DNA of 64,000 bases. It comes from Pseudotabrizicola formosa. GTDB taxonomy: Bacteria > Pseudomonadota > Alphaproteobacteria > Rhodobacterales > Rhodobacteraceae. The position numbers and the translations under genes are program-made. The stretch covers positions 62,001 through 126,000 of the forward strand of contig NZ_PJOM01000003.1 in NCBI RefSeq assembly GCF_002900965.1. The letters are read 5' to 3'. The notes under the pieces were generated by a model, which had not been told where the DNA came from, did no database searches, and saw nothing but the letters and a program-made list of their open reading frames with translations. Shown piece by piece: positions 1 to 64,000 of the stretch. The first letter of the stretch is position 1; each line of letters starts with the position of its first letter.

Positions 1-1
1 C

Positions 2-583
2 ATCCCCTCAGGCTCGTTTGACCTGATCCGTGGCCGCCTTGATATTCTGGGCCGCCGGCTTGACCTTTCCGAGGCCTCCTTGCAGCTTGAAGGCGATTTT
101 GACCCTCGCCTGCGCGTCGTGGCCAGCAGCGTGAACGACAATGTGACCAGTTCGGTGGTGATCGACGGCTCGGCCAGCGATCCGCAGGTCAGCTTTACCT
201 CCAACCCGCAACTTCCGCAGGAAGAGGTGCTGTCGCAGCTTTTGTTCGGCCGCCGGCTCGAGTCGCTTTCGGCGCTGCAAGGCTTGCAACTGGCCAATGC
301 GGTGGCCACCCTCGCCGGTCGCGGCGGCGAAGGTCTGATCAGCCGCCTGCGTCAGGGCTTCGGCCTCGATGATCTGGATGTGCAGACCGATGCCGAAGGG
401 GCGGCACAGCTGACGGCAGGCAAATACCTGTCGGAAAACGTCTATTCCGAAATCGTCGTGGATCAGGATGGCAAAAGCCAGATCAACCTGAACCTCGACA
501 TCAGCGAAACCGTCACCCTCAAGGGCCGGGTCGGGGCCGATGGCAACACCGGGATCGGCCTGTTTTACGAACGCGATTACTAA
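2..583 (+). CDS. tamB: TamB-type translocation/assembly protein, C-terminal end (partial)
   Basis: This is the 3' end of a gene that begins before the window; the frame is open from base 2 to the TAA at 583. The residues match the C-terminal DUF490 region of TamB: a run of short beta-strand-like segments with SFTSNPQLPQEEVLSQLLFG near the middle and a final GNTGIGLFYERDY beta-signal-like tail ending in aromatic residues. TamB is an inner-membrane-anchored periplasmic protein that works with the outer-membrane protein TamA in envelope biogenesis. The family assignment rests on the conserved PQxxxLSxLLFGR motif. The N-terminal signal anchor is outside the window. Confidence 0.85.
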   Translation: MPSGSFDLIRGRLDILGRRLDLSEASLQLEGDFDPRLRVVASSVNDNVTSSVVIDGSASDPQVSFTSNPQLPQEEVLSQLLFGRRLESLSALQGLQLANAVATLAGRGGEGLISRLRQGFGLDDLDVQTDAEGAAQLTAGKYLSENVYSEIVVDQDGKSQINLNLDISETVTLKGRVGADGNTGIGLFYERDY

Positions 584-595
584 GCGCGGCCGGGG

Positions 596-1402
596 TCAGC
601 CCCAGCCGTCAATCACCGCCACCGCCTCGTCTGCGGTTTCGACAAAGCGGAACAGCTCCAGATCCTCGGGGCTGATCGTCCCGGCCTCGGCCAGCGCCTC
701 CCAGTTGATGATCTTTTCCCAGAATGCCCGGCCAAACAGCAGAAAGGGAATGGGCTTCATCCGCTTGGTCTGGATCAGGGTCAGCGCCTCGAACATCTCG
801 TCCAGCGTGCCAAAACCGCCCGGAAACACACAAATCGCACGCGCCCGCATCAGGAAATGCATCTTGCGGATGGCGAAGTAGTGAAAGTTGAAACACAGGT
901 CCGGCGTGACATAAGGGTTCGGGGCCTGCTCATGCGGCAGCACGATGTTCAACCCGATCGACTGGCCCCCCGCCTCATGCGCGCCCAGATTGCCCGCCTC
1001 CATCACCCCCGGGCCGCCACCGGTCATGATCACATTCTCGCGCCCATAGCTTTGCAGACTGCGGGTCGTCATCAGACAGGCGAATTTCCGCGCCTCGTCG
1101 TAATAGGCCGACAGCGCCGCCAGCCCCGGCGTGCGCCCCTGTTCCGGGCGGGGCGGAATCCGGGCGCCCCCGAACAGCACGATGGTCGACTCGATCCCGC
1201 GCTCATCCATCACCATCTGCGGTTTGAGCAGTTCCAGCTGCAATCGCACCGGGCGCAATTCCTCGCGCGTCATGAAATCCGTGTCGGCAAAGGCCAGCCG
1301 ATACGCGGGCGCGCGGGTCTGCGCCGTGTCGGGGCATTGATCTGCCGCTTTCACATCTTCCAGACTGTCGCGGAACGGGTGGGCGCGGGGTTCGTCTTTC
1401 AT
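596..1402 (-). CDS. LOG-family (TIGR00730-like) Rossmann-fold nucleotide hydrolase
   Basis: The protein has about 268 residues and carries both signatures of the LOG / 'lysine decarboxylase-like' family: [11 protein letters not shown] and [12 protein letters not shown]. Characterised members hydrolyse nucleoside 5'-monophosphates (cytokinin riboside monophosphate in plants, AMP and similar in bacteria), so a cytosolic nucleotide hydrolase is the best guess; the substrate cannot be read from sequence. An N-terminal extension of about 70 residues precedes the Rossmann core, as in the long bacterial subgroup. I chose the ATG at 1402 because AAGAG lies 6 bases upstream. An in-frame ATG at 1417 and a TTG at 1435 are alternatives. 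It is divergent from dapD. Confidence 0.82.
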
Positions 1403-1482
1403 CAGGTGCTCTTGCATTGCGTGAGGGTGTTCCAAGCCTTATAGGCAGGGCGCAACAGGACCAACCGAAAAAGGGTGACAAC

Positions 1483-2310
1483 ATGTCAAACGCCGCCTTG
1501 GAAGCCGCCATCGAAGCCGCATGGGACACCCGTGACAGCCTGACCCCCGCCACCAAGGGCGAAGCGCGTGACGCGGTCGAGGCCACGCTGGCGGCGCTCG
1601 GTGCCGGCACCCTGCGCGTCGCCGAACGGCGCGAAACGGGCGACTGGCATGTGAACCAATGGGCCAAGAAGGCCGTGTTGCTGGGGTTCCGCCTGCAGGA
1701 CATGGGCCTGCAATCGGGCGGCCCACAGGGCAGCAGCTGGTGGGACAAGGTTGACAGCAAATTCCATGGCTGGGGCGAAGACGACTTCCGCTCTGCCGGG
1801 TTCCGCGCCGTGCCAAACTGCATCGTGCGCAAATCGGCCCATATCGCCAAAGGCGTGGTGCTGATGCCATCCTTCGTCAACCTTGGTGCTTTTGTCGATG
1901 AAGGCACCATGGTTGATACCTGGGCCACCGTCGGCTCCTGCGCGCAGATCGGCAAGAATGTGCACCTCTCCGGTGGCGTCGGCATCGGCGGCGTGCTGGA
2001 ACCGATGCAGGCCGGCCCGACCATCATCGAGGATAACTGCTTCATCGGGGCCCGGTCCGAAGTGGTCGAAGGCTGCATCGTGCGCGAAGGCTCGGTGCTT
2101 GGCATGGGCGTGTTCATCGGCAAATCGACCAAGATCGTCGACCGCGAGTCGGGCGAAGTGATGTATGGCGAAGTGCCCGCCGGGTCGGTGGTGGTGGCAG
2201 GCTCGATGCCGTCAAAGAACGGCATCAACCTCTATTGCGCCGTGATCGTGAAAAAGGTCGATGCGCAGACCCGCAGCAAGACCAGCATCAACGAGCTGTT
2301 GCGCGACTGA
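1483..2310 (+). CDS. dapD: 2,3,4,5-tetrahydropyridine-2,6-dicarboxylate N-succinyltransferase
   Basis: The protein of 275 residues has the length and sequence of DapD, which succinylates tetrahydrodipicolinate in the succinylase branch of lysine/meso-diaminopimelate synthesis. The C-terminal half is a left-handed beta-helix of hexapeptide repeats (for example the stretch with [18 protein letters not shown] and [18 protein letters not shown]). The ATG at 1483 is preceded by AAGGGTGAC; the longer open frame from 1417 adds residues without homology and was not used. The partner desuccinylase gene dapE lies 3.3 kb downstream, separated by unrelated Hint genes. A strong hairpin follows the stop codon. 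Confidence 0.96.
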
Positions 2311-2321
2311 TCCTTGCCTGC

Positions 2322-2343
2322 CCCACAGCCCTCGGGCTGTGGG
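2322..2343 (+). terminator. Hairpin downstream of dapD
   Basis: Perfect 10-bp arms CCCACAGCCC and GGGCTGTGGG are separated by 2 bases and begin 12 bases after the dapD stop. No T-run follows directly, so it may be a terminator or a 3'-end stabilising hairpin. The next 70 bases turn AT-rich and probably hold the promoter of the following small gene. Confidence 0.6.
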
Positions 2344-2444
2344 CATGTGTTAAAACTTGATTAAAGTTACAAGGTCAAGTGATTGATATTGCTTGATTTT
2401 GGAATCTTCCCCCCGTGTTACACCCGCCCCCGAAAGGCCGCGCC

Positions 2445-2780
2445 ATGACCGATGACAAGCCCGCAAAGACCAGCCGCCAGCAGGTCTATACCCTGCTGGT
2501 TCAGGTCGGCCGCAAACCCGGCGACGACCTGCCCGCCAAGGCCACCGGCGGGGCGCTGATGTGCTACGCCAGCGGCGTCGATGAGGCCGAGGCGGTCCGC
2601 GAAACCGTGGCCATCCTCAAGCAGGCCGAACTGGCCGTGCTCGAGGTCGAAGGCCATGGCTCGCTGGATGAACAAAAAGAGGCCGGGGCCGAGATCCCGC
2701 CCGAGGAAGAGGCGCTGATGCTGCGCGCGCTCGAGGAAAACTCGGTCATCGTGGCCCAGATGACAGCGCTGTACGACTAG
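2445..2780 (+). CDS. Conserved hypothetical protein (111 aa)
   Basis: I do not recognise a characterised family. The protein is small, acidic and soluble-looking, with no signal peptide or membrane segment. The start at 2445 (MTDDKPAKTSRQQVYTLLVQ) is preceded by AAAGG; the frame is open to 2415. The N-terminal half (TLLVQVGRKPGDDLPAKATG) suggests an alpha/beta fold and the C-terminal half is Glu-rich and helical. It has its own AT-rich upstream region (about 2345-2410) with three copies of TTGATT/TTGATA, so it is probably transcribed separately from dapD. It converges on the Hint gene at 2777 with a 4-base overlap of the stop codons. Confidence 0.7.
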   Translation: MTDDKPAKTSRQQVYTLLVQVGRKPGDDLPAKATGGALMCYASGVDEAEAVRETVAILKQAELAVLEVEGHGSLDEQKEAGAEIPPEEEALMLRALEENSVIVAQMTALYD

Positions 2781-3757
2781 GCCGCGCCGAACAGGCTCCG
2801 CCGCGCCACCGCGCTGACCAACTGCTGCGCCTCATAGGCCTGCAGCACCGGCAGGGGGGCTTCGGCCAGCGCGCTGTGGCTCAGCAGCTTCAGCCCGTCC
2901 ACCAGCAGCAGTTCGGGCAGGCCAAGATCCAGCGCCACGCAGTCAATCGCCGCCTGCCGCCCGTCCAGCCGCCCGATTGTGCCGTTCGCCAGCGCCCCCG
3001 CGCTGAGCAGAACCTCTTCGGCACCGAACAGATACTCCACCTCCGCCCCGTTCAGCACCACCAGCTGATCCGCGGACAACAGCACATCACTGCCCTGACC
3101 CAGATAAGGCGCGCGCAGGACAACCGGGGCAAAGCTGCCACGGCCTGGCAGGCGCATGCGCCTGACCCGCAACACCGGCTGCAAGCCGTTGTCCGCGGTC
3201 CGCACCAGCTCGCCCGGGCGCAAAGCCCCCGCCGCGACCGGCCCTCGCGCCGTGTCCACCGGGGTGCGCAAGCCCAGCCAGGGGGCCCGCTCCGGCGGCC
3301 GCGCGCCTTGGGTCACTCCGAACCACAGCAGGGACCGGTGCCGCAGCGCCGCCCCGTCGCGCCGGCACAGACCCGCCAGCTCGTGCGGCGACAGCGCGAT
3401 CGGCCCGATACCGGCACTGCTGCATTCCTCACCGCGCCCGATGCGCCCGAAACCCAGCGTCCAGGCCCCCGTAAACCGGTTCCAGCCGTATGTGATCCGG
3501 CCAGGGCCTTGCCCAAAGGGCAAAGGCCCCTGCAACACATGCCGCCGCACCATCTGCCCCGCCCGGTGCAGGACCACAATCCCGGCCTGCGGATCGGCAA
3601 ACACCGAAAAGCTGCGCTGCGCGCCGTCATGCCATTCCAACACGACGGTGCCCTCGCCCAGCGGCAAGGCAATCTCGCAGATGAACAGCCCCCGTTCCAG
3701 CGGGCGGGTATCCCCCTCGGGCAAGTCCATATCCGACAGCGCCAGCCAGTCACTCAT
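2777..3757 (-). CDS. Degenerate Hint-domain protein (326 aa)
   Basis: The C-terminal half aligns by eye with the Hint (Hedgehog/intein) domain of the gene immediately upstream: LRPGELVRTADNGLQPVLR corresponds to LRPGDLVITKDDGPQPLRW. However, the Hint nucleophile Cys (PCF in the neighbour) is replaced (PWL here), and the SPQHRVL histidine is replaced by Gln (SADQLVVL). Self-splicing or autoprocessing therefore seems unlikely. The first about 150 residues form a unique beta-rich domain. The gene starts three bases after the stop of the upstream Hint gene and is probably translationally coupled to it. Function unknown; it could be a structural or export partner of the active paralogue. Confidence 0.72.
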   Translation of the reverse strand: MSDWLALSDMDLPEGDTRPLERGLFICEIALPLGEGTVVLEWHDGAQRSFSVFADPQAGIVVLHRAGQMVRRHVLQGPLPFGQGPGRITYGWNRFTGAWTLGFGRIGRGEECSSAGIGPIALSPHELAGLCRRDGAALRHRSLLWFGVTQGARPPERAPWLGLRTPVDTARGPVAAGALRPGELVRTADNGLQPVLRVRRMRLPGRGSFAPVVLRAPYLGQGSDVLLSADQLVVLNGAEVEYLFGAEEVLLSAGALANGTIGRLDGRQAAIDCVALDLGLPELLLVDGLKLLSHSALAEAPLPVLQAYEAQQLVSAVARRSLFGAA

Positions 3758-3760
3758 GCT

Positions 3761-5341
3761 TCACGCCGCCTTCTGGGCCGCTGCAAACAGCAGTTGCGCC
3801 TCGAACGGCCGCAATGTCCGCCGCGCTGCCGGGCTGTAACCGTCTCCGGTCAGCGGGTTCAGCTCGGGAAACAGCGTGCAAATCTCGGTGATGATCTCGG
3901 CCTCGAACAGGCGCGTCGATTGCGGGCCGGGCAGGAAACTCTCGGTTGCCAGACCTTCGGACGACACAATCTGATGCCGGTCGAACAGCAGGTGAACATA
4001 GTCCACCTGCCCCCCCTCCATCACCCGGACCGATCTTCCGTTGACCAGATCGCGCGCCGTCACCAGCACCTCGGTTTCGCCAAACAGCAGCTCGGCCAGC
4101 GGATCATGCACCAGCACCCGATGCTGCGGCGAGACCAGCAACCGGCGGTGGTTGCCAAAGGTGCCGGCCCGGATCTCGATGGGGGCCATCGCTCCTGTCG
4201 CCGCCACCTTCCGCCGCCCGGTCCAGCGCAGCGGCTGGGGGCCGTCATCCTTGGTGATCACCAGATCGCCCGGGCGCAGCGACTCTACCCGGCATTCCCC
4301 CTTGTCGGTCAGGATCATCGTCCCCGCGACAAAACAGGGGATCGTGGTGATCTTGACAATCCCGGTATCGACATGGCCGCCAACGGTCGAGGCGACGGTA
4401 TAGGTGAAATTCACCTGTTCACTGTCGCCATTGCCGATCACCGTGATGGTGCCATCGGCATTCAGCTGCACCTGCTGACCCGATGCCAATGTCACAACCT
4501 GTCCGGGCGACACATTGGCCCCGTTGATCTGGGTCACGCGCAATGCGCCCGCGCCGCTGTACTCATCATTGGCCAGAATATCGAAGGTCTTCTCGCCGGT
4601 GGCAAACATGGTGTCTTCATCGTCGCGCGCCACCAGCGTGGTCTGGATGCTGTCGCCCACAATGATCAGATTTGAATCGTAGCGCGCATCGCCGGTATCG
4701 GCGATTCCGATGCGCAGCGAGTTCACCACCCCGGACTGCACCGGGATGGTCAGGGTCATCGTCACCGTGAACCCGTCCATTTCCGTATTGTATTCATCAT
4801 CCAGGTTGCTGATGAACAAGTTTGGCTGGGTCATCGGGTTGATGTTGTTGATCGACGAGGTGCCGTTCCCGATCGAGATCGGCACATAGGTGCCGTTTGC
4901 CCAGACCCCCATCACATCGTTGAAGGCCGAATTCACATATTCGGGGTATTCTTCCGAGCTGAACACGAAGCGCATGGTCATGACATCGCCATCGGGGATG
5001 AAATCCACATCGATCCAGGCGGCGTCAAAGGTGCGGGCCCCTGCTACGGCATTGAACTGGCTGTTGTTGTCGATGCCCGAGGTGTCTGTCGACGTATCGC
5101 TGTCGCGGTTCGGGTCTCCGCCGGACTGGGTGAAGTCGCGCACATTGCCGGTAGACAGGATCACCCCGGAAGACGACGGCAGCACGCCCGGGGCCACCTG
5201 GCCATTGGTAAAGGTGGCCGAGCTGTCGCGCGCGCCGGTGTAGCTTGCGCCCACCACCTTCACACCATCGCCGAACATCGCATCCGCCATTGCCATGGCG
5301 TTTGCGTTGACGGTGTAGTTCAGTTCTGCGCCTCTCGCCAA
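3761..5341 (-). CDS. Choice-of-anchor-L / Hint domain protein (about 526 aa)
   Basis: The N-terminal about 240 residues resemble the choice-of-anchor L domain of secreted bacterial proteins (LNYTVNANAMAMADAMFGDG, then VFSSEEYPEYVN and GFTVTMT). A short Ig/cadherin-like linker follows, then a Hint domain beginning PCFVAGTMILTDKGE with the nucleophilic Cys and a conserved SPQHRVLVH histidine motif, as in Rhodobacteraceae surface or secreted Hint proteins. No classical signal peptide is visible, so type I secretion is plausible. I chose the TTG at 5341 because GGGGGAGG lies about 6 bases upstream; the ATG at 5371 has no ribosome binding site and adds a homology-free segment. It precedes the degenerate Hint gene by 3 bases. 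Confidence 0.8.
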   Translation of the reverse strand: MARGAELNYTVNANAMAMADAMFGDGVKVVGASYTGARDSSATFTNGQVAPGVLPSSSGVILSTGNVRDFTQSGGDPNRDSDTSTDTSGIDNNSQFNAVAGARTFDAAWIDVDFIPDGDVMTMRFVFSSEEYPEYVNSAFNDVMGVWANGTYVPISIGNGTSSINNINPMTQPNLFISNLDDEYNTEMDGFTVTMTLTIPVQSGVVNSLRIGIADTGDARYDSNLIIVGDSIQTTLVARDDEDTMFATGEKTFDILANDEYSGAGALRVTQINGANVSPGQVVTLASGQQVQLNADGTITVIGNGDSEQVNFTYTVASTVGGHVDTGIVKITTIPCFVAGTMILTDKGECRVESLRPGDLVITKDDGPQPLRWTGRRKVAATGAMAPIEIRAGTFGNHRRLLVSPQHRVLVHDPLAELLFGETEVLVTARDLVNGRSVRVMEGGQVDYVHLLFDRHQIVSSEGLATESFLPGPQSTRLFEAEIITEICTLFPELNPLTGDGYSPAARRTLRPFEAQLLFAAAQKAA

Positions 5342-5633
5342 GACTGCCTCCCCCCGTTGGAGACAGAGCATTGAAGGCGGTCAGGCGGGTGCCTGCCGGA
5401 GCCTTTGGTGCCAATGGGTACGTTGACCCTGCTCTGCCCTGCCTCTGGGACTGTGTTATTAACGAAGGTTAACAGGCTTTTGCCGCAAGTCATCCACATT
5501 TCCGCCACAGTGCGTGGTGGGCCTGTGGTGCCGGGCAATCCGTGTCGCGGCGGCAACAACATCTGGCCGCACTGCGGGCAGTTGCAGCGCTTGCGTCCTG
5601 TGGCTATGCCTGCCTTAGCCCTGCCGGAGAGAG
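5342..5633. other. Intergenic region between the divergent Hint operon and dapE
   Basis: This 292-base stretch has no credible gene. It holds an AT-richer patch around 5450-5475 (TTATTAACGAAGGTTAAC) that could contribute to a promoter for the leftward Hint operon or for dapE, and the ribosome binding site GGAGAG just before dapE. No strong terminator hairpin was seen. Confidence 0.5.
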
Positions 5634-6785
5634 ATGATGCCCAGTCCCGTTGACCCCGTTGCCCTTACCGCCGATCTGGTCCGCTGCCCTTCGGTCACGC
5701 CCACCGAAGGCGGTGCGCTGGTGTTGCTGGAGGCGGTGCTCCGCGACGCCGGGTTCACCTGCACGCGGGTGGACCGGGGCGGCGTGCCCAACCTCTTCGC
5801 CCGCTGGGGCACACGCGGCGCGAATCGCAGCTTCGGCTTCAACGGCCATACCGATGTGGTGCCGGTGGGTGACGCCGCCGCCTGGACGCAGGATCCGTTC
5901 GGGGCCAGGATTGTGGATGGCTGGATGTATGGCCGCGGCACGACCGATATGAAATCCGGCGTCGCGGCCTTTGTCGCGGCGGCGGTGGATTTCATGCGCG
6001 ATACCCCGCCCGATGGCGCGGTGATCCTGACCATCACCGGTGATGAGGAAGGCATCGGGGCCGACGGCACCGTGGCCCTGCTCGACTGGATGGCGCAATC
6101 CGGCGAGCGGATGACGCATTGTCTGGTCGGCGAACCCACATGCCCGACTGAGATGGGCGAGATGATGAAGATCGGCCGTCGCGGCAGCATGACCGCCTTT
6201 GTCACCGCCACCGGGGTGCAGGGCCATTCCGCCTATCCGCACCGGGCAAAAAACCCGATGTCAGCGCTGGTCAGGTTGCTGTCCCGGCTGGAGGAGTCGC
6301 CGCTGGATGCGGGCAGCGACCATTTCGATTCCTCGACGCTGGCGATCACCACCATCGACTGCGGCAATCCGGCCAATAACGTCATCCCGGCGCGGGGCCA
6401 GGCCACGGTGAACATCCGCTTCAATGATCTGCATTCCGGTGCCAGCCTGACGCAATGGCTGCAGGATCATGCAAAGGCGGTGGCGCAGGACACCGGGGTG
6501 CAGCTTGACCTGCGCATCCAGATCTCGGGCGAAAGTTTCCTGACCCCGCCCGGCGATTTCTCGGCCCTGATCGCGCGCGCAGTGCAGGCAGAAACCGGGC
6601 GCGTACCGGTGGCCTCTACCTCCGGCGGCACCTCGGACGCGCGCTTTGTCAAAGATCACTGCCCGGTGGTGGAATTCGGACTGGTCGGCAAGACCATGCA
6701 TCAGGTGGATGAACGGGTCGAGGTGGCGCAGATCCACCAGCTCAAAGCCATCTATACCCGCATCCTGCAGGATTATTTCGCATGA
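5634..6785 (+). CDS. dapE: Succinyl-diaminopimelate desuccinylase
   Basis: An M20-family metallopeptidase-fold enzyme of 383 residues, which is normal length for DapE. It hydrolyses N-succinyl-LL-diaminopimelate to LL-diaminopimelate in lysine and cell-wall synthesis. Visible metal-site motifs are [10 protein letters not shown] (His72), [10 protein letters not shown] (Asp105) and the catalytic TGDEEG glutamates near residue 139. The C-terminal [11 protein letters not shown] is also typical. ATG codons at 5634 and 5637 both follow GGAGAG; the first is used here. The stop codon overlaps the start of the next gene (ATGA), so the acetyltransferase is co-transcribed. Confidence 0.96.
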
Positions 6786-7201
6786 TCCACATCGCCCCCA
6801 CCCGCGACATTGCCACCTGCCGCCAGTTGCGCCGCACTGTGTTCATCGAGGAACAGGGCGTGTCCGAGGCGGATGAGGTCGATGACAAGGATGATGAGGC
6901 CATCCACCTGCTCGCCACCGTCAACGGAGTGCCCACAGGCTCGGCCAGGCTGCTGCTGTCAGGCGATACAGGCAAGATCGGCCGCGTTTGCGTGCTGGCG
7001 TCCGCACGCGGAACCGGGCTGGGGGCCGCGTTGATGCAGGCGGCCATTGCAGAATTGCGTCGCCAGCCCGGCATCACCCGGGCGAGGCTTGGCGCGCAAA
7101 CCCATGCGCTCGGCTTTTATGAACGCCTCGGCTTCCTTGCCGTGGGCCCGGTCTATGACGACGCTGGCATCCCCCATCGTGACATGGTGCTGGTTCTGTA
7201 A
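6782..7201 (+). CDS. GNAT-family N-acetyltransferase
   Basis: A small protein of 139 residues with the GNAT acetyl-CoA fold: an N-terminal [19 protein letters not shown] segment, the pyrophosphate-binding region [20 protein letters not shown] (R/Q-x-x-G-x-G/A type) and the C-terminal [10 protein letters not shown]. The N-terminal [20 protein letters not shown] resembles the ElaA/YjcF subgroup. The substrate is unknown. It overlaps dapE by 4 bases and is probably expressed with it. Confidence 0.88.
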
Positions 7202-7260
7202 GGGACCAAGCGCACTACTGCTTCCGAAAAACGCCCGCCGCAGGCATCCAACCCCAGCCC

Positions 7261-8307
7261 TCAGGCAACCGCGCGGTCACTGGCCAGCATGTCGCGCACC
7301 ATCGGAATGACGGTCTCGCCATAAAGGCGGATACAGTCCATCAGGTCGCCATGCGGCTGCGGCCCGGTCGCATATTTCATGTCAAACCGCTGGATCTTCA
7401 GCGTCCGCACCGTCTTGGCGATCTTCCGCGCCACCGTCTCCGGACTGCCGACGTAAAGCGAGCCATGCTCGACCTCTGCCAGATACTTGTCCTTGGTCAC
7501 GGGGGGCCAGCCGCGCTCGCGGCCGATGCGGCCGAACATCTCGTGGTAATGCGGCCACAGCGCTTCGCGCGCCGCTTCATCCGTCGCCGCCACGAACCCG
7601 GGGGAATGCACGCCGATCGGGCGCACCTTCGCGTCCATCGACGCCACGGCGCGGTGATACAGATCGACATAAGGCACAAACCGCGCCGGATCGCCGCCGA
7701 TGATGGCCAGCATCAGCTGCAGATCCTGCCGCACCACCCGCACCACCGATTCCGGGCTGCCACCAACGCCGACCCATGTGGTCAGCCCCTCTGGCCCCAG
7801 CGGCGGATAGACCACCTGATTTTTCAACGGCGCACGGGTCTCGCCCTTCCAGCTCACCTTCTTCTCGCGCACCAGACGCGCGAACAGATCCAGCTTTTCC
7901 TCGAACAGCTGATCGTAATCGGCCATGTCATAACCGAACAGGGCATAGCTTTCGCTGAACGACCCACGCCCCAGAATGGCCTCGGCCCGACCGCCGGACA
8001 CGGCATTCAAGGTCGAAAACCGCTGAAACGCCCGCACCGGATCATCCGAAGACAGCACGGTGACGGCCGTCCCAAGATGGATGCGGCTGGTCCGCCCCGC
8101 AATCGCGGCCAGCACGATCTCGGGCGCAGAGATGGCAAAATCGTCGCGGTGATGCTCGCCCAGCCCGATGAAATCGATGCCCACCTCATCGGCCAGCACC
8201 GCCTGCTCCACCACATCGCGCAGCACGCGGTCCATCGGCAACATCTGCCCGTCCGCGCCACGGTTCACATCGCCGAACGTGTCCAGCCCCAAGGAAATCT
8301 CGCCCAT
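7261..8307 (-). CDS. LLM-class flavin-dependent oxidoreductase (luciferase-like)
   Basis: The protein of 348 residues belongs to the bacterial luciferase-like (F420/FMN) TIM-barrel family: LGLDTFGD at the start, GIDFIGLGEHHRDDFA, then LGTAVTVLSSDDPVRAF and GRAEAILGRGSFSES. Members need reduced flavin supplied by a reductase; no reductase gene is adjacent. The ATG at 8307 is strongly supported by GGAGG 6 bases upstream, and the open frame to 8562 is non-homologous. It is transcribed leftward downstream of the NYN gene with an 82-base gap. The substrate cannot be inferred. Confidence 0.88.
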   Translation of the reverse strand: MGEISLGLDTFGDVNRGADGQMLPMDRVLRDVVEQAVLADEVGIDFIGLGEHHRDDFAISAPEIVLAAIAGRTSRIHLGTAVTVLSSDDPVRAFQRFSTLNAVSGGRAEAILGRGSFSESYALFGYDMADYDQLFEEKLDLFARLVREKKVSWKGETRAPLKNQVVYPPLGPEGLTTWVGVGGSPESVVRVVRQDLQLMLAIIGGDPARFVPYVDLYHRAVASMDAKVRPIGVHSPGFVAATDEAAREALWPHYHEMFGRIGRERGWPPVTKDKYLAEVEHGSLYVGSPETVARKIAKTVRTLKIQRFDMKYATGPQPHGDLMDCIRLYGETVIPMVRDMLASDRAVA

Positions 8308-8389
8308 ACCGGCCTCCTGTTGTTTGCGACAACATAGGCGAGGCCGCTGGTCGTGCAAAGGCGCACCCCCGCACGGCAGCTGTGCGCGT

Positions 8390-9142
8390 TCAGGACAGGT
8401 CGCGCAGTTCCAACTGGCCGCTGGGGCTTTGCCGCACCTCAAACCGGGGCAGGCGGCGCACCAGATCCGACAGCTTGGCCGCACCATAGGTGCGGGTGTC
8501 GAAATCGGGGTTGGCCTGCGTGATGAACTGGCCCAGCGGCCCCAGCGTATACCATTCGCCATCCGGGTCGATGGCGCGCATCGCGGCCACGATCAGCGGT
8601 ATCGCCCCCGACGGGGCTTCCTTGGTGCCGGGGCGCGGCGGCGGGGCGTCTTCCACCATCTCATTGCGGGACATGCTGCGCGGGGCCGCTTCCTCGGCAG
8701 GCGTGTTCAGGTTTTCCACATAGATGAACCGCTTGCAGGCCATGCGGAACGCCTCGGGGGTCTTCTTCTCGCCGATGCCGTAAACATCCAGCCCCTGTTC
8801 ACGGATGCGCGCGGCCAGCCGGGTGAAATCACTGTCTGATGACACCAGCACAAAGCCATCGAACAGGCCCGAATGCAGGAAATCCATCGCGGCAATCACC
8901 AGCCCGATGTCAGACGCATTCTTGCCCTTGGTATTGGAAAACTGCTGATCCGCCACCAGCCCCAAGGCCGCCACCTTCTTGGCCCAGCCACCCAACCGCT
9001 GCGCCGACCAGTCGCCATAGATCCGGCGGACCGAGGCCTCACCCAAGGCGGCGATCTCCTCGAAGATCGCCTCGGCATAGCCGGCGGGAACATTGTCGGC
9101 GTCGATCAGGACGCAAAGGCGGGGGGTGCGGGTTTCAGGCAT
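8390..9142 (-). CDS. NYN-domain (LabA/DUF88) protein with OST-HTH/LOTUS-like C-terminus
   Basis: The protein has 250 residues. The first about 160 form a PIN-like NYN domain with the acidic residues expected for a Mg-dependent ribonuclease: LIDADNVP, NASDIGLVIAAMD and VLVSSDSDFTRLA. The C-terminal 70 residues (about 180-250) look like an OST-HTH/LOTUS RNA-binding domain. An RNA-processing or RNA-decay role is inferred; the target is unknown. The ATG at 9142 has GGAGAG at good spacing; an upstream in-frame ATG (9154) lies inside that ribosome binding site. Confidence 0.88.
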   Translation of the reverse strand: MPETRTPRLCVLIDADNVPAGYAEAIFEEIAALGEASVRRIYGDWSAQRLGGWAKKVAALGLVADQQFSNTKGKNASDIGLVIAAMDFLHSGLFDGFVLVSSDSDFTRLAARIREQGLDVYGIGEKKTPEAFRMACKRFIYVENLNTPAEEAAPRSMSRNEMVEDAPPPRPGTKEAPSGAIPLIVAAMRAIDPDGEWYTLGPLGQFITQANPDFDTRTYGAAKLSDLVRRLPRFEVRQSPSGQLELRDLS

Positions 9143-9241
9143 AGGTCTCTCCATTGCGCCGCTTGTCGCATTTTGGTTGGCCCAAGGAAAGCCTCTAGCA
9201 GCGCGCGCATCCGCAGTCTGTCGCTCTTTCTCTCCCTATTT

Positions 9242-9288
9242 CCTGTTCAAAAATATCCTCGGGGGGTGCGGGGGGCAGACAGCCCCCC
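9242..9288 (-). repeat. Intergenic hairpin repeat, copy 1
   Basis: On the minus strand this reads a G/C-rich hairpin (GGGGGGC, 5-base loop, GCCCCCC), then GCACCCCCC, then GAGGATATTTTTGAACAGG. The same order of elements occurs at 54031-54069 and the tail recurs at 62354-62373. It sits between the NYN gene and the end of the formaldehyde dehydrogenase gene and could act as a terminator or a dispersed REP-like element. Confidence 0.6.
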
Positions 9289-9301
9289 GTCAACACTGGC
9301 C

Positions 9302-10432
9302 CTAGTAGATCACCACAGACCGGATGCTCTCGCCCGAATGCATCAGGTCAAACCCCTTGTTGATGTCCTCGAGCTTCAAGGTATGCGTGATCATCGGGTC
9401 GATCTGGATCTTGCCGTCCATGTACCAGTCCACGATCGTCGGCACATCCGTCCGCCCGCGTGCGCCGCCAAAGGCGGTGCCCTTCCAGACCCGCCCCGTC
9501 ACCAGCTGGAACGGGCGCGTTTCGATCACCGCCCCCGCCGGGGCCACGCCGATGATGATGCTCTGGCCCCAGCCACGGTGGGTGCATTCCAGCGCGTCGC
9601 GCATCACCTTCACATTGCCGGTGCAATCAAAGGAATAATCCGCGCCGCCGATCTGGTCGAAGGGCGTCTTGGTCATATCGACGATGTGCTGGACCACCGA
9701 GCCTTCGATCTCTTTCGGGTTGACGAAATGGGTCATCCCGAACCGCTCGCCCCAGGCCTTGCGGTCATTGTTGATGTCGACGCCGATGATCATGTCGGCC
9801 CCGGCCAGTTTCAGCCCCTGCAACACGTTCAGCCCGATACCGCCCAGCCCAAAGACCACGGCCTTGGCCCCGATTTCCACCTTGGCGGTGTTGATCACAG
9901 CACCGATGCCGGTGGTCACGCCGCAGCCGATGTAGCAGATCTTGTCAAAGGGCGCGTCTTCTCGCACCTTTGCCAGGGCGATTTCCGGCACCACCGTGTG
10001 GTTGGCAAAGGTGGAACAGCCCATGTAATGATGGATCGGCGTGCCATCCAGCATGGAAAACCGGGTGGTGCCATCGGGCAGCAGGCCCTGTCCCTGGGTA
10101 GACCGGATCGCGGTGCACAGGTTGGTCTTCTGGCTCAGGCAGCTGGGGCACTGGCGGCATTCGGGGGTATAAAGCGGGATGACATGATCACCCGGCTTCA
10201 GGCTTTTCACCCCCGGCCCACAGGCGATGACCACGCCCGCGCCCTCATGCCCCAGAATGGCGGGGAACAAGCCCTCGGGGTCTGCGCCCGACAGGGTGAA
10301 TTCGTCGGTATGGCAAATGCCGGTCGCCTTGATCTCCACCAGCACCTCGCCCTCTTTGGGGTCGGCCAGATTGACCTCCATCACGGTCAAGGGTTTGCCG
10401 GGGGCAAGGGCAACGGCGGCACGGGTGCGCAT
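9302..10432 (-). CDS. adhC: S-(hydroxymethyl)glutathione dehydrogenase / class III alcohol dehydrogenase
   Basis: The protein has 376 residues, the usual length. It oxidises S-hydroxymethylglutathione, formed from formaldehyde and glutathione, and also reduces S-nitrosoglutathione. Seen motifs: catalytic-zinc GICHTDEFTLSG and GHEGAGVV, structural-zinc cysteine cluster CRQCPSCLSQKTNLC, and the Rossmann stretch VFGLGGIGLNVLQGLKLAGA with the NAD-selecting aspartate in GVDIN. The ATG at 10432 was chosen because homology starts there; the 56-residue upstream extension is not homologous. It appears monocistronic, and no formylglutathione hydrolase gene is adjacent. Confidence 0.95.
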   Translation of the reverse strand: MRTRAAVALAPGKPLTVMEVNLADPKEGEVLVEIKATGICHTDEFTLSGADPEGLFPAILGHEGAGVVIACGPGVKSLKPGDHVIPLYTPECRQCPSCLSQKTNLCTAIRSTQGQGLLPDGTTRFSMLDGTPIHHYMGCSTFANHTVVPEIALAKVREDAPFDKICYIGCGVTTGIGAVINTAKVEIGAKAVVFGLGGIGLNVLQGLKLAGADMIIGVDINNDRKAWGERFGMTHFVNPKEIEGSVVQHIVDMTKTPFDQIGGADYSFDCTGNVKVMRDALECTHRGWGQSIIIGVAPAGAVIETRPFQLVTGRVWKGTAFGGARGRTDVPTIVDWYMDGKIQIDPMITHTLKLEDINKGFDLMHSGESIRSVVIY

Positions 10433-10656
10433 GGGTATTCTCCTGTTTCGATTTGGCGACAGGCTGGGGGAAACGGCCTGCCAAGGCAAGACCCTGCGTC
10501 GGGAATTTCCACTTCGGTGCAAGGCGGTAAGGCCAAGGCTTGCGCAGGCTTTCGCCGGTCTGCACGCCGGGGGTTGAAGCCAAGCCGCGGCGATGGCCAA
10601 GTAAAGGGATAGGTGTAACCCTGCGCCATCATGGCCGCAGATGAACGGAGACCGCT

Positions 10657-10926
10657 ATGAAACAGGCAGCTTTTGCCGGATGCGTCGTGGCCGTGCTGGC
10701 CGCATGCCAACCGGTTGTATCCCAAGGCCCGGACCTTTCCACCTGTGGCGCGGATGCGCTGCAAACCTTGGTGGGCCAGCCCGCCTCGGTGCTGCAGACC
10801 ATGCGATTTGCTCATGAAACCCGCATCATCCGCCCCGACACCGCGGTGACCATGGATTACCGTGCCGACCGTTTGAACATCGATATCGACCGGACCGAAC
10901 GGATTTCGCGGGTGTATTGCACCTGA
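10657..10926 (+). CDS. I78-family peptidase inhibitor-like lipoprotein
   Basis: An 89-residue protein with a signal sequence ending LAACQ, a lipobox, so it is probably a lipoprotein. The mature part matches the inhibitor I78 pattern: a Cys, GQPASVL, RIIRPDTAVTMDYRADRLN, then a C-terminal VYC that probably pairs with the first Cys. Family members inhibit serine proteases in the periplasm or outside the cell. CGGAGA precedes the ATG. It is followed by a perfect 10-bp hairpin. Confidence 0.85.
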   Translation: MKQAAFAGCVVAVLAACQPVVSQGPDLSTCGADALQTLVGQPASVLQTMRFAHETRIIRPDTAVTMDYRADRLNIDIDRTERISRVYCT

Positions 10927-10941
10927 CGGCGCCTTGCGCAA

Positions 10942-10965
10942 CAGGCCCCCGGTTGCGGGGGCCTG
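10942..10965. terminator. Hairpin between convergent genes
   Basis: Arms CAGGCCCCCG and CGGGGGCCTG surround a GTTG loop between the I78 gene (rightward) and the cytochrome c' gene (leftward). It probably terminates one or both, though there is no long T-run on either side. Confidence 0.65.
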
Positions 10966-10987
10966 TCCTCGCCACAGACCTTGTGGC

Positions 10988-11422
10988 CTACATCCGGTAG
11001 GTGGAATGGCAATCGCGGCAGGTGCCGCCGATGGCACCCATCCCGGCCTTGACCCCGTCCAGCGACGTGGGGTCCAGCGCGGTTGCCGCGGCGTTCAGCA
11101 CCTCGGCCTTGGCCACGAAATCATCCCAGTTGGTCCAGATCTCGGGCTTGGCTTCGGCCACCGGGTCGGTCGCCTGGGGTTCGAACTTCGCGGCAATATC
11201 GGCCGAAGCGGCGACCAAAGCCTCCTGCGCGGCGGCGGCGGCGGTGGCATCGAACGCCACCTTGTCGGTGGCCATGTCGCCAAGAACCTTGACGTTCATG
11301 CCGATGGTCCCCATCAGGTCCATCCTGGCCTTGACGGTCGGGTCCTGTACCCCCTCTTTGGCAACAGCAACACCGGCGACAAGAACAAGTCCGGCAATCA
11401 GGCTTTTCGAGATTAGCTTCAT
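10988..11422 (-). CDS. Class II cytochrome c (cytochrome c')
   Basis: The protein has 144 residues with a clear Sec signal peptide (MKLISKSLIAGLVLVAGVAVA). The mature part looks like a four-helix bundle with the single haem-binding motif CRDCH at residues 135-139 near the C-terminus, which is diagnostic of cytochrome c'. These periplasmic haemoproteins bind NO or CO and may protect against nitrosative stress. Haem is attached covalently by the two Cys, with His139 as axial ligand. It is probably monocistronic, with a hairpin beyond its stop. Confidence 0.92.
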   Translation of the reverse strand: MKLISKSLIAGLVLVAGVAVAKEGVQDPTVKARMDLMGTIGMNVKVLGDMATDKVAFDATAAAAAQEALVAASADIAAKFEPQATDPVAEAKPEIWTNWDDFVAKAEVLNAAATALDPTSLDGVKAGMGAIGGTCRDCHSTYRM

Positions 11423-11540
11423 CGTGTCTGGCTCCTGGCTGGTGATTTTCAGGCAGTATAGACACAGGCTTGCATCGCGGAAGTGACGTTATTGTGCTGC
11501 GCCGGCCGATCACGAGAACGTCATCAAGGCCGGTTTTACC

Positions 11541-11753
11541 TCACTCCAGCGGGCGCGCCTCGCTGACCAGCATCACCGGAATGCCATTGCGGATCGGAAA
11601 GGCCAGCCGGGCGGTTTTCGACACCAGTTCTTGTGCTTGGGCATCATAGGACAGCACCGCTCCGCTGACCGGGCAGACCAGGCTTTCCAGCATGCGCTGG
11701 TCCACGGTCTGACCGGTCGAGGATGCCGCGTCGCGTGGGGGGGCATCGGTCAT
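11541..11753 (-). CDS. Trm112-family small protein
   Basis: A 70-residue protein whose core ([16 protein letters not shown], then [15 protein letters not shown]) matches the Trm112/YcaR fold, a small zinc-ribbon-like partner of methyltransferases. The usual second Cys pair is not evident, so metal binding may be lost. Its start overlaps the stop of the LON-domain gene by 4 bases, so the two are translated from one message. Confidence 0.88.
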
Positions 11754-12394
11754 TGCATCACCTCGTCATCCGCGCCGCCGCGCAGGGCAAATTCGATCAG
11801 CGTCACCAGCGTTTCGCGCCGGGTTGACAGCGATGGCGCCTCCAGCAGCGCCTGCTTGTCTTCGGGGGTAAAGGGGCACAGCATCGACAGCGAGTTGATC
11901 AGCAGTTCGGTCTCGGCCTCTTTCAGACTGTCCCAGTCGGTGGCAAGGTTCAATGTGGTCAGATACCGGCCCAGCACCGCCAGAAAGGCCTTGCGGTCAA
12001 AGCCGGGATCACTTTCCTCCTCGCGGCTCAGGTCGCGTCCGAACGGCGACCAGTCCACCAGACAGCGGCGATAGGGGGTAAAGCCCTGCACCTCCTCCTT
12101 CACCCGGAACCGCGACATCCCCGACAGGGTGATCATATAGCGCCCGTCTTCCGTTTCGGAAAACCCGGTCAGGCGGCCCGCGCAGCCGATCGACTGCAAG
12201 CGCTTTTCCCCACCGGGCGTTTCACGGGTCTGGATCATCCCGATCAGCCGCGTCTTGGTTTTCATGCAATCTTCGATCATCGCCAGATAGCGCGGTTCAA
12301 AGATGTGCAACGGCAGCCGCGCCCGGGGCAGCATCAGGGCTCCGGGCAGCGGGAAAACCGGAATCGTCTCGGGCAAGTCAGAGATGTTCATCAT
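11750..12394 (-). CDS. LON peptidase substrate-binding-domain protein
   Basis: The protein of 214 residues corresponds to the isolated N-terminal (LAN) domain of Lon protease: [32 protein letters not shown] at the N-terminus and [23 protein letters not shown] further on. There is no ATPase or protease domain, so it is likely a substrate-binding or scaffold protein rather than a peptidase. Two adjacent ATG codons (12394 and 12391) follow a weak AGGTGGA. It is the first gene of a pair with the Trm112 gene and lies just downstream of the thioredoxin gene. Confidence 0.9.
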
Positions 12395-12421
12395 GCCAAT
12401 CCACCTAGGCCGGAAACGGCA

Positions 12422-13330
12422 TCAGGCAAATATCATCGACGACAACCTGCGGCGCCCTTTGGTGGCGATGGGGTCCTTGGCTGTCAGCGCATCAAAGATG
12501 GTGAAAAGCTGGGTCCGCGCGGCCCCGTCTTTCCATTCCCGGTCGCGGCGGAACAGTTCCAGCAACTGATCCACCGCCTCTTCGGTCTTGCCTGCCGCCA
12601 ACAGGGCGGCAGCATAGTCAAAGCGCGCCTGATGATCGGTGGGGTCTGCCTCGACCGCGTTGCGCAAGTCCTGCTCGGGTCCGGCATTGGCGGCCTGTCT
12701 GGCCAAGGCGATCTGGGCGCGTGCCGCCTCGACCTCTTTGGCGGTGGCAATGGCCTTGGGGGCATTGTCGGCCATCACCTCGGCCTGTTCCAGATTGCCA
12801 AGGGCCAGATGGCTGCGGATCAACCCGCCATAGGCGGCGGCATTTTCCGGCTCTTCCTCCAGAATGGCGGCAAAGGTCTCGGCGGCATCCACCGCAGCGC
12901 CTTCGGTCAGCATCTGTTCCGCCGCCTCGATCGCCTCGGCCAGACCGCCATCACCGCCAAGCGCCTTGATCCGGTCGATGAATTTCTTGATCTCGGAACC
13001 CGGTATCGCGCCCTGAAACCCATCCACCGGCTGGCCCTGCCAGAAGGCAAAGACGGTGGGGATGGATTGCACCCGCAATTGCCCAGCGATCATCTGGTTT
13101 TCATCGACATTGACCTTGACCATGCGGACCTTGCCGCCTTCGGCCTTCACCGCCGCCTCCAGCGCCGGGCCAAGCGTCTTGCACGGGCCGCACCATGGCG
13201 CCCAGAAATCGACGATCACCGGCACTTCGCGGCTGGCCTCGATCACGTCGGCCATAAAGGTGGCCTCGGTCGTGTCCTTGATCAGGTCTTGTTTCGGGGC
13301 GGGGGTGGGTTTGTCACCAAGGCTGAACAT
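12422..13330 (-). CDS. Thioredoxin-TPR protein (YbbN/CnoX-like)
   Basis: The protein has 302 residues. Residues about 20-125 form a thioredoxin fold with an intact WCGPC redox motif. The rest is a helical tetratricopeptide-like region (ANAGPEQDLRNAVEADPTDH and similar). This architecture matches the YbbN/CnoX holdase co-chaperones, which protect proteins from oxidation and hand them to GroEL; here the active site is a normal thioredoxin one, so redox activity is likely. It probably shares transcription with the LON-domain and Trm112 genes 28 bases downstream. Confidence 0.88.
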   Translation of the reverse strand: MFSLGDKPTPAPKQDLIKDTTEATFMADVIEASREVPVIVDFWAPWCGPCKTLGPALEAAVKAEGGKVRMVKVNVDENQMIAGQLRVQSIPTVFAFWQGQPVDGFQGAIPGSEIKKFIDRIKALGGDGGLAEAIEAAEQMLTEGAAVDAAETFAAILEEEPENAAAYGGLIRSHLALGNLEQAEVMADNAPKAIATAKEVEAARAQIALARQAANAGPEQDLRNAVEADPTDHQARFDYAAALLAAGKTEEAVDQLLELFRRDREWKDGAARTQLFTIFDALTAKDPIATKGRRRLSSMIFA

Positions 13331-13462
13331 CTGGTCCCTCTTCCGGCTGAACTTTGCCCCTTATATGCGCACAGCGCGGGCAAAGGCCAAGGGGGTGCGA
13401 GGGGCATTTACCTCGGCACAGTCTGCCCCTAGCCTGCACTCAACGCGATGTGGGAGGATGCG

Positions 13463-14098
13463 ATGCCGTTTCTGATGACCTTTGGGGACAGCAACACCCA
13501 TGGCACCCCGCCCATTGTCACGCGTGGCGAATACCACCGGTTCGGGCCGGGCGTGCGCTGGCCACAGGTGTGCCTGCGGGCTCTGGGTGTGGGCTGGGAA
13601 CTGGCCGAAGAAGGCTTGCCGGGGCGCACGGCGCAATATCCCGATCCGGTGATGGGCGCGCATATGAACGGGCAGGACGGGCTGAAGATCGCGCTGCAAA
13701 GCCATGGCCCGGTCGATGTCCTGACCCTCATGCTGGGCACCAATGATGTGAAGGCACGGTTTTCGGCCTCGCCCGAGGCCGTGACGGCCGGTGTGGCGGG
13801 GCTGGTCGATATCGCGCTCAGCCTTGAGATGCAGGCCCGGCACGGCGGCTTTCGTATGCTCTTGATCTGCCCGCCGCCAGTGGCCGAGGTGGGGCCGCTG
13901 GCAGGGGAATTTCTGGGGGCGTCGGCGCGCAGCGCGGGGCTTGCCGAACGCTATCAGGCCCTGGCGCAGGCCCGTGGGCTGGGGTTTCTGGATGCCGGTC
14001 AGATCATCGCCGTCAGCCCGCAGGATGGCATCCACTTTGAAGCCGAGGCCCACGCCGCCCTTGGTCTTGCCGTGGCCGAGGCGATCCGGCGGCTTTAA
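13463..14098 (+). CDS. SGNH/GDSL-family hydrolase (arylesterase-like)
   Basis: The protein of 211 residues has the GDSL block I motif MTFGDSNTHG with the nucleophilic Ser, the conserved LMLGTNDVK (block III, Asn) and a C-terminal DGIHFEAEAH (block V, Asp/His). It is a short cytosolic esterase of the acyl-CoA thioesterase/arylesterase type; no signal peptide is seen. The ATG at 13463 follows GGGAGG with a 5-base spacer; the upstream start at 13448 lies within that ribosome binding site. It converges on the glycosyltransferase gene with a 4-base overlap. Confidence 0.9.
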   Translation: MPFLMTFGDSNTHGTPPIVTRGEYHRFGPGVRWPQVCLRALGVGWELAEEGLPGRTAQYPDPVMGAHMNGQDGLKIALQSHGPVDVLTLMLGTNDVKARFSASPEAVTAGVAGLVDIALSLEMQARHGGFRMLLICPPPVAEVGPLAGEFLGASARSAGLAERYQALAQARGLGFLDAGQIIAVSPQDGIHFEAEAHAALGLAVAEAIRRL

Positions 14099-14898
14099 GC
14101 AGCCGGTGGCGTCAGGTCGCCCCATCCGCAGCGTGCCGCAAGCTCTGCAGGCGGCACGCCGGTATCCACCGCGCCGCCCGCCCGCACTGCCCGCGATTTG
14201 CGCATGTTCCAGCGTTCGCGCATCAGGTGCAGGCCCGACCCGCTCAGCTTGGTGACAGGGGTCTGGATCGGCAGGAACTGCGGCCATTTCGCCTGCATCC
14301 AGCGATAGCTTTGTGTGAAATCCGCCCCCAGCCCGTCATGAAAGCGGTCGTTATGGATGCAGGGCAGGCCAAGCGCATAGGCCCCCTGTCCGGCGGCCCG
14401 CGCGCGGCAGACGATGTCCGTGCCATACATGTGCCAGCCCGGCTGCGCATCATCGAACCGCAGGCCGGACGACCGGCGCAGCACGATCAGCATCTCGTCA
14501 AAGCTGACCACCGGTTCGGGCTGCAACGGAACGCGTCCGATGATCTCGCCCAGGGATGAGGTCCAGACCGGCCCGAACTGCCGGTAATCTGCCGCAACCC
14601 CGTACGCCCCGGCCAAGGCCCAGTCGGGATGGTGCCGGCCAAGGTCGGCCAGCCTTTGTGCCAGCAGCAGATCCCAGCCCCTGGGCAGATAGACGTCATG
14701 ATGGACGAACAGGATCAGATCGCTGTCCGTCGCATCCATCGCGCGGTTATAGGCGATGCTCGCCGAAGGCGCGCCGCGTTCGACATGCAGGCGCACCCCC
14801 GCCGCCATCATCGGCGAGGCCGCCAGATTGGCCGCAAGGATGGCCTCTGAATGGCTGGCACAGACAACGGTCAGCGACAGGGGCTGAGGCAGTGGCAT
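14095..14898 (-). CDS. Family-2-like glycosyltransferase
   Basis: About 267 residues with a GT-A nucleotide-sugar fold: LTVVCASHSEAI at the start, ASIAYNRAMDATDSDLILFVHHDVYLPRG with the DxD-like HHDV metal site, and a later HNDRFHDG. It resembles the 'glycosyltransferase like' Pfam family found in polysaccharide clusters. The start ATG overlaps the stop of the upstream GT4 gene (TGATG); a GTG at 14901 is an alternative. It is the last gene of the leftward exopolysaccharide operon. Confidence 0.82.
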   Translation of the reverse strand: MPLPQPLSLTVVCASHSEAILAANLAASPMMAAGVRLHVERGAPSASIAYNRAMDATDSDLILFVHHDVYLPRGWDLLLAQRLADLGRHHPDWALAGAYGVAADYRQFGPVWTSSLGEIIGRVPLQPEPVVSFDEMLIVLRRSSGLRFDDAQPGWHMYGTDIVCRARAAGQGAYALGLPCIHNDRFHDGLGADFTQSYRWMQAKWPQFLPIQTPVTKLSGSGLHLMRERWNMRKSRAVRAGGAVDTGVPPAELAARCGWGDLTPPAA

Positions 14899-16121
14899 CA
14901 CACATGGCCTTTGCTGGCAAAAAGCTCGGTCAGTTTTTCCGCCTCGCGGTTTATGTCGTGCCGGTCCAGAACCCGCAGGCGCGCCGCCCGTCCCATGGCG
15001 CTCAACCGCTCGGGCGGGGTGCTTGCCATGTCCTGCATCGCCTGCGCCAAGGCCGCCGCGCTGCCCGCGGGCACCAGCCAGCCGCTCTCGGGCGTCACCA
15101 GCTCGGGGATGCCGGCAATCGACGTGGCGATCACCGGGCGCCCCGCTGCCATGGCCTCCATGATCACCACCGGCAACCCTTCGGCAAAGGAGGGCACGAC
15201 AAGCGCCTGCGCGCGCCCCAGTGCCTCACGCACCCGCGCCTCGTCCAGCCAGCCGGTCAGGGTGACGTGGCGGGCCAGAGCGTGGCGGGCAATGGCCGCC
15301 TCGATCTGCGGGCGCAAATCGCCATCGCCCACCAAGGTCAACTGCAGACCGGGCAGCGCCTGCACCGCCCGCGCCACCGCCTCGATCAACAGCGCAAAGC
15401 CCTTCTGTTCGGACAGCCGCCCGATGGCCACCAGATGTGGCCCGCCCTCGGGCATCGGGGCCGGATCGGGAAAGCGCCAGGGCTCGAGTCCGCAATGCAC
15501 CACATGCAGCCGGGGCCAGGTTTCCGCAGCACTCCAGCGGCACAGCTGACTGCGGCCAAAACTGGACACTGCCACTGTAAAGGTGGCCCGGTCGGCCTTT
15601 ACCCCCAGACACAGGGCCCTGGGCGCATCAAATTCTTCGGGGCCGTGCACGGTGAAGGAATACTCCGGTCCCCCCATCAGGGCCGAGAGCATGGCCACCG
15701 TGGTGGAATTCGTGCCGAAATGGGCATGAACATGCGTCAGGCGCAGGTCATGGCACCGCCGCGCCAGATGCGCCGCCTCCATCAAATAGATCAGGTGACG
15801 CAAGCGCCCCCCGGTGCCTGCTGTGACGCCATCGGCCCGCCCCCCGCAGCGCAGCGCCAGGCCCAAGGCACGCAGCGCGCCCAAAGGATGCTGTGCGATC
15901 CAGCCAAGCGCCGACATCATCAGCTTTCCGGCCCCAAGGTCCAGAATATGTTCGGTCCGCGCGTCTTCGGCCAGATCCGCCGGATCAACCAGAGCGGCCC
16001 GGTCCGACCGCAAGGCAAAGCGGTGTATCTCCCAGCCCTGACGTTCCAGCGCCAGAATTTCGCGCCGGATAAAGGTCAGCGAACCGCGGGGATAGGTGTT
16101 CACCAGATAGCCGATTTTCAA
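14898..16121 (-). CDS. Family-4 glycosyltransferase
   Basis: The protein of 407 residues has a GT-B fold: an N-terminal YLVNTYPRGSLTFIRREI acceptor domain and a C-terminal donor domain with AIGRLSEQKGFALLIEA and the E-x7-E-type PSFAEGLPVVIMEAMAAGRPV. It probably transfers a sugar from a nucleotide donor onto a growing lipid-linked repeat unit on the cytoplasmic face. It lies in the operon kinase, chain-length protein, GT4, GT2. Confidence 0.93.
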   Translation of the reverse strand: MKIGYLVNTYPRGSLTFIRREILALERQGWEIHRFALRSDRAALVDPADLAEDARTEHILDLGAGKLMMSALGWIAQHPLGALRALGLALRCGGRADGVTAGTGGRLRHLIYLMEAAHLARRCHDLRLTHVHAHFGTNSTTVAMLSALMGGPEYSFTVHGPEEFDAPRALCLGVKADRATFTVAVSSFGRSQLCRWSAAETWPRLHVVHCGLEPWRFPDPAPMPEGGPHLVAIGRLSEQKGFALLIEAVARAVQALPGLQLTLVGDGDLRPQIEAAIARHALARHVTLTGWLDEARVREALGRAQALVVPSFAEGLPVVIMEAMAAGRPVIATSIAGIPELVTPESGWLVPAGSAAALAQAMQDMASTPPERLSAMGRAARLRVLDRHDINREAEKLTELFASKGHV

Positions 16122-16187
16122 CGCAGGCTCCGCGGCACAGGGTTTGCAGCTCCGCTCGGCGGTGTCATCTGACGCCTCCTGCGCGGG

Positions 16188-17525
16188 TCACTGCAGCACC
16201 AAAGCCATCAGCGCCAGCGCCAGCACGGCTCCGCCCAGAACCAGGCGGCGGTGCTTTGCGGTCAGGTCCGGCAGGTGTCCGGCCTCGTTTTCAATCAGCG
16301 AGGTGATCATCCTGCGCGCCAGAGGCTTGCGGTTCTTGTGCGGGACCTCGGGGATCGACACCACCGGCCGCAGGTTCAGCTCCCGCTCCATCTGGGCGGC
16401 GGTGCGGATGACAGGGTTCAGCAGATCCAGCACAAAGGCCAGCACAAGCGCAAGGCCTGCACTGCCGATCAGGCCGGCAATCGCGATTTTCCTGCCACCG
16501 GACCCGATCGCATAATCCGGGGTGATCGCGCGTTCCAGCATGGCAAAGCGTTCGGTCTGCTGGCGCGCGGCAAGGCTGCGGGCGGTTTCCGCCTCGGCCA
16601 TGCGCTGCGACACCAGCGCATATTGATCCTGCAACTGCCGCATCTGCCGGTCATAGGCCGACAGCACGCGTTCCACCTCGGCCGTGTTGCCAAGCGTCTC
16701 CTCCAGCGCTGTCTTGCGCTCCACAAGCGGGGTGCGCTGCGCCATCAGCACCGACAGGCGCTGCGCGATGTCCTCCTGCCGGCGGCGGTCTGTCGCGCGC
16801 GGGGTCGGCAAGCTGCCGATCTGCGCCGCCTCGCTTTGCAAGCCCGTTATCTCTTGGTCGAGCCCGCGCAGCGATGTTTCCAGCTGGGCAATCTCCTCTT
16901 GGCGGGCTTCTCGCACCCCGGGCAGGGCACTGCGGTTGGCGTTGCGAAAATCCGAAATCTCGGTCTCCAGCGTCGTGATCTCTTGCCAGAGCCGGCTTTC
17001 CTGTTCGGTGAAAAAGGCAAAGCTGGCCTCGGCGGTGGCGCGCTTGCCTTCGGCCCCCAGATCCAGCACGCTCTGCGCCAGATCATTGGCGATGCGCGCG
17101 GCATCTTCGGCCCGCCCGGCCTGCGCCACGATGATCAAGGCCGACAGCGCCCCCGATGGTCCTGTCACGCTTTGAAACCGGATCGATTGCCGCATCGCAT
17201 CGACCTTGTCTTCCAGCGACAGGCCGGGGGCATCGGCAAACAGCCCGTGGCGTTCGATCAGGGTGATCATGGTTTCGCGCGTGGTCAGGCGCTGTTCGAT
17301 ATTGGTCAGCAGTTGCAGCACATTCACCGGCGTGGCCGCGGCCCGCCCGCCTTCGCTCACCATCGGCAGTTCCACCTGCAGCACGGCGGTCGATTCAAAC
17401 ACATCGGGGCGCGTCTTGGCATAGAAAACCGCAAGCAGGGTTCCGGTCAGCGTGACCAGCGCCATCAGCCAGAACCGGCGGCGGATCAGGTTGACCAGGT
17501 CTTCAACGGTCTGGATCGGCCCCAT
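16188..17525 (-). CDS. Polysaccharide chain-length determinant / GumC-type co-polymerase
   Basis: The protein has 445 residues with a Wzz domain: a first membrane span near residues 18-36, a long periplasmic coiled-coil segment (about 150-325, rich in Glu/Gln/Arg heptads), and a second span near 350-370 followed by a cytoplasmic segment with PEVPHKNRKPLARR and a third hydrophobic tail. Such proteins control chain length and export of Wzy-dependent polysaccharides together with a cytosolic tyrosine kinase, whose gene is just upstream (3 bases). The third C-terminal span is a variation on the usual two. Confidence 0.88.
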   Translation of the reverse strand: MGPIQTVEDLVNLIRRRFWLMALVTLTGTLLAVFYAKTRPDVFESTAVLQVELPMVSEGGRAAATPVNVLQLLTNIEQRLTTRETMITLIERHGLFADAPGLSLEDKVDAMRQSIRFQSVTGPSGALSALIIVAQAGRAEDAARIANDLAQSVLDLGAEGKRATAEASFAFFTEQESRLWQEITTLETEISDFRNANRSALPGVREARQEEIAQLETSLRGLDQEITGLQSEAAQIGSLPTPRATDRRRQEDIAQRLSVLMAQRTPLVERKTALEETLGNTAEVERVLSAYDRQMRQLQDQYALVSQRMAEAETARSLAARQQTERFAMLERAITPDYAIGSGGRKIAIAGLIGSAGLALVLAFVLDLLNPVIRTAAQMERELNLRPVVSIPEVPHKNRKPLARRMITSLIENEAGHLPDLTAKHRRLVLGGAVLALALMALVLQ

Positions 17526-17528
17526 CCG

Positions 17529-18464
17529 CTAGTCCCGCCCATAGCGCAGCCGGCCAAGGCCACGGTCCTGCGCGCGGTTCAGGACAATGCCCATCAGGGG
17601 GATACGGTTTTCAAACAGCGCTTCACAGGCACGGATATCCTTGGCGGTGCTTTGGTTGCCATCCACCACCACCAGAACCGCATCCAGCTTGCCCCGCATG
17701 GCCAGCACATCATCGCTGACCAGCGCAGGGGGCAGATCCAGCACGATGATTTCCGGGTCCAGCAGGTGATCAATCGACTCCAGCGCCTGCAGCGTCTCGG
17801 CGCTGTGCAGCACGTCACCCGCATCGGGCACGGTTTCAGAGTTGAAGCCGATGGCCAGAGTTCTGCCTACCCGCACGAACAGCTGGTCCAATGGCTGGCT
17901 GCCCTCCAGAAAGGCGCGCAGCGCGCCGCTGGGGCTTGCGCCAAACAGGCTGTGCAGACCGGGTCGCCGCAGATCGAGGTCAAGCAGCACCGTCCGGCTG
18001 CCGGGACGCCGGGCCAGCGCCATCGCCAGATTGGCCGCAGTGAACGACTTGCCGCAGCCATGGGTGGGCGAGGTGATGCCAATGCGCTTCCAGCCGCGCT
18101 CGATCATCGCCTGCGACACCCGGGTGCGCAGAATGTCAAATGCCGTGCCCGCAAGGCTTTGGTCCGGATTGGTGAACAAACCGTTTCGTGCCAGATGGTC
18201 GCCATCTAGGCTGATCGCAGACAGCGATTCCCAGATCCGTGCAGGGCTGAACAGGGCAAGGGGATAGGCTTCGGAAAACACGTCCCGACTGAGGTTCCCG
18301 TCCGGTGGCTCCGGCAGCCGTCTGGCCGCCTTGCCCGGGCGGAAAACCGACGCCGGCACCAGCCGGCGGCGCCGCGATGGGACGTCGCCCTCCTCGGCCA
18401 TCGTGAAAATCCCCATATTCATCGACTTTTGCACTGGTAACGCCAACTTGTTGTGTCGGGCCAT
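17529..18464 (-). CDS. CpsD/CapB-type (BY) tyrosine kinase
   Basis: The C-terminal about 210 residues form a MinD/BY-kinase ATPase: Walker A GITSPTHGCGKSFTAAN, Walker A' VLLDLDLRRPGLHSLFG and Walker B IIVLDLPPAL. This kinase normally pairs with the Wzz-type protein encoded next to it to drive polysaccharide assembly. No C-terminal tyrosine cluster is seen (it ends RLRYGRD), so regulation may be simplified. The start is uncertain: ATG 18464 has AGGAG at long spacing, and ATGs at 18422, 18416 and 18401 are possible. It is the first gene of the leftward exopolysaccharide operon. Confidence 0.87.
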   Translation of the reverse strand: MARHNKLALPVQKSMNMGIFTMAEEGDVPSRRRRLVPASVFRPGKAARRLPEPPDGNLSRDVFSEAYPLALFSPARIWESLSAISLDGDHLARNGLFTNPDQSLAGTAFDILRTRVSQAMIERGWKRIGITSPTHGCGKSFTAANLAMALARRPGSRTVLLDLDLRRPGLHSLFGASPSGALRAFLEGSQPLDQLFVRVGRTLAIGFNSETVPDAGDVLHSAETLQALESIDHLLDPEIIVLDLPPALVSDDVLAMRGKLDAVLVVVDGNQSTAKDIRACEALFENRIPLMGIVLNRAQDRGLGRLRYGRD

Positions 18465-18768
18465 GAAATGGCACGCTCCTGAAAAGCGCAGCGCGGGGGC
18501 TGCCTGCCGCACATCAGACCTGCACCCAAGCAAGCCGCGATGGTTTGGTTTGTCTGCACCAGTGCAAGGCACGGATGTGTCCTGCAACCGTTTCAAACGC
18601 GCCGGACCCCCGTCCAGTTCCCCTGATGACTAGCAGATTGTCTTCCGAAATGAAAGGCTTTGCCCCTGGTCCGGCCCCTTTGGCTTTCCCCGTTTCCCCG
18701 CCTTTGGGGCATGGTCTTTGGCCGGGGTGGGCTTTAGGCTTGGCGGGCAGAAAACGGGGGTCGCGGGG
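18465..18768. other. Divergent intergenic region of the polysaccharide locus
   Basis: This 304-base region between the leftward kinase gene and the rightward glycosyltransferase gene should carry both promoters. I see no convincing sigma-70 pair and no gene. The sequence CACCAGTGCAAGG and TTGTCTTCCGAAATGAAAGG patches are the only AT-richer stretches. Confidence 0.45.
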
Positions 18769-19719
18769 ATGAGGACGACCATTGACGCGGTGGTGATCGG
18801 CCGGAATGAAGGCGCGCGGCTGCTGGCCTGTCTCGCGTCGCTGCAAGGTCAGGTCCGGCGGCTGGTCTATGTCGACAGCGGCTCCACCGATGGGTCGCCG
18901 GCCGCGGCAGCGGCGGCGGGGGCGCAGGTGGTCGCGCTGGACATGGGCCAGCCCTTCACCGCCGCCCGGGCCCGCAATGCCGGGCTGGCGGTTCTGACCG
19001 ATGCGCCGCCCGATTATGTGCAGCTGATCGACGGCGATTGCACGCTGGACCCCGGCTGGATACCCGCCGCGCTGCAGGCGTTTGATCAGCATCCCACCGC
19101 CGTGGTGGTCTGTGGCCGACGGCGCGAGCGGTTTCCCCAGGCCTCGGTCTACAATGCCATGGCCGACCGGGAATGGGACACGCCGGTGGGGCAGGCGCTG
19201 GCCTGCGGCGGTGATGCGCTGATGCGCTTTGCCGCCGTCATGGCCGTGGGCGGTTACCGCGACGACCTGATCGCCGGCGAAGAGCCGGAGCTGTGCCTGC
19301 GCCTGCGCCGCGCTGGCGGCACCATCTGGCGGATTGATGCCGCGATGACCTTGCATGACGCGGCGCTGCTGCGCTTTGGCCAATGGTGGCGGCGGATGGT
19401 CCGGTCGGGGCATGCCTTCGCCGAAGGGGCGCATCTGCATGGCGCGGGGGCCGAGCGTCACTGGGTTGCCGAGCACCGGCGGGCGTTGATCTGGGGCGCG
19501 GCGGGCCCGCTGGCGGTGATCGCGGCGGGTGCCCTGCATCCGCTGGGCTGGCTGCTGGCACTGGCCTATCCTGCGCAGGTGGCGCGTCTGGCGCGGCACT
19601 CAGGCTGGTCCTGGGGGGTGCTGATCGTGATGGGGCGCTTCGCCGAGGCGCAGGGTGCGCTGGGCTTTCATCTGAACCGGCTCCGGGGCCGGCGGCGCGG
19701 CCTGATCGAGTACAAGTGA
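18769..19719 (+). CDS. Family-2 glycosyltransferase
   Basis: The protein of 316 residues is a GT-A enzyme: TIDAVVIGRNEGARLLACLAS, VYVDSGSTDGSP, the DxD-equivalent LIDGDCTLDPGW and the acceptor-side GGYRDDLIAGEEPELCLRLR. The last about 70 residues are hydrophobic (LAVIAAGALHPLGWLLALAY), suggesting membrane association. The ATG at 18769 begins the homology. The 3' end overlaps the convergent WecG/TagA/CpsF gene by 120 bases, which is unusual. Confidence 0.88.
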   Translation: MRTTIDAVVIGRNEGARLLACLASLQGQVRRLVYVDSGSTDGSPAAAAAAGAQVVALDMGQPFTAARARNAGLAVLTDAPPDYVQLIDGDCTLDPGWIPAALQAFDQHPTAVVVCGRRRERFPQASVYNAMADREWDTPVGQALACGGDALMRFAAVMAVGGYRDDLIAGEEPELCLRLRRAGGTIWRIDAAMTLHDAALLRFGQWWRRMVRSGHAFAEGAHLHGAGAERHWVAEHRRALIWGAAGPLAVIAAGALHPLGWLLALAYPAQVARLARHSGWSWGVLIVMGRFAEAQGALGFHLNRLRGRRRGLIEYK

Positions 19720-20475
19720 TGCGGCCCGTCCGCGCTGGCGCAGCGCGGCCACCACCTGACCGGGCAGAATGGCGATACAGGCCAGATAGCGCGGGATCAG
19801 CCGGCGTGGCGCAGACATCACCCGCCACAACCATTCCAGCGCCAGCTTGCGCATCCAGCGCGGGGCGCGGGTCTGCTGGCCCGCCACAAAATCAAGGCCG
19901 GCGCCAAAGCCGCAAAACCCTATGGCGGGGGCGATGCTGCGGCCAAAGGCGGCGAAGGCTTCCTGTCGCGGTGCCGAGAGCGAGATGATGCACAGCCGCG
20001 CCCCGGTGGCCTGCATCCCGGTCAGGGCGGCCAGCGCTTCCGCTCCGTTGGGGTCAAACCCCATGACCGGGGCACCGGACCACACCACCCGAAGGCCCGG
20101 CATCTCGGCGTTCAGGTTCAGGGCGGCCTGCGCCAGGACCGTGGGGGTAGAGCCGTAGAAGGCCACCGGAACGGCATCCTGCGCCGCCATTTGCAACAGC
20201 GGGCGCAGCAGGTCAGATCCGGGCACCAGCGTCACCGGGCAGCGGGCAAGATGGGACAGCCAGACGATCGGATTGCCATCGGCCACGATTAGATCCTGCG
20301 CCGCATAGACCTGCCGGTAACTGGCCGAGGCCCGCAGTTTCACCAGGTGATCAAGGTTGAGGGTGGCCAGGCTAAAGCCCCTGCCGGCCTGCAGCCGTGT
20401 CCGGACCTCGGCCAGAAGGCAGGTCTGGTCGGGCATGTTCACGGTGATGACCTGGTCAGGAAACTGAAACCGCAC
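19600..20475 (-). CDS. WecG/TagA/CpsF-family glycosyltransferase
   Basis: The protein of 291 residues has the family signature: FSLATLNLDHLVKLR, the catalytic-Asp motif IVADGNPIVWLSHL, GSDLLRPLL and LSAPRQEAF with GFCGFGAGLDFVAG. Members transfer ManNAc, ManNAcA or Glc onto lipid-linked intermediates in polysaccharide synthesis. The last about 40 residues (after residue 250) are Pro/Gln-rich, not conserved, and encoded inside the neighbouring GT2 gene on the other strand. The functional enzyme probably ends near residue 245. Confidence 0.87.
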   Translation of the reverse strand: MRFQFPDQVITVNMPDQTCLLAEVRTRLQAGRGFSLATLNLDHLVKLRASASYRQVYAAQDLIVADGNPIVWLSHLARCPVTLVPGSDLLRPLLQMAAQDAVPVAFYGSTPTVLAQAALNLNAEMPGLRVVWSGAPVMGFDPNGAEALAALTGMQATGARLCIISLSAPRQEAFAAFGRSIAPAIGFCGFGAGLDFVAGQQTRAPRWMRKLALEWLWRVMSAPRRLIPRYLACIAILPGQVVAALRQRGRAASLVLDQAAPPAPEPVQMKAQRTLRLGEAPHHDQHPPGPA

Positions 20476-20922
20476 GCTTCGGGCTTTCGAGGGGTGCCAA
20501 GGCCTTCTGTCACGGTCAGGGGCCAGGCGGATACGGGATGCAAACGAGGCTTCCCCCTGTGTTACAAGGGCGTCATCCGTTACATTTCAGTGCGTTGGCT
20601 TTTGTGTGTTAAGAATTTGTTAACACTTTGACCACCTGTTTGGCCAGCCAGAATCCGATGTCCAAAAACGGCGCGTCGGATGCCGCAAAAGATTGATCTG
20701 GATCAAATCATTTATTGCAGAAATATCTAAAAGCCCCTGCATCAGGCAGACAGGGGAGTCGGTGTCGTGTAGGTACCAGAAAGGCATGGGTATTGTGCCA
20801 CACAGAGTCTGGGGGTGCCGCGCCGACTGGCCCGCCCCTGCGCCTGGCCGCTTCACCGGCGGCCGCTGGGCCGGTGCGCATGCGCCGGGTCCACAGATAC
20901 AGAACAAGAATTACGGTCCAGA
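20476..20922. other. Regulatory region upstream of the BLUF gene and the WecG-type gene
   Basis: This 447-base gap has no credible gene. It contains an AT-rich stretch with two TGTTAA repeats (about 20605-20630) near the start of the leftward glycosyltransferase gene, and a perfect FNR-type site at 20693-20706 followed by AT-rich TTTATTGCAGAAATATCTAA that could hold a promoter reading toward the BLUF gene. Confidence 0.55.
20693..20706. promoter_or_regulatory. FNR/FnrL-type binding site
   Basis: The sequence TTGATCTGGATCAA matches the FNR consensus TTGAT-N4-ATCAA exactly. In Rhodobacter, FnrL uses such sites to switch genes at low oxygen. A TATCTA hexamer 18 bases downstream is close to where a -10 box would lie for an activating site reading rightward toward the BLUF gene, whose start is 217 bases away. 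Binding and direction are inference. Confidence 0.75.
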
Positions 20923-21381
20923 ATGCTACATCACCTTGCCTATGCCAGCGCCGCGCCCGAGCCGGTCTGCCCTGCGCGCCTCGCAGATCTGCTGGACGTG
21001 TCGGTGCGCAACAACACCCGTGACGGCATCAGCGGCGTGCTGCTCTACCACGATCAGTCGTTCTTTCAGGTTCTGGAGGGCGAAAGACAGGCCGTCGAAC
21101 AGTGCTATATGCGCATTCTGGGCGACAGCCGTCACAGCGGCGTGCTCCGGCTGTGGAGCCAGCGGGTCGAGGAACGGGTGTTTTCGCACTGGGCCATGGG
21201 ATATGCCGGGCCAGATCAGCTGCCGCAGGTCCAAAGTTCGGCGCAGGACCGTCTGATCCGGCTGCTGCGCCTGCGCGAGGCGGGCCCCGCAAACGAACCG
21301 GTCGCTCTGGCCCTGACCCGTCAGATGTACAAGCGGTTCAGATTTGGCATGATGCGCTATAGCGGGCCGATCCTGACCTGA
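20923..21381 (+). CDS. BLUF-domain blue-light sensor protein
   Basis: The protein of 152 residues has the BLUF photoreceptor core in its first about 95 residues. The three residues that bind and switch FAD are present at exactly the AppA spacing: Tyr7 (HLAYAS), Asn31 (RNNTRDGISG) and Gln49 (SFFQVLEG). There is no attached output domain, only a helical C-terminal tail, so it would signal by protein-protein contact. The ATG at 20923 has only a weak ribosome binding site. It stands between polysaccharide genes with a perfect FNR box upstream, which suggests combined light and oxygen input. Confidence 0.92.
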   Translation: MLHHLAYASAAPEPVCPARLADLLDVSVRNNTRDGISGVLLYHDQSFFQVLEGERQAVEQCYMRILGDSRHSGVLRLWSQRVEERVFSHWAMGYAGPDQLPQVQSSAQDRLIRLLRLREAGPANEPVALALTRQMYKRFRFGMMRYSGPILT

Positions 21382-21409
21382 GCTGCCCCGGAGCTGACGC
21401 GATCAGCCC

Positions 21410-22012
21410 TCACCCGGCCTCACCCTGGCGCTGGCCAGTGCTGTCGGTCCACCAGCACAGCAGGCGGTCTTCGGCGCGGGTGCGTTCTGCCTCTGCTGGG
21501 TCGCCGGGGCTGCGGCTGCGGTGGCAGGGCAGACCGGCAATCGCCACAGTCCCGGTGGCGGCGTGGCCAAGGTGATGCGAGATCACCTTGTCGATCAGGT
21601 AAGGATTGATCTCCTCGGGCCGGGCACAGGCCGGGTTGGCGATGATCTGGGCCAGACGCAGGCGCTTGGCCTCTTCTGCCGCCAGAATGCGGGCGACATC
21701 GGCGCGAAAGGCGGGTTCGGTGGCAATATAAGCCTCCAGCGCGGGCAGGGTCTTGGCGGGCGGCTTCTTCAGCTTCAGATGCCCGGCATCATGCAGGATT
21801 TTCAGGACCCGCGCACCGATCGGCGAGGTCAGCTGCACATGGGCGTCGTGAAACGCCAGTTCCCTGTCCTCCTCTGACAGGCGGATCGTGGCGGGCCGCC
21901 CCTCCTGCACCGCGCGACGCAGCGCGGCCAGGGCCGGGGTGCGGTGCACATTGGGAATGAGGTCAATGATTCCCAGCGCCGGTTTCATGCGCGTCCGGAT
22001 ATCCCAAAGCAT
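21410..22012 (-). CDS. Hypothetical protein (about 200 aa)
   Basis: I do not recognise this protein. Residues about 30-155 look helical and coherent (RLSEEDRELAFHDAHVQLTS, IGARVLKILHDAGHLKLKKP, DVARILAAEEAKRLRLAQII); the C-terminal 45 residues are low-complexity and may be poorly conserved. No signal or membrane segment. The longer open frame to 23596 is antisense to the polymerase gene and is noise; the believable part starts at ATG 22012, or at 21988 (MKPALGIID). It sits alone on the minus strand between the BLUF and O-antigen-polymerase genes. Confidence 0.55.
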   Translation of the reverse strand: MLWDIRTRMKPALGIIDLIPNVHRTPALAALRRAVQEGRPATIRLSEEDRELAFHDAHVQLTSPIGARVLKILHDAGHLKLKKPPAKTLPALEAYIATEPAFRADVARILAAEEAKRLRLAQIIANPACARPEEINPYLIDKVISHHLGHAATGTVAIAGLPCHRSRSPGDPAEAERTRAEDRLLCWWTDSTGQRQGEAG

Positions 22013-22216
22013 GGTCTTTGCCCTTTCCACAGCGCAGATGGCTGCAAGGCTTTGCGGTATAGAGCAGGATGCCGCACAAGGCCACCTGCCACGCCGCCCG
22101 TGCCGCTTTGCCCTGTCCCTGCCGCATTCAAGGCACGCTCGTGCCGCGAAGCCTTGCAAGACAGGCCATCCGTTCCGTGCTATCGCGGCCGGCGCACAGC
22201 AGATACCCAGACACAG

Positions 22217-23626
22217 ATGCCCATTGCAAACACGCTTGCCTATCTGATGCTGGCCCTGTGGCCAGTGGTGTCGTGGACCCTGTTCACGAAACTTGATCCG
22301 GCACGCGCGCTGATCTGGACGGTGCTGGGCGCCTATATGCTGCTGCCGCCGGTCGTGGCCCTTGATCTGCCGGTGGTGCCGGGCATCGACAAGGATGCGG
22401 TGGCCGGTCTGGCCGCCGTGCTGGCGGTGCTTTTCCTGTTGCGGCACAGGTTTGGCCTGCTGCCGGTGTCCCGGCTGGGGCGCGGGCTGATCCTGCTTTA
22501 CGTTCTCAGCCCCTTTGCCACCGTGCTGACCAATGACGACCCGATCTGGTTTCAGGCCATGTCCCTGCCGGCACTGCGGATCTATGACAGCGTGGCGGTG
22601 GTGGCCAATCAGGCCATCGCGCTGGTGCCGTTCTTTCTGGCGCGCCACTATCTGGCAAGCGAAGAGGCGATGCGGGCCCTGCTGGTGGCCCTCGTGATGG
22701 CCGGGCTGCTGTATTCCCTGCCGATGCTCTATGAGGCGCGGATGTCGCCCCAGCTCAACCTGATGATCTACGGGTTTTTTCAGCATGATTTCAGTCAGGC
22801 CATCCGCTTTGGTGGCTATCGGCCCTTCGTGTTTATGCCCCATGGGCTGTGGGTCGCCTTCTTTGCGATGATGTGCTGCGTCGCCGCGGTGACGCTGCTG
22901 CGGGTGGGGCCTGCGGCCTGTCGGCCGAAATACCTGCTTGCCGCGATCTATCTCTTGGTCGTGCTTGTCCTGTGCCGCAGTGCCGGGCCGGTCCTCTATG
23001 CGCTGCTGCTCGCCCCCATGGTGCTGATCCTGCCCCGGCGGGTGCAGATCCTGTGCGCAGGGATGATGGCGGCTGTGGTGATCAGCTATCCGCTGCTGCG
23101 CGGGTTGCACCTGGTGCCGGTGCAGGACATCCTGTCCATCGCCAGCGCGATGAATGCCGAGCGCGGGGCCTCCCTGGCCTTCCGCATCGCCAATGAAGAG
23201 CTGCTGCTGGAACGCGCCGCCGAACGTCCGTGGTTTGGCTGGGGCCTCTACGGGCGCGGCCTGCTGCATGACCCGGTGACCGGACAGATCAATGTCATCG
23301 CCGATGGCGGCTGGATCATCACGCTGGGCACCTTTGGCTGGGCCGGCTATGTGGCCGAATTCGGCCTGCTTGCCCTGCCCATCGCGCTCATGTCGCGCGA
23401 GGCCCTGCGCCAGCCCGCCGCCATGCTGTCGCCCTTTGCCGCGGCGGTGGTGCTGATCCTTGCCGTCAATCTGGTGGATCTTCTGCCCAATGACACGCTG
23501 ATCCCCTTCACCTGGCTGATGGCGGGCGCGGTGCTGGGCCATGCCGAAGCCTTGCGCAGCGCGTGGAAAGCCGCGCGCCGTCAGGCAAAGGACCATGCCC
23601 TGCCGCCCGGGCGCACCGTGATATGA
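22217..23626 (+). CDS. O-antigen polymerase/ligase-like membrane protein
   Basis: The protein of 469 residues is strongly hydrophobic with about ten predicted membrane spans. A larger periplasmic loop before the final spans carries FRIANEELLLERAAERPWFGWG, resembling the Wzy/WaaL (O-antigen ligase) family motif 'RP-x-G-x-G'. The likely role is polymerisation or transfer of lipid-linked polysaccharide repeats on the periplasmic side. The ATG at 22217 was selected because hydrophobic homology starts there; the longer frame to 21944 is spurious. It overlaps the next glycosyltransferase gene by ATGA. Confidence 0.85.
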   Translation: MPIANTLAYLMLALWPVVSWTLFTKLDPARALIWTVLGAYMLLPPVVALDLPVVPGIDKDAVAGLAAVLAVLFLLRHRFGLLPVSRLGRGLILLYVLSPFATVLTNDDPIWFQAMSLPALRIYDSVAVVANQAIALVPFFLARHYLASEEAMRALLVALVMAGLLYSLPMLYEARMSPQLNLMIYGFFQHDFSQAIRFGGYRPFVFMPHGLWVAFFAMMCCVAAVTLLRVGPAACRPKYLLAAIYLLVVLVLCRSAGPVLYALLLAPMVLILPRRVQILCAGMMAAVVISYPLLRGLHLVPVQDILSIASAMNAERGASLAFRIANEELLLERAAERPWFGWGLYGRGLLHDPVTGQINVIADGGWIITLGTFGWAGYVAEFGLLALPIALMSREALRQPAAMLSPFAAAVVLILAVNLVDLLPNDTLIPFTWLMAGAVLGHAEALRSAWKAARRQAKDHALPPGRTVI

Positions 23627-24921
23627 CCGCCCCGCCGCGCGCCACCCCTCGTGTCCTGCTGCTGGCCGAAGCCGCCAACCCCGAATGGGTGTCCGTGCCG
23701 CTGGTCGGCTGGTCGCTTGCTCGTGCGCTGGCCCGGGTGGCCGATGTGCATCTTGTCACCCAGGTGCGCAACCGCGATGCCATCCTGCGCGCCGGTCTGC
23801 GCGAAGGGGTGGAGTTCACCGCGATTGACTCCGAGGCCCTTGCGCGCCCGCTGTGGAAACTGGGCACAGCCCTGACCGGCGGGCGCGGCGGCTGGACGAT
23901 CCAGCAGGCGGTGGCGACTCTCAGCTATCCCTATTTCGAACGTCTGGTCTGGCAGCGCTTTGGCGCCGCCATCCGCGCCGGACAGTATGATGTGGTGCAC
24001 CGGATCACGCCGCTCTCGCCCGTGCAGCAAAGCCTGATCGCCGCGAAATGCCGCCGTGCGGGCGTGCCCTTCGTGCTGGGGCCGATCAACGGCGGGGTGC
24101 CCTGGCCTGCGGGGTTTCAGGCCGAAATGGCGCGCGAACGCGAATGGCTGTCACAGGTGCGGGGCCTCTACCGCGCCTTGCCGGGCCGGCGGGCCACCCT
24201 GCGCGCCGATGCCATCCTTGCCGGATCGCGCCAGACCGCGCGCGAGATTCCTGCGGCGCATCAGGGTCGGGTGATCTATCTGCCCGAAAACGCGGTGGAC
24301 CCGGCGCGGTTCAATGCCGCGGCCCGCCACCACGCGCCCGGCCCGATGCGCGCCTGTTTCATCGGCCGTCTGGTGCCGCTGAAAGGGGTCGATATGCTGA
24401 TCGCGGCGGCAGCCCCCCTGCTGCGCAGCGGCAGGCTGGTCCTCGACATCATCGGCGACGGCGACCAGATGCCCCCGTTGCGGGCGCAGGCCGCCGCCTT
24501 CGGGGACAGCGTGATCTTTCACGGCTGGCAGGACCATGCACAGGTGCAGCACATCGCGGCGCGCTGCCAGCTCTTGGCCTTTCCGTCGATCCGTGAATTC
24601 GGCGGCGGCGTGGTGCTGGAGGCGATGGCGCTGGGCCTTGCCCCCATCGTGGTCGATTACGCAGGCCCCGCCGAGTTGGTGACAGATACGACCGGCTGGA
24701 AGGTCCCGATCACCGGGCGGGCCGGGGTTATTGCCGGGCTGGCCGCGCAGCTGGCCTATTGCGTTGATCATCCCGATGAGGTGGCGCAACAGGGCGAGGC
24801 TGCGCGCGCGCGGGTGCAGGCGCTGTTCACATGGGACCGCAAGGCCGCGCAGATCCTTTCGGTCTACCGCTGGGTGCAAGACCCGTCCTTGCCAAAGCCC
24901 GCACCCTTCGGGCCGGGCTGA
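23623..24921 (+). CDS. Family-4 glycosyltransferase
   Basis: The protein of 432 residues has a GT-B fold: the N-terminal VLLLAEAANPEWVSVPLVGW resembles sugar acceptor domains, and the C-terminal domain carries FIGRLVPLKGVDMLIAAAA and the donor-site FPSIREFGGGVVLEAMALGL (E-x7-E). Translation is coupled to the polymerase gene through ATGA. The next gene, the PKS, starts 108 bases later on the same strand, so this gene may link the polysaccharide genes to the PKS/NRPS block. Confidence 0.92.
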   Translation: MTAPPRATPRVLLLAEAANPEWVSVPLVGWSLARALARVADVHLVTQVRNRDAILRAGLREGVEFTAIDSEALARPLWKLGTALTGGRGGWTIQQAVATLSYPYFERLVWQRFGAAIRAGQYDVVHRITPLSPVQQSLIAAKCRRAGVPFVLGPINGGVPWPAGFQAEMAREREWLSQVRGLYRALPGRRATLRADAILAGSRQTAREIPAAHQGRVIYLPENAVDPARFNAAARHHAPGPMRACFIGRLVPLKGVDMLIAAAAPLLRSGRLVLDIIGDGDQMPPLRAQAAAFGDSVIFHGWQDHAQVQHIAARCQLLAFPSIREFGGGVVLEAMALGLAPIVVDYAGPAELVTDTTGWKVPITGRAGVIAGLAAQLAYCVDHPDEVAQQGEAARARVQALFTWDRKAAQILSVYRWVQDPSLPKPAPFGPG

Positions 24922-25029
24922 TATGAGACAGCCCATGCCCCCTCGGGGCAGGCCCCGCCAATACTCCTTATTTTAGCCAAGTTTGATCCATAGCTACCGC
25001 GCCACTTGCGCCTGCCGAGTACGCCAATT

Positions 25030-28000
25030 ATGCCCGAACGTCCTTCGCCTGCCGATCTGTCCGACACCGACATCGCCATTGTCGGCATGGCCGCACATCT
25101 GCCCGGTGCCGAAGACATTGGCACCTATTGGCGCAATCTGCGCGCCGGGGTGGGCGCGATCCGGGTGCTGGACGAGGCGGCCCTGCTGGCAGCCGGGGAA
25201 TCCGCGGCCCGGATGGCGCGACCCAATTACGTGGCCGCCGCCGCCGTGCTGGACAGGTTCGAGCAGTTTGATGCCGAATTCTTTGGCTTCTCTCCCAAAG
25301 AGGCCGCCATCCTCGATCCCCAGCACCGCCAGTTCCTTGAGGTGGCATGGGAGGCGCTGGAAAACGCGGGCCACCCGCCGGAAAGCTTCCCCGGCCCCAT
25401 CGGCGTCTGGGCGGGCTGTGGCATGGGGTCGTATTTCTATTTCAACCTGTGCTCGCACCGCGATCTGGTGGAGGAGACCGGCCTGTTTCTGCTGCGCCAT
25501 ACCGGCAATGACAAGGATTTCCTGGCCACCCGCGTCAGCCATATCCTTGATCTGAAGGGGCCAAGCATCAGCGTGCAGACCGCCTGCTCCACCAGCCTCG
25601 TGGCGGTGCATTACGCAGCACAGGCGCTCTTGAACGGCGAATGCGACATGGCGCTTGCGGGCGGGGTCACCATCGAACTGCCCCATGCGCGCGGCTATCT
25701 CTACACCGAAGGCGAGATCCTGTCGCCTGACGGCCAGTGCCACGCCTTCGATCACCGCGCCGAAGGCACCGTCTTTGGCTCGGGCGCGGGCTGCGTGGTG
25801 CTGCGCCGGGCAAAAGAGGCCCTGCGCGACGGTGATCATATCTGGGCAATCCTCAAGGGCTCGGCGGTCAACAACGATGGCGCCGGCAAGGCGGGCTATC
25901 TGGCTCCGTCGGTTGACGGCCAGGCCCGCTGCATCGCCGAGGCGCAGGCGGTGGCCGGGGTCACGGCGGACTCTGTCAGCTATGTCGAATGCCACGGCAC
26001 CGGCACCTATCTGGGCGACCCGATCGAGGTGGCGGCCCTGACCGCCGCCTTCCGCGAAACCACCGATGCGGTGGGCACCTGCCGCATCGGCAGCGTGAAA
26101 ACCAATATCGGCCATCTGGATACGGCCGCGGGCGTGGCCAGCCTGATCAAGGTGGCCCTCGCCCTGCACCACCGCGAACTGCCGCCCTCTCTGGGCTACG
26201 AGGCCCCGAACCCCGCGATTGACTTTGAAACCTCCCCCTTCCGCGTCAATGACCGGCTGACCGCCTGGGACGCGCCCATCCTGCGCGCCGGGGTGAACAG
26301 CCTGGGCGTCGGCGGCACCAATGCCCATGCGGTGCTGGAACAGGCCCCGCCGCGCCCGGCATCGGGGCAAAGCGACTGGCCGTTTCAGCCCCTTGTCCTC
26401 TCGGCCCGCAGCAAGGCCGCGCTTGATGCCGCCTCCACGCGCCTTGCCACCCACTTGCGCGCCAACCCCGGCCAGCCGCTTGCCGATGTGGCCTTCACCC
26501 TGAAAGACGGCCGCCGCGGCTTTGACAAACGCCGCGTGCTGGTGGCCAGCAGCCATGCCGAAGCCGCCGATCTTCTCGAAACCAACGATCCCCGCCGCGT
26601 CTTTACCCATGACCATCTGGGCGATGACCCGCAGGTGATCTTCATGTTCCCCGGCGGCGGCGCGCAATATGCCGGCATGGCGCGCGATCTGTATGAAACC
26701 GAACCGGTCTTTGCCGACTGGATGGACCGCGGCCTTGCCGTGCTGGAGCCCAGGCTCGACTACGATATCCGCGCGCTCTGGCTGCCTGCCAAAGGCGCAG
26801 AGCCGGCGGCAGATGCCGCCCTCAAGCGCCCCTCGGTGCAGCTGCCACTGATCATGATCACCGAATACGCGCTGGCCAAGCTCTTCGAGTCCTGGGGTGT
26901 CACGCCCACCGCGCTCGTCGGCCATTCGATGGGCGAAAACACCGCCGCCGCACTTGCCGGGGTGATGAGTTTCGAAGATTGCATCGGCCTCGTGCACCTG
27001 CGCGGCACCTTGTTCGACACCATCGCGCCGGGCGGCATGCTCTCCGTCCCGCTGTCCGAACCCGAACTGCGCAAGGCGCTAGATGACGCTGGTCATTTTC
27101 AGTCTGACACCATCCCGGGGGTCGCCAAGGGTGCGCCTTTGGTTCAAGCGCCACTGGCAACGGGGCTGGCCCCCGCTTCCACATCGCCGCTGGACATCGC
27201 CTCGGTCAATGCGCCCGACCTCTGCGTTGTTTCCGGCCCCGACAGCGCCCTCGCCGACCTTGCCGCCAGACTGACCGCCCAAGGCATCGAGACCCGTCGC
27301 ATCGCCATCGACATCGCCGCCCATTCCGCAATGCTGGACCCGATCCTGGCGCAATTCGGCGATTATCTCCGGTCTATCCGGCTGTCACCCCCAACCCTGC
27401 CCATCCTCTCCAACCGCACCGGCCGTGAGCTTACCCCGCAGCAGGCCACCGACCCCGACTATTGGGTGCAGCACCTGCGCGGCACGGTGAACTTCCGCGC
27501 CTGCATGGAGTGGCTCAAGGCAGAACCGGCGCGGGTCTATATGGAAATGGGGCCGGGCCGGGCGCTGTCGTCGCTGGCCCAGGCCAATGGCGTGCCTTCG
27601 GGTCAGGTTATCCCGGCCCTGCGCCACCCCGATCACCCCATGGCAGATGACGCCTGGCACATGGTCACGCTGGCCCGGCTCTGGGCCTGCGGCGTGGCGG
27701 TGGACTGGGGGCAGATCTGGGGCGACGCCCCTCGCCAGCGTGTGCCGCTGCCCGGCTATGCCTTTCAGCGCAAACCCTATTTCATCGCCCCGGCAGAGGG
27801 GCAGGCGGCCGCAACAGAGGCCCCGCCCGCCCGCATCGCCGATCTGGCCAACTGGGGCTACATGCCCCATTGGCACCCCAAGGCGGCAGGGTTCGATCTG
27901 GATGACCTGTCGCTCACCCCGCCAGAGACCTGGCTGATCTTCCTTGATGACACCGGCCTGTGCGCCACCGTGGCCGACCGGCTGGTACAGGCCGGGCACC

Positions 28001-31000
28001 GGGTGGTGCGGGTGCGCGCGGGCGATGCCTTTGCCCGCGACGCACAGGGCGATTACCGCCTGTCGCCGGAACGCGGCCGCGAAGGCTATGACAGCCTGAT
28101 CCGCGATCTGGTGGCGCGCGGGCTGGCCCCGTCCCGCATCCTGCATGGCTGGCTGGTGACGGGCCGCGAAACCTTCCGTCCCGGCTCCAGTTTCCTGCAC
28201 CGCAACATCGAACAGGGCTTTTACGCCCTGATGTTCCTCTGCCAGGCGCTGACGGAGGAAAACCTGCCCCGGCCGATCCGCCTGACGGTGCTGACCACCG
28301 GGGCGGCACAGGTGAAGGGCGAGGCCCTGGCCTATCCCGAAAAAGCCATGGTGCTTGGCCCCGCCCGCGTCATCCCGCGCGAACTGCCGGGGGTGCTGGT
28401 CGGCCTGCTGGATCTTGGCCCCGGCGATGCGGCAGATGTGGTGCTGGAAGAGGTGCTGTCCGATCAGCCCGCCATAGCCGCGTGGCGCAAGGGGCGCCGC
28501 TACGAAACCGGCGTCAGGGCGGTGCCCTTGCCCGAGGCCGGGGTTGATCTGCCGCAGGGCGCGCATGTCCTGATCACCGGCGGCTTTGGCGGCATCGGCC
28601 TGACCGTGGCCGAAACCCTGATCCGGCGCTTTGGCGTCAGGATCACCCTTGTCGCACGGCGCGCGCTGCCCGACCGAGCCACCTGGCCGGCGCTGCTTGC
28701 CAGGGTCGCCCCGGGTGATCCGCTGGCGCGGCGCATCCTCGCCCTGCAACGGCTTGAAGCCCTGGGCGCTCAGGTGCTGGTCGCCCAGGCCGATGTGGCC
28801 AATCTCGATGAGATGCGGGCGGCAAGGCAAGCGGGTGAGGCGCGCTTTGGCCCGGTCCATGCGGTGATCCATGCGGCGGGCGTGGTCGATGACGGCCCCA
28901 TGATGCTCAAGACCACCGCCGAGGTCGAAGAGGTCTTTGCCCCCAAGCTGCACGGAACCCAGGTGCTGGACCGCCTGTTCCCCGATGGCTCCATCGCCCT
29001 CTTGGTGCTGTTTTCCTCCACCTCCACCATCACCGGGCCTGCGGGGCAGATCGACTATGTGGCGGCGAATGAATATCTCAACGCCTATGCCAAACACCGG
29101 ACGGGCGGCAAGACCCGCGTCATCGCGCTGAACTGGGGCATCTGGCAGGGTGTCGGCATGGCCGCCGAGGCGCTCGCCGACCGCACCGGCACGCCCGACT
29201 CGCCGCGTGTGCCGATCAAGGCGCATTTGCTGGATGAGGCCGGGTTCGACCGCCACGGCAACCGGGTGTTTCACGCAACCTACGGGCTTGACCGCTGGGT
29301 GCTGGATCAGCACCGCCTCAAGGGGGGCACCGCCTTGATCCCCGGCACCGGCTATCTGGAACTGCTGGCCGAGGCATGGGCGGAGCAGGGCGAGACCGAC
29401 GCTTTCGAAATCCGCGATCTGACCTTCTTTCGCGCGCTCGATATCGGCGACACCCCCCGCCCGGTGCGGGCGCGGCTGCGCCGCAGTGACGAAGGCTACA
29501 CGGTTGATGTCCAGTCTGCCTTGCCGGTCAAGGGCCGGACAGGCTGGCTGCAGCATGCCTCTGCCCGCCTCCTGCCCTTGGCCGAGGCTGCCCCTCGCCT
29601 CGATGTGGCCGCCCTTGCGGCCCGGTTGCCAAGGCCAGAGCTGGGGACGGGCCTGCCCAGCCCGCAAGAGGCGCATCTGGACTTTGGCCCGCGCTGGCGG
29701 GTGCTGACCTCCCGCACCATCGGCCGCGGCGAGGGGTTGGCGCATCTGGCCTTGCCCGATCCTTACCGGGCAGAGCCGGATCAGGGCTGGCACATCCACC
29801 CCGCCCTGATGGATCTGGCCACCGGCTGGGCCATGGGGCTGATCGACGGCTACCGTCCCGATCACCTCTGGGTGCCGGTCTCTTACAGCCGCGTCCGGGT
29901 CTATCGCCCGCTGCCCGCCCGTATTGTCAGCCATGTGCGCAACGCCGGGGCCAATCTGGCCGCGCGCGGAACGGCGGTGTTTGACGTGACGCTGGCGACG
30001 CCCGAAGGCGAGGTCTGCATCGAGGTGCAGGGCTTCACCATCCACCGGCTGGACGGCGGCCTGCGGCAGACGCCGCCCGACCCGCGCAGCCTTGAGCTTG
30101 ACGACCCGCAGCCCCGCGCCACGTCGCCCGCCGAAGACCGGCTGCTGCACGCCTTTTCGCAAGGCATCCGCCCGGCAGAAGGGGCCGAGGCTTTTGGTCG
30201 CGCGGTGGCGCTGGGCCACAGCCAGATCATCGTGTCCTCGCTCGACCTGGCCGCGCTGATCCGCGCCGCCGAGGTGCCAGACACGGCACCGACCGAAACC
30301 TCCCGTTTCGACCGCCCCGATCTGGACAGCGATTACGTTGAACCGCGCGGCGATATCGAACGCACCCTTGCAGGCTTCTGGCAGGATCTGCTGGGGGTGG
30401 CGCGGGTCGGTACCGGCGACAGTTTCTTTGACCTTGGCGGCCACAGCCTCATCGCGGTGCGGCTGTTTGCGATGATCAAGAAGGCCTATCGCACCGATTT
30501 CCCGATTTCGGTGCTGTTCGAGGCCCCCACCATCGCCGCCTGCGCCGCGCTGATCGAGGCGCAGATCGGCCCGCAGGAAGATCGGTCCACGCCCAGTGCA
30601 ACCCCCGGTGCCGGGCCCGCGCCGCGCCGCTTTACCCATATCGTGCCCATGCACAAGGGCGAGGCGCGCGCCGGGGGCGGGGCAAAGACACCCTTCTTCC
30701 TTGTCGCGGGCATGTTCGGCAATGTGCTGAACCTGCGCCATCTGGCGCAGCTTCTGGGCGGCGACCGGCCGTTCTATGGCTTGCAGGCCCGGGGACTTTA
30801 CGGTGAGGCGCAGCCGCATACCGATTTTGTCAGCGCCGCGCGCGACTACATCGCCGAAATGCGGCAGGTGCAACCCACCGGCCCCTACCTGCTGGGCGGG
30901 TTTTCAGGGGGCGGGCTGATCGCCTGGGAAATCGCCCGCCAGCTGGAAGCCTCGGGCGATCAGGTGCCGCTGCTGGTGCTGCTCGACACGCCGCTGCCGC

Positions 31001-31476
31001 TGCGCCCCGCCCTGAGCAAGCTGGACAGGCTGATCATCCGGCTGGCCGAGCTGCGGGCCGAAGGGCCTGCCTTCCTGGGCCGCTGGTGGCGCGAAAAACA
31101 GGCGTGGAAACAGGCGCAGCGCGCGGGGTCCAGCGACGAAGCCGCCCTGCACAATGGTGCCATCGAGGCCGCGTTCCGCGCCGCGCTGCCGCTCTATCAC
31201 ATGGCCCCGCGTCAGGGGGCCGTGGCCTTGTTCCGTCCACCGCTTGACAGGCGCTGGCAGGTGACCGGCGGGCGTTGGGTCAGTGCGGCGCGGGAATTTG
31301 TCCTGCCCGACAACGACCTTGCGCAATTCGCCCCGGCGCTGCAGGTGATCGAGGTGCCGGGCGATCATGACAGCATGGTGCTGGAACCGAATGTGCGCGT
31401 CCTCTCCGCCCGCCTGCGCGCCCTGATAGAGGCCGCCGAAACCACCGCCCCCGTTCTGGCGCAGGCGGCGGAATAA
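25030..31476 (+). CDS. Type I modular polyketide synthase (KS-AT-KR-DH-ACP-TE)
   Basis: The protein has 2148 residues. KS (about 12-440) has Cys186 in TACSTS, His322 in HGTGT and His362 in NIGH, so it can condense. AT (about 545-850) has Ser633 in GHSMGE and IAAHSAMLDPI in the substrate-selecting region, which is neither clear malonyl (HAFH) nor clear methylmalonyl (YASH). KR (about 1175-1375) has TGGFGGIG with Ser1330 and Tyr1343. DH (about 1420-1690) has His1428 and Asp1595. ACP has Ser1806 in GGHSL. TE has Ser1959 in GFSGG and His2113. KR before DH is reversed relative to the usual DH-KR order. It would extend one starter by one ketide, reduce, dehydrate and release it. The ATG at 25030 is used; the TTG at 25006 is less likely. 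The stop is 1 base before the GT2 start. Confidence 0.95.
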   Translation: MPERPSPADLSDTDIAIVGMAAHLPGAEDIGTYWRNLRAGVGAIRVLDEAALLAAGESAARMARPNYVAAAAVLDRFEQFDAEFFGFSPKEAAILDPQHRQFLEVAWEALENAGHPPESFPGPIGVWAGCGMGSYFYFNLCSHRDLVEETGLFLLRHTGNDKDFLATRVSHILDLKGPSISVQTACSTSLVAVHYAAQALLNGECDMALAGGVTIELPHARGYLYTEGEILSPDGQCHAFDHRAEGTVFGSGAGCVVLRRAKEALRDGDHIWAILKGSAVNNDGAGKAGYLAPSVDGQARCIAEAQAVAGVTADSVSYVECHGTGTYLGDPIEVAALTAAFRETTDAVGTCRIGSVKTNIGHLDTAAGVASLIKVALALHHRELPPSLGYEAPNPAIDFETSPFRVNDRLTAWDAPILRAGVNSLGVGGTNAHAVLEQAPPRPASGQSDWPFQPLVLSARSKAALDAASTRLATHLRANPGQPLADVAFTLKDGRRGFDKRRVLVASSHAEAADLLETNDPRRVFTHDHLGDDPQVIFMFPGGGAQYAGMARDLYETEPVFADWMDRGLAVLEPRLDYDIRALWLPAKGAEPAADAALKRPSVQLPLIMITEYALAKLFESWGVTPTALVGHSMGENTAAALAGVMSFEDCIGLVHLRGTLFDTIAPGGMLSVPLSEPELRKALDDAGHFQSDTIPGVAKGAPLVQAPLATGLAPASTSPLDIASVNAPDLCVVSGPDSALADLAARLTAQGIETRRIAIDIAAHSAMLDPILAQFGDYLRSIRLSPPTLPILSNRTGRELTPQQATDPDYWVQHLRGTVNFRACMEWLKAEPARVYMEMGPGRALSSLAQANGVPSGQVIPALRHPDHPMADDAWHMVTLARLWACGVAVDWGQIWGDAPRQRVPLPGYAFQRKPYFIAPAEGQAAATEAPPARIADLANWGYMPHWHPKAAGFDLDDLSLTPPETWLIFLDDTGLCATVADRLVQAGHRVVRVRAGDAFARDAQGDYRLSPERGREGYDSLIRDLVARGLAPSRILHGWLVTGRETFRPGSSFLHRNIEQGFYALMFLCQALTEENLPRPIRLTVLTTGAAQVKGEALAYPEKAMVLGPARVIPRELPGVLVGLLDLGPGDAADVVLEEVLSDQPAIAAWRKGRRYETGVRAVPLPEAGVDLPQGAHVLITGGFGGIGLTVAETLIRRFGVRITLVARRALPDRATWPALLARVAPGDPLARRILALQRLEALGAQVLVAQADVANLDEMRAARQAGEARFGPVHAVIHAAGVVDDGPMMLKTTAEVEEVFAPKLHGTQVLDRLFPDGSIALLVLFSSTSTITGPAGQIDYVAANEYLNAYAKHRTGGKTRVIALNWGIWQGVGMAAEALADRTGTPDSPRVPIKAHLLDEAGFDRHGNRVFHATYGLDRWVLDQHRLKGGTALIPGTGYLELLAEAWAEQGETDAFEIRDLTFFRALDIGDTPRPVRARLRRSDEGYTVDVQSALPVKGRTGWLQHASARLLPLAEAAPRLDVAALAARLPRPELGTGLPSPQEAHLDFGPRWRVLTSRTIGRGEGLAHLALPDPYRAEPDQGWHIHPALMDLATGWAMGLIDGYRPDHLWVPVSYSRVRVYRPLPARIVSHVRNAGANLAARGTAVFDVTLATPEGEVCIEVQGFTIHRLDGGLRQTPPDPRSLELDDPQPRATSPAEDRLLHAFSQGIRPAEGAEAFGRAVALGHSQIIVSSLDLAALIRAAEVPDTAPTETSRFDRPDLDSDYVEPRGDIERTLAGFWQDLLGVARVGTGDSFFDLGGHSLIAVRLFAMIKKAYRTDFPISVLFEAPTIAACAALIEAQIGPQEDRSTPSATPGAGPAPRRFTHIVPMHKGEARAGGGAKTPFFLVAGMFGNVLNLRHLAQLLGGDRPFYGLQARGLYGEAQPHTDFVSAARDYIAEMRQVQPTGPYLLGGFSGGGLIAWEIARQLEASGDQVPLLVLLDTPLPLRPALSKLDRLIIRLAELRAEGPAFLGRWWREKQAWKQAQRAGSSDEAALHNGAIEAAFRAALPLYHMAPRQGAVALFRPPLDRRWQVTGGRWVSAAREFVLPDNDLAQFAPALQVIEVPGDHDSMVLEPNVRVLSARLRALIEAAETTAPVLAQAAE

Positions 31477-31477
31477 C

Positions 31478-32476
31478 ATGGCCAGCGTGCTGACAGTGAT
31501 CCTGAACTGGCGGACGGCAGAGATGACCCTGCGCTCTGCCACCGCCGCGCTGCAGGCGATGCAGGGCATCGATGGCGCGCTGGTCATCGTTGACAACGAC
31601 TCCGGCGACGGCAGTTTCGAGCGCCTGACCGCCGAGGTGGCGGCGCGCGGCTGGGATCAGGGCCCGCATGGCGTGCGGGTGCTGCAATCGGGGCGCAATG
31701 GTGGCTTTGGCGCGGGCAACAATTTTGGCATCCGCGCCGGTCTGCCTGCAGGGCAACGCCCGGATTATGTCTACCTGCTCAACTCCGACGCCTTTCCCGA
31801 ACCGGGTGCCATCCGCGCCCTGCTGGCGCATCTGGAAACCCATCCCGCCACCGGCTTTGCCGGCAGCCATATCTGTGGCGAGGATGGTGCGCCGCATCAC
31901 ACCGCCTTCCGCTTTCCCTCCATCGCGGGCGAGTTTGAACAGGCCGCCCGTCTGGGCCCGATCACCCGCCTGCTGCGCGGGTCTGTGGTGGCTCCGCCCT
32001 TGCCGGTGGCATCCGGCCGGGTGGATTGGCTGGCCGGGGCCAGCCTGATGATGCGGCATAGGGTGCTGGACCGTATCGGCCTGTTTGACGAGACCTTCTT
32101 TTTGTATTTCGAGGAAACCGACCTCTGCCTGCGGGCCGCACGGGCCGGGTTTCCCACCGATTACGTTCTGGAAAGCCGGGTGGCCCATGTCGGATCGGTG
32201 TCGACCGGCATGAAGACCTGGCAGCGCATCCCGCGCTTCTGGCTCGAGTCGCGGATGTATTACTATACCAAGTCGCATGGCCGCGCCTATGCGCTGGCGG
32301 CGACGGCGGCGCATGTGGCGGGCGGGCTGATCTGGCGGTTGCGGGCGCTGGTCCAGCGCAGGCCGGTGCTCGATCCGCCGCATTACCTGCGCGACATGAC
32401 GGCCCATGCCATGCACTGGGCAATGTCCGGCTTCCGGCCGGTGACCAAGACCGCTGCGGCGGCAAGGAGAGTCTGA
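31478..32476 (+). CDS. Family-2 glycosyltransferase (rhamnosyltransferase-like)
   Basis: The protein of 332 residues has a GT-A fold: VLTVILNWRTAEMTLRSA, VIVDNDSGDGS, GGFGAGNNFGIRAG and the DxD motif LLNSDAFPEPG, then WLAGASLMMRH and DETFFLYFEETDLCLRA. This matches dTDP-rhamnose-type transferases of the GT2 family. The gene is wedged between the PKS (1 base) and the NRPS gene (TGATG overlap), so all three are almost certainly one transcript. The placement suggests that it glycosylates the PKS/NRPS product or attaches it to the local polysaccharide. Confidence 0.92.
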   Translation: MASVLTVILNWRTAEMTLRSATAALQAMQGIDGALVIVDNDSGDGSFERLTAEVAARGWDQGPHGVRVLQSGRNGGFGAGNNFGIRAGLPAGQRPDYVYLLNSDAFPEPGAIRALLAHLETHPATGFAGSHICGEDGAPHHTAFRFPSIAGEFEQAARLGPITRLLRGSVVAPPLPVASGRVDWLAGASLMMRHRVLDRIGLFDETFFLYFEETDLCLRAARAGFPTDYVLESRVAHVGSVSTGMKTWQRIPRFWLESRMYYYTKSHGRAYALAATAAHVAGGLIWRLRALVQRRPVLDPPHYLRDMTAHAMHWAMSGFRPVTKTAAAARRV

Positions 32477-35400
32477 TGGGTCTGACAGCGCTTCTGATCG
32501 GCAATGAAAGCCTGACGCAGGCCTGCGGTGCCGCATGGCTGGCGCGCGGGCACCGGCTGGCGGCGGTGGTGACGCGCCAGCCAGACCTGCGCGCCTGGGC
32601 CATGGCGCAGGGCCTGCGGGTGGAACCCCCCGGGGCGGGGCTGGACCAGCGGCTGGCAGGGCTGACCTGCGACTGGCTCTTGTCGGTCGCCAACCTGTCA
32701 CTGGTGCCAGCGGCGGTGCGGGCCATGGCCACGCAAGGCGCGGTGAATTTTCATGACGGACCCTTGCCGCGCTATGCCGGCCTCAATGCCCCGGTCTGGG
32801 CGCTGCTGGCGGGCGAACGGCAGCATGGCATCACCTGGCACCTGATGACCGATGGCGTCGATCAGGGCGACATTCTGGAGCAGCGCCTGTTTGACCTGCA
32901 CCCGGCAGAAACCGCGCTGACCCTGAACTCCCGCTGTTTCGAGGCGGGCCTCGACAGCTTTCCGGCGCTGATGGCCCAGCTGGAAACCGGGCTGCGCCCG
33001 GTGCCGCAGGATTTTACCCAGCGGCAGGTCTTTGCCCGCGCCGACAGGCCCGCCGCCTTTGGGCATCTGGATTTTTCGCACCCTGCCGAAGCCGTCGCGC
33101 GCAGGGTGCGGGCGCTGGACCATGGCCGCAGCTGGAACCCTCTGACCACGGCCAAGATCGCCAGCACCTTTGGGGTGCTGAACGTGGGGGCGGCAGATGT
33201 GGTGCAGGGTGCGGGCGCGCCAGGCGCGGTGCTGTCCAGCTCTCCCCAAGGGGTGGTGGTGGCTTGTGCGCAGGGCGCAGTCCGGTTGCACCGGCTCAGT
33301 TGCCAGAGGCGCGGATTGCCGGTCTGCCCGTCCACGGTGACCGATATGTCCCCGCCGCCCGATGCAGAGGCGCTGACGGCGGCGCTTGCGGCTCTGGTGC
33401 CGTTCGAGCCTGCGATCCGCAAGCGGCTGGCGACGCTGTCGCCACTGGTGGTGGCAGGCGCTGGCGCTGGCACGGGCGCGGCTCAGGGCGCGGGGGACGG
33501 CTGGCTGCGGCTGGCGGTGGCAGGCGACGCCGCCACGCTGGCGGTGGCCATGGCGCGGGTATCGGGACAGGCCAGCCCCGATGTGGCGCTTTCGGTCGCG
33601 CCGGGCCTGGCGGGCTACAGCAGCGGCTGGGTGCCGGTGCGGGTGGCAACAGATGGGACGGTCGCTGCCGCGCGGGCGGTTGTATTGGCCGAACGCGCAC
33701 CGGGTTTCGCGCTCGACCTGATGACGCGCGATGCCGCGCTCTCCGGTCTGGCGATGCCGCAGGTGGCGGTGTCTCTGCACGGCGCGCCGGTGGCGGGCAG
33801 TGTGATCACACTCTCCGACGGTGCGCTGCAGGCCGATCTGTCACAGCTGTCTGAGGCCGAGGCGCGGGCGCTGGCCGAGCGTCTGTCCTTTGTCATCGGG
33901 GCCGCCACAGAGGCCGCGCGCGTCGCCGATCTGCCCATTCTATCTGCGCACGAACGGCGTGCTGTTTTATCCGACGTGAACCATACGTTTGCCATACGTG
34001 AAACATACTGTGTGCATCAGGCCTTCGAGGCGCAGGCGCAGCGCACACCCGATGCCCCGGCGATCAGTTTTGAAGCGCTGGACCTGACCTATGCCCAGCT
34101 GAACGCGCGGGCCAATCGGGTGGCCAATGTGCTGCGCGATATGGGCGTGGGGCCGGGGGTGCTGGTCGGCCTGCACCTGCGCCGCAGCGCTGATATGCTG
34201 GTGGGCGCGCTGGCCATTCTGAAGGCCGGAGGGGCCTATGTGCCGATGGACCCGGCCTATCCCGCTGAAAGAACAGCACTTTTCATCGAAGATTCCGCCT
34301 GCCCGGTGATCGTGACCAGCAGTCATCTGGCAGGCGCGCTGCCGAAACAACTGGCGGCGCTGTGTCTGGACAGCGATGAACGGATCGCCGGGGCCTCTGA
34401 CGCAAACCCCACATCTGGTGTCACGCCGGGCGATCTGGCCTATATGATCTATACATCCGGCTCCACCGGACGTCCGAAGGGCGTGATGGTCGAACATCGG
34501 AATGTTGTGAACTTTTTCAAAGGGATGGACAATCGTATCGGCACCGATCCGGGCGTGTGGCTGGCCGTCACCTCCATGTCCTTCGACATCTCGGTGCTAG
34601 AGCTGTTCTGGACCCTGGCCCGTGGCTTCAAGGTGGTGATCTCATCCGATGAAAACCGGACACTGATGTCTTCCGGGCGGATCAGATCCGAAAAAAATAT
34701 ATATTTTTCATTGTATTACTGGGGCAATGATGATGGGGCTGGCGCCAGTAAATACCAGCTGCTGCTGGACGGGGCACGGTTTGCCGATGCCCATGGCTTT
34801 GTCGCGGTCTGGACGCCGGAACGACATTTCCACGCCTTTGGCGGGCCCTACCCGAACCCGTCCGTCACCGGCGCTGCGGTGGCGGCGGTCACCAGAAACA
34901 TCGGCGTGCGGGCCGGGTCTTGCGTGGTGCCATTGCATCATCCCGCGCGGATTGCCGAGGAATGGGCGGTGATCGACAACCTGACAAATGGCAAGGCGGG
35001 CATGGCGATTGCCAGCGGCTGGCAGCCGGAAGACTTTGTGCTGCGCCCGGAAAACACGCCTCCAAACAACAAGTTAGCAATGTACGCCGCTGCCGATCAG
35101 GTCCGCCGTCTGTGGCGTGGTGAGGCGGTGGATTTCCCCAAGGCGGATGGAACGATGGTCCCGGTCGTCACTCAACCCCGCCCTGTGTCGCGCGAATTGC
35201 CCCTGTGGGTGACCACCGCAGGCAACCCCGCCACCTGGCGCGAGGCGGGCGAGATGGGGGCGAATGTGCTGACGCACCTGCTGGGCCAATCACTGGAAGA
35301 GGTTGCAGGCAAGATCCGCCTCTACCGCGAGGCGCGCGCCAAGGCCGGGCATGACCCCGACAGCGGTGTGGTCACCCTGATGCTGCATACCTATCTCGGA

Positions 35401-36996
35401 CAAGACCGCGCCGAGGCGCGCCGCGTGGCGGAAGCGCCGATGAAGGCCTATCTTGCGTCAGCGGTCGGCTTGGTGAAGCAATATGCCTGGGCCTTCCCGG
35501 CATTCAAGAAGCCGCAGGGGGTATCCGACCCCATGGACATTGACCTGCGCAGCCTAAGTGCCGAAGAACACGAGGCTATTCTTGATTTCGCCTTTCAGCG
35601 CTATTTTGAAGACTCTGGCCTGTTCGGAACGGTTGATGATGCGCTGGCCCGGGTGGAGCAGCTCAAGCACATCGGTGTGGGCGAGGTCGCCTGTCTGATC
35701 GATTACGGCATTGCGCCCGATCAGGTGATGGCGGGGCTGGTTCCGTTGGCCGAGGTGGTGCGGCGGGCGAATGCCGGCGGCGGTGTCGAGGCGGATGATT
35801 ACGCGATTGCGGCGCAACTGATCCGGCACCGGGTGACGCATCTGCAATGCACCCCCAGCATGGCGCGGATGATGGCCATGAATGACGACTCGCGCGCTGC
35901 CTTGGCAGGTGTAAAGACGATGATGATCGGGGGTGAGCCGCTGCCCGGTGCGTTGGTGCAAGATCTGCGCGCGGCATCCGGCGCGCGCATCCTGAACATG
36001 TATGGGCCGACCGAAACCACGATCTGGTCGTCGGTGGAGGAGGTCGGCGCGGTCGAACCGGTGTCGAACATCGGCACGCCGCTGGCCAATCAGCAGATGT
36101 ATGTGCTGGATGAGACGATGGAGCCGGTGCCGGTAGGCACGGCAGGGGAGCTGTGGATCGGGGGGGATGGCGTCACGCGTGGCTATTGGCAGCGGGACGA
36201 TCTGACGGCAGAGCGCTTTGTGGCGGATCCGTTCGTCAGCCCGGATCGGGCTTGTCCCTGGGGCGCGCGGATGTATCGCACGGGCGATCTGGTCCGCCGG
36301 CGGGCGGATGGTAAGATCGATTTCCTGGGCCGCACCGACCATCAGGTCAAGCTGCGCGGCTACCGGATTGAACTGGGCGAGATCGAGGCCGTGCTGGAGG
36401 CACAGCCGGGGGTGCGCCAGGCTGTGGTGATGGCGCGCGAGGACAGTCCAGGCGATTTGCGGTTGGTGGGCTATGTCACCGGGGCGGCGCAGGAAAGCGG
36501 CCTGCGGGCGGCGCTGGCAGCGGCCTTGCCCGAGCATATGGTTCCTGCCCATATCGTGACGCTTGAGGCATTTCCGCTCACCCCCAACCGCAAGGTGGAC
36601 CGCAAGGCCTTGCCGGCACCGGGGGTGCGGGCTGAGCCAGCGGCATTTGTGGGTCCTGCGTCAGATATTGAGGCGCAGATCGCGGCGGTCTGGTCGCGGG
36701 TGCTTGGCGTCCCGAGGGTGGGGGCCAGGGACAACTTCTTTGCGCTGGGGGGGCATTCCTTGCTTGCGGTGCAGGCGCATCGCGAAATCCGTGCGGCCTT
36801 GGGAACCAGCAGGCTGTCGATCACCGATATCTTCCGCTTTCCGACGCTGTCGGATCTGGCGGCCCATCTGGAGGACAGCCCAAAGGCTGCAGGCGTTGCA
36901 CCGCCCACAGGGCTGGCGGCGCAGGCCGGGGCGCGGGCGGATGCCATGGCGCGCAGGCGTGCAATGCGGGCCGGGCGGGCTGGTGTGGATGCCTGA
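32476..36996 (+). CDS. NRPS: formyltransferase - A domain with inserted luciferase-like monooxygenase - PCP
   Basis: The protein has 1506 residues. Residues 1 to about 290 are a formyltransferase domain with the catalytic triad Asn91, His93 (VNFHDGPLP) and Asp129 (DGVDQGD). Residues about 290-505 are a linker with no HHxxxDG condensation motif. The A domain (about 505-1385) is split after A4 (FDIS, Asp704) and before A5 (MYGPTE) by an FMN-dependent luciferase-like monooxygenase of the MupA/Atu3671 type (about 740-1090). The specificity residues read by eye, D-I-L-Q-M-G-M-I-W-K, match glycine-activating codes. The PCP has Ser1428 in GGHSL. There is no C or TE domain, so it looks like a loading module passing formyl-glycine, perhaps oxidised, to the PKS. 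A very AT-rich patch marks the insertion edge. Confidence 0.94.
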   Translation: MGLTALLIGNESLTQACGAAWLARGHRLAAVVTRQPDLRAWAMAQGLRVEPPGAGLDQRLAGLTCDWLLSVANLSLVPAAVRAMATQGAVNFHDGPLPRYAGLNAPVWALLAGERQHGITWHLMTDGVDQGDILEQRLFDLHPAETALTLNSRCFEAGLDSFPALMAQLETGLRPVPQDFTQRQVFARADRPAAFGHLDFSHPAEAVARRVRALDHGRSWNPLTTAKIASTFGVLNVGAADVVQGAGAPGAVLSSSPQGVVVACAQGAVRLHRLSCQRRGLPVCPSTVTDMSPPPDAEALTAALAALVPFEPAIRKRLATLSPLVVAGAGAGTGAAQGAGDGWLRLAVAGDAATLAVAMARVSGQASPDVALSVAPGLAGYSSGWVPVRVATDGTVAAARAVVLAERAPGFALDLMTRDAALSGLAMPQVAVSLHGAPVAGSVITLSDGALQADLSQLSEAEARALAERLSFVIGAATEAARVADLPILSAHERRAVLSDVNHTFAIRETYCVHQAFEAQAQRTPDAPAISFEALDLTYAQLNARANRVANVLRDMGVGPGVLVGLHLRRSADMLVGALAILKAGGAYVPMDPAYPAERTALFIEDSACPVIVTSSHLAGALPKQLAALCLDSDERIAGASDANPTSGVTPGDLAYMIYTSGSTGRPKGVMVEHRNVVNFFKGMDNRIGTDPGVWLAVTSMSFDISVLELFWTLARGFKVVISSDENRTLMSSGRIRSEKNIYFSLYYWGNDDGAGASKYQLLLDGARFADAHGFVAVWTPERHFHAFGGPYPNPSVTGAAVAAVTRNIGVRAGSCVVPLHHPARIAEEWAVIDNLTNGKAGMAIASGWQPEDFVLRPENTPPNNKLAMYAAADQVRRLWRGEAVDFPKADGTMVPVVTQPRPVSRELPLWVTTAGNPATWREAGEMGANVLTHLLGQSLEEVAGKIRLYREARAKAGHDPDSGVVTLMLHTYLGQDRAEARRVAEAPMKAYLASAVGLVKQYAWAFPAFKKPQGVSDPMDIDLRSLSAEEHEAILDFAFQRYFEDSGLFGTVDDALARVEQLKHIGVGEVACLIDYGIAPDQVMAGLVPLAEVVRRANAGGGVEADDYAIAAQLIRHRVTHLQCTPSMARMMAMNDDSRAALAGVKTMMIGGEPLPGALVQDLRAASGARILNMYGPTETTIWSSVEEVGAVEPVSNIGTPLANQQMYVLDETMEPVPVGTAGELWIGGDGVTRGYWQRDDLTAERFVADPFVSPDRACPWGARMYRTGDLVRRRADGKIDFLGRTDHQVKLRGYRIELGEIEAVLEAQPGVRQAVVMAREDSPGDLRLVGYVTGAAQESGLRAALAAALPEHMVPAHIVTLEAFPLTPNRKVDRKALPAPGVRAEPAAFVGPASDIEAQIAAVWSRVLGVPRVGARDNFFALGGHSLLAVQAHREIRAALGTSRLSITDIFRFPTLSDLAAHLEDSPKAAGVAPPTGLAAQAGARADAMARRRAMRAGRAGVDA

Positions 36997-37618
36997 TGCA
37001 GGGCTGCTGGCGGCGCTGCGGGCCATCGCGCCCGTGGGGGCGGGGATTGCCTGGACAGATCCGCGTGCCGATCATCCGCTGATGCAGGGCGAGGGTTTGC
37101 CAGCGGCGGTGCCCCTGCGGCAGCGCGAATTTGCGGCGGGTCGGGCGGCAGTTCGCAGCGCCATGAGGCAGATCGGCCTTGCGCCGGAGGTCATTGCGCA
37201 GGGCGCGGATCGTGCGCCCGTCTGGCCCGCGGGACTGGTGGGGTCAATCACCCATACCCGGCGGCACTGTCTGGCAGTGGTGATGCCGGGTGCCCTGTGC
37301 CGGGGGATCGGGATTGATCTGGAAGACGACACGCCGCTGGAGCCCGAACTGATGGATGATATCCTGCGACCCGAAGAACGGCTGGGGATCACCGGGGGTC
37401 AGGCCAAGGCCGTGTTCTGCGCCAAGGAATCCGCGTTCAAGGCGCAATACTTGGTCAGCCGCAGGGTTTATGGCTTTGAGGGGATGAGAATAGAGATGGA
37501 GGCGGATCGTTTTGTGGCGGTGTTCACCCAGAGTGTGCCGCCCTTTGCCATCGGCGACCGGATTGCCGGGCGCATCCTGCGGGTGGGGGGCCATGTGCTG
37601 ACGCTGGCCGCTCTTTGA
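36989..37618 (+). CDS. 4'-phosphopantetheinyl transferase (Sfp/EntD type)
   Basis: The protein has 209 residues. The diagnostic motifs are GIGIDLEDD (metal/CoA-binding Asp and Glu) and VFCAKESAFKAQY (the (F/W)-x-x-KE-x-x-x-K box), with GSITHTRRHC upstream as in EntD. It moves phosphopantetheine from CoA to the carrier-protein serines, here PKS Ser1806 and NRPS Ser1428. The ATG at 36989 overlaps the NRPS stop by 8 bases, a strong sign of a dedicated partner enzyme in the same transcript. The longer open frame from 36563 is antiframe noise within the NRPS gene. Confidence 0.95.
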   Translation: MPDAGLLAALRAIAPVGAGIAWTDPRADHPLMQGEGLPAAVPLRQREFAAGRAAVRSAMRQIGLAPEVIAQGADRAPVWPAGLVGSITHTRRHCLAVVMPGALCRGIGIDLEDDTPLEPELMDDILRPEERLGITGGQAKAVFCAKESAFKAQYLVSRRVYGFEGMRIEMEADRFVAVFTQSVPPFAIGDRIAGRILRVGGHVLTLAAL

Positions 37619-37718
37619 TGGCGGGCGGCGACGAATTGTCGCGACACGCCCGGGCAATGCGCTATCATCCGATCATACGCCTGTCTTGAGGAGGGCATGC
37701 GGTGCCTTGGAGGATGGA

Positions 37719-37928
37719 ATGAACAAACTCATCGCGCTGATCTGCGTGGTCAGCTGGTCTGGATTCTGGGCCTTTGGGTATCTGGCTTTGACGGCGGATA
37801 TACAGGATCAGACGCAGATCATGGTCGCCAGCCTGCTGGCTGCGTTTGGCTTTTTGTCGGGGGTGTTTGCCTATATCCGGCTGGCCCGCGACAGACCGAC
37901 AACCTACACCCGGGTGCGACAAAGCTAA
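37719..37928 (+). CDS. Small two-span membrane protein (69 aa)
   Basis: A 69-residue protein with two hydrophobic spans (about 3-22 and 32-54) and a basic C-terminal tail (YIRLARDRPTTYTRVRQS). No family is recognised with confidence. The ATG at 37719 follows TTGGAGGATGG, a good ribosome binding site. It lies about 100 bases after the phosphopantetheinyl transferase gene on the same strand; whether it belongs to that operon is unclear. Confidence 0.72.
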   Translation: MNKLIALICVVSWSGFWAFGYLALTADIQDQTQIMVASLLAAFGFLSGVFAYIRLARDRPTTYTRVRQS

Positions 37929-37988
37929 ACCGGTGAGAAACGGCGCTTTGCCCTTGTTCGGGGTCGGGGTCCGACTTACCTCTGGGGC

Positions 37989-38783
37989 ATGAAGCACCTC
38001 ATCCCGTTTATGCCCAAACCGCCTGTTGTCTCTGTGATCCGCCTGCAAGGGGCGATTGGAACGGGGGGGCGCAGTCTTTCGGATCAGGCCCTGGCTCCCG
38101 TGATCGAACGGGCATTTTCCCGCGGCAAACCGGCGGCGGTGGCGCTTGTCATCAATTCGCCCGGCGGTTCGCCGGTGCAATCGTCATTGATCGCATCGCG
38201 CATCCGGCGGTTGTCGGTCGAGAAGACTGTGCCGGTGCATTGTTTTGTCGAAGATATCGCGGCCTCTGGCGGCTATTGGCTGGCGACGGCTGCGGACCAG
38301 ATCTGGGTGGACGAGTCCTCGCTTGTCGGCTCTATCGGGGTGATTTACGCCAGCTTTGGCTTTCACGAGTTGATGCAAAAAAACGGCGTGGAGCGGCGGG
38401 TGCATACTGCGGGTCGGTCGAAATCCTTTGCGGACCCGTTCAAGCCTGAGCGACCAGAGGATGTGGAACGGATCAACGCGATGCTGGCCCCTCTGCACGA
38501 AAATTTCATTGCGCAGGTCAAGGCGCGGCGTGGGGCGCGGCTGAAACCGGACGCCGATCTGTTCAACGCCGATATCTGGGTGGGTCGCGCCAGCGTTGAC
38601 AACGGGCTGACCGATGGTGTCGGCCATCTGGTGCCCAAGATGAAAGAGATGTTTGGCGACAAGGTGCGACTGGTGCCCTATGGGCAGCGGCGCGGGTTGT
38701 TGCAGCGCTTTGGCATGACGATGAGTGATACGCTGATGGCATCGGTCGAGGAGCGTGCCCTTTGGGCGCGCTATGGGCTTTAG
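37989..38783 (+). CDS. S49-family signal-peptide-peptidase-like protease
   Basis: A 264-residue protein of the short SppA/SohB type. The catalytic Ser lies in AASGGYWLATAA and the Lys is likely the one in RSKSFADPFKPER; LVINSPGGSPVQSSLIASRIR is also conserved. The family digests membrane-released peptides. Unlike SppA it has no clear N-terminal transmembrane anchor, so it may be cytosolic or peripheral. It abuts a small membrane-protein gene at 38784. Confidence 0.9.
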   Translation: MKHLIPFMPKPPVVSVIRLQGAIGTGGRSLSDQALAPVIERAFSRGKPAAVALVINSPGGSPVQSSLIASRIRRLSVEKTVPVHCFVEDIAASGGYWLATAADQIWVDESSLVGSIGVIYASFGFHELMQKNGVERRVHTAGRSKSFADPFKPERPEDVERINAMLAPLHENFIAQVKARRGARLKPDADLFNADIWVGRASVDNGLTDGVGHLVPKMKEMFGDKVRLVPYGQRRGLLQRFGMTMSDTLMASVEERALWARYGL

Positions 38784-38966
38784 ATGCTGGTCAAGATCAT
38801 CCTGATCTTCCTTCTGGCCATGGTGCTGGTGGGGATGGTGGGAAAGCTGGTCTTCCCTTCGGCGATTGACCGGGTGAAGTCCAAGGCGCTTGGGCGTGGG
38901 CCTGTGTGCCGGTCCTGCGGGCGATATGTGATCGGCAAACGCTGTGATTGCGAAAAGAAGGGCTGA
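38784..38966 (+). CDS. Small membrane protein with a Cys cluster (60 aa)
   Basis: This 60-residue product has one N-terminal membrane span (MLVKIILIFLLAMVLVGMVG) and a C-terminal cysteine cluster (CRSCGRYVIGKRCDC, a CxxC...CxC pattern) that could bind zinc. No family recognised. The ATG follows directly on the S49 protease stop (TAGATG) and the SDR gene begins three bases after its stop, so the three are one operon. Confidence 0.75.
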   Translation: MLVKIILIFLLAMVLVGMVGKLVFPSAIDRVKSKALGRGPVCRSCGRYVIGKRCDCEKKG

Positions 38967-38969
38967 GCC

Positions 38970-39743
38970 ATGGCAGCTTTGGTAACCGGGGCAGGCAAGC
39001 GGCTTGGCCGTGCGATGGCGCTGTATCTGGCGGCGCGCGGACAGGACGTTGCGGTGCATTATGCGTCCTCGGCTGAGGAAGCGCAGGCGGTGGTCGATGA
39101 GATTGGCGCGATGGGCCGCCGGGCGGTGGCGCTGCGCGCTGATCTGCTGGACGAGGCGCAGGTCGAAACGCTGGTCTCACGCGCGGCAGCGGCCTTGGGT
39201 CCGCTGACCGTGCTGGTCAACAACGCCTCGATCTTTGAATATGACACGGTGCAGACTGGCACGCGTGCCAGTTGGGACCGGGCGATGGAAAGCAACCTGC
39301 GGGCTCCGTTCGTGCTGACTCAGGCTTTTGCAGCGCAATGCCCGCAGGCGGTACCGGATGCGCAGGGCGAGCCGGTGGCGCAGGGGTTGGTGGTCAATAT
39401 GATCGACCAGCGGATCCACAAGCTGACGCCGGAGTTTGCCAGTTACACCATCGCCAAGATGGGGCTTTGGGCCCTGACAAGAACCGCGGCGCAGGGGTTG
39501 GCCCCTCATGTTCGGGTCAATGGCATCGGACCGGGGCCGACTCTGCAAGGCGGGCGACAGTCGGCGCATCACTTTGCAGCGCAGCGTGCAGCGACCGTTC
39601 TGGGGCGGGGGGCGAACCCGTCGGACATCACGGCCGCACTTGGGTTTTTCCTCGATTCCCCTGGCGTGACCGGTCAGATGATCGCGGTGGACGGCGGCCA
39701 GCACCTGGGCTGGAAAACACCCGATGTCCTGGGTGTCGAGTGA
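38970..39743 (+). CDS. SDR-family oxidoreductase (FolM/pteridine-reductase-like)
   Basis: The protein of 257 residues is a classical short-chain dehydrogenase: N-terminal VTGAGKRLGRAMAL (GxxxGxG-type cofactor loop), NNAS, and the catalytic YxxxK in ASYTIAKMGLW. The stretch NMIDQRIHKLTPEF is characteristic of the alphaproteobacterial group related to FolM dihydromonapterin reductase and pteridine reductases. NADPH-dependent pterin reduction is therefore the best guess; this is inference from similarity. Confidence 0.88.
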   Translation: MAALVTGAGKRLGRAMALYLAARGQDVAVHYASSAEEAQAVVDEIGAMGRRAVALRADLLDEAQVETLVSRAAAALGPLTVLVNNASIFEYDTVQTGTRASWDRAMESNLRAPFVLTQAFAAQCPQAVPDAQGEPVAQGLVVNMIDQRIHKLTPEFASYTIAKMGLWALTRTAAQGLAPHVRVNGIGPGPTLQGGRQSAHHFAAQRAATVLGRGANPSDITAALGFFLDSPGVTGQMIAVDGGQHLGWKTPDVLGVE

Positions 39744-40063
39744 TCCTGACGGACAAGGCGGCTCAAGTTGTCCACTTTTCTTAATACGTTCACACATGCG
39801 TTACACAAGCCTCTGATTTTACAGAAATTTAACAGGTATGCAAAAATATACCGTTCATTTTCAATGTGTTATATTTTCGCATAAAAAATAGGCATGTTAA
39901 CGAACTGGGCGAAATACAAGGGAAATTCGGCGATGATGAAACTTTCTCCGCAGAGTTATCCACAGAAACGGTGGACTTCTTCCCCCTTGCCCCGAGCGCG
40001 ATATCATTGCAGCGCCAGGGCAGAATCGATGCCTTCGGGCAGGATCTTTTCAAGGGACAGGAT
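39744..40063. other. AT-rich intergenic region upstream of uvrC
   Basis: This 320-base gap holds no credible gene, although frames extend through it in the uvrC reading frame. From about 39775 to 39905 it is markedly AT-rich compared with the genome and contains an imperfect inverted repeat (39840-39880). It probably carries the uvrC promoter. The SDR gene ends without an obvious terminator. Confidence 0.5.
39840..39880. repeat. AT-rich inverted repeat
   Basis: Arms GCAAAAATATA (39840-39850) and TATATTTTCGC (39870-39880) are inverted with one mismatch and a 19-base spacer. It could be a regulator-binding site or a cruciform-forming element near the uvrC promoter. No regulator consensus is recognised. 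Confidence 0.45.
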
Positions 40064-41938
40064 GTGACCGACAAAACCCCGCAGACCGAGGCCGTGGCGA
40101 CCGGTCAGACAGTGATCCAGGCCTATCTGAAGACACTCGATGCTTCTCCGGGTGTCTATCGCATGCTCAACCCCAAGGGCGAGGTTCTGTATGTCGGCAA
40201 GGCCCGCAACCTCAAGGCGCGGGTGTCCAATTATGCGCGGGGCACGGGACATTCGGCGCGGATCGCGCGGATGATCTTCGAGACCGCCAGCATGATGTTT
40301 CTGACCACCCGCACCGAGGTGGAGGCGCTGCTGCTGGAGCAGAACCTGATCAAGCAGCTGAAGCCGCGCTACAATGTGCTGATGCGGGATGACAAGAGCT
40401 TTCCCAACATCCTGATCTCCAAGACCCATGCCTATCCGCAGCTGAAAAAGCACCGCGGCAAGAAGACGGAAAAGGGGGCCTATTTTGGCCCCTTCGCCTC
40501 GGCCGGCGCGGTGAACCGCACGCTGAACCAGTTGCAGAAAGTGTTCCTGCTGCGCAATTGTACGGATGCGATGTTTGAATCGCGGACCCGGCCTTGCCTG
40601 CAATATCAGATCAAGCGGTGTTCTGCGCCCTGTGTCGCGAAAGTCAGCGCCGAGGGGTACGGCCAGCTGGTTGCCGATGCCGAGCGGTTCTTGCAGGGCA
40701 AGACGACGACGGTGCAGGCCAATCTGGCGGCCGAGATGGCAAAAGCGTCAGAGGAGATGGAGTTCGAGCGCGCCGCTGCGCTGCGCGACCGCATCCGCGC
40801 GCTGACACAGGTACAGCAGGCGCAAGGCATCAACCCGCGCGGCGTGGCCGAGGCGGACATCGTGGCGCTGCATCTGGAAGGCGGGCAGGCCTGTGTTCAG
40901 GTGTTCTTCATCCGCGCCAATCAAAGCTGGGGCAACCGCGACTTCTATCCGCGCACCGGGGCGGGGGCAGAAGAGGCAGAGATCCTGACCGCGTTCCTGA
41001 CGCAGTTTTATGATGACAAGGAACCGCCAAGGCTGATCTTGCTGTCGCATCCGGTGGAAGATGAGGATCTGGTGGTGCAGGCTCTGTCTGACCGTGCGGG
41101 CCGGCGCGTGGAACTGGCCGTGCCCTTGCGCGGCGAAAAGGCCGAGCTGGTGGAAAACGCCACCCGCAACGCGCGCGAAAGCCTTGCGCGCAAGATGGCC
41201 GAAAGCAGCACCCAGAACAAATTGCTGGCTGGCCTTGCCGAAGCCTTTGATCTGGACGCGCCCCCGCAGCGGATCGAGATCTATGACAACGCGCATATCC
41301 AGGGCTCGGACGCGGTGGGCGGCATGGTGGTGGCGGGGCCGGAGGGGTTCGTCAAATCGCAATACCGCAAGTTCAACATCAAGTCCGCGGCAGGGGCAAA
41401 CTCTGACGATTTCGGCATGATGAAAGAAGTGCTGACCCGGCGCTTCGAGCGGTTGATCAAGGAAGATCCTGACCGCAAAACGGACATGTGGCCGGATCTG
41501 TTGCTGATCGACGGCGGTGCGGGGCAGGTGTCGGCCGTGGGCAGCATTCTGGCTGAGCTGGGAGTGGAAGACGTGCCGTTTATCGGCGTGGCAAAGGGGA
41601 TCGACCGCGACGCCGGCAAAGAGGAATTCCACCGTCCCGGTTTGCGGCCCTTTGCCCTGCAACGCAACGATCCGGTGCTGTATTTCGTGCAACGACTGCG
41701 GGATGAGGCGCATCGCTGGGCCAATGGCGCGCATGTGGCCAAACGGGCCAAGCAGGTCGGGGTAACCCCGCTGGATGATATCCCGGGCGTCGGGGCCACG
41801 CGCAAACGGGCGCTTTTGGCGCATTTCGGCAGCGCAAAGGCGGTATCGCGGGCGGGAGTATCGGACCTGACGGCGGTGGATGGAATTTCCGAGGCGATGG
41901 CGCAGGTGATCTACGACACCTTCAACGCGCGGGGCTGA
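40064..41938 (+). CDS. uvrC: UvrABC excinuclease subunit C
   Basis: The protein of 624 residues has the normal UvrC length and domain order: GIY-YIG nuclease (SPGVYRMLN then [17 protein letters not shown]), the Cys-rich region ([13 protein letters not shown]), the UVR helix pair ([19 protein letters not shown]), the RNase-H-like endonuclease ([16 protein letters not shown] and [12 protein letters not shown]) and C-terminal helix-hairpin-helix motifs ([19 protein letters not shown]). UvrC makes the two incisions in nucleotide excision repair. The GTG at 40064 with AAGGGACAGG upstream is preferred over the far longer frame. Its 3' end overlaps the convergent YcaQ-like gene by 17 bases. Confidence 0.95.
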
Positions 41939-43133
41939 GCGGGTCGCGCTGCCAGCCGGAAGCGTAGTCGCAGGTTGTGCAATGGGCGAAGACGGCAAGC
42001 CGCTCGAGCTCACGCGTGAGTTTGCGTATCCGCGCCTGTGTCATGCGGACGCCAGGTTCTGGCCAGAAGGCGCGGATACGCAGGGTGCCAGTGCTGCGGT
42101 CGGCCTTGGCGTCGGCGCGGCCGATCAGGCGGGTCCCTTCCAACACCGGAAACACATAATACCCGTAGTGGCGTTTCGGTTCGGGCACGAAGACCTCGAT
42201 CCGGTAGTGAAAGCCGAACAACCGTTCGATCCGCGCGCGGTCGCGCAGCGCAGGGTCGAAGGGCGACAGGATCCGCAGAGCGGTGGGAGCATCCGGCAGG
42301 GCCTGCACGCGTGCGGACAGATCGGGCCGGGCGAGGGCAGGGCGCAGCGCTCCATCCGCCTGTTCAACGGTGATGCGGATCAGGCGGCTTGCAGCGATTT
42401 CCGCCCGCGCCCAATCCTGCACCGCCGCTTTGTCGACCGCATGCCAATAGCGCGCGATTTCCGTTTCATCGGCAAAGCCGAGGTTGGCAAGCGCCGAGGT
42501 ACAAGCCCAGTCGCAATGCTGTTGGGGCGAGGTTTCGGTGCGGTAGATTTCGGCGGGGATGACGTTTTCGGTCAGGTCATAGACCTTGCGAAAGGCGTCA
42601 CGGCGGGTGACGGCGATTTGCCCAGTGCGCCAGAGCCATTCCAGCGCGGTTTTCGACGGGTGCCAGTCCCACCAGCCGCCTTTGCCGCGTTCTTCTCCGA
42701 TGCCGACATCGCTGCTGCTGACCGGGCCATGCGCGGCGATGTGGTTCAGGATGGTGTCAAACTGTGCTGTGTATCCGTCGCGAAACCAGCGCTGCCAACT
42801 GGCCTGCAGGCGGGTGGCATCCCGGGCAAAGCGGTGCTTCCACTGCGGGAAAAGCGCCATGGGTAGGATCGAGGCGTCATGCGTCCAATGCTCGAACAGC
42901 GCGCGGTCTTGTTCCAACAGCGGTTTCAGGGCTGCGGGGCGATAGTTGTGTCGGCGCGCCCAAAGGATCATGTGATGTGCGCGTTCGACAGTGCTGATGC
43001 TGTCGACCTGCACAAAGCCGATGCGGTCGATCAGCGCCGCCAGATCCGCGCCTTTGGCCGGGCCATGCCGCGGGTCAGTCAGGGCATGGTGCTGCAAAAA
43101 CAGGTGGCGGGCGGTAGCGTTCGGCACATGCAT
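41922..43133 (-). CDS. YcaQ-like winged-helix DNA glycosylase family protein
   Basis: The protein of about 403 residues matches the YcaQ/AlkX (HTH_42) family: [22 protein letters not shown] near the N-terminus, the Gln-x-Asp of [17 protein letters not shown], and the winged-helix-rich C-terminal half with [21 protein letters not shown]. Escherichia coli YcaQ unhooks interstrand DNA crosslinks. The ATG at 43133 was preferred over 43163, whose extra residues lack homology. Confidence 0.88.
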
Positions 43134-43185
43134 GGCTGCCAGTCGAACCGCGCCACGCCCCAAAGGTCAAGATCCTTGCAGCTTC

Positions 43186-44232
43186 TCAGGCCGCCTGTGC
43201 CGCACGGGACTGATGCGCTTCGCGGAAGGTCACCAGTCGCCGGTTCGCCTCATCCCACAGGTGCAGACGGGCGCAAGACAGGCTTTCACGCAGGGTCAGC
43301 ACCTGGGCTTCGGCCAACACCGGATAATCGCGCAAGATTTCGGACAGGCGATAGAACGGAATGCGGCTGTAAAGATGATGCACATGGTGGATGCCAATAT
43401 TCGCGGTCATCCAGCGCAGGGGCTGCGGCAGTTTGTAATGCGAACTGCCCAGCAGGGCGGCGTCATGCATCTGCCAATCGGCCTCTTGGTCCCAATAGGT
43501 TTCCTCGAACTGGTGCTGCACGAAAAACAGCCAGACCCCGATGGTGGCGGCTGAAACCACCGTGGGCAGGAAGATCAGCACCGGCACCTGCCAGCCCCCC
43601 AGCAGGTACAGGCCGGCGATCAGCGCTGCCAGCACCAGATTGGTGCCCATGGCCGACAGCCAGTAACGCCAGCCCGCGGTCATCAGACCCAGCGGGAGGC
43701 GGTATTCCAGAATGAACAGATAGGCCGGGCCGATGCCGAACATCACGATCGGATGGCGATAGGCGCGGTACAGCAACCGGCCCAGCCAGCTGCGCTGGTT
43801 GTATTCGTCAATGGTCAGGGTCATCACGTCGCCGATGCCGCGCCGGTCAAGATTGCCGGCATGGGCGTGGTGGATGGAATGCGTGCGTTTCCAGACGGTA
43901 TAGGGCGTCAGCGTCAACACACCGATGGCGCGGCCAACCCAGTCATTCACCTCACGGCTGGCAAAGAAAGACTGATGACCGCAATCATGCTGGATCAGGA
44001 ACAGGCGCACCAGCCAGAACCCATTGAGCACTGCTATCGCCAGTGCCAGCCACGGGCTGACAGACAAGGCGGCCCAGGCGGCGGCCCAGAAGGCCAGGAA
44101 CCCAGCCAGCGTCACCGCCAGTTCGAACAGCGAGCGTCTGGTGGAAGGGTCGCGGTATTTCGCCAGCAACGGCACCCATTTTCTGGCGCTCGCCTCTTGG
44201 GCTTGCGCCAGGTCGTTCTGCATCATCGTCAT
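43186..44232 (-). CDS. Membrane fatty-acid desaturase
   Basis: The protein of 348 residues has the three histidine boxes of membrane di-iron desaturases: HDCGH, HSIHHAH and HVHH, with four or more hydrophobic spans between them. It probably introduces a double bond into fatty acyl chains, adjusting membrane fluidity, or acts on a carotenoid/lipid relative. The ATG at 44232 has no strong ribosome binding site; ATGs at 44226 and 44223 are alternatives. The upstream 140 bases appear to carry its promoter. Confidence 0.9.
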   Translation of the reverse strand: MTMMQNDLAQAQEASARKWVPLLAKYRDPSTRRSLFELAVTLAGFLAFWAAAWAALSVSPWLALAIAVLNGFWLVRLFLIQHDCGHQSFFASREVNDWVGRAIGVLTLTPYTVWKRTHSIHHAHAGNLDRRGIGDVMTLTIDEYNQRSWLGRLLYRAYRHPIVMFGIGPAYLFILEYRLPLGLMTAGWRYWLSAMGTNLVLAALIAGLYLLGGWQVPVLIFLPTVVSAATIGVWLFFVQHQFEETYWDQEADWQMHDAALLGSSHYKLPQPLRWMTANIGIHHVHHLYSRIPFYRLSEILRDYPVLAEAQVLTLRESLSCARLHLWDEANRRLVTFREAHQSRAAQAA

Positions 44233-44373
44233 TCAGGGGCCCTTGCGGCGTTTGGATCAGCTATCTTGGTCATAGGCGTGTGTATGTTCTCTGACACGTC
44301 CTATGTAAAAGTGTAAACTCACGCTACAATTTTCTGCATTGAGCGCCAAGCGCGGCAATTTGCCCACCATGGT

Positions 44374-45573
44374 TTACCCATGTGAAAGCCCTGCCTCGGC
44401 CGCGATGGCGCGAGACGATTTGCGGGCGCGTTCGGTCGCCGATTTCAGCTGGCCACAGGCCGCCATGATGTCTTCGCCGCGCGGGGTGCGGATCGGGCTG
44501 GCATAGCCCGCCTGATAGATGATGTCGGCAAAGGCATGGATGCGGTTGCCGCTGGAGCGTTTGTAAGGCGCGCCGGGCCATTCGTTGAACGGGATCAGAT
44601 TGACCTTGGCCGGAATGCCGCGCAACAGCTCGACCAGTCGATGCGCATCCTCTTTCGTGTCATTCACACCGTCGAGCATGACATATTCAAAGGTGATCCG
44701 CTCCGAATTCGACAGGCCCGGATACTCACGCAGCGCATCGAGCAGGGTGGCAATGTTCCAGCGCTTGTTGATCGGCACCAGCTGATCGCGCACTTCGTCG
44801 GTGGTGGCGTGGAAGGAGATGGCCAGCAAGCAACCGATTTCGGTCGCGGTGCGGGCGATTTCCGGCACCACGCCACTGGTGGACAGGGTGATGCGGCGAC
44901 GGCCGAGGGCGATACCCTCGTTGTCCATCACCACTTTCATCGCATCACGCACGTTCTCGAAGTTGTACAGCGGCTCGCCCATGCCCATCAGCACGATGTT
45001 GCTGATCAGCCGCGTCTCATTCTTGGGGTCGCCCTGCACCGGCCATTCGCCCAGATCATCGCGCGCCAGCATGACCTGCCCGACGATTTCCCCGGCAGTC
45101 AGATTGCGGACCAGTTTCTGTGTGCCGGTGTGGCAGAACGAACAGGTCAGGGTGCAGCCGACCTGGGAGGAAATGCACAGCGTGCCACGGTCGGTTTCGG
45201 GGATATAAACCACCTCTACCTCATGCCCGCCCGCAATGCGGACCAGATATTTGCGGGTACCGTCGGTGGAGACTTGCTTGCTGACCACTTCGGGCAGCTC
45301 GATGGTGAAGTGGTCTGCCAGCAGGGCGCGGTAGTCCTTGGCGAGATTGGTCATCTGTGCAAAGTCGCGCACGCCCCAGTGATAGACCCATTGCCAGATC
45401 TGCCCCAGCCGCATCTTGGCCTGCTTTTCCGGCGTGCCGGCAGCGATCAGTGCCGTGCGCAGCTGATCGCGCGTCAGACCGACGATATTCGTGAGGCCGC
45501 CCTCGGGCAGCTTGCGCGGCAGGGTCAGCACATCCTGGGTGATCGGGGCTGTCGGGGTCATCGGCATGTCCAT
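44374..45573 (-). CDS. rlmN: 23S rRNA/tRNA adenine C2-methyltransferase (radical SAM)
   Basis: The protein of about 399 residues has the RlmN radical-SAM core, with the CxxxCxxC iron-sulfur motif in [11 protein letters not shown] and the conserved GMGEPL. The C-terminal cysteine needed for catalysis is in AACGQLKSA. It methylates A2503 of 23S rRNA (and A37 of some tRNAs) using two SAM molecules. The ATG at 45573 is used; the frame is open to 45645 and an ATG at 45561 is also possible. Confidence 0.95.
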
Positions 45574-45678
45574 TGGCGGGGTAAGGCAGTCATATAGGGG
45601 ATTCGGCGCGAAAACGGAACCAGGCAAACGAAACTGTGCGATCAATCACACAAGGCTGTTGGGGCTGAAAACGCAAAA

Positions 45679-45699
45679 CGCCCCGGATAATCCGGGGCG
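45679..45699 (-). terminator. Rho-independent terminator of the IalB-like gene
   Basis: Arms CGCCCCGGAT (45679-45688) and ATCCGGGGCG (45690-45699) with a 1-base centre form a strong hairpin, followed on the minus strand by TTTTGCGTTTTC. It lies just after the stop of the leftward IalB-like gene. Confidence 0.8.
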
Positions 45700-45723
45700 C
45701 CGTCTTGTGCCAATGCCGCGCGG

Positions 45724-46248
45724 TCACCGGCAGCGGGCTTCAGCCTCTGTCATGGCCGCGGTAAAGCCGCGCAGGCTGAAGGTATCCTGCGTCTGGGTGC
45801 CACGACCGGACGCCCCGGTGATCACCGCCGTTGCGCCGCGCTTCATGGCGTCCAGAATGGCACTGTCCGCCTCGGCGCTGGCCGGCCAGGCCCATTCGCC
45901 ATCGGCAAACAGATCATAGCTTTGACCATCGATCACAACCTTGACGGTCGAGCCGTTGGCGAAAGGATAGCCGCCGGTGAAAGACACTTCGCCGCGCGCC
46001 CCTGCACCGGGACGGAAGGTCACGAACAGCAGGATATCGCCCCGGCGGACCGACACCGGCTGGCCGTCGCGGCTGTTGATGGTTTCCTTGGGGCTGGACA
46101 CACCCCAGCATTCCTTGGGGTTTTCTTCTGTAAACACACTCCAGTCCGTAAGCGTGGCGACGCGGTTCGTCGATTCTTGCGCGACGGCTGATGTGGCTGT
46201 CAGAGCCATGGCAACGCCAAGTGCGGTGCGCACGAAGATGGATGTCAT
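45724..46248 (-). CDS. Invasion-associated locus B (IalB)-like periplasmic protein
   Basis: The protein of 174 residues has a signal peptide (MTSIFVRTALGVAMALTATSAVAQ) and a mature domain with DWSVFTEENPKECWGVSSP, RRGDILLFVTFRPGAGARGEVSFTG and GTQTQDTFSLRGFTAAM. This matches the IalB/invasion-associated family widespread in Alphaproteobacteria, periplasmic proteins of uncertain function. The ATG at 46248 follows GGAGG. A terminator lies beyond the stop. Confidence 0.9.
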   Translation of the reverse strand: MTSIFVRTALGVAMALTATSAVAQESTNRVATLTDWSVFTEENPKECWGVSSPKETINSRDGQPVSVRRGDILLFVTFRPGAGARGEVSFTGGYPFANGSTVKVVIDGQSYDLFADGEWAWPASAEADSAILDAMKRGATAVITGASGRGTQTQDTFSLRGFTAAMTEAEARCR

Positions 46249-46422
46249 AATGTTACAGCCTCCAAGCTGTCCTTTGCCTCTGCCCGTCTGCCGCCGTTTT
46301 TGCGATACGGCTTTTCCTGTGGCAGCAGGGCGTTCAACCCGATATCCCATCTGTAACGCAAAAAGACCAATCCGCGAAAGCCCCATGGGCAACAAATCGC
46401 GCATCTGTGACGGGGGACGCCG

Positions 46423-47415
46423 GTGAAAAATGCAGTGCCAATGGTGGAATTGTGGCGGGGCGGGCAGTTGGAAAGCTGTCATGCCGGCCATGCGGTGATC
46501 TGGGGTGAGGATGGTCTTCTGGAAAGCTGGGGTGATCCGGCGACGATCATCTTCCCCCGGTCGTCGTGCAAGATGATACAGGCGCTGCCTTTGGTGGAAA
46601 GTGGTGCTGCGGATGCGGCCGGGCTGACCGATCGGCATCTGGCCTTGTCTTGCGCCAGCCATCAGGGAGCGGCCCTGCATGTGGGCATGACCGGGGATTG
46701 GCTGAAGGGGCTGGGTCTGGCGGAGGCCGATCTGCGCTGCGGGTCACACGAGCCCTATGACCGGGAGGAACGGAACCGTCTGATCCAGGCCGATGAGGCC
46801 CCCTGCCAACTGCACAACAACTGCTCGGGCAAGCATTGCGGTTTTCTGACTGCCACCCAGCATATGAAAGCCGGGCCGGAATATGTGGAGATTGACCATC
46901 CGCTGCAACGCGCGATCCGTGCGGCCACCGAAGAGGTCACGGGCGAGGCAGTGGCGGGCCATGGCATCGACGGCTGTTCGGCCCCCAATTTCGCGATGTC
47001 CCTTGCGGGGCTGGCGCGGGCCATGCAGGCCTTTGCCGTCGCGCGCGACACGGGCGACGGGCGGCAGCGGGCCATGGCGCGGCTGCGGCAGGCAATGGCG
47101 GCACATCCCGAGATGGTGGCCGGGGAAGGCCGGGCTTGTACCGAACTGATGCGCGCCATGGACGGCAGGGTGGCGATCAAGACCGGGGCAGAAGCGGTGT
47201 TCGTGGCGATGATCCCGGAACAGAACATCGGCATCGCATTGAAAATTGCCGACGGGGCGACCCGCGCGTCAGAGGCGGCAGTTGTGGCGCTTCTGGTCCG
47301 GTTGGGCGTGCTGGAGGCGGATCATCCAATGGCGCAAAGGCGGCTTCCCGGCGTGCAGAAGAACTGGCGCGGGTTGACGACGGGCGAGGTTCGACTGGCC
47401 GCAGGATTTGCCTGA
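46423..47415 (+). CDS. Asparaginase of the class 3 (Rhizobium etli AnsA) family
   Basis: The protein of 330 residues matches the Asparaginase_II family (PF06089 type), unrelated to the E. coli L-asparaginases. Motifs: FPRSSCKMIQALPLVESG (catalytic Ser-Lys pair), HNNCSGKHCGFL (zinc-binding Cys and Lys) and HGIDGCSAPNFA (second zinc Cys). It hydrolyses L-asparagine to aspartate and ammonia. The GTG at 46423 follows GGGGGA; the ATG at 46441 is an alternative. A strong terminator follows the stop by about 20 bases. Confidence 0.9.
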   Translation: MKNAVPMVELWRGGQLESCHAGHAVIWGEDGLLESWGDPATIIFPRSSCKMIQALPLVESGAADAAGLTDRHLALSCASHQGAALHVGMTGDWLKGLGLAEADLRCGSHEPYDREERNRLIQADEAPCQLHNNCSGKHCGFLTATQHMKAGPEYVEIDHPLQRAIRAATEEVTGEAVAGHGIDGCSAPNFAMSLAGLARAMQAFAVARDTGDGRQRAMARLRQAMAAHPEMVAGEGRACTELMRAMDGRVAIKTGAEAVFVAMIPEQNIGIALKIADGATRASEAAVVALLVRLGVLEADHPMAQRRLPGVQKNWRGLTTGEVRLAAGFA

Positions 47416-47437
47416 CTGAAAAGACCCGGATAACAAA

Positions 47438-47466
47438 AAAGCCCCCGTCAGTGTGACGGGGGCTTT
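47438..47466 (+). terminator. Rho-independent terminator after the asparaginase gene
   Basis: Perfect 13-bp arms AAAGCCCCCGTCA and TGACGGGGGCTTT with a GTG loop, preceded by an A-run and ending in a short T-run. It lies 22 bases after the stop codon of the rightward asparaginase gene and is likely bidirectional. Confidence 0.88.
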
Positions 47467-47677
47467 GTGTCGCGGTATGACGGTCCGGGGACCGGGCATC
47501 TGGGCGGGGGCAGTCAACACCCGATCCCCGGAGTTACTCACACTACGTATACAAGGTATCGCTGTCTTGTGTGGCGGCAATCGGGTGCGCCCGGGGCGCG
47601 GCCGGGGTCATTTCGTGGTGGAAGTTGGGCAGCGGATGTGGGCTTGATTTACCCCGTGCCGGCAGTAAGCTGATCAG

Positions 47678-48025
47678 ATGACGGTTCAACCCCCGAGCCA
47701 TTACCCCTTTGTCACATCCCTGCCCGAGCAGGTGTGTTTCGACCGGCAGGAACTGTCGGCGATCCTTGCCCTCTATGGCAGGATGGTGGCCTTGGGCGAA
47801 TGGCGCGATTACGGCATTTCCACCTTGCGCGACTTTGCGGTGTTCGAGGTGTACAGGCGGACGGCAGAGCATCCGCTGTACCGCATTGAAAAGCGGCCCA
47901 AGCTGCGTGGCAAGCAGGGCATCTATGCGGTGGTGGGCATGGATGGCCAGATCCTGCGGCGCGGTGGTGACTTGGCGCAGGTGCTGCGGGTTCTGGAACG
48001 CAAGCTGATCCGGCCGATTGACTGA
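47678..48025 (+). CDS. DUF2794-family protein
   Basis: The protein of 115 residues matches the alphaproteobacterial DUF2794 family: FDRQELSAILALYGRMVALGEWRDYGI, RIEKRPKLRGKQGIYAVVG. It is small, soluble, probably cytoplasmic; function unknown. The 212 bases before it, after the terminator at 47438-47466, show no gene, but ACTACGTATACAAGG-type AT-richer sequence could hold its promoter. Confidence 0.85.
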   Translation: MTVQPPSHYPFVTSLPEQVCFDRQELSAILALYGRMVALGEWRDYGISTLRDFAVFEVYRRTAEHPLYRIEKRPKLRGKQGIYAVVGMDGQILRRGGDLAQVLRVLERKLIRPID

Positions 48026-48054
48026 GCCGCGGGCGGGCCGCGGAAGACAGTTCA

Positions 48055-48879
48055 TCACACGGGCAGTATACGCCGGCGCGCTGTGACCGGGCCGCCATCC
48101 TGCGCCAGAATGCGGGTGATTGCCTCTGCGATCGGCTCGAACGCCACTGTCATCGTGTGGCCATTGGCATGCAGGATGCGACGGGTGTCTGCGACCCAGG
48201 CAACATGTCCGGCCCAGAATATCAGATCACCGCGTTGCAGGGGAATGTTGTCCGCCAGATCCTGCCCGAGGCTTTGCTGCTGGTCACTGTCACCCGGGCA
48301 GGCCAGACCGCAGGCCAGCATCGCCGTCTGCACCAGCCCGGAACAGTCTATCCCTACTGCCGAGTTTCCGCCCCAGAGATAAGGCGCCCCGACAAGGCTT
48401 TCGGCCACCGCGACGGGGTCATCCGGGCGGTCGTTCACGCTGCGCAAATGGGTCAGCGGCACATAGCCGTGCGGCGTTTCGGCAAAGCTGCCATCAAGGC
48501 GGCTGACAGTCAGCCGTGCCCCGAAGGGCAATGCCTCCAGTTCGGCCGCTTGAACCTTGGGACGCGCGTAAAGATGGCTGGACCTTGCCGCGACCCAATG
48601 GGTGGCAGGGGTGGCCGGGCCGATGGCAGAGGCTTTGAGCCAACCACAATAACCGTCCTTGGCCGCCTGCACAAAGGCGTGATTGTCCCTCAGGTCGATG
48701 ACAGTGACGGCGTCCCCCATAAGCAGTTGGCGGTCGCGCGCCCCACCGGGATGGGCCAGCAGATCGGCGATCGGCAGTTTGACGGTCGCCGCCTCACCTT
48801 CGGTAAAGGTTGCCTCCACCTGCCCCCGCAACGAGGGCAGGGCGAAGCGGCCCGAAAACGGGGTGATGCGCCGGTCCAT
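48055..48879 (-). CDS. NlpC/P60-family (C40) peptidase with SH3-like domains
   Basis: The protein of about 274 residues has N-terminal bacterial SH3-like segments (about 15-140) and a C-terminal NlpC/P60 domain with the catalytic Cys in SAVGIDCSGLVQ and the His in FWAGHVAWV. Such enzymes cut peptidoglycan peptide bonds or act on related amides. No signal peptide is seen, so a cytoplasmic murein-recycling role, such as dipeptidyl-peptidase VI type, is plausible. The ATG at 48879 overlaps the aminopeptidase stop (TGATG); a GTG at 48882 is an alternative. It is in an operon with the aminopeptidase gene. Confidence 0.9.
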   Translation of the reverse strand: MDRRITPFSGRFALPSLRGQVEATFTEGEAATVKLPIADLLAHPGGARDRQLLMGDAVTVIDLRDNHAFVQAAKDGYCGWLKASAIGPATPATHWVAARSSHLYARPKVQAAELEALPFGARLTVSRLDGSFAETPHGYVPLTHLRSVNDRPDDPVAVAESLVGAPYLWGGNSAVGIDCSGLVQTAMLACGLACPGDSDQQQSLGQDLADNIPLQRGDLIFWAGHVAWVADTRRILHANGHTMTVAFEPIAEAITRILAQDGGPVTARRRILPV

Positions 48880-50282
48880 CACAGGCCCAGCATGTCGGGC
48901 AGCGCATGGAGCAGCGCCCGCGCGCCCTGCCCGGCCCCCCCCTTCGGCCGCCCCGGCAGATCAGCCGGTATATGGCCGTAGATGTCGAAATGCGCATACC
49001 GCGGCGTTGCGACGAAGCGGCGCAGGAACAGCGCTGCGGTGATCGCCCCGGCAAACCCGCCCGTGGGGGCATTGTCCAGATCGGCGATGCCGGGTTCGAT
49101 CATCGGCTCATAGGCGTCCCAGAACGGCAGGCGCCAGACCGGATCAAACCCTTTGGTTCCCCCGGCCATGATGGCATCGGCCATGGCGGGATCGTCGGTG
49201 AAATAGGGGGCCAGGTCCGGCCCCACCGCCACACGGGCCGCGCCTGTCAAAGTGGCCATCGAGAGGATCGTCGCGCCGTCTTCCTCGCTGGCATAGGTCA
49301 GGGCATCGGCCAGGATCAACCGCCCCTCGGCATCGGTATTGTTGACCTCGACCGTCAGGCCCTTGCGACTGGTCAGAATGTCGCGCGGGCGCATGGCCGC
49401 ACCGGACACGCTGTTTTCCACTGCCGGCACCAGCAGGCGCAGACGCAGCGGCAGACCCAGCCGCATGATCATCAGCGCAAGGCCCATGACCGTTGCCGCC
49501 CCGCCCATGTCTTTCTTCATCAACAACATGCCGGCAGATGGCTTCAGATCCAGCCCGCCGGTATCAAAGCACACCCCCTTGCCCACCAGCGTCAGCTGCG
49601 GGCCTGTGCTGCCCCAGCGCATTTCAAGCAGGCGGGGCGCGCGTGGCGAGGCGCGTCCCACCGCGTGGATCATCGGGAAATTCTGCGCCAGCAGGTCATC
49701 GCCAACGATGGCGGATGCGGTGGCTCCATGTTCCTGGGCCAAAGCAAAGAAAGCGGCCTGCAGATCCTCGGGGCCCATGTCATTGGCAGGGGTGTTGATC
49801 AGGTCGCGGGTCAGGTATTCGCCCGCAGCCATGGCCATCAGGAAGCTGCCGTCCAATCCGTCTGGAAGTTTGAGGCGTGTCTGGTCAGCTGGCACCCTGC
49901 CGGGACGATAACGGTCAAAGCGGTAGCCTGCCAGCAGCCAGCCCAGCACAGCCTCTGTTGCATCGGTCTTGGTCAGGCTGCCCGACAGATGCCAGTCGCC
50001 CGGCGGCAGGCCAGCGATGGCCTTGCCCATCCCAAAGCGCCCCCGCGCCCGCATGGAGGCGGTGCCGCTGCCGATGATCGCGCCGGCAAGCCCATCTGCT
50101 GCAGGCAAGAGGCGCACATCGCCCGATGCTGCCTTGAACTGCGTGGCATTCAGCCATCCAGCCCAGGCCTGTCCCGGTCCGGCGAGCCAGTCTGGCAGGC
50201 CATCAGCGGCGACGACATGCACCGGCAAGGAGGCAGATCCTGCAGGGGCAAAGGCGGGCAGAGGGGTGGACGGGGGCGGCAT
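48879..50282 (-). CDS. M17 leucyl aminopeptidase-family protein
   Basis: The protein has 467 residues, with the M17 catalytic domain in the C-terminal two-thirds: GKGVCFDTGGLDLKPSAGML, MKKDMGGAATVMG and the hallmark NTDAEGRLILADAL, all bearing zinc or manganese ligands. It removes N-terminal residues from peptides in the cytosol. The ATG at 50282 with AAGGAG 7 bases upstream is preferred over 50324. It overlaps the NlpC/P60 gene, so murein-peptide breakdown by both enzymes together is plausible. Confidence 0.93.
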   Translation of the reverse strand: MPPPSTPLPAFAPAGSASLPVHVVAADGLPDWLAGPGQAWAGWLNATQFKAASGDVRLLPAADGLAGAIIGSGTASMRARGRFGMGKAIAGLPPGDWHLSGSLTKTDATEAVLGWLLAGYRFDRYRPGRVPADQTRLKLPDGLDGSFLMAMAAGEYLTRDLINTPANDMGPEDLQAAFFALAQEHGATASAIVGDDLLAQNFPMIHAVGRASPRAPRLLEMRWGSTGPQLTLVGKGVCFDTGGLDLKPSAGMLLMKKDMGGAATVMGLALMIMRLGLPLRLRLLVPAVENSVSGAAMRPRDILTSRKGLTVEVNNTDAEGRLILADALTYASEEDGATILSMATLTGAARVAVGPDLAPYFTDDPAMADAIMAGGTKGFDPVWRLPFWDAYEPMIEPGIADLDNAPTGGFAGAITAALFLRRFVATPRYAHFDIYGHIPADLPGRPKGGAGQGARALLHALPDMLGL

Positions 50283-50342
50283 CTGACGGCTCCTTCTGGG
50301 TCGCCAAAGCCTAGCTGTTCCCACGCCGCCTGCAAGCCCCCG

Positions 50343-50732
50343 CTACAGCAATGAGCGGTCAGGCAGGGCCTTGTCCAAGGCGAGTGAGTGTTCGGCGATG
50401 CGGATCAGCCGGGCCCAGACTGCAGCAAAAGCCGTGGAATCCCCGGAGGCGAGGCAAGACCGCGCATCCCCAGCGACGAGTGAAAGCGAAACCATGCCCA
50501 GATTTTCTGCGATAAGTTGCAAGCGGCGCAAGTGCCGTGCCAAATCTGCCAGGTCATGCGCCTGTACCTGAGTGGCCAGCCCCGCCATGGTAAGCGCGAC
50601 CTCACCCAAGGCACGGGTGACCACCCGCTCGGCCGATTCTGCGCCCAGATTTCGGTAAATCGTGGCGATCGGCCCGCCGTCCTGCCGCAGTCGTTCCAGC
50701 GGACACAGCCGCACCACATTGTCAGCCTGCAT
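50343..50732 (-). CDS. Conserved hypothetical protein (129 aa)
   Basis: A 129-residue, mainly helical protein with no recognised family, no signal peptide and no membrane span. The N-terminal part contains VVRLCPLERLRQDGGPIATIYR; the rest is an amphipathic helical bundle (AEHSLALDKALPDRSLL at the end). The ATG at 50732 (MQADNVVRL) was preferred over 50759. It lies upstream of the aminopeptidase gene and may share its transcript, with a 60-base gap. Confidence 0.7.
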   Translation of the reverse strand: MQADNVVRLCPLERLRQDGGPIATIYRNLGAESAERVVTRALGEVALTMAGLATQVQAHDLADLARHLRRLQLIAENLGMVSLSLVAGDARSCLASGDSTAFAAVWARLIRIAEHSLALDKALPDRSLL

Positions 50733-50874
50733 GGCCCTCACCCTTTGATACACACCCAAGGGCAGGCTGCGCCCGTTTCGTTGAAGAAAAGGTTGCAGGT
50801 GCAGAATTATCCCTCTCGAATTTTCTGCGATTGCGGCCTATCTGGGTCTGGCCCATTTCCGGAGTACCAAAGGC

Positions 50875-51519
50875 ATGGACGCAGCCCGCCCCCTTCCGAA
50901 CTATCTGATCCAGCGGTTTCATGGCTGGCGTGCGACGACGTATCAGGACAACCGGGCCTGGTTCCGCCGTCTGGCGGCCAGCGGGCAGCATCCGCGCGCG
51001 ATGGTGATTTCCTGCTGCGACAGCCGGGTGCATGTGACCTCGATCTTCGGCGCGGATGAGGGAGAGTTCTTCATTCACCGCAATGTCGCCAATCTGGTGC
51101 CGCCTTATTCGCCCGACGGCACCTATCACGGCACGTCGGCGGCGGTGGAATATGCGGTGACCTCGCTGGGGGTCGCACATATCGTGGTGCTGGGGCATTC
51201 CAATTGTGGCGGGGTCAAGGGCTGCCATGACATGTGCATGGGCCATGCCCCGGCGCTGGAGGAGAAGACCTCCTTTGTCGGGCGCTGGATGGACATTCTG
51301 CGCCCGGGGTTCGAACGGGTGCGCGACCTGCCCGATGCCGACCGCCCGCGCGCGCTGGAAAAAGAAGCGGTGCTGATCAGTCTGGAAAACCTGATGACCT
51401 TTCCCTTTGTGCATGAGGCGGTCACTGACGACCGGCTGACGCTGCACGGGCTTTGGAACGACACGGGCGAGGGTGCGCTGGAGCATTACGATCCGCTGCG
51501 CGGGTTTGTTGCAGTCTGA
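50875..51519 (+). CDS. Beta-class carbonic anhydrase
   Basis: The protein of 214 residues has the beta-CA zinc site: CCDSR (Cys47, Asp49, Arg51) and HSNCGG (His108, Cys111). It interconverts CO2 and bicarbonate. The ATG at 50875 follows CCGGAGTACC weakly. It lies 50 bases upstream of the SbtA-type bicarbonate transporter gene with the PII-like gene next, forming a compact inorganic-carbon module. No carboxysome or RuBisCO gene is in the window, so the purpose of the module (heterotrophic carboxylation or autotrophy) is open. Confidence 0.94.
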   Translation: MDAARPLPNYLIQRFHGWRATTYQDNRAWFRRLAASGQHPRAMVISCCDSRVHVTSIFGADEGEFFIHRNVANLVPPYSPDGTYHGTSAAVEYAVTSLGVAHIVVLGHSNCGGVKGCHDMCMGHAPALEEKTSFVGRWMDILRPGFERVRDLPDADRPRALEKEAVLISLENLMTFPFVHEAVTDDRLTLHGLWNDTGEGALEHYDPLRGFVAV

Positions 51520-51569
51520 CCTTGTCTTAGATTAATCGCTCCCCATATCGCCGCAAACGGGGAGCCTTC

Positions 51570-52550
51570 ATGCAGGACATTCTTTCTTTGGCGGCAGACA
51601 ATCTGCTGTCACCCATGATCTTGTGCTTTGCACTGGGGCTGTTCGCGGCCTTGGCGCGGTCTGAACTGACGGTTCCTGAGGCGGCGGCCAAGGCGCTGTC
51701 GATCTATCTGCTGTTTGCCATTGGCTTCAAGGGCGGGGTCGCTGTGGCCGACCACGGGGTCGATGCCCGGCTGCTTTCGGCCTTGTTGGCTGGTGTGGTG
51801 TTGTCCTTTGCGCTGCCCTTCGTGGCCTTTGGCCTGTTGCGTGGACTGACACAGATGTCGACCACGGATGCAGCGGCCGTGGCGGCGCATTACGGATCTA
51901 TTTCGATTGTCACCTTCGTCACCGGCACCTCGGTCCTCACCTCGCAGGGCATTGCCTCTGAAGGCTATATGGTGGCCGTGGCCGCCGCGATGGAGGCTCC
52001 GGCGATCATTTCGGCGCTGTGGCTGGTCAGTCGTGGCGGCAGTGGGGCGCAGCGGATGGATGCAGACCTCTGGCGCGAGATTTTGCTGAACGGGTCGATC
52101 GTTTTGCTGGTCGGATCCTTCGTGATCGGCATGGTCACCGGGCAGGATGGTATGGTGCGGATCGAAAGCTTCATCGTCTCGCCGTTTCAGGGGGTCTTGT
52201 GCCTGTTCCTGCTGGACATGGGGCTGGTCGCGGGCCGCGGCCTGCGCGCCTCGCGTGGGGTGCTGACGGCGGGCGCGCTGGTGTTTGGTGTGGTGATGCC
52301 GCTGGTCGGGGCCGTCGCGGGGCTGGCAGCCGGGTTGCTGCTGGGCCTGTCAACAGGCGGTGTCGCGCTGATGATGGTGCTCGCGGCCTCTGCCAGCTAT
52401 ATCGCGGTGCCGGCTGCTATGCGGGTGGCCCTGCCAGAGGCGAACCCGTCAATCTATCTGACGCTCTCGCTGGGCGTGACCTTTCCCTTCAACCTGACGA
52501 TTGGGATTCCGGCCTATGTTGCCGTGGCCCAGGCCGTGACCGGAGGCTGA
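51570..52550 (+). CDS. sbtA: SbtA-type sodium-dependent bicarbonate transporter
   Basis: The protein of 326 residues is highly hydrophobic with about ten spans in two repeated halves, each with a conserved helix break: IGFKGGVAV and AHYGSISIVTFVTG in the first half, and MGLVAGRGLRAS and ASASYIAVPAAMRVALPEANPS in the second. These are signatures of the SbtA family (PF05982). SbtA imports bicarbonate using sodium. The gene precedes an SbtB-like PII protein gene by 3 bases, the classic partner arrangement. Confidence 0.92.
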   Translation: MQDILSLAADNLLSPMILCFALGLFAALARSELTVPEAAAKALSIYLLFAIGFKGGVAVADHGVDARLLSALLAGVVLSFALPFVAFGLLRGLTQMSTTDAAAVAAHYGSISIVTFVTGTSVLTSQGIASEGYMVAVAAAMEAPAIISALWLVSRGGSGAQRMDADLWREILLNGSIVLLVGSFVIGMVTGQDGMVRIESFIVSPFQGVLCLFLLDMGLVAGRGLRASRGVLTAGALVFGVVMPLVGAVAGLAAGLLLGLSTGGVALMMVLAASASYIAVPAAMRVALPEANPSIYLTLSLGVTFPFNLTIGIPAYVAVAQAVTGG

Positions 52551-52553
52551 CCG

Positions 52554-52862
52554 ATGCAGACCCATGCCGCCAAACGCGTTGAGATCATTATCGAGGCCCC
52601 GATGCAGGGGCGCCTGACCGATGCGCTGACCCGGGCCGGTGTGACGGGCTACACGGTCTTGCCGGTGCTGGGTGGGTCGGGCCGGTCGGGCGACTGGACG
52701 CGGGAGGGCCAGGTCGGACGCGGCGGCATGGTCGCCGTGGTTTGCCTGATCAGACCCGAGCGGTTGGACAGCCTGCTGGATGCCGCATTCACCGTCGTCG
52801 CGCGGCATATCGGCGTGGTCTCGGTCAGCGATTGCGAAGTGCTTCGGGCCGAGCGGTTCTGA
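52554..52862 (+). CDS. SbtB-like PII-family regulator
   Basis: The protein of 102 residues has the PII ferredoxin-like fold: KRVEIIIEAPMQGRLTDALTRAGVTGYTVLPVLGG, a short T-loop region (GRSGDWTREGQVGRGGMVAV) and VARHIGVVSVSDCEVLRA. In cyanobacteria SbtB binds adenylates including cAMP and inhibits SbtA. It lacks the C-terminal Cys-Gly-Pro-type extension of some SbtB proteins, so adenylate sensing may differ. It is in one operon with sbtA. A terminator follows 26 bases after the stop. Confidence 0.88.
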   Translation: MQTHAAKRVEIIIEAPMQGRLTDALTRAGVTGYTVLPVLGGSGRSGDWTREGQVGRGGMVAVVCLIRPERLDSLLDAAFTVVARHIGVVSVSDCEVLRAERF

Positions 52863-52888
52863 GCGCGCCCGGCAGGCCCCCGATGAAA

Positions 52889-52910
52889 AAGCCCGCCGGA
52901 GGGCGGGCTT
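52889..52910. terminator. Bidirectional terminator between sbtB-like gene and asd
   Basis: Arms AAGCCCGCC (52889-52897) and GGCGGGCTT (52902-52910) with a 4-base loop, preceded by an A-run and followed by T-rich TTATGGGCTT. It lies between the convergent SbtB-like gene and asd. Confidence 0.85.
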
Positions 52911-52932
52911 TATGGGCTTCAGGCCGTAGGCA

Positions 52933-53955
52933 TCAGCCCTTTTTCAGACAGCGCTGGCCCAGCACTTCGGCGATCTGCACCGCGTTCAGCGCCGCCCCCT
53001 TGCGCAGGTTGTCGGACACAACCCAGATGTTCAGACCGTTTTCAACCGTCTCGTCCTGCCGGATACGGCTGACATAGGTGGCATATTCGCCCACGCAATC
53101 GATGGGCGTGATGTATCCCCCGGCCTCGCGCTTGTCGATCACCAGTACACCCGGCGCCTCGCGCAGGATGTCGGTGGCCTCTTCCCAATCAAGGTAATCC
53201 TCAAACTCGATGTTGATCGCCTCGGAATGGCCGACAAAGACCGGCACACGGACGCAAGTGGCGGTGACCTTGATCTTGGGGTCGAGGATCTTCTTGGTCT
53301 CGACCACCATCTTCCACTCTTCCTTCGTATCCCCGGAATCGAGGAACACGTCGATATGCGGGATCACGTTGAAGGCGATCTGCTTGGGGTAGACGGATGG
53401 TGCCACTTCCTGACCCGGCACATAGATGCCCTTGGTCTGGTTCCACAATTCGTCAATCGCCTCTTTGCCGGTGCCCGACACCGACTGATAGGTGGCGACC
53501 ACCACGCGCTTGATCCGGGCACGGTCGTGCAAAGGCTTGAGCGCCACCACCATCTGCGCGGTCGAGCAGTTGGGGTTGGCGATGATGTTCTTGTTCTTGT
53601 AATGCACGACCTCGTCGGCGTTCACTTCCGGTACGATCAGCGGAATCTGCGGGTCGTAGCGATAGAGCGATGAGTTGTCGATCACCACACAGCCCTGGCT
53701 GGCAGCCTTCGGGGCATAGATCTTGGTGGCATCCGACCCGATGGCAAACAGCGCGATGTCCCAGCCCGTAAAGTCGAAGGTGTCCAGATCCTTGGTCTTG
53801 AGGGTCTTGTCGCCAAAGGACACTTCGGTCCCCAGCGACTTGCGGCTGGCAAGTGCGGTGATCTCATCCACGGGAAATTCACGCTCGGCGAGGATATTGA
53901 GCATTTCCTTGCCCACATTCCCCGTCGCGCCCACGACAACGACTTTATAGCCCAT
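52933..53955 (-). CDS. asd: Aspartate-semialdehyde dehydrogenase
   Basis: The protein of 340 residues has the normal Asd length, with the Rossmann motif VVVVGATGNVGKEML, the catalytic Cys130 in NPNCSTAQM and the conserved IDNSSLYRYD. It reduces aspartyl phosphate to aspartate semialdehyde on the lysine/threonine/methionine path, upstream of dapD and dapE. The ATG at 53955 was chosen because the earlier ATG (53967) sits within its GGAGGG ribosome binding site. It appears monocistronic. Confidence 0.96.
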   Translation of the reverse strand: MGYKVVVVGATGNVGKEMLNILAEREFPVDEITALASRKSLGTEVSFGDKTLKTKDLDTFDFTGWDIALFAIGSDATKIYAPKAASQGCVVIDNSSLYRYDPQIPLIVPEVNADEVVHYKNKNIIANPNCSTAQMVVALKPLHDRARIKRVVVATYQSVSGTGKEAIDELWNQTKGIYVPGQEVAPSVYPKQIAFNVIPHIDVFLDSGDTKEEWKMVVETKKILDPKIKVTATCVRVPVFVGHSEAINIEFEDYLDWEEATDILREAPGVLVIDKREAGGYITPIDCVGEYATYVSRIRQDETVENGLNIWVVSDNLRKGAALNAVQIAEVLGQRCLKKG

Positions 53956-54030
53956 CCGGCCCTCCATGCGTCAAACGACGCTGCGTCCTACCGCAAAGGG
54001 GGAGCAGGGGGAAGAGGTTGTAGAATAAGA

Positions 54031-54069
54031 GCGGGGCTCTGCCCCGCACCCCGGGATATTTCAGAACAG
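54031..54069 (+). repeat. Intergenic hairpin repeat, copy 2
   Basis: A hairpin (GCGGGGC, TCT, GCCCCGC), then ACCCC, then GGGATATTTCAGAACAG. The same arrangement occurs in reverse at 9242-9288. It sits between the end of the leftward MFS gene at 54076 and the start of asd, and might terminate the former. Confidence 0.6.
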
Positions 54070-54075
54070 ATAATG

Positions 54076-55242
54076 TCAATCGGTCCGGTCTTGCGAGAAG
54101 GCATAGACCGCAAGCCCGGCGGCGAGGAACAGGGCAATGAAGCCGAAGATGGCGGCGGTGGGGGCCGAGGCCGGGTCGGGCGCGGTGGTGGCGTGGATGC
54201 GGCCGGTGGCCAGTTGCAAAAGCCCCACGGGGGCGATGCCGAACAGGTTCAGCAGCGTGACGCCCCGCCCTGTCAGATGCGCCGGGATAAAGGCCCGGCC
54301 ATGGGCGATGACCATCGGGAAAGACGCCCCGGCAAAGCCCAGGGCCGCCAGCAAGACAATGGTCAGCGTGGGGCTTTGTGGCGACAGCCACAACCCGACC
54401 AGTGCGGCAAGCGCCAGGGCATTGCCCCCAAGGATCAGCCATTTGCGGGTGCCAAGCGCGCGCTCTAACGGGCCATAGGCAAAGCTGCCCGCCACCATGG
54501 CCAGCCCCATAATCAGGCTGACCTGTCCGATCCAGGCGGCATCGGCCCCGAACACGTCGCGAAAGAGGGGCCCGACCCAGAGGCCACGGATCGAGGCGGC
54601 GGGGGCATAGCACACCGCCATCATGATCAGCATCGGCCACAGAGCAGGCATGCGCAACAGGTCCAGCAGATTGCCTGACTGCCCCCCCGCCGTGCGGGGC
54701 GGGTCGCGCAACAGGGCAAGGATCGCAAGCGCCACCAGCCCCGTGATCGCCGCCAGCCCCCAGAGTGAGGCCCGCCAGCCCAGAGCCTCGACCGCCATCG
54801 ACAGCGGCAGCGACGCGCCGATATTGCCCAGGTTGCCGATGCCGACCGTTGCCCCGGCCAGCGTGCCGAACACCGCAGGCGCATAGCTGCGGGCGAAGAT
54901 GTAATAGGACGCCATCAGGACCGGCGAACAGCCGACGCCGATGAGCACCATGGCCAGCTTGATCGCCCCCGGCCCGGTCGCCATGGCAAAGATCACCGCC
55001 CCCGCCGCCCCAACGGCCATGAGCACGGCAGAGGTCAGACGCGGACCGACGCGGTCAAGCGCCTCGCCCACCGGGATCTGCATGACGGCGAAGGCCAGAA
55101 ACCACAGGCCAGAGGCGGCGGCCAGATCGCTGGCCGTGGCACCCAGATCGCGGTCCAGGACCGGGGTCAGCACCGCCAGAAAGGCACGGTAAAACTGGCT
55201 GAGGACGTAAGCCCCCAGAAGGGCGGCAATTCCGGCGCGCAT
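54076..55242 (-). CDS. MFS transporter
   Basis: The protein of 388 residues has 12 predicted spans and MFS motifs: LAFAVMQIPVGEALDRVGPRL (the D-R motif A after span 2) and SLIMGLAMVAGSFAYGPLERALG in the second half. The substrate is not evident. The ATG at 55242 was chosen because the hydrophobic homology starts there; the longer frame is non-homologous. It lies downstream of a second, unlike MFS gene. Confidence 0.88.
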   Translation of the reverse strand: MRAGIAALLGAYVLSQFYRAFLAVLTPVLDRDLGATASDLAAASGLWFLAFAVMQIPVGEALDRVGPRLTSAVLMAVGAAGAVIFAMATGPGAIKLAMVLIGVGCSPVLMASYYIFARSYAPAVFGTLAGATVGIGNLGNIGASLPLSMAVEALGWRASLWGLAAITGLVALAILALLRDPPRTAGGQSGNLLDLLRMPALWPMLIMMAVCYAPAASIRGLWVGPLFRDVFGADAAWIGQVSLIMGLAMVAGSFAYGPLERALGTRKWLILGGNALALAALVGLWLSPQSPTLTIVLLAALGFAGASFPMVIAHGRAFIPAHLTGRGVTLLNLFGIAPVGLLQLATGRIHATTAPDPASAPTAAIFGFIALFLAAGLAVYAFSQDRTD

Positions 55243-55393
55243 GGATGGTGTTCCTCTGTCTTGGCGCGCGACCATTGCAGGGTCGTGCAGGCGGGTCAAC
55301 TGGTCCAGATGAGGGCCGTTTGCAAGGATCGGCGGCACTGCACGGCCCAGTTTTGCGTGGGAGAGCAGAGGCAGCGTTCAGACCGGTCCGGCT

Positions 55394-56635
55394 TCAGGCG
55401 GGCAGGGCAGCCAGCGGCTTTTCCCGGATCGGCAAGTGGACAATGGCTGAAAACGCCCCCACGCCCACGCCGATCCACCAGACCAATGTGTAGTCGCCGG
55501 TGATGTCATACATCTTGCCCCCCAGCCACACGCCCAGAAACCCGCCGATCTGATGCGACAGGAACACGAATCCGTAAAGCGTGCCCATGTAGCGCAGGCC
55601 ATAGATATGTGCCACCAGACCCGATGTCAGCGGCACGGTCGCAAGCCAGAGCGACCCCATGACAGCAGAGAATATCAGCACGGATTCCGGCGTGATCGGC
55701 AGCAGGATGAAAGCGGCGGCGGCAATGGTGCGCGCCACGTAGATGCCGGTCAGCAGGTATTTCTTGGTATAGCGCTTGCCCAGCCAGCCTGCTGTCAGCG
55801 TGCCCGCGATATTGGCCAGGCCAATCACCGAAATCGCCACCGCCCCCAGGGCGGAGGTCGTGGTGATGCCCATGCCCGCCAGCATCCCCGCCGGATCAAT
55901 CGGGCCACAAAGTTCGGTCACAAAGGCCGGGAAATGCGCGGTGATGAAGGCCAGCTGATAGCCGCAACTGAAAAATCCAAGGAAGATCAGGCTGAAGGAC
56001 GGGTCCTTGAAGGCGCGGGTCAGCACTGTGCCCATGCTTTCCTCCAGCTCCGCCCGGGTAGCAACATGGGGCGAGCGGATGAAGGGCAGCGCAAACAGGC
56101 TGCACAGGATAAGCCCGGCAAAGATCACGAAGACCTCTTGCCAGCTGTAGGATTGCAGCAGGAACTCGGCCAATGGTGCCCCGAAGACCTGCCCCATCGA
56201 CCCGGCGGCGGTGGCGATGCCAAGCGTCATCGACCGGTGCTCGGGCGCGGCGGCCCGCCCAACCACCGCCAGCACCACGCCAAAGCCGGTACCCGCGATG
56301 CCAAAGCCCACCAGAATTTCCAGCACATGATGCTGGCCCGGCGTCACGGCAAAAGAGGACAGCACCAGCCCGAGGGCATAGGTCAGCGCGCCTGCGATGA
56401 TCGCCTTTCGGTCGCCAAACCGTTCAGCCACTGCGCCAAACAGCGGCTGGCCGATCCCCCAGGCCAGGTTCTGGATCGCAATGGCGAGCGAGAATTCCGC
56501 CCGCGCCCAGCCAAATTCCTCGGCAATCGGGATCTGAAACATCCCGAAACTGGCGCGGATGGCAAAGCCAAGCATCAGGATGACACAGCCGGCAATCAGC
56601 ACCGGGGTGATGAGGGGGGCCTTGGTCTGGGTCAT
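55394..56635 (-). CDS. MFS transporter (OFA/monocarboxylate-like)
   Basis: The protein of 413 residues has 12 spans, starting FAIRASFGMFQIPIAEEFGW, which resembles the oxalate/formate and monocarboxylate branch of the MFS, and a motif A (AVAERFGDRKAI). A solute/proton symporter for a small carboxylate or sugar-acid is a guess. AGGAG precedes the ATG at good spacing. It is in the leftward group with an aldo/keto reductase and Gfo/Idh/MocA dehydrogenase, next to the flavin-monooxygenase module. Confidence 0.9.
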   Translation of the reverse strand: MTQTKAPLITPVLIAGCVILMLGFAIRASFGMFQIPIAEEFGWARAEFSLAIAIQNLAWGIGQPLFGAVAERFGDRKAIIAGALTYALGLVLSSFAVTPGQHHVLEILVGFGIAGTGFGVVLAVVGRAAAPEHRSMTLGIATAAGSMGQVFGAPLAEFLLQSYSWQEVFVIFAGLILCSLFALPFIRSPHVATRAELEESMGTVLTRAFKDPSFSLIFLGFFSCGYQLAFITAHFPAFVTELCGPIDPAGMLAGMGITTTSALGAVAISVIGLANIAGTLTAGWLGKRYTKKYLLTGIYVARTIAAAAFILLPITPESVLIFSAVMGSLWLATVPLTSGLVAHIYGLRYMGTLYGFVFLSHQIGGFLGVWLGGKMYDITGDYTLVWWIGVGVGAFSAIVHLPIREKPLAALPA

Positions 56636-56757
56636 GGCTACGCTCCTGTCAGGCGCGGCACGATGTGCCCGGACCGGGGTGGCGTCAAATGCTGTTTTGT
56701 GATCCGCACAATCAGCCGTGCGGATTTACCTGCACGGACAAACCGCTGTGACAAAAC

Positions 56758-57570
56758 CTAACCGAAGTGAAGCGGGTCTGGCCCGACGCGGGCACCGGCA
56801 TCGAGCGTGGCCATGGCGGCCATGTCCTCATCGGTCAGGCTGAAATCGCAGACCGCCAGATTTTCGGCCAGACGTCCGGCGTTTGTGCTGCGCGGGATCA
56901 CCGAACAGCCCAGCTGGACATGCCAACGCAGGATCACCTGTGCCGGGGTCTTGCCCGTGCGCGCGGCCACCGCCTGCACCGGGGCCGCCTCAAATGACTG
57001 CCCCTTGCCGAGCGGCGTCCAGCATTGGGTCACGATGCCCAACCGGTCATGCAGGGCACGCAGTTCGGTCTGCTGAAAGCCCGGGTGAAGTTCGATCTGG
57101 TTCAGCACCGGGGTGACCCCGGTTTCCCCGATCAGCCGCTCCAGATGGTGCCCCATGAAATTCGAAACGCCAATCGACTTGACCCGCCCTTCCTCGCGCA
57201 GCCGGATCATCGCACGCCAGGTGTCCAGATACAGGTCTTTGGCAGGGCAGGGCCAATGGATCAGCAGCAGGTCGGGATCCGTGCCCAATCGCGCCACCGA
57301 CTCGTCAAAGGCGCGAAGCGTTTCGTCATGACCCTGACGGTCATTCCAGATCTTGGTGGTCACAAACAGCTGATCGCGGGCCACGCCGGCGTCGCGCAGC
57401 CCATGACCAAGACCCTCTTCATTGCCGTAGATTGCCGCGCCGTCGATCAGGCCATAGCCCATGCCGATCGCCAAAGACACGATGCGCCCGGTCTGATCTG
57501 CGGGAATCTGCCAGATGCCAAGGCCAAGCGCCGGAATCCGGTTTCCATCATTCAGCTTCAAAACCGTCAT
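56758..57570 (-). CDS. Aldo/keto reductase (2,5-diketo-gluconate reductase-like)
   Basis: The protein of 270 residues matches the AKR5-like family: GNRIPALGLGIWQIP, GMGYGLIDGAAIYGNEE (catalytic Asp/Tyr), LLIHWPC with the catalytic His, and GVSNFMGHHL, VIPRSTNAGRLAENL (NADPH site). The ATG at 57570 follows GGAGACG. A 123-base gap, probably holding a promoter, separates it from the MFS gene at 56635. It is separate from the aldo/keto reductase at 60890 and may share the same metabolic region. Confidence 0.88.
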   Translation of the reverse strand: MTVLKLNDGNRIPALGLGIWQIPADQTGRIVSLAIGMGYGLIDGAAIYGNEEGLGHGLRDAGVARDQLFVTTKIWNDRQGHDETLRAFDESVARLGTDPDLLLIHWPCPAKDLYLDTWRAMIRLREEGRVKSIGVSNFMGHHLERLIGETGVTPVLNQIELHPGFQQTELRALHDRLGIVTQCWTPLGKGQSFEAAPVQAVAARTGKTPAQVILRWHVQLGCSVIPRSTNAGRLAENLAVCDFSLTDEDMAAMATLDAGARVGPDPLHFG

Positions 57571-57790
57571 CATCGTCTCCAGCCCGTCTGCGCCGCAGGG
57601 AACAGATTTCGGGGGCAAGATGCAAGCGGGAACTGCCCGCCGCGGTCCGGGGTTTGCAGCTTTTCCAAGGACTCCGGGGGAGTCGCGCGCCGGTGCCCAG
57701 CGGATGGCCAGCGGCAAATCCGCTGCGCGACGGAGGCAGCGCCCCCTGAAAAAACGGCTTGTCCCTGCCCTTTGCGGGGGCGCAATCAGA

Positions 57791-58921
57791 TCACGTCTGG
57801 CGGGCACGCGCAGCGGTCGGCACATAGGCGGCGCGGGTCAGGTCAACGGCCTGGCCTGTCGCGGCACTTTCCTGTGCCGCCATGCCGATGGCCACGGCCC
57901 ACCAGCCATCCAGCAGGCTGACCTCAGGGGTGTGCCCGTCGCGCACCACGCGGGCAAATTCCTGATGCTGATAGAATGTGCTGCCGTTATGATCGCCCGC
58001 CGCCAGCAGCGCCGGGTCCACTGGTACCTCAAGCTCCCGCGGACCCTTGGGGTCGCGCGGGCTGATGATGACCTTCGGCACCGGGGCATCACCCAGATGC
58101 GCGGGCCAGAACCGCCCCGGACCGGGGACAAGGCATTCGATCCGGCCCTTTGGTCCGACAGCCGTGATTTCTTCCTGATAGCGCGCGCCTTCGGCGAACA
58201 TGCACAGCTCCAGCATGGCGCGAAGACCGTTTTCAAAGTCAACGATCACGAAAGCATTGTCCCAGATGTCGGGGATCTGCCCGTCATAAACCTCATCCAT
58301 ATGGTTCACCGCCTGACCCGCCGATGCCATCACCCGCACCGGATTGCAGCCGGCGATCAGCCGCATCAGGTCAAAGAAATGGCAGCATTTTTCCACCAGC
58401 GTGCCGCCGGTGTTGCGATTGAAGCGGTTCCAGTCGCCCACCTTTTCCAGAAAGGGAAAGCGGTGCTCACGGATGGTCAGCATCTTTATGCCGCCTGTCG
58501 CGGCTTGCGCTTGGGCGATCAGATGCGCCACCGGGGGCATGTAGCGGTATTCCATCGCCACCCAGATCTGCGCCGGATAGGTGGCGCGCAAGGTCGCCAG
58601 TCGCGGGGCGTCGGCAGGATCGGTGAAGAGCGGCTTTTCGCACAGGATGGGCAGGGGCCGGATTGCGGCAATCTCCTCCAGCTGCGCCAGATGCCTGTGG
58701 TTGGGCGATACGATCAGCAGGCAATTCACCTCCGGGTGCGCCACCACCTCGGCCACGCTGCCTACCATCTGCGCTTCCGGGGCAAGGCTCGCCGCCGCAG
58801 CCCGCATTGCAGCGTCCGGCTCGAAGATCGCGGCCACGCTGGCCCCGTGGATCAGCGCGATATTGCGCAGATGCTCTTGCCCCATCATGCCGCAGCCGAT
58901 GATACCGTATCTCAGATCCAT
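57791..58921 (-). CDS. Gfo/Idh/MocA-family oxidoreductase
   Basis: The protein of 376 residues has an N-terminal NAD-binding fold (YGIIGCGMMGQEHLRN), the hallmark EKP motif in ILCEKPLFTD and an MEYRYMPPV substrate-binding start of the C-terminal domain. The family oxidises sugar-like substrates. It lies 7 bases downstream of the GntR gene on the same strand, so it is co-transcribed with and likely autoregulated by that repressor. Pairing with the flavin-monooxygenase module suggests sugar or sugar-acid catabolism. Confidence 0.9.
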   Translation of the reverse strand: MDLRYGIIGCGMMGQEHLRNIALIHGASVAAIFEPDAAMRAAAASLAPEAQMVGSVAEVVAHPEVNCLLIVSPNHRHLAQLEEIAAIRPLPILCEKPLFTDPADAPRLATLRATYPAQIWVAMEYRYMPPVAHLIAQAQAATGGIKMLTIREHRFPFLEKVGDWNRFNRNTGGTLVEKCCHFFDLMRLIAGCNPVRVMASAGQAVNHMDEVYDGQIPDIWDNAFVIVDFENGLRAMLELCMFAEGARYQEEITAVGPKGRIECLVPGPGRFWPAHLGDAPVPKVIISPRDPKGPRELEVPVDPALLAAGDHNGSTFYQHQEFARVVRDGHTPEVSLLDGWWAVAIGMAAQESAATGQAVDLTRAAYVPTAARARQT

Positions 58922-58928
58922 GTCAGCC

Positions 58929-59630
58929 TCATTTCAGGCGGGCCACATAGGCCACGCGGTCAGGGTCATACCAGGTCAGGGACGCCTCGACAGACTGGCC
59001 GTCCTGTGCGCTTGCGATCCGGGTGATCATGGGCAGCGGCGTGCCGGGCGCATGCGGAAATTCGGCCGGAGCCCAGCCGGGCAGCTTCCCAAGCCCGATC
59101 CGGTCTTCGGCCCGCGCGATCCACAGGTTCAGCCGCTGGCGGTAGTACAGATAGAGCGATTCCGACAGATCCTGCGGCACAATCCTGCCTGTCAAAGCGC
59201 CGTCCAGCCAGATCTCTTCGACCGCTGCCACCACGCCTGACAAGTACCGCAGGCGTCGGATGCGGTGGCCTTCACTGCTGGTTCCAAAGGCGGGCAGGGC
59301 CGGGTCCTTGGCCAATCGGTCCACCGACAGCACGCGGGCGGTGGGCAGGCCGCCGCCCTCCCGCAATTCGATCCGCAGCAGCGCATAGACCGAGGACGGG
59401 TCCGCGTTGGCGCGGATGTAATTGCCCGATCCTTGTTTGCGCTCTATCAACCCCTTTGCCGCGAGTTCTTTCAGCGCTTGGCGCAGAGTGCCCACGGCAA
59501 TGCCCAGACCGGCCGCCATGTCGCGTTCGGGCGGCAGGCGTTCACCATCCATCAGCCGGCCTGCCGCGATGTCACGGATCAAAAGCTCGCTGATCTGTTG
59601 GTACAGGGGTAATGCGCCGAGGGATGGCAT
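58929..59630 (-). CDS. GntR-family transcriptional regulator (UTRA type)
   Basis: The protein has 233 residues. Residues about 1-75 form a winged-helix DNA-binding domain (LLIRDIAAGRLMDGERLPPERDMAAGLGI... TLRQALKELAAKGLIERKQG); the C-terminal part has the UTRA effector-binding fold with LRYLSGVVAAVEEIWLDG. It is divergent from the flavin-monooxygenase operon, and the 102-base gap holds an ATTGAT repeat/palindrome likely to be its operator. It is probably a repressor lifted by a sugar-derived effector. Confidence 0.9.
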   Translation of the reverse strand: MPSLGALPLYQQISELLIRDIAAGRLMDGERLPPERDMAAGLGIAVGTLRQALKELAAKGLIERKQGSGNYIRANADPSSVYALLRIELREGGGLPTARVLSVDRLAKDPALPAFGTSSEGHRIRRLRYLSGVVAAVEEIWLDGALTGRIVPQDLSESLYLYYRQRLNLWIARAEDRIGLGKLPGWAPAEFPHAPGTPLPMITRIASAQDGQSVEASLTWYDPDRVAYVARLK

Positions 59631-59643
59631 GTCGGTGCCGCAA

Positions 59644-59668
59644 ATTGATACAGGATTGATCTATATCA
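59644..59668. promoter_or_regulatory. Candidate GntR operator in the divergent gap
   Basis: Two direct ATTGAT repeats (59644-59649 and 59555+100, i.e. 59655-59660) are spaced 11 bases, one helical turn, and the second forms a TGAT-CTAT-ATCA palindrome (59657-59668). It sits between the divergent GntR and flavin-monooxygenase genes and is AT-rich. It is likely the repressor operator, though it partly resembles an FNR half-site. Confidence 0.5.
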
Positions 59669-59732
59669 TTTCCGATGCTACGCAAGACAAAACGTAGCTC
59701 TGATGCGCGGACTTTTCAGGGAGGAAAACGCG

Positions 59733-60890
59733 ATGACAGTGGTGCCCGTCACCTCGGCCGATCTTGAGGCGAGCGAGGTCAGCTGGTTCGCCGCCCTGTG
59801 TTCGGATGATTACGAATATCTCGGCGTGCCTGATCCGACGCTGCGGTCCAGTTGGGCGCATTGCTCTGGCATCGTGCAGCGCGCTGAAAGCCATGGGTTT
59901 CGCAACATTCTGTGCCCGTCCTCTTATCAGGTGGGGCAGGACACCTTGTCCTTTGTTGCGGGCTGTGCGCCGCTCACTGAGCGCATAAATTTCCTCGCCG
60001 CCATCCGCTGCGGCGAGATGCAGCCGGTGATGCTGGCCCGCACCGTGGCGACGCTGGACCATATGCTGCAAGGTCGGCTGACGCTGAATGTCATCAGTTC
60101 CGACTTTCCCGGAGAGGTGGCGCCAAGCGCGTTCCGCTACAGGCGCAGTCATGAAGTGGTGGAGATTCTGCGGCAGGCCTGGACCCGCGACCACATCGAA
60201 TACAGTGGTGAGGTCTATCAGATATCCAAGATCAGCGCTGATCCGGCCAGGCCCTATCAACAAAACGGCGGGCCCTTGCTGTATTTCGGGGGTTACTCTC
60301 CTGATGCCTTGGAGCTGTGCGGCGCGCAATGCGACGTCTACCTCATGTGGCCCGAAACCAAGGATGTTCTGGCTCAACGCATGCGTGACGTGCATGCCCG
60401 CGCCGCCGCCCATGGCCGCACCTTGGACTATGGGCTGCGGGTGCATATGATTGTGCGCGACACGGAAGCCGAGGCGCGGGACTATGCCGAACACATCGCC
60501 AGCAAACTGGACGACGACTATGGCAAGCTGATCCGCGACCGGGCGCATGATTCCATATCGCTTGGTGTCGCGCATCAGGCCCGCGCCCGCGATCTGGCCG
60601 ATCAGTTCGGCTATACCGAGCCGAACCTGTGGACCGGCATTGGCCGGGCGCGGTCGGGCTGTGGGGCGGCGCTGGTCGGGTCCACCGATCAGGTGCTGAG
60701 CCAGATTGAAGAATATCGAAAGATGGGCATAAGGGCCTTCATCTTTTCGGGCTACCCCCATCTGGATGAATGTGACCATTTTGGCACCAAGGTGCTGCCG
60801 CAGCTGAAGACCTGCTCGCTCCCCCACGCATATGGCCGCGTGCCCGCCAGCACCCCGGCCACTCCTTTAGGAAACGGACCCCGCCGCTGA
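59733..60890 (+). CDS. Flavin-dependent sulfonate/sulfoquinovose monooxygenase-like (SmoC/SsuD family)
   Basis: The protein of 385 residues belongs to the LLM class of SsuD-type monooxygenases: EVSWFAALCSDDYEYLGVPD, LAAIRCGEMQPVMLARTVATLDHM, GRLTLNVISSDFPGE and RYRRSHEVVEILRQAW. These enzymes use FMNH2 and O2 to cleave a carbon-sulfur bond of a sulfonate. The neighbours, an aldo/keto reductase (overlapping) and a flavin reductase, match the sulfo-SMO set SmoC, SmoB, SmoA of Agrobacterium. The ATG at 59733 follows GGGAGG; the upstream frame adds a non-homologous stretch. An alkanesulfonate substrate cannot be ruled out. Confidence 0.85.
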   Translation: MTVVPVTSADLEASEVSWFAALCSDDYEYLGVPDPTLRSSWAHCSGIVQRAESHGFRNILCPSSYQVGQDTLSFVAGCAPLTERINFLAAIRCGEMQPVMLARTVATLDHMLQGRLTLNVISSDFPGEVAPSAFRYRRSHEVVEILRQAWTRDHIEYSGEVYQISKISADPARPYQQNGGPLLYFGGYSPDALELCGAQCDVYLMWPETKDVLAQRMRDVHARAAAHGRTLDYGLRVHMIVRDTEAEARDYAEHIASKLDDDYGKLIRDRAHDSISLGVAHQARARDLADQFGYTEPNLWTGIGRARSGCGAALVGSTDQVLSQIEEYRKMGIRAFIFSGYPHLDECDHFGTKVLPQLKTCSLPHAYGRVPASTPATPLGNGPRR

Positions 60891-61783
60891 TGGAAAAGAT
60901 TGCACTTTCGCCCGATGTCTCGCTCTCGCGCCTTGTTTATGGCATGTGGCGGCTGGCCGATGATGAAAACACCATGCCCGCCCATGTGCAGGCCAAGATT
61001 GAATCCTGCCTTGCCCAAGGCATCACAACGATGGATCAAGCCGATATCTATGGCGGCTACACGGCCGAGGCGATCCTTGGCGCAGCACTGAAAGCCGCCC
61101 CCGCGCTGCGGGACCAGATCGAGATCGTCACCAAATGTGATATCATCGCACCAGCCGGACGCCATGCCGCGGCGCGGATCAAACATTATGATACATCGGC
61201 GGCGCATATCACCGCCTCAGTCGAGACATCCTTGCGTGACATGGCGACGGACCGGATTGACCTGCTGCTGATCCACCGCCCCGACCCGTTGATGGACCAT
61301 GCTGAGACCGGCGCGGCGCTGGATGCACTGGTGGCCTCTGGCAAGGTGTTGTCTGTCGGGGTGTCGAATTTCCGTCCTTGGGATTTCGAGTTGCTGCAAG
61401 CGGGGATGACCACGCGGTTGCGGACCAATCAGATCGAACTCAATCTGATTGCCAACAGCGCCCTGACCAATGGCGACATTGCCTATCACCAGCGCCACGG
61501 GCACCCCTTGATGGCATGGAGCCCGCTGGCTGGCGGCAGCCTGCTGTCGGCATCGCAAACACCGCTGCGCGCGGCCCTGCACCGGATCGGGGCAGAGCAG
61601 GGCACGGATTGGTCGGCGGTGGCGGTGGCCTGGCTTTTGCGCCATCCGGCCCGCATTTTGCCGGTGATGGGAACCAACAGCCTTGACCGGATTGGAAAAC
61701 TTTCCGACGCCTGCCGTGTTGAAATGGATCGTCAGACGTGGTTCGAGCTCTATACCCATGCCATAGAGCATGAGGTGCCGTGA
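60890..61783 (+). CDS. Aldo/keto reductase (SmoB-like, possible 6-oxo-glucose reductase)
   Basis: The protein of 297 residues is an AKR of the YdhF-like type: SRLVYGMWRLADDE, TTMDQADIYGGYTAE with catalytic Asp/Tyr, LLLIHRPDPL with the His, and GVSNFRPWDFELL. Its start overlaps the monooxygenase stop (TGATG), so the two are tightly coupled. In the sulfo-SMO pathway, SmoB reduces the 6-oxo-glucose left after desulfonation to glucose; that role is plausible here by context only. ILPVMGTNSLDRIGKL is the cofactor-binding C-terminal region. Confidence 0.88.
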   Translation: MEKIALSPDVSLSRLVYGMWRLADDENTMPAHVQAKIESCLAQGITTMDQADIYGGYTAEAILGAALKAAPALRDQIEIVTKCDIIAPAGRHAAARIKHYDTSAAHITASVETSLRDMATDRIDLLLIHRPDPLMDHAETGAALDALVASGKVLSVGVSNFRPWDFELLQAGMTTRLRTNQIELNLIANSALTNGDIAYHQRHGHPLMAWSPLAGGSLLSASQTPLRAALHRIGAEQGTDWSAVAVAWLLRHPARILPVMGTNSLDRIGKLSDACRVEMDRQTWFELYTHAIEHEVP

Positions 61784-61813
61784 TGGCATGCGGCCAATTG
61801 TGATGGAATTTTG

Positions 61814-62308
61814 ATGACAGATCTGGAGTTCGGCCCCGCTGACAATCCGCGCGCGTTCCGCGACGCGCTGGGCCGCTTTGCGACCGGGGTGACGGTGGTG
61901 ACCTGCGCCGCGGCAACCGGGCCGCTGGGTTTTACCGCCAACAGCTTTGCCGCGGTGTCACTTGATCCGCCTTTGGTGCTGTGGTCCCCGGCGAAATCCT
62001 CCAGCCGTTTCTTGCCCTTTGCACAGGCGCAGCATTATGCGATTCACGTGCTCGATCTGGCCCACGCTGAATGGCTGCCGCGCTTCAGCCGCGATGGCGC
62101 GGGCTTTGACGGGCTTGGCCATGACCTGAATGCCCAAGGCGTTCCGCTCATTCACGGCGCCTTGGCCCGGTTTGAATGCGCGCAACACGCCACGCATGAC
62201 GGTGGCGATCATCTGATCGTGGTGGGGCGCGTTCTGCGCGCTGCTTATCGTGAAGGAATGCCCCTGGTGTTTTCGCAAGGGGTTTATGGGCAGTTCGCAG
62301 GGATCTAG
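61814..62308 (+). CDS. Flavin reductase-family protein
   Basis: The protein of 164 residues has the flavin-reductase fold: FRDALGRFATGVTVVTC, GFTANSFAAVSLDPPLVL, GDHLIVVGRVL. It supplies reduced FMN to its partner oxygenase. It lies 30 bases after the aldo/keto reductase and completes the monooxygenase, AKR, reductase set (SmoC, SmoB, SmoA-like). The ATG at 61814 is used; a TTG at 61811 is an alternative. Confidence 0.92.
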   Translation: MTDLEFGPADNPRAFRDALGRFATGVTVVTCAAATGPLGFTANSFAAVSLDPPLVLWSPAKSSSRFLPFAQAQHYAIHVLDLAHAEWLPRFSRDGAGFDGLGHDLNAQGVPLIHGALARFECAQHATHDGGDHLIVVGRVLRAAYREGMPLVFSQGVYGQFAGI

Positions 62309-62353
62309 GCGAAATGCGGTGGCTTGGGCAGACTGCACTGATGCGCCAGGTCA

Positions 62354-62373
62354 CCGGGATATCTTTTGAACAG
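62354..62373 (+). repeat. Partial copy of intergenic repeat
   Basis: CCGGGATATCTTTTGAACAG resembles the tail of the repeats at 9242-9288 and 54031-54069. It lies between the flavin reductase and panC. A weaker hairpin-like C-run/G-run follows (ACCCCGAAAAGGGGGC), which may act as a terminator. Confidence 0.45.
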
Positions 62374-62407
62374 ACCCTGACCCCGAAAAGGGGGCGAGGG
62401 CTGCCTG

Positions 62408-63253
62408 TCAAACCGGGATGTTGTCGATCAGCCGCACCCCGTCCAGCCAGCAGGCGGCCAGCATCCGGCGGGGGCTGGCGGGATCGTCTGATGGCATCAG
62501 GGTCGCGGCGTCGCGCAACTCGATATACTCCACCCGTTCAAACCCCGCCGCGCGGATTGTCTCGGCCGCCTCACGGATGGCCATGCGGTCGGATTGGCCG
62601 GCGCGAATGTCATCCGCGGCTGCCGTGATGGCAGCATAGAGCACGCCGGCCTTTTTACGCCCCTCTGCCGTCAGCCGCACATTGCGCGATGACATGGCCA
62701 GCCCGTCTGGCTCGCGGATCGTTTCACAGCCGACGATCTGCACCGCCAGATTCAAGTCGCGCACCAGGCGCAGCACCACCTGCAGTTGCTGCCAATCCTT
62801 TTGGCCAAAATAGCCCCGATCAGCCTGTGTCATGCCCAACAGCTTGGTGACCACCGTGGCCACCCCGTCAAAGTGGCCCGGCCGCATCCGCCCTTCCAGG
62901 GGCTCCGACACGCCGGCAACCGAGACCACGGTCTTGAACCCCTCGGGGTATACCTCTTCGCGCGTTGGGGCAAAGATAAGGTCCACCGGCACGGTGGCCA
63001 GCAGGGCGGCGTCTGCAGCCTCGGTGCGCGGGTATTTCAGCAGGTCATCGGGATTGTTGAACTGCATCGGGTTGATGAAAATGGTGGTGATCACCCTGTC
63101 ACAGTCACGCCTGGCGGCCCGGGCAAGGCTCAGGTGGCCGTCGTGCAGCGCGCCCATGGTGGGGACAACGCCAATGGTCTGGCCAGTGGCCCGCCAGGCA
63201 CCGGTATAGGCGCGCAGATCGGCGACGGTGCGGACGATTGCAGGCAAGGTCAC
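62408..63253 (-). CDS. panC: Pantothenate synthetase
   Basis: The protein of 281 residues has the PanC length and signatures: [20 protein letters not shown] (HIGH-like ATP site), [29 protein letters not shown] and AMSSRNVRL (KMSKS-like). It condenses pantoate and beta-alanine with ATP. Its start overlaps the panB stop (ATGA), so the two genes are one transcript. CoA made from this pathway would feed the phosphopantetheinyl transferase and the PKS. Confidence 0.96.
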
Positions 63254-64000
63254 GGCTTGGCTTTCCCGGGCAGGACATCGGCGAAGGCATGTTCAGGGCC
63301 GGGGAAAGCGCGGGCGCGCACGTCTGCGGCGTAAGATGCGATGGCCTCATCGGCCAGCTTGCCAAGTTCGGCGTAGCGCTTGACGAATTTCGGCCGGAAA
63401 TCGGTGAACAGCCCCAGCATATCGTCGATAACCAGCACCTGGCCGTCGCAATCCCCCCCCGCGCCGATGCCAATGGTGGGAATGCTCAACGCCGCAGTGA
63501 TCTGGGCGGTCAGACCATGCGGCACCTTTTCCAGGACTATGGCGAAGGCCCCTGCCGCCTCGCATGCCTTCGCGTCGGCCATCACCTTGGCGGCCTCTGC
63601 ATCGCGGCCCACCACCTTGTAACCCCCCAGCGTGTTTACCGATTGCGGCGTCAGCCCGATATGCGCCATCACCGGCACCCCGCGCGCGGTCAGCAAGGCG
63701 ATGGTTTCAGCCATATGCGCCCCGCCTTCCAGCTTCACCGCCGGTGCCCCGGTTTCCGCCATCAGGCGCGCAGCGCTGCGGAACGCCTGCTGCGGGCTTT
63801 CCTCATAGCTGCCAAAGGGCAGGTCGATGACCGGCATCGCCTTTGACAGCCCGCGCATCACTGCCCGGCCATGCAGGATCATCATCTCCATCGTCACGCC
63901 GATGGTCGAGGGCAGGCCATGCAGGACCATGCCAAGCGAGTCGCCGACCAATACCATATCGCAATGGGGATCGACGAGGCGCGCCATCGGCGTGGTGTAG
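63250..64000 (-). CDS. panB: 3-methyl-2-oxobutanoate hydroxymethyltransferase (partial)
   Basis: The 5' part lies beyond the window; the frame runs from base 63999 to the stop at 63250. About 250 residues are seen, with [50 protein letters not shown] and [21 protein letters not shown], all diagnostic of PanB. It makes ketopantoate for pantothenate synthesis. The residues before the first in-window Met (YTTP) match PanB, so this is a truncation by the window edge, not a start. Confidence 0.95.

Follow-up and report, generated by a model that had tools for sequence, protein, structure and literature searches.

Glycine adenylation (A) domains with a built-in FMN monooxygenase are exemplified by SolF and MtaG/MelG, and the formylating initiation module by OzmO. 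For solanimycin B, passages of PMC10204066 describe a glycine A domain with a built-in FMO and the formation of alpha-hydroxyglycine, and place glycyl alpha-hydroxylation in the solanimycin, myxothiazol and melithiazol systems alike. MupA alpha-hydroxylates an ACP-bound chain (excerpts of PMC10952193), and a formylating glycine start that feeds a polyketide synthase (PKS) has been proposed for CongA in the conglobatin pathway (excerpts of PMC4504003). These are precedents for individual parts of the locus described here: glycine A domains with a built-in oxygenase, formylating starters, and PKSs in capsule clusters. Among the matches listed in a search of the open-access literature there was no paper on the gene set itself, or on its tie to polysaccharide.

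The locus lies in a window of 64,000 nucleotides (the whole stretch of DNA that was analysed) from Pseudotabrizicola formosa, and encodes a PKS together with a nonribosomal peptide synthetase (NRPS). As in the SolF/MtaG type, the A domain of the NRPS is split by an FMN monooxygenase; its code is probably of the glycine type. Unlike the SolF/MtaG type, which extends or ends a chain with a condensation (C) domain, the module has half a C domain after a formyltransferase (FT) and no thioesterase (TE). Judged from sequence, the A domain would work like the SolF/MtaG type, in a module that appears to be of neither the elongating nor the terminal type. FT, A and peptidyl carrier protein (PCP) stand in the same order as in the LgrA, CongA and OzmO initiation modules, but the monooxygenase insert, the half C domain and the single PKS module with TE set the locus apart: the NRPS would be a variant of the FT-A-PCP starter. 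By family name, the insert belongs with MupA (NCBIfam family MupA/Atu3671, TIGR04020); MupA (in excerpts of PMC10952193) and PuwE (a 362-aa chain) are, however, separate proteins, whereas here the domain lies within an A domain. The likeness to RkpA/WcbR is one of setting – a type I PKS inside a surface-polysaccharide locus – but here the PKS has an NRPS partner, and the relevant passages of PMC3908369 mention none for RkpA/WcbR.

Results

Organization and integrity of the block

The PKS, a family 2 glycosyltransferase (GT2), the NRPS and a phosphopantetheinyl transferase (PPTase) follow one another as listed in Table 1. Direct reading of the junctions bears out the tight packing of the four genes described in the initial annotation: 1 base separates the PKS stop codon (TAA, 31474-31476) from the ATG of GT2 at 31478, GT2 and NRPS overlap by 1 base (TGATG at 32474-32478), and the overlap between NRPS (stop at 36994-36996) and PPTase (ATG at 36989) is 8 bases. 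Counts of promoter-like sites (3 vs 1.7, sd 1.3, in shuffles) and terminator-like sites (8 vs 7.4, sd 2.8) gave no evidence for either kind of signal.

Table 1. Genes and domains of the block and of the adjoining polysaccharide region (positions within the window).
Feature	Position	Strand	Basis
Family 4 glycosyltransferase	14898..16121	-	Pfam
Wzz-like chain-length determinant	16188..17525	-	Pfam
CpsD-like P-loop ATPase	17529..18596	-	Pfam ParA/CbiA
Family 2 glycosyltransferase	18718..19719	+	Pfam on 18769-19719
WecG/TagA/CpsF glycosyltransferase	19600..20475	-	Pfam
Wzy/O-antigen-ligase-like membrane protein, start approximate	22214..23626	+	Pfam Wzy_C
Family 4 glycosyltransferase, 108 bases upstream of PKS	23623..24921	+	Pfam
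Type I PKS, 2148 aa	25030..31476	+	Pfam; KS-AT-KR-DH-ACP-TE
PKS KS domain	25066-26343	+	Pfam
PKS AT domain	26638-27585	+	Extent from NCBIfam
PKS KR domain	28564-29148	+	Pfam
PKS DH domain	29254-30057	+	Pfam
PKS ACP domain	30364-30555	+	Pfam
PKS TE domain	from 30697	+	Pfam
Family 2 glycosyltransferase (GT2), 332 aa	31478..32476	+	Pfam
NRPS, 1506 aa, FT - half C - A (monooxygenase insert) - PCP	32476..36996	+	Pfam/NCBIfam
FT domain	32476..33357	+	Pfam; N91/H93/D129
C-terminal lobe of C domain, residues ~296-490	33361..33945	+	Predicted fold
A domain, first part, to motif A4 FDISVLELF	34018..34674	+	Pfam, PDB sequence matches
FMN luciferase-like monooxygenase, MupA/Atu3671 family TIGR04020	34705..35757	+	NCBIfam
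A domain, second part, motif A5 NMYGPTE onward	35797..36615	+	Pfam
PCP, Ser1428	36676..36870	+	Pfam
Sfp/EntD-type PPTase, 209 aa	36989..37618	+	Pfam 4PPT_N, ACPS

The block sits within an exopolysaccharide region. The assembly set recognised by Pfam in the window comprises Wzz, a CpsD-like ATPase (the CpsD role being suggested by the Wzz gene beside it), WecG and a protein that matches Wzy_C only weakly (22.5 bits against a cut-off of 31.7, 1.1e-4); no flippase was found among the window ORFs scanned, and no acyltransferase for attaching an acyl unit was identified in the window. The upstream family 4 glycosyltransferase adjoins the block in 8/14 relatives, and the Wzy/O-antigen-ligase-like protein is near it in 10/14.

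Residues were counted in alignments restricted to NRPS sequences of at least 1400 aa (92 rows) and PKS sequences of at least 1800 aa (78 rows), with two entries from the same genome region (L049 and L097) both counted here and among the loci below. The catalytic sites had been described as intact, and for the residues checked this holds: they are invariant except for gaps. Those of the PKS show a single gap, at the TE, and the KR serine is kept in 78/78 rows; within the NRPS, the FT residues N91/H93/D129, which we take to be the catalytic triad, are present in 91/92 rows (one gap) and the PCP serine in 89/92 (3 gaps). Comparison with four congeners gave dN/dS values of 0.13-0.32 across PKS, GT2, NRPS and PPTase. 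Since the frames are open and dN/dS is low, a decaying cluster was rejected; intact genes, purifying selection and matches in 15/16 genomes of the genus support the view that the pathway is live.

GT2 is present in 14/14 relatives (54-88% identity to the 10 aligned), and the PKS has no Pfam match to an enoyl-reductase. The PPTase had been called dedicated to the block, but PF01648 has two matches genome-wide – the block PPTase and one 144-aa frame of AcpS size – and a second NRPS is encoded elsewhere in the same genome, so that this description is not supported.

Architecture of the NRPS

The NRPS begins, as do FT-A-PCP initiation modules, with a formyltransferase whose triad is intact and whose fold matches ArnA and Met-tRNA formyltransferase (best Z 26.8). 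FT and A are not directly adjacent: about 200 residues of half C domain lie between them. A fold search with residues 1-520 covered only the FT (1-294), and residues 296-508 were therefore modelled (AF2, pLDDT 86.7) and searched separately. All 12 Foldseek matches at E<=0.001 were chains containing a C or X domain, and comparison with 7c1r gave Z 12.7 and rmsd 3.4 over 185 aligned residues (chain residues 179-431). None of the 10 sequences inspected has an HHxxxD motif between FT and A. From the model, only the C-terminal half of a C domain is predicted, the N-terminal lobe with the HHxxxDG motif being missing.

The A domain is interrupted between motifs A4 and A5 (FDISVLELF from residue 703; NMYGPTE from 1174) by the monooxygenase, at residues 744-1094. 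The insert scores 476.5 bits against a TIGR04020 cut-off of 244.45, and its closest solved chain by sequence is PuwE (6ket, E 5.7e-100). The ten-residue code of the A domain, DILQMGMIWK, presumably of glycine type, is conserved as DILQ-x-GM-I/V-WK in the 92 rows, two of which are gapped at the last place. In PDB sequence searches with both parts of the A domain all alignments shown were to LgrA chains; the second A domain of LgrA departs from this code at several places. No TE domain was found in the NRPS by Pfam or NCBIfam. The FT, A and PCP of the initial domain inventory are thus present, but that inventory missed both the monooxygenase insert and the half C domain.

Occurrence and gene order in relatives

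The NRPS was matched in 15 of the 16 genus genomes, its own included: near full length in 10 and in pieces in five fragmented bins (G008-G010, G012 and G013). A search for lesions in close relatives found PKS, GT2 and NRPS as open frames in 9/9 same-genus 20-kb loci; of the 14 relatives, G024 (L051) alone has a broken copy, and the partial copies in G009 and G013 carry one stop each. G003, the genus member lacking the NRPS, gave no PKS or NRPS match in two 20-kb stretches, which contain WecG-, Wzz- and CpsD-type matches.

Gene order is less constant. GT2 lies between PKS and NRPS in L076, L088, L094, L121 and L056, but not in the Hyphomicrobiales loci or in some Rhodobacterales; the PPTase does not adjoin the NRPS in 2/14 close relatives; and in L100 the PKS is upstream of the NRPS on the other strand, with other genes in between. 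In a Phaeobacter bin (L091) the genes for PKS, GT2, NRPS (as two frames) and PPTase are consecutive, and passages of the P. inhibens T5 genome paper name a PKS, Inhi_1972, and an NRPS, _1974. PKS and NRPS distances covary (r = 0.94, 78 rows), although common descent by itself would likewise produce a high value. The core is PKS plus NRPS, with GT2 and PPTase as inconstant partners: the four-gene block first described is correct as to order here, but is too narrow a frame, given the varying placement of GT2 and PPTase and the surrounding exopolysaccharide locus. The NRPS relatives outside the group (47% and 45% identity) are in loci of other kinds.

Linkage to polysaccharide genes

Loci from named organisms were the best 80 of at least 364 loosely confirmed (E<=1e-3) among at least 593 pattern matches; 72 of the 80 are at least 15 kb long. 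Six families were scored: flippase, polymerase, chain-length determinant (Wzz), kinase, WecG and initiating transferase. With HMMs trained on the same loci as were scored, at least one family was found at 64/72 of these loci, compared with 0/20 control stretches drawn from the own genome and the 14 relative genomes rather than from the named-locus genomes; one control had a match to a gt4a-type glycosyltransferase, a family outside the six. The same was true of 14/14 close-relative loci and of 4/4 plasmid loci of at least 15 kb. Within the 72 (from the best 80 of at least 364), Wzx was found at 37, Wzy at 36, Wzz at 44 and a Bac_transf-type initiating transferase at 20; all six families are absent from eight, and in two of these, L092 and L127, the stretch examined contains no PKS either. 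L105 has Wzz- and CpsD-type matches and no PKS in 24 kb.

Fifteen genomes have an NRPS of near full length; in whole-genome Pfam searches, WecG lay no more than 13 kb from it in 11 of them, and 53 kb off or on another contig in the other four. Export and polymerisation genes surround the NRPS/PKS genes in the Devosia and Aminobacter loci; those of Ruegeria, Shinella and Paracoccus have a flippase and an initiating sugar transferase. Linkage to polysaccharide genes spans genera and two orders.

Discussion

We propose, at a probability of roughly 0.55, that the PKS and the NRPS constitute a two-protein assembly line for one fixed small acyl unit of an exopolysaccharide, and not for a variable secondary metabolite. 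Because the machinery sits among surface-polysaccharide genes in many relatives, its product is probably a decoration for the sugar coat rather than an antibiotic. The FT, the half C domain and the probable glycine-type code suggest that the NRPS should initiate the chain, with glycine that is formylated and oxidised, and hand it to the one-module, TE-bearing PKS. The PPTase would prime both carriers; the A domain would load glycine onto the PCP, where it would be N-formylated by the FT and oxidised, probably at the alpha carbon, by the embedded FMN monooxygenase. As the NRPS has neither a TE nor a complete C domain, this unit would pass to the KS of the PKS, for one malonyl-type extension, reduction by the KR and dehydration by the DH. 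The expected product, a C4 chain, would be of the 4-formamido-2-butenoyl type, with a hydroxyl group or a rearrangement resulting from the oxidation. The TE may release it by hydrolysis or transfer it directly to a sugar; neighbouring glycosyltransferases and Wzx/Wzy/Wzz-type proteins would then build and export the acyl-bearing polysaccharide. Acylated alpha-hydroxyglycine can break down, as passages of PMC10204066 record for myxothiazol, and the starter could therefore be glyoxylyl instead of formylglycyl. An N-formylated, amino-acid-derived polyketide fragment, as initially suggested, remains the best reading of the domains, but that suggestion overlooked the embedded monooxygenase.

If instead the TE released a free small metabolite – a signal, metallophore or antibiotic – then the polysaccharide surroundings would reflect co-regulation or chance. 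Monooxygenases of this family serve other PKS/NRPS clusters too: on an Agrobacterium plasmid a stand-alone gene of the MupA/Atu3671 family lies amid NRPS and PKS genes; in Aliiroseovarius the 47%-identical NRPS adjoins a large NRPS/PKS, and the gene table there, which is incomplete, lists the exosortase xrtD and no polysaccharide-assembly gene within 15 kb; and the PKS TE could act by plain hydrolysis. Clusters for diversifying metabolites vary, however, whereas here the catalytic residues and the code are fixed, save that one code position is open and another alternates between I and V. The machinery is, moreover, found in 15/16 genus genomes, and polysaccharide genes in 64/72 named loci (best 80 of at least 364) against 0/20 controls, and we consider a free metabolite unlikely, if the most serious competitor.

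The polysaccharide might also be assembled on the product, which would then serve as its starter or lipid-like anchor; this is one idea for RkpA-type PKSs in capsule clusters. Passages of PMC3908369 do place type I PKS genes (wcbR/rkpA) in capsular polysaccharide clusters. Here, however, the PKS has KR and DH, no enoyl-reductase match and an NRPS partner; a single extension would give a short polar unit and not a lipid, unless the PKS iterates; and the Bac_transf-type initiating transferase at 20/72 named loci (best 80 of at least 364) points to the usual polyprenyl route. We consider an anchor improbable. Least probable, and very much so, is a route like that of myxothiazol, in which the NRPS appends glycine to a PKS chain and cleavage by the monooxygenase leaves a terminal amide. 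The A domain with its embedded monooxygenase is of the same kind (the myxothiazol route is outlined in passages of PMC10204066 and PMC9396620), but the NRPS has neither the HHxxxDG half of a C domain nor a TE, which is on the PKS, and an N-terminal formyltransferase would have no role in a terminal module.

Genome mining would class the block as another orphan PKS-NRPS cluster. We regard it as evenly balanced whether a widespread exopolysaccharide class bears a non-sugar glycine/malonate substituent, which an invariant hybrid NRPS-PKS would make by way of formylation and flavin oxidation, its genes thereby belonging to the normal surface chemistry of Rhodobacterales and Hyphomicrobiales. The two proteins also offer a minimal system in which to study an A-domain-embedded monooxygenase and a half condensation domain. 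A functional linkage would give the polysaccharide a non-sugar group invisible to sugar analysis, and would make the block, with its fixed and testable chemistry, a component of the surface matrix in many bacteria from marine, soil and freshwater habitats.

Organization of the block

The four genes were read directly from the window (G000:C8:62001-126000; the genome comprises 3.7 Mb in 14 contigs) and lie where the initial annotation had placed them, all on one strand: the PKS and GT2 genes are separated by 1 base, GT2 and NRPS overlap by 1 base, and NRPS and PPTase overlap by 8.

Genes of the block, with window coordinates
Gene	Position	Strand	Basis
PKS	25030-31476	+	read directly
GT2	31478-32476	+	read directly
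NRPS	32476-36996	+	read directly
PPTase	36989-37618	+	read directly

Pfam assigns KS, AT, KR, DH, ACP and TE (thioesterase) domains to the PKS, GT2 domains to the second protein, 4PPT_N and ACPS to the PPTase, and formyltransferase (FT), AMP-binding, luciferase-like monooxygenase and PP-binding domains to the NRPS. The original account of the NRPS holds for the FT, adenylation (A) and PCP domains that it named (all present by Pfam), but it left out the monooxygenase. This insert (residues 744-1094; TIGR04020, 476.5 bits vs. a cut-off of 244.45) sits between motifs A4 (FDISVLELF) and A5 (NMYGPTE); among solved structures, PuwE (6ket; E 5.7e-100) is nearest to it in sequence. No part of the NRPS is better conserved: averaged over 91 rows, its identity to the window is 73%, compared to 63-69% for the adenylation segments and PCP, 51% for the FT (90 rows) and 33% for the region after the FT (91 rows). 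The window also encodes a stand-alone luciferase-like monooxygenase (7261-8562, minus strand) of a different family, TIGR03858 (Atu2307/SP_0267).

Half a condensation domain

Residues 296-508 of the NRPS gave no match in the Pfam scan. Predicted alone (pLDDT 86.7), the segment resembles condensation (C)-type domains: all 12 Foldseek hits with E≤0.001 are chains containing a C or X domain, and the top structural alignment (7c1r; Z 12.7, rmsd 3.4, 185 residues) covers residues 179-431 of 7c1r, that is, the C-terminal lobe of the condensation domain. The place of the N-terminal lobe, with its HHxxxDG motif, is occupied by the FT, whose fold matches ArnA and Met-tRNA formyltransferase (best Z 26.8). 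HHxxxD is absent throughout nine of ten aligned NRPSs; the tenth has a single match, at residue 186, inside the FT domain. Because the lobe bearing HHxxxDG is replaced, the normal C-domain reaction is unlikely and the module should start a chain.

Substrate code and catalytic residues

The ten-residue A-domain code in the window is DILQMGMIWK, which is probably a DhbF-type glycine code; over 92 NRPS rows it reads DILQ-x-GM-(I or V)-WK, with the last place gapped in two. The catalytic residues considered are those usual in the PKS and NRPS families. With gaps counted separately, they uphold the claim that the sites are intact: the FT triad N91/H93/D129 is found in 91 of 92 NRPS rows (one gap) and the PCP serine in 89 (three gaps), while the KS C/H/H, AT serine, KR Tyr/Asn and Ser1330, DH His/Asp and ACP serine occur in all 78 PKS rows and the TE Ser/His/Asp in 77 (one gap). 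Against four congeners, dN/dS for the four genes is 0.13-0.32, highest for the PPTase.

Conservation and gene order

PKS, GT2 and NRPS adjoin in the same order in all 14 close relatives (20-kb stretches), with the PPTase next after the NRPS in 12; no PPTase was found in the 20-kb stretches of L045 and L050. At one locus, L051 (G024:C3:513500-533400), the PKS extends over several frames and the NRPS over two, through sequencing errors or decay. An NRPS match at E≤1e-80 is present in 15 of 16 genus genomes, our own included, five of them in pieces only.

A pattern scan of named genomes returned at least 364 loosely confirmed relatives. Among the best 80 of these, script counts give the order PKS-GT2-NRPS in 47 (43 with PPTase), PKS-NRPS in 10 (8 with PPTase), divergent PKS and NRPS in 9 (8 with PPTase), NRPS-PKS in 4 and another order in 2; for 8 (2 with PPTase) no PKS was scored in the stretch examined. 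Three of these last (L070, L112, L117) show PKS fragments, two (L130, L131) are stretches under 8 kb, and L092, L105 and L127 have no PKS within 18-25 kb. The NRPS-PKS order comes from bins labelled by their submitters as Deltaproteobacteria, Planctomycetaceae, Gemmatimonadetes and Rhodobacter (L115, L120, L122, L123).

In a FastTree NRPS tree, Rhodobacterales and Hyphomicrobiales each form one side of a branch, a split that fits old, mostly vertical inheritance. All 9 divergent loci fall within the 12 Hyphomicrobiales rows of this tree, and the genus group adjoins two Cypionkella rows and one Rhodobacteraceae bin (fork support 87).

Polysaccharide neighborhood

The genes just upstream of the block, on its strand, encode a Wzy-like protein and, nearer the block, a GT4. 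Genes for WecG, a GT2, a CpsD-like ATPase, Wzz and a second GT4 lie farther out (Pfam). A BLUF blue-light sensor gene (20920-21381, plus strand) lies between the WecG and Wzy-like genes; at L038 a BLUF gene likewise adjoins the Wzy-like gene.

HMMs were built from recurrent neighbors of the loci. They detected one or more of six families (Wzx, Wzy, Wzz, kinase, WecG, initiating transferase) in 14/14 close relatives, in 4/4 plasmid loci and, among the best 80 of at least 364 relatives, in 64 of the 72 named loci that reach 15 kb (two or more in 60). None was detected in 20 control stretches hand-chosen from our own and the 14 relative genomes, a contrast inflated by the training of the HMMs on these same loci. 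As an independent check, the Pfam WecG model was run over whole genomes. Of the 15 that have a near full-length NRPS, 11 show a hit no more than 13 kb from that gene; in G015 the distance is 53 kb, and in G002, G006 and G007 the hit is on another contig. By the HMMs, L065, L075, L092, L120, L122, L123, L127 and L128 have none of the six families; L122 carries UDP-glucose dehydrogenase, polysaccharide deacetylases and a GT2, and L120 a GT4.

Devosia neighbors (Pfam) are an initiating sugar transferase, an outer-membrane channel, WecG, a GH9 hydrolase, Wzy_C, a Poly_export protein and a Wzz-kinase. The GH9 enzyme of Devosia and Aminobacter loci (L096:17500-20232 and L135:21142-23784, both minus strand) perhaps trims the polymer. 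On each of four annotated plasmids (Ruegeria, Aminobacter, Shinella, Paracoccus), a flippase and glycosyltransferases are listed no farther than 15 kb away; three have an initiating sugar transferase, and Aminobacter has an O-antigen ligase and polysaccharide exporter instead. The exosortase gene xrtD (VPLPA-CTERM) lies about 15 kb or less from the NRPS in L134 (Ruegeria conchae plasmid, also with dTDP-rhamnose genes) and L139 (Aliiroseovarius plasmid).

Three remoter relatives that were examined depart from the pattern, from Streptomyces, Aliiroseovarius and an Agrobacterium plasmid; in the last the monooxygenase is a separate gene. On the Streptomyces plasmid (L138), a 45%-identical NRPS-type gene bearing this monooxygenase name (10585-16379) overlaps a flavin reductase gene near LysW/LysX-type genes, and is a different pathway using the same monooxygenase domain.

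A 316-aa family without match in Pfam or NCBIfam occurs in 25 loci and is absent from the window; one copy (L114:16409-17356, plus strand) directly follows the PPTase. This family may account for the transfer step that is missing.

A second NRPS

The PPTase had been termed dedicated. We drop the term, since the genome has two PF01648 matches, the block PPTase among them, and this PPTase may also serve a second NRPS on contig C7. The latter (L161:5395-9321, minus strand; G000:C7, about 231-237 kb; 1308 aa) matches the MxcG and EntF models across C-A-PCP. A MOP-flippase-like gene (L161:9318-10748, minus strand), scoring under the curated cut-off, overlaps it by 4 bases, and a galactose-1-epimerase and taurine/nitrate-like ABC transporter adjoin the pair. 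Frames of 1324-1426 aa with similar matches occur in 14 of 16 genus genomes, our own included.

Proposed route

The separate parts of the system are already known. Capsule clusters with type I PKS genes are described (RkpA/WcbR; PMC3908369), and a formylating glycine start feeding a PKS is proposed for conglobatin (PMC4504003). One account credits a glycine A domain with built-in monooxygenase with the alpha-hydroxyglycine of solanimycin B, and the same kind of A domain in myxothiazol and melithiazol with hydroxylation and cleavage to an amide (PMC10204066); MupA is described as hydroxylating the alpha-position of a carrier-bound chain in vitro (PMC10952193). Searches of the open-access literature returned no account of a formylating, oxidising glycine-type module and a PKS as fixed components of exopolysaccharide loci.

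Beyond these precedents we infer the route from domain order. Since the NRPS has neither a complete C domain nor a TE, its FT is N-terminal and the TE is on the PKS, the NRPS would load the start of the chain, and the PKS would add one extension and release the product through its TE. Glycine would thus be formylated and oxidised, extended once, reduced and dehydrated, to give a 4-formamido-2-butenoyl-type unit or a rearrangement product of it.
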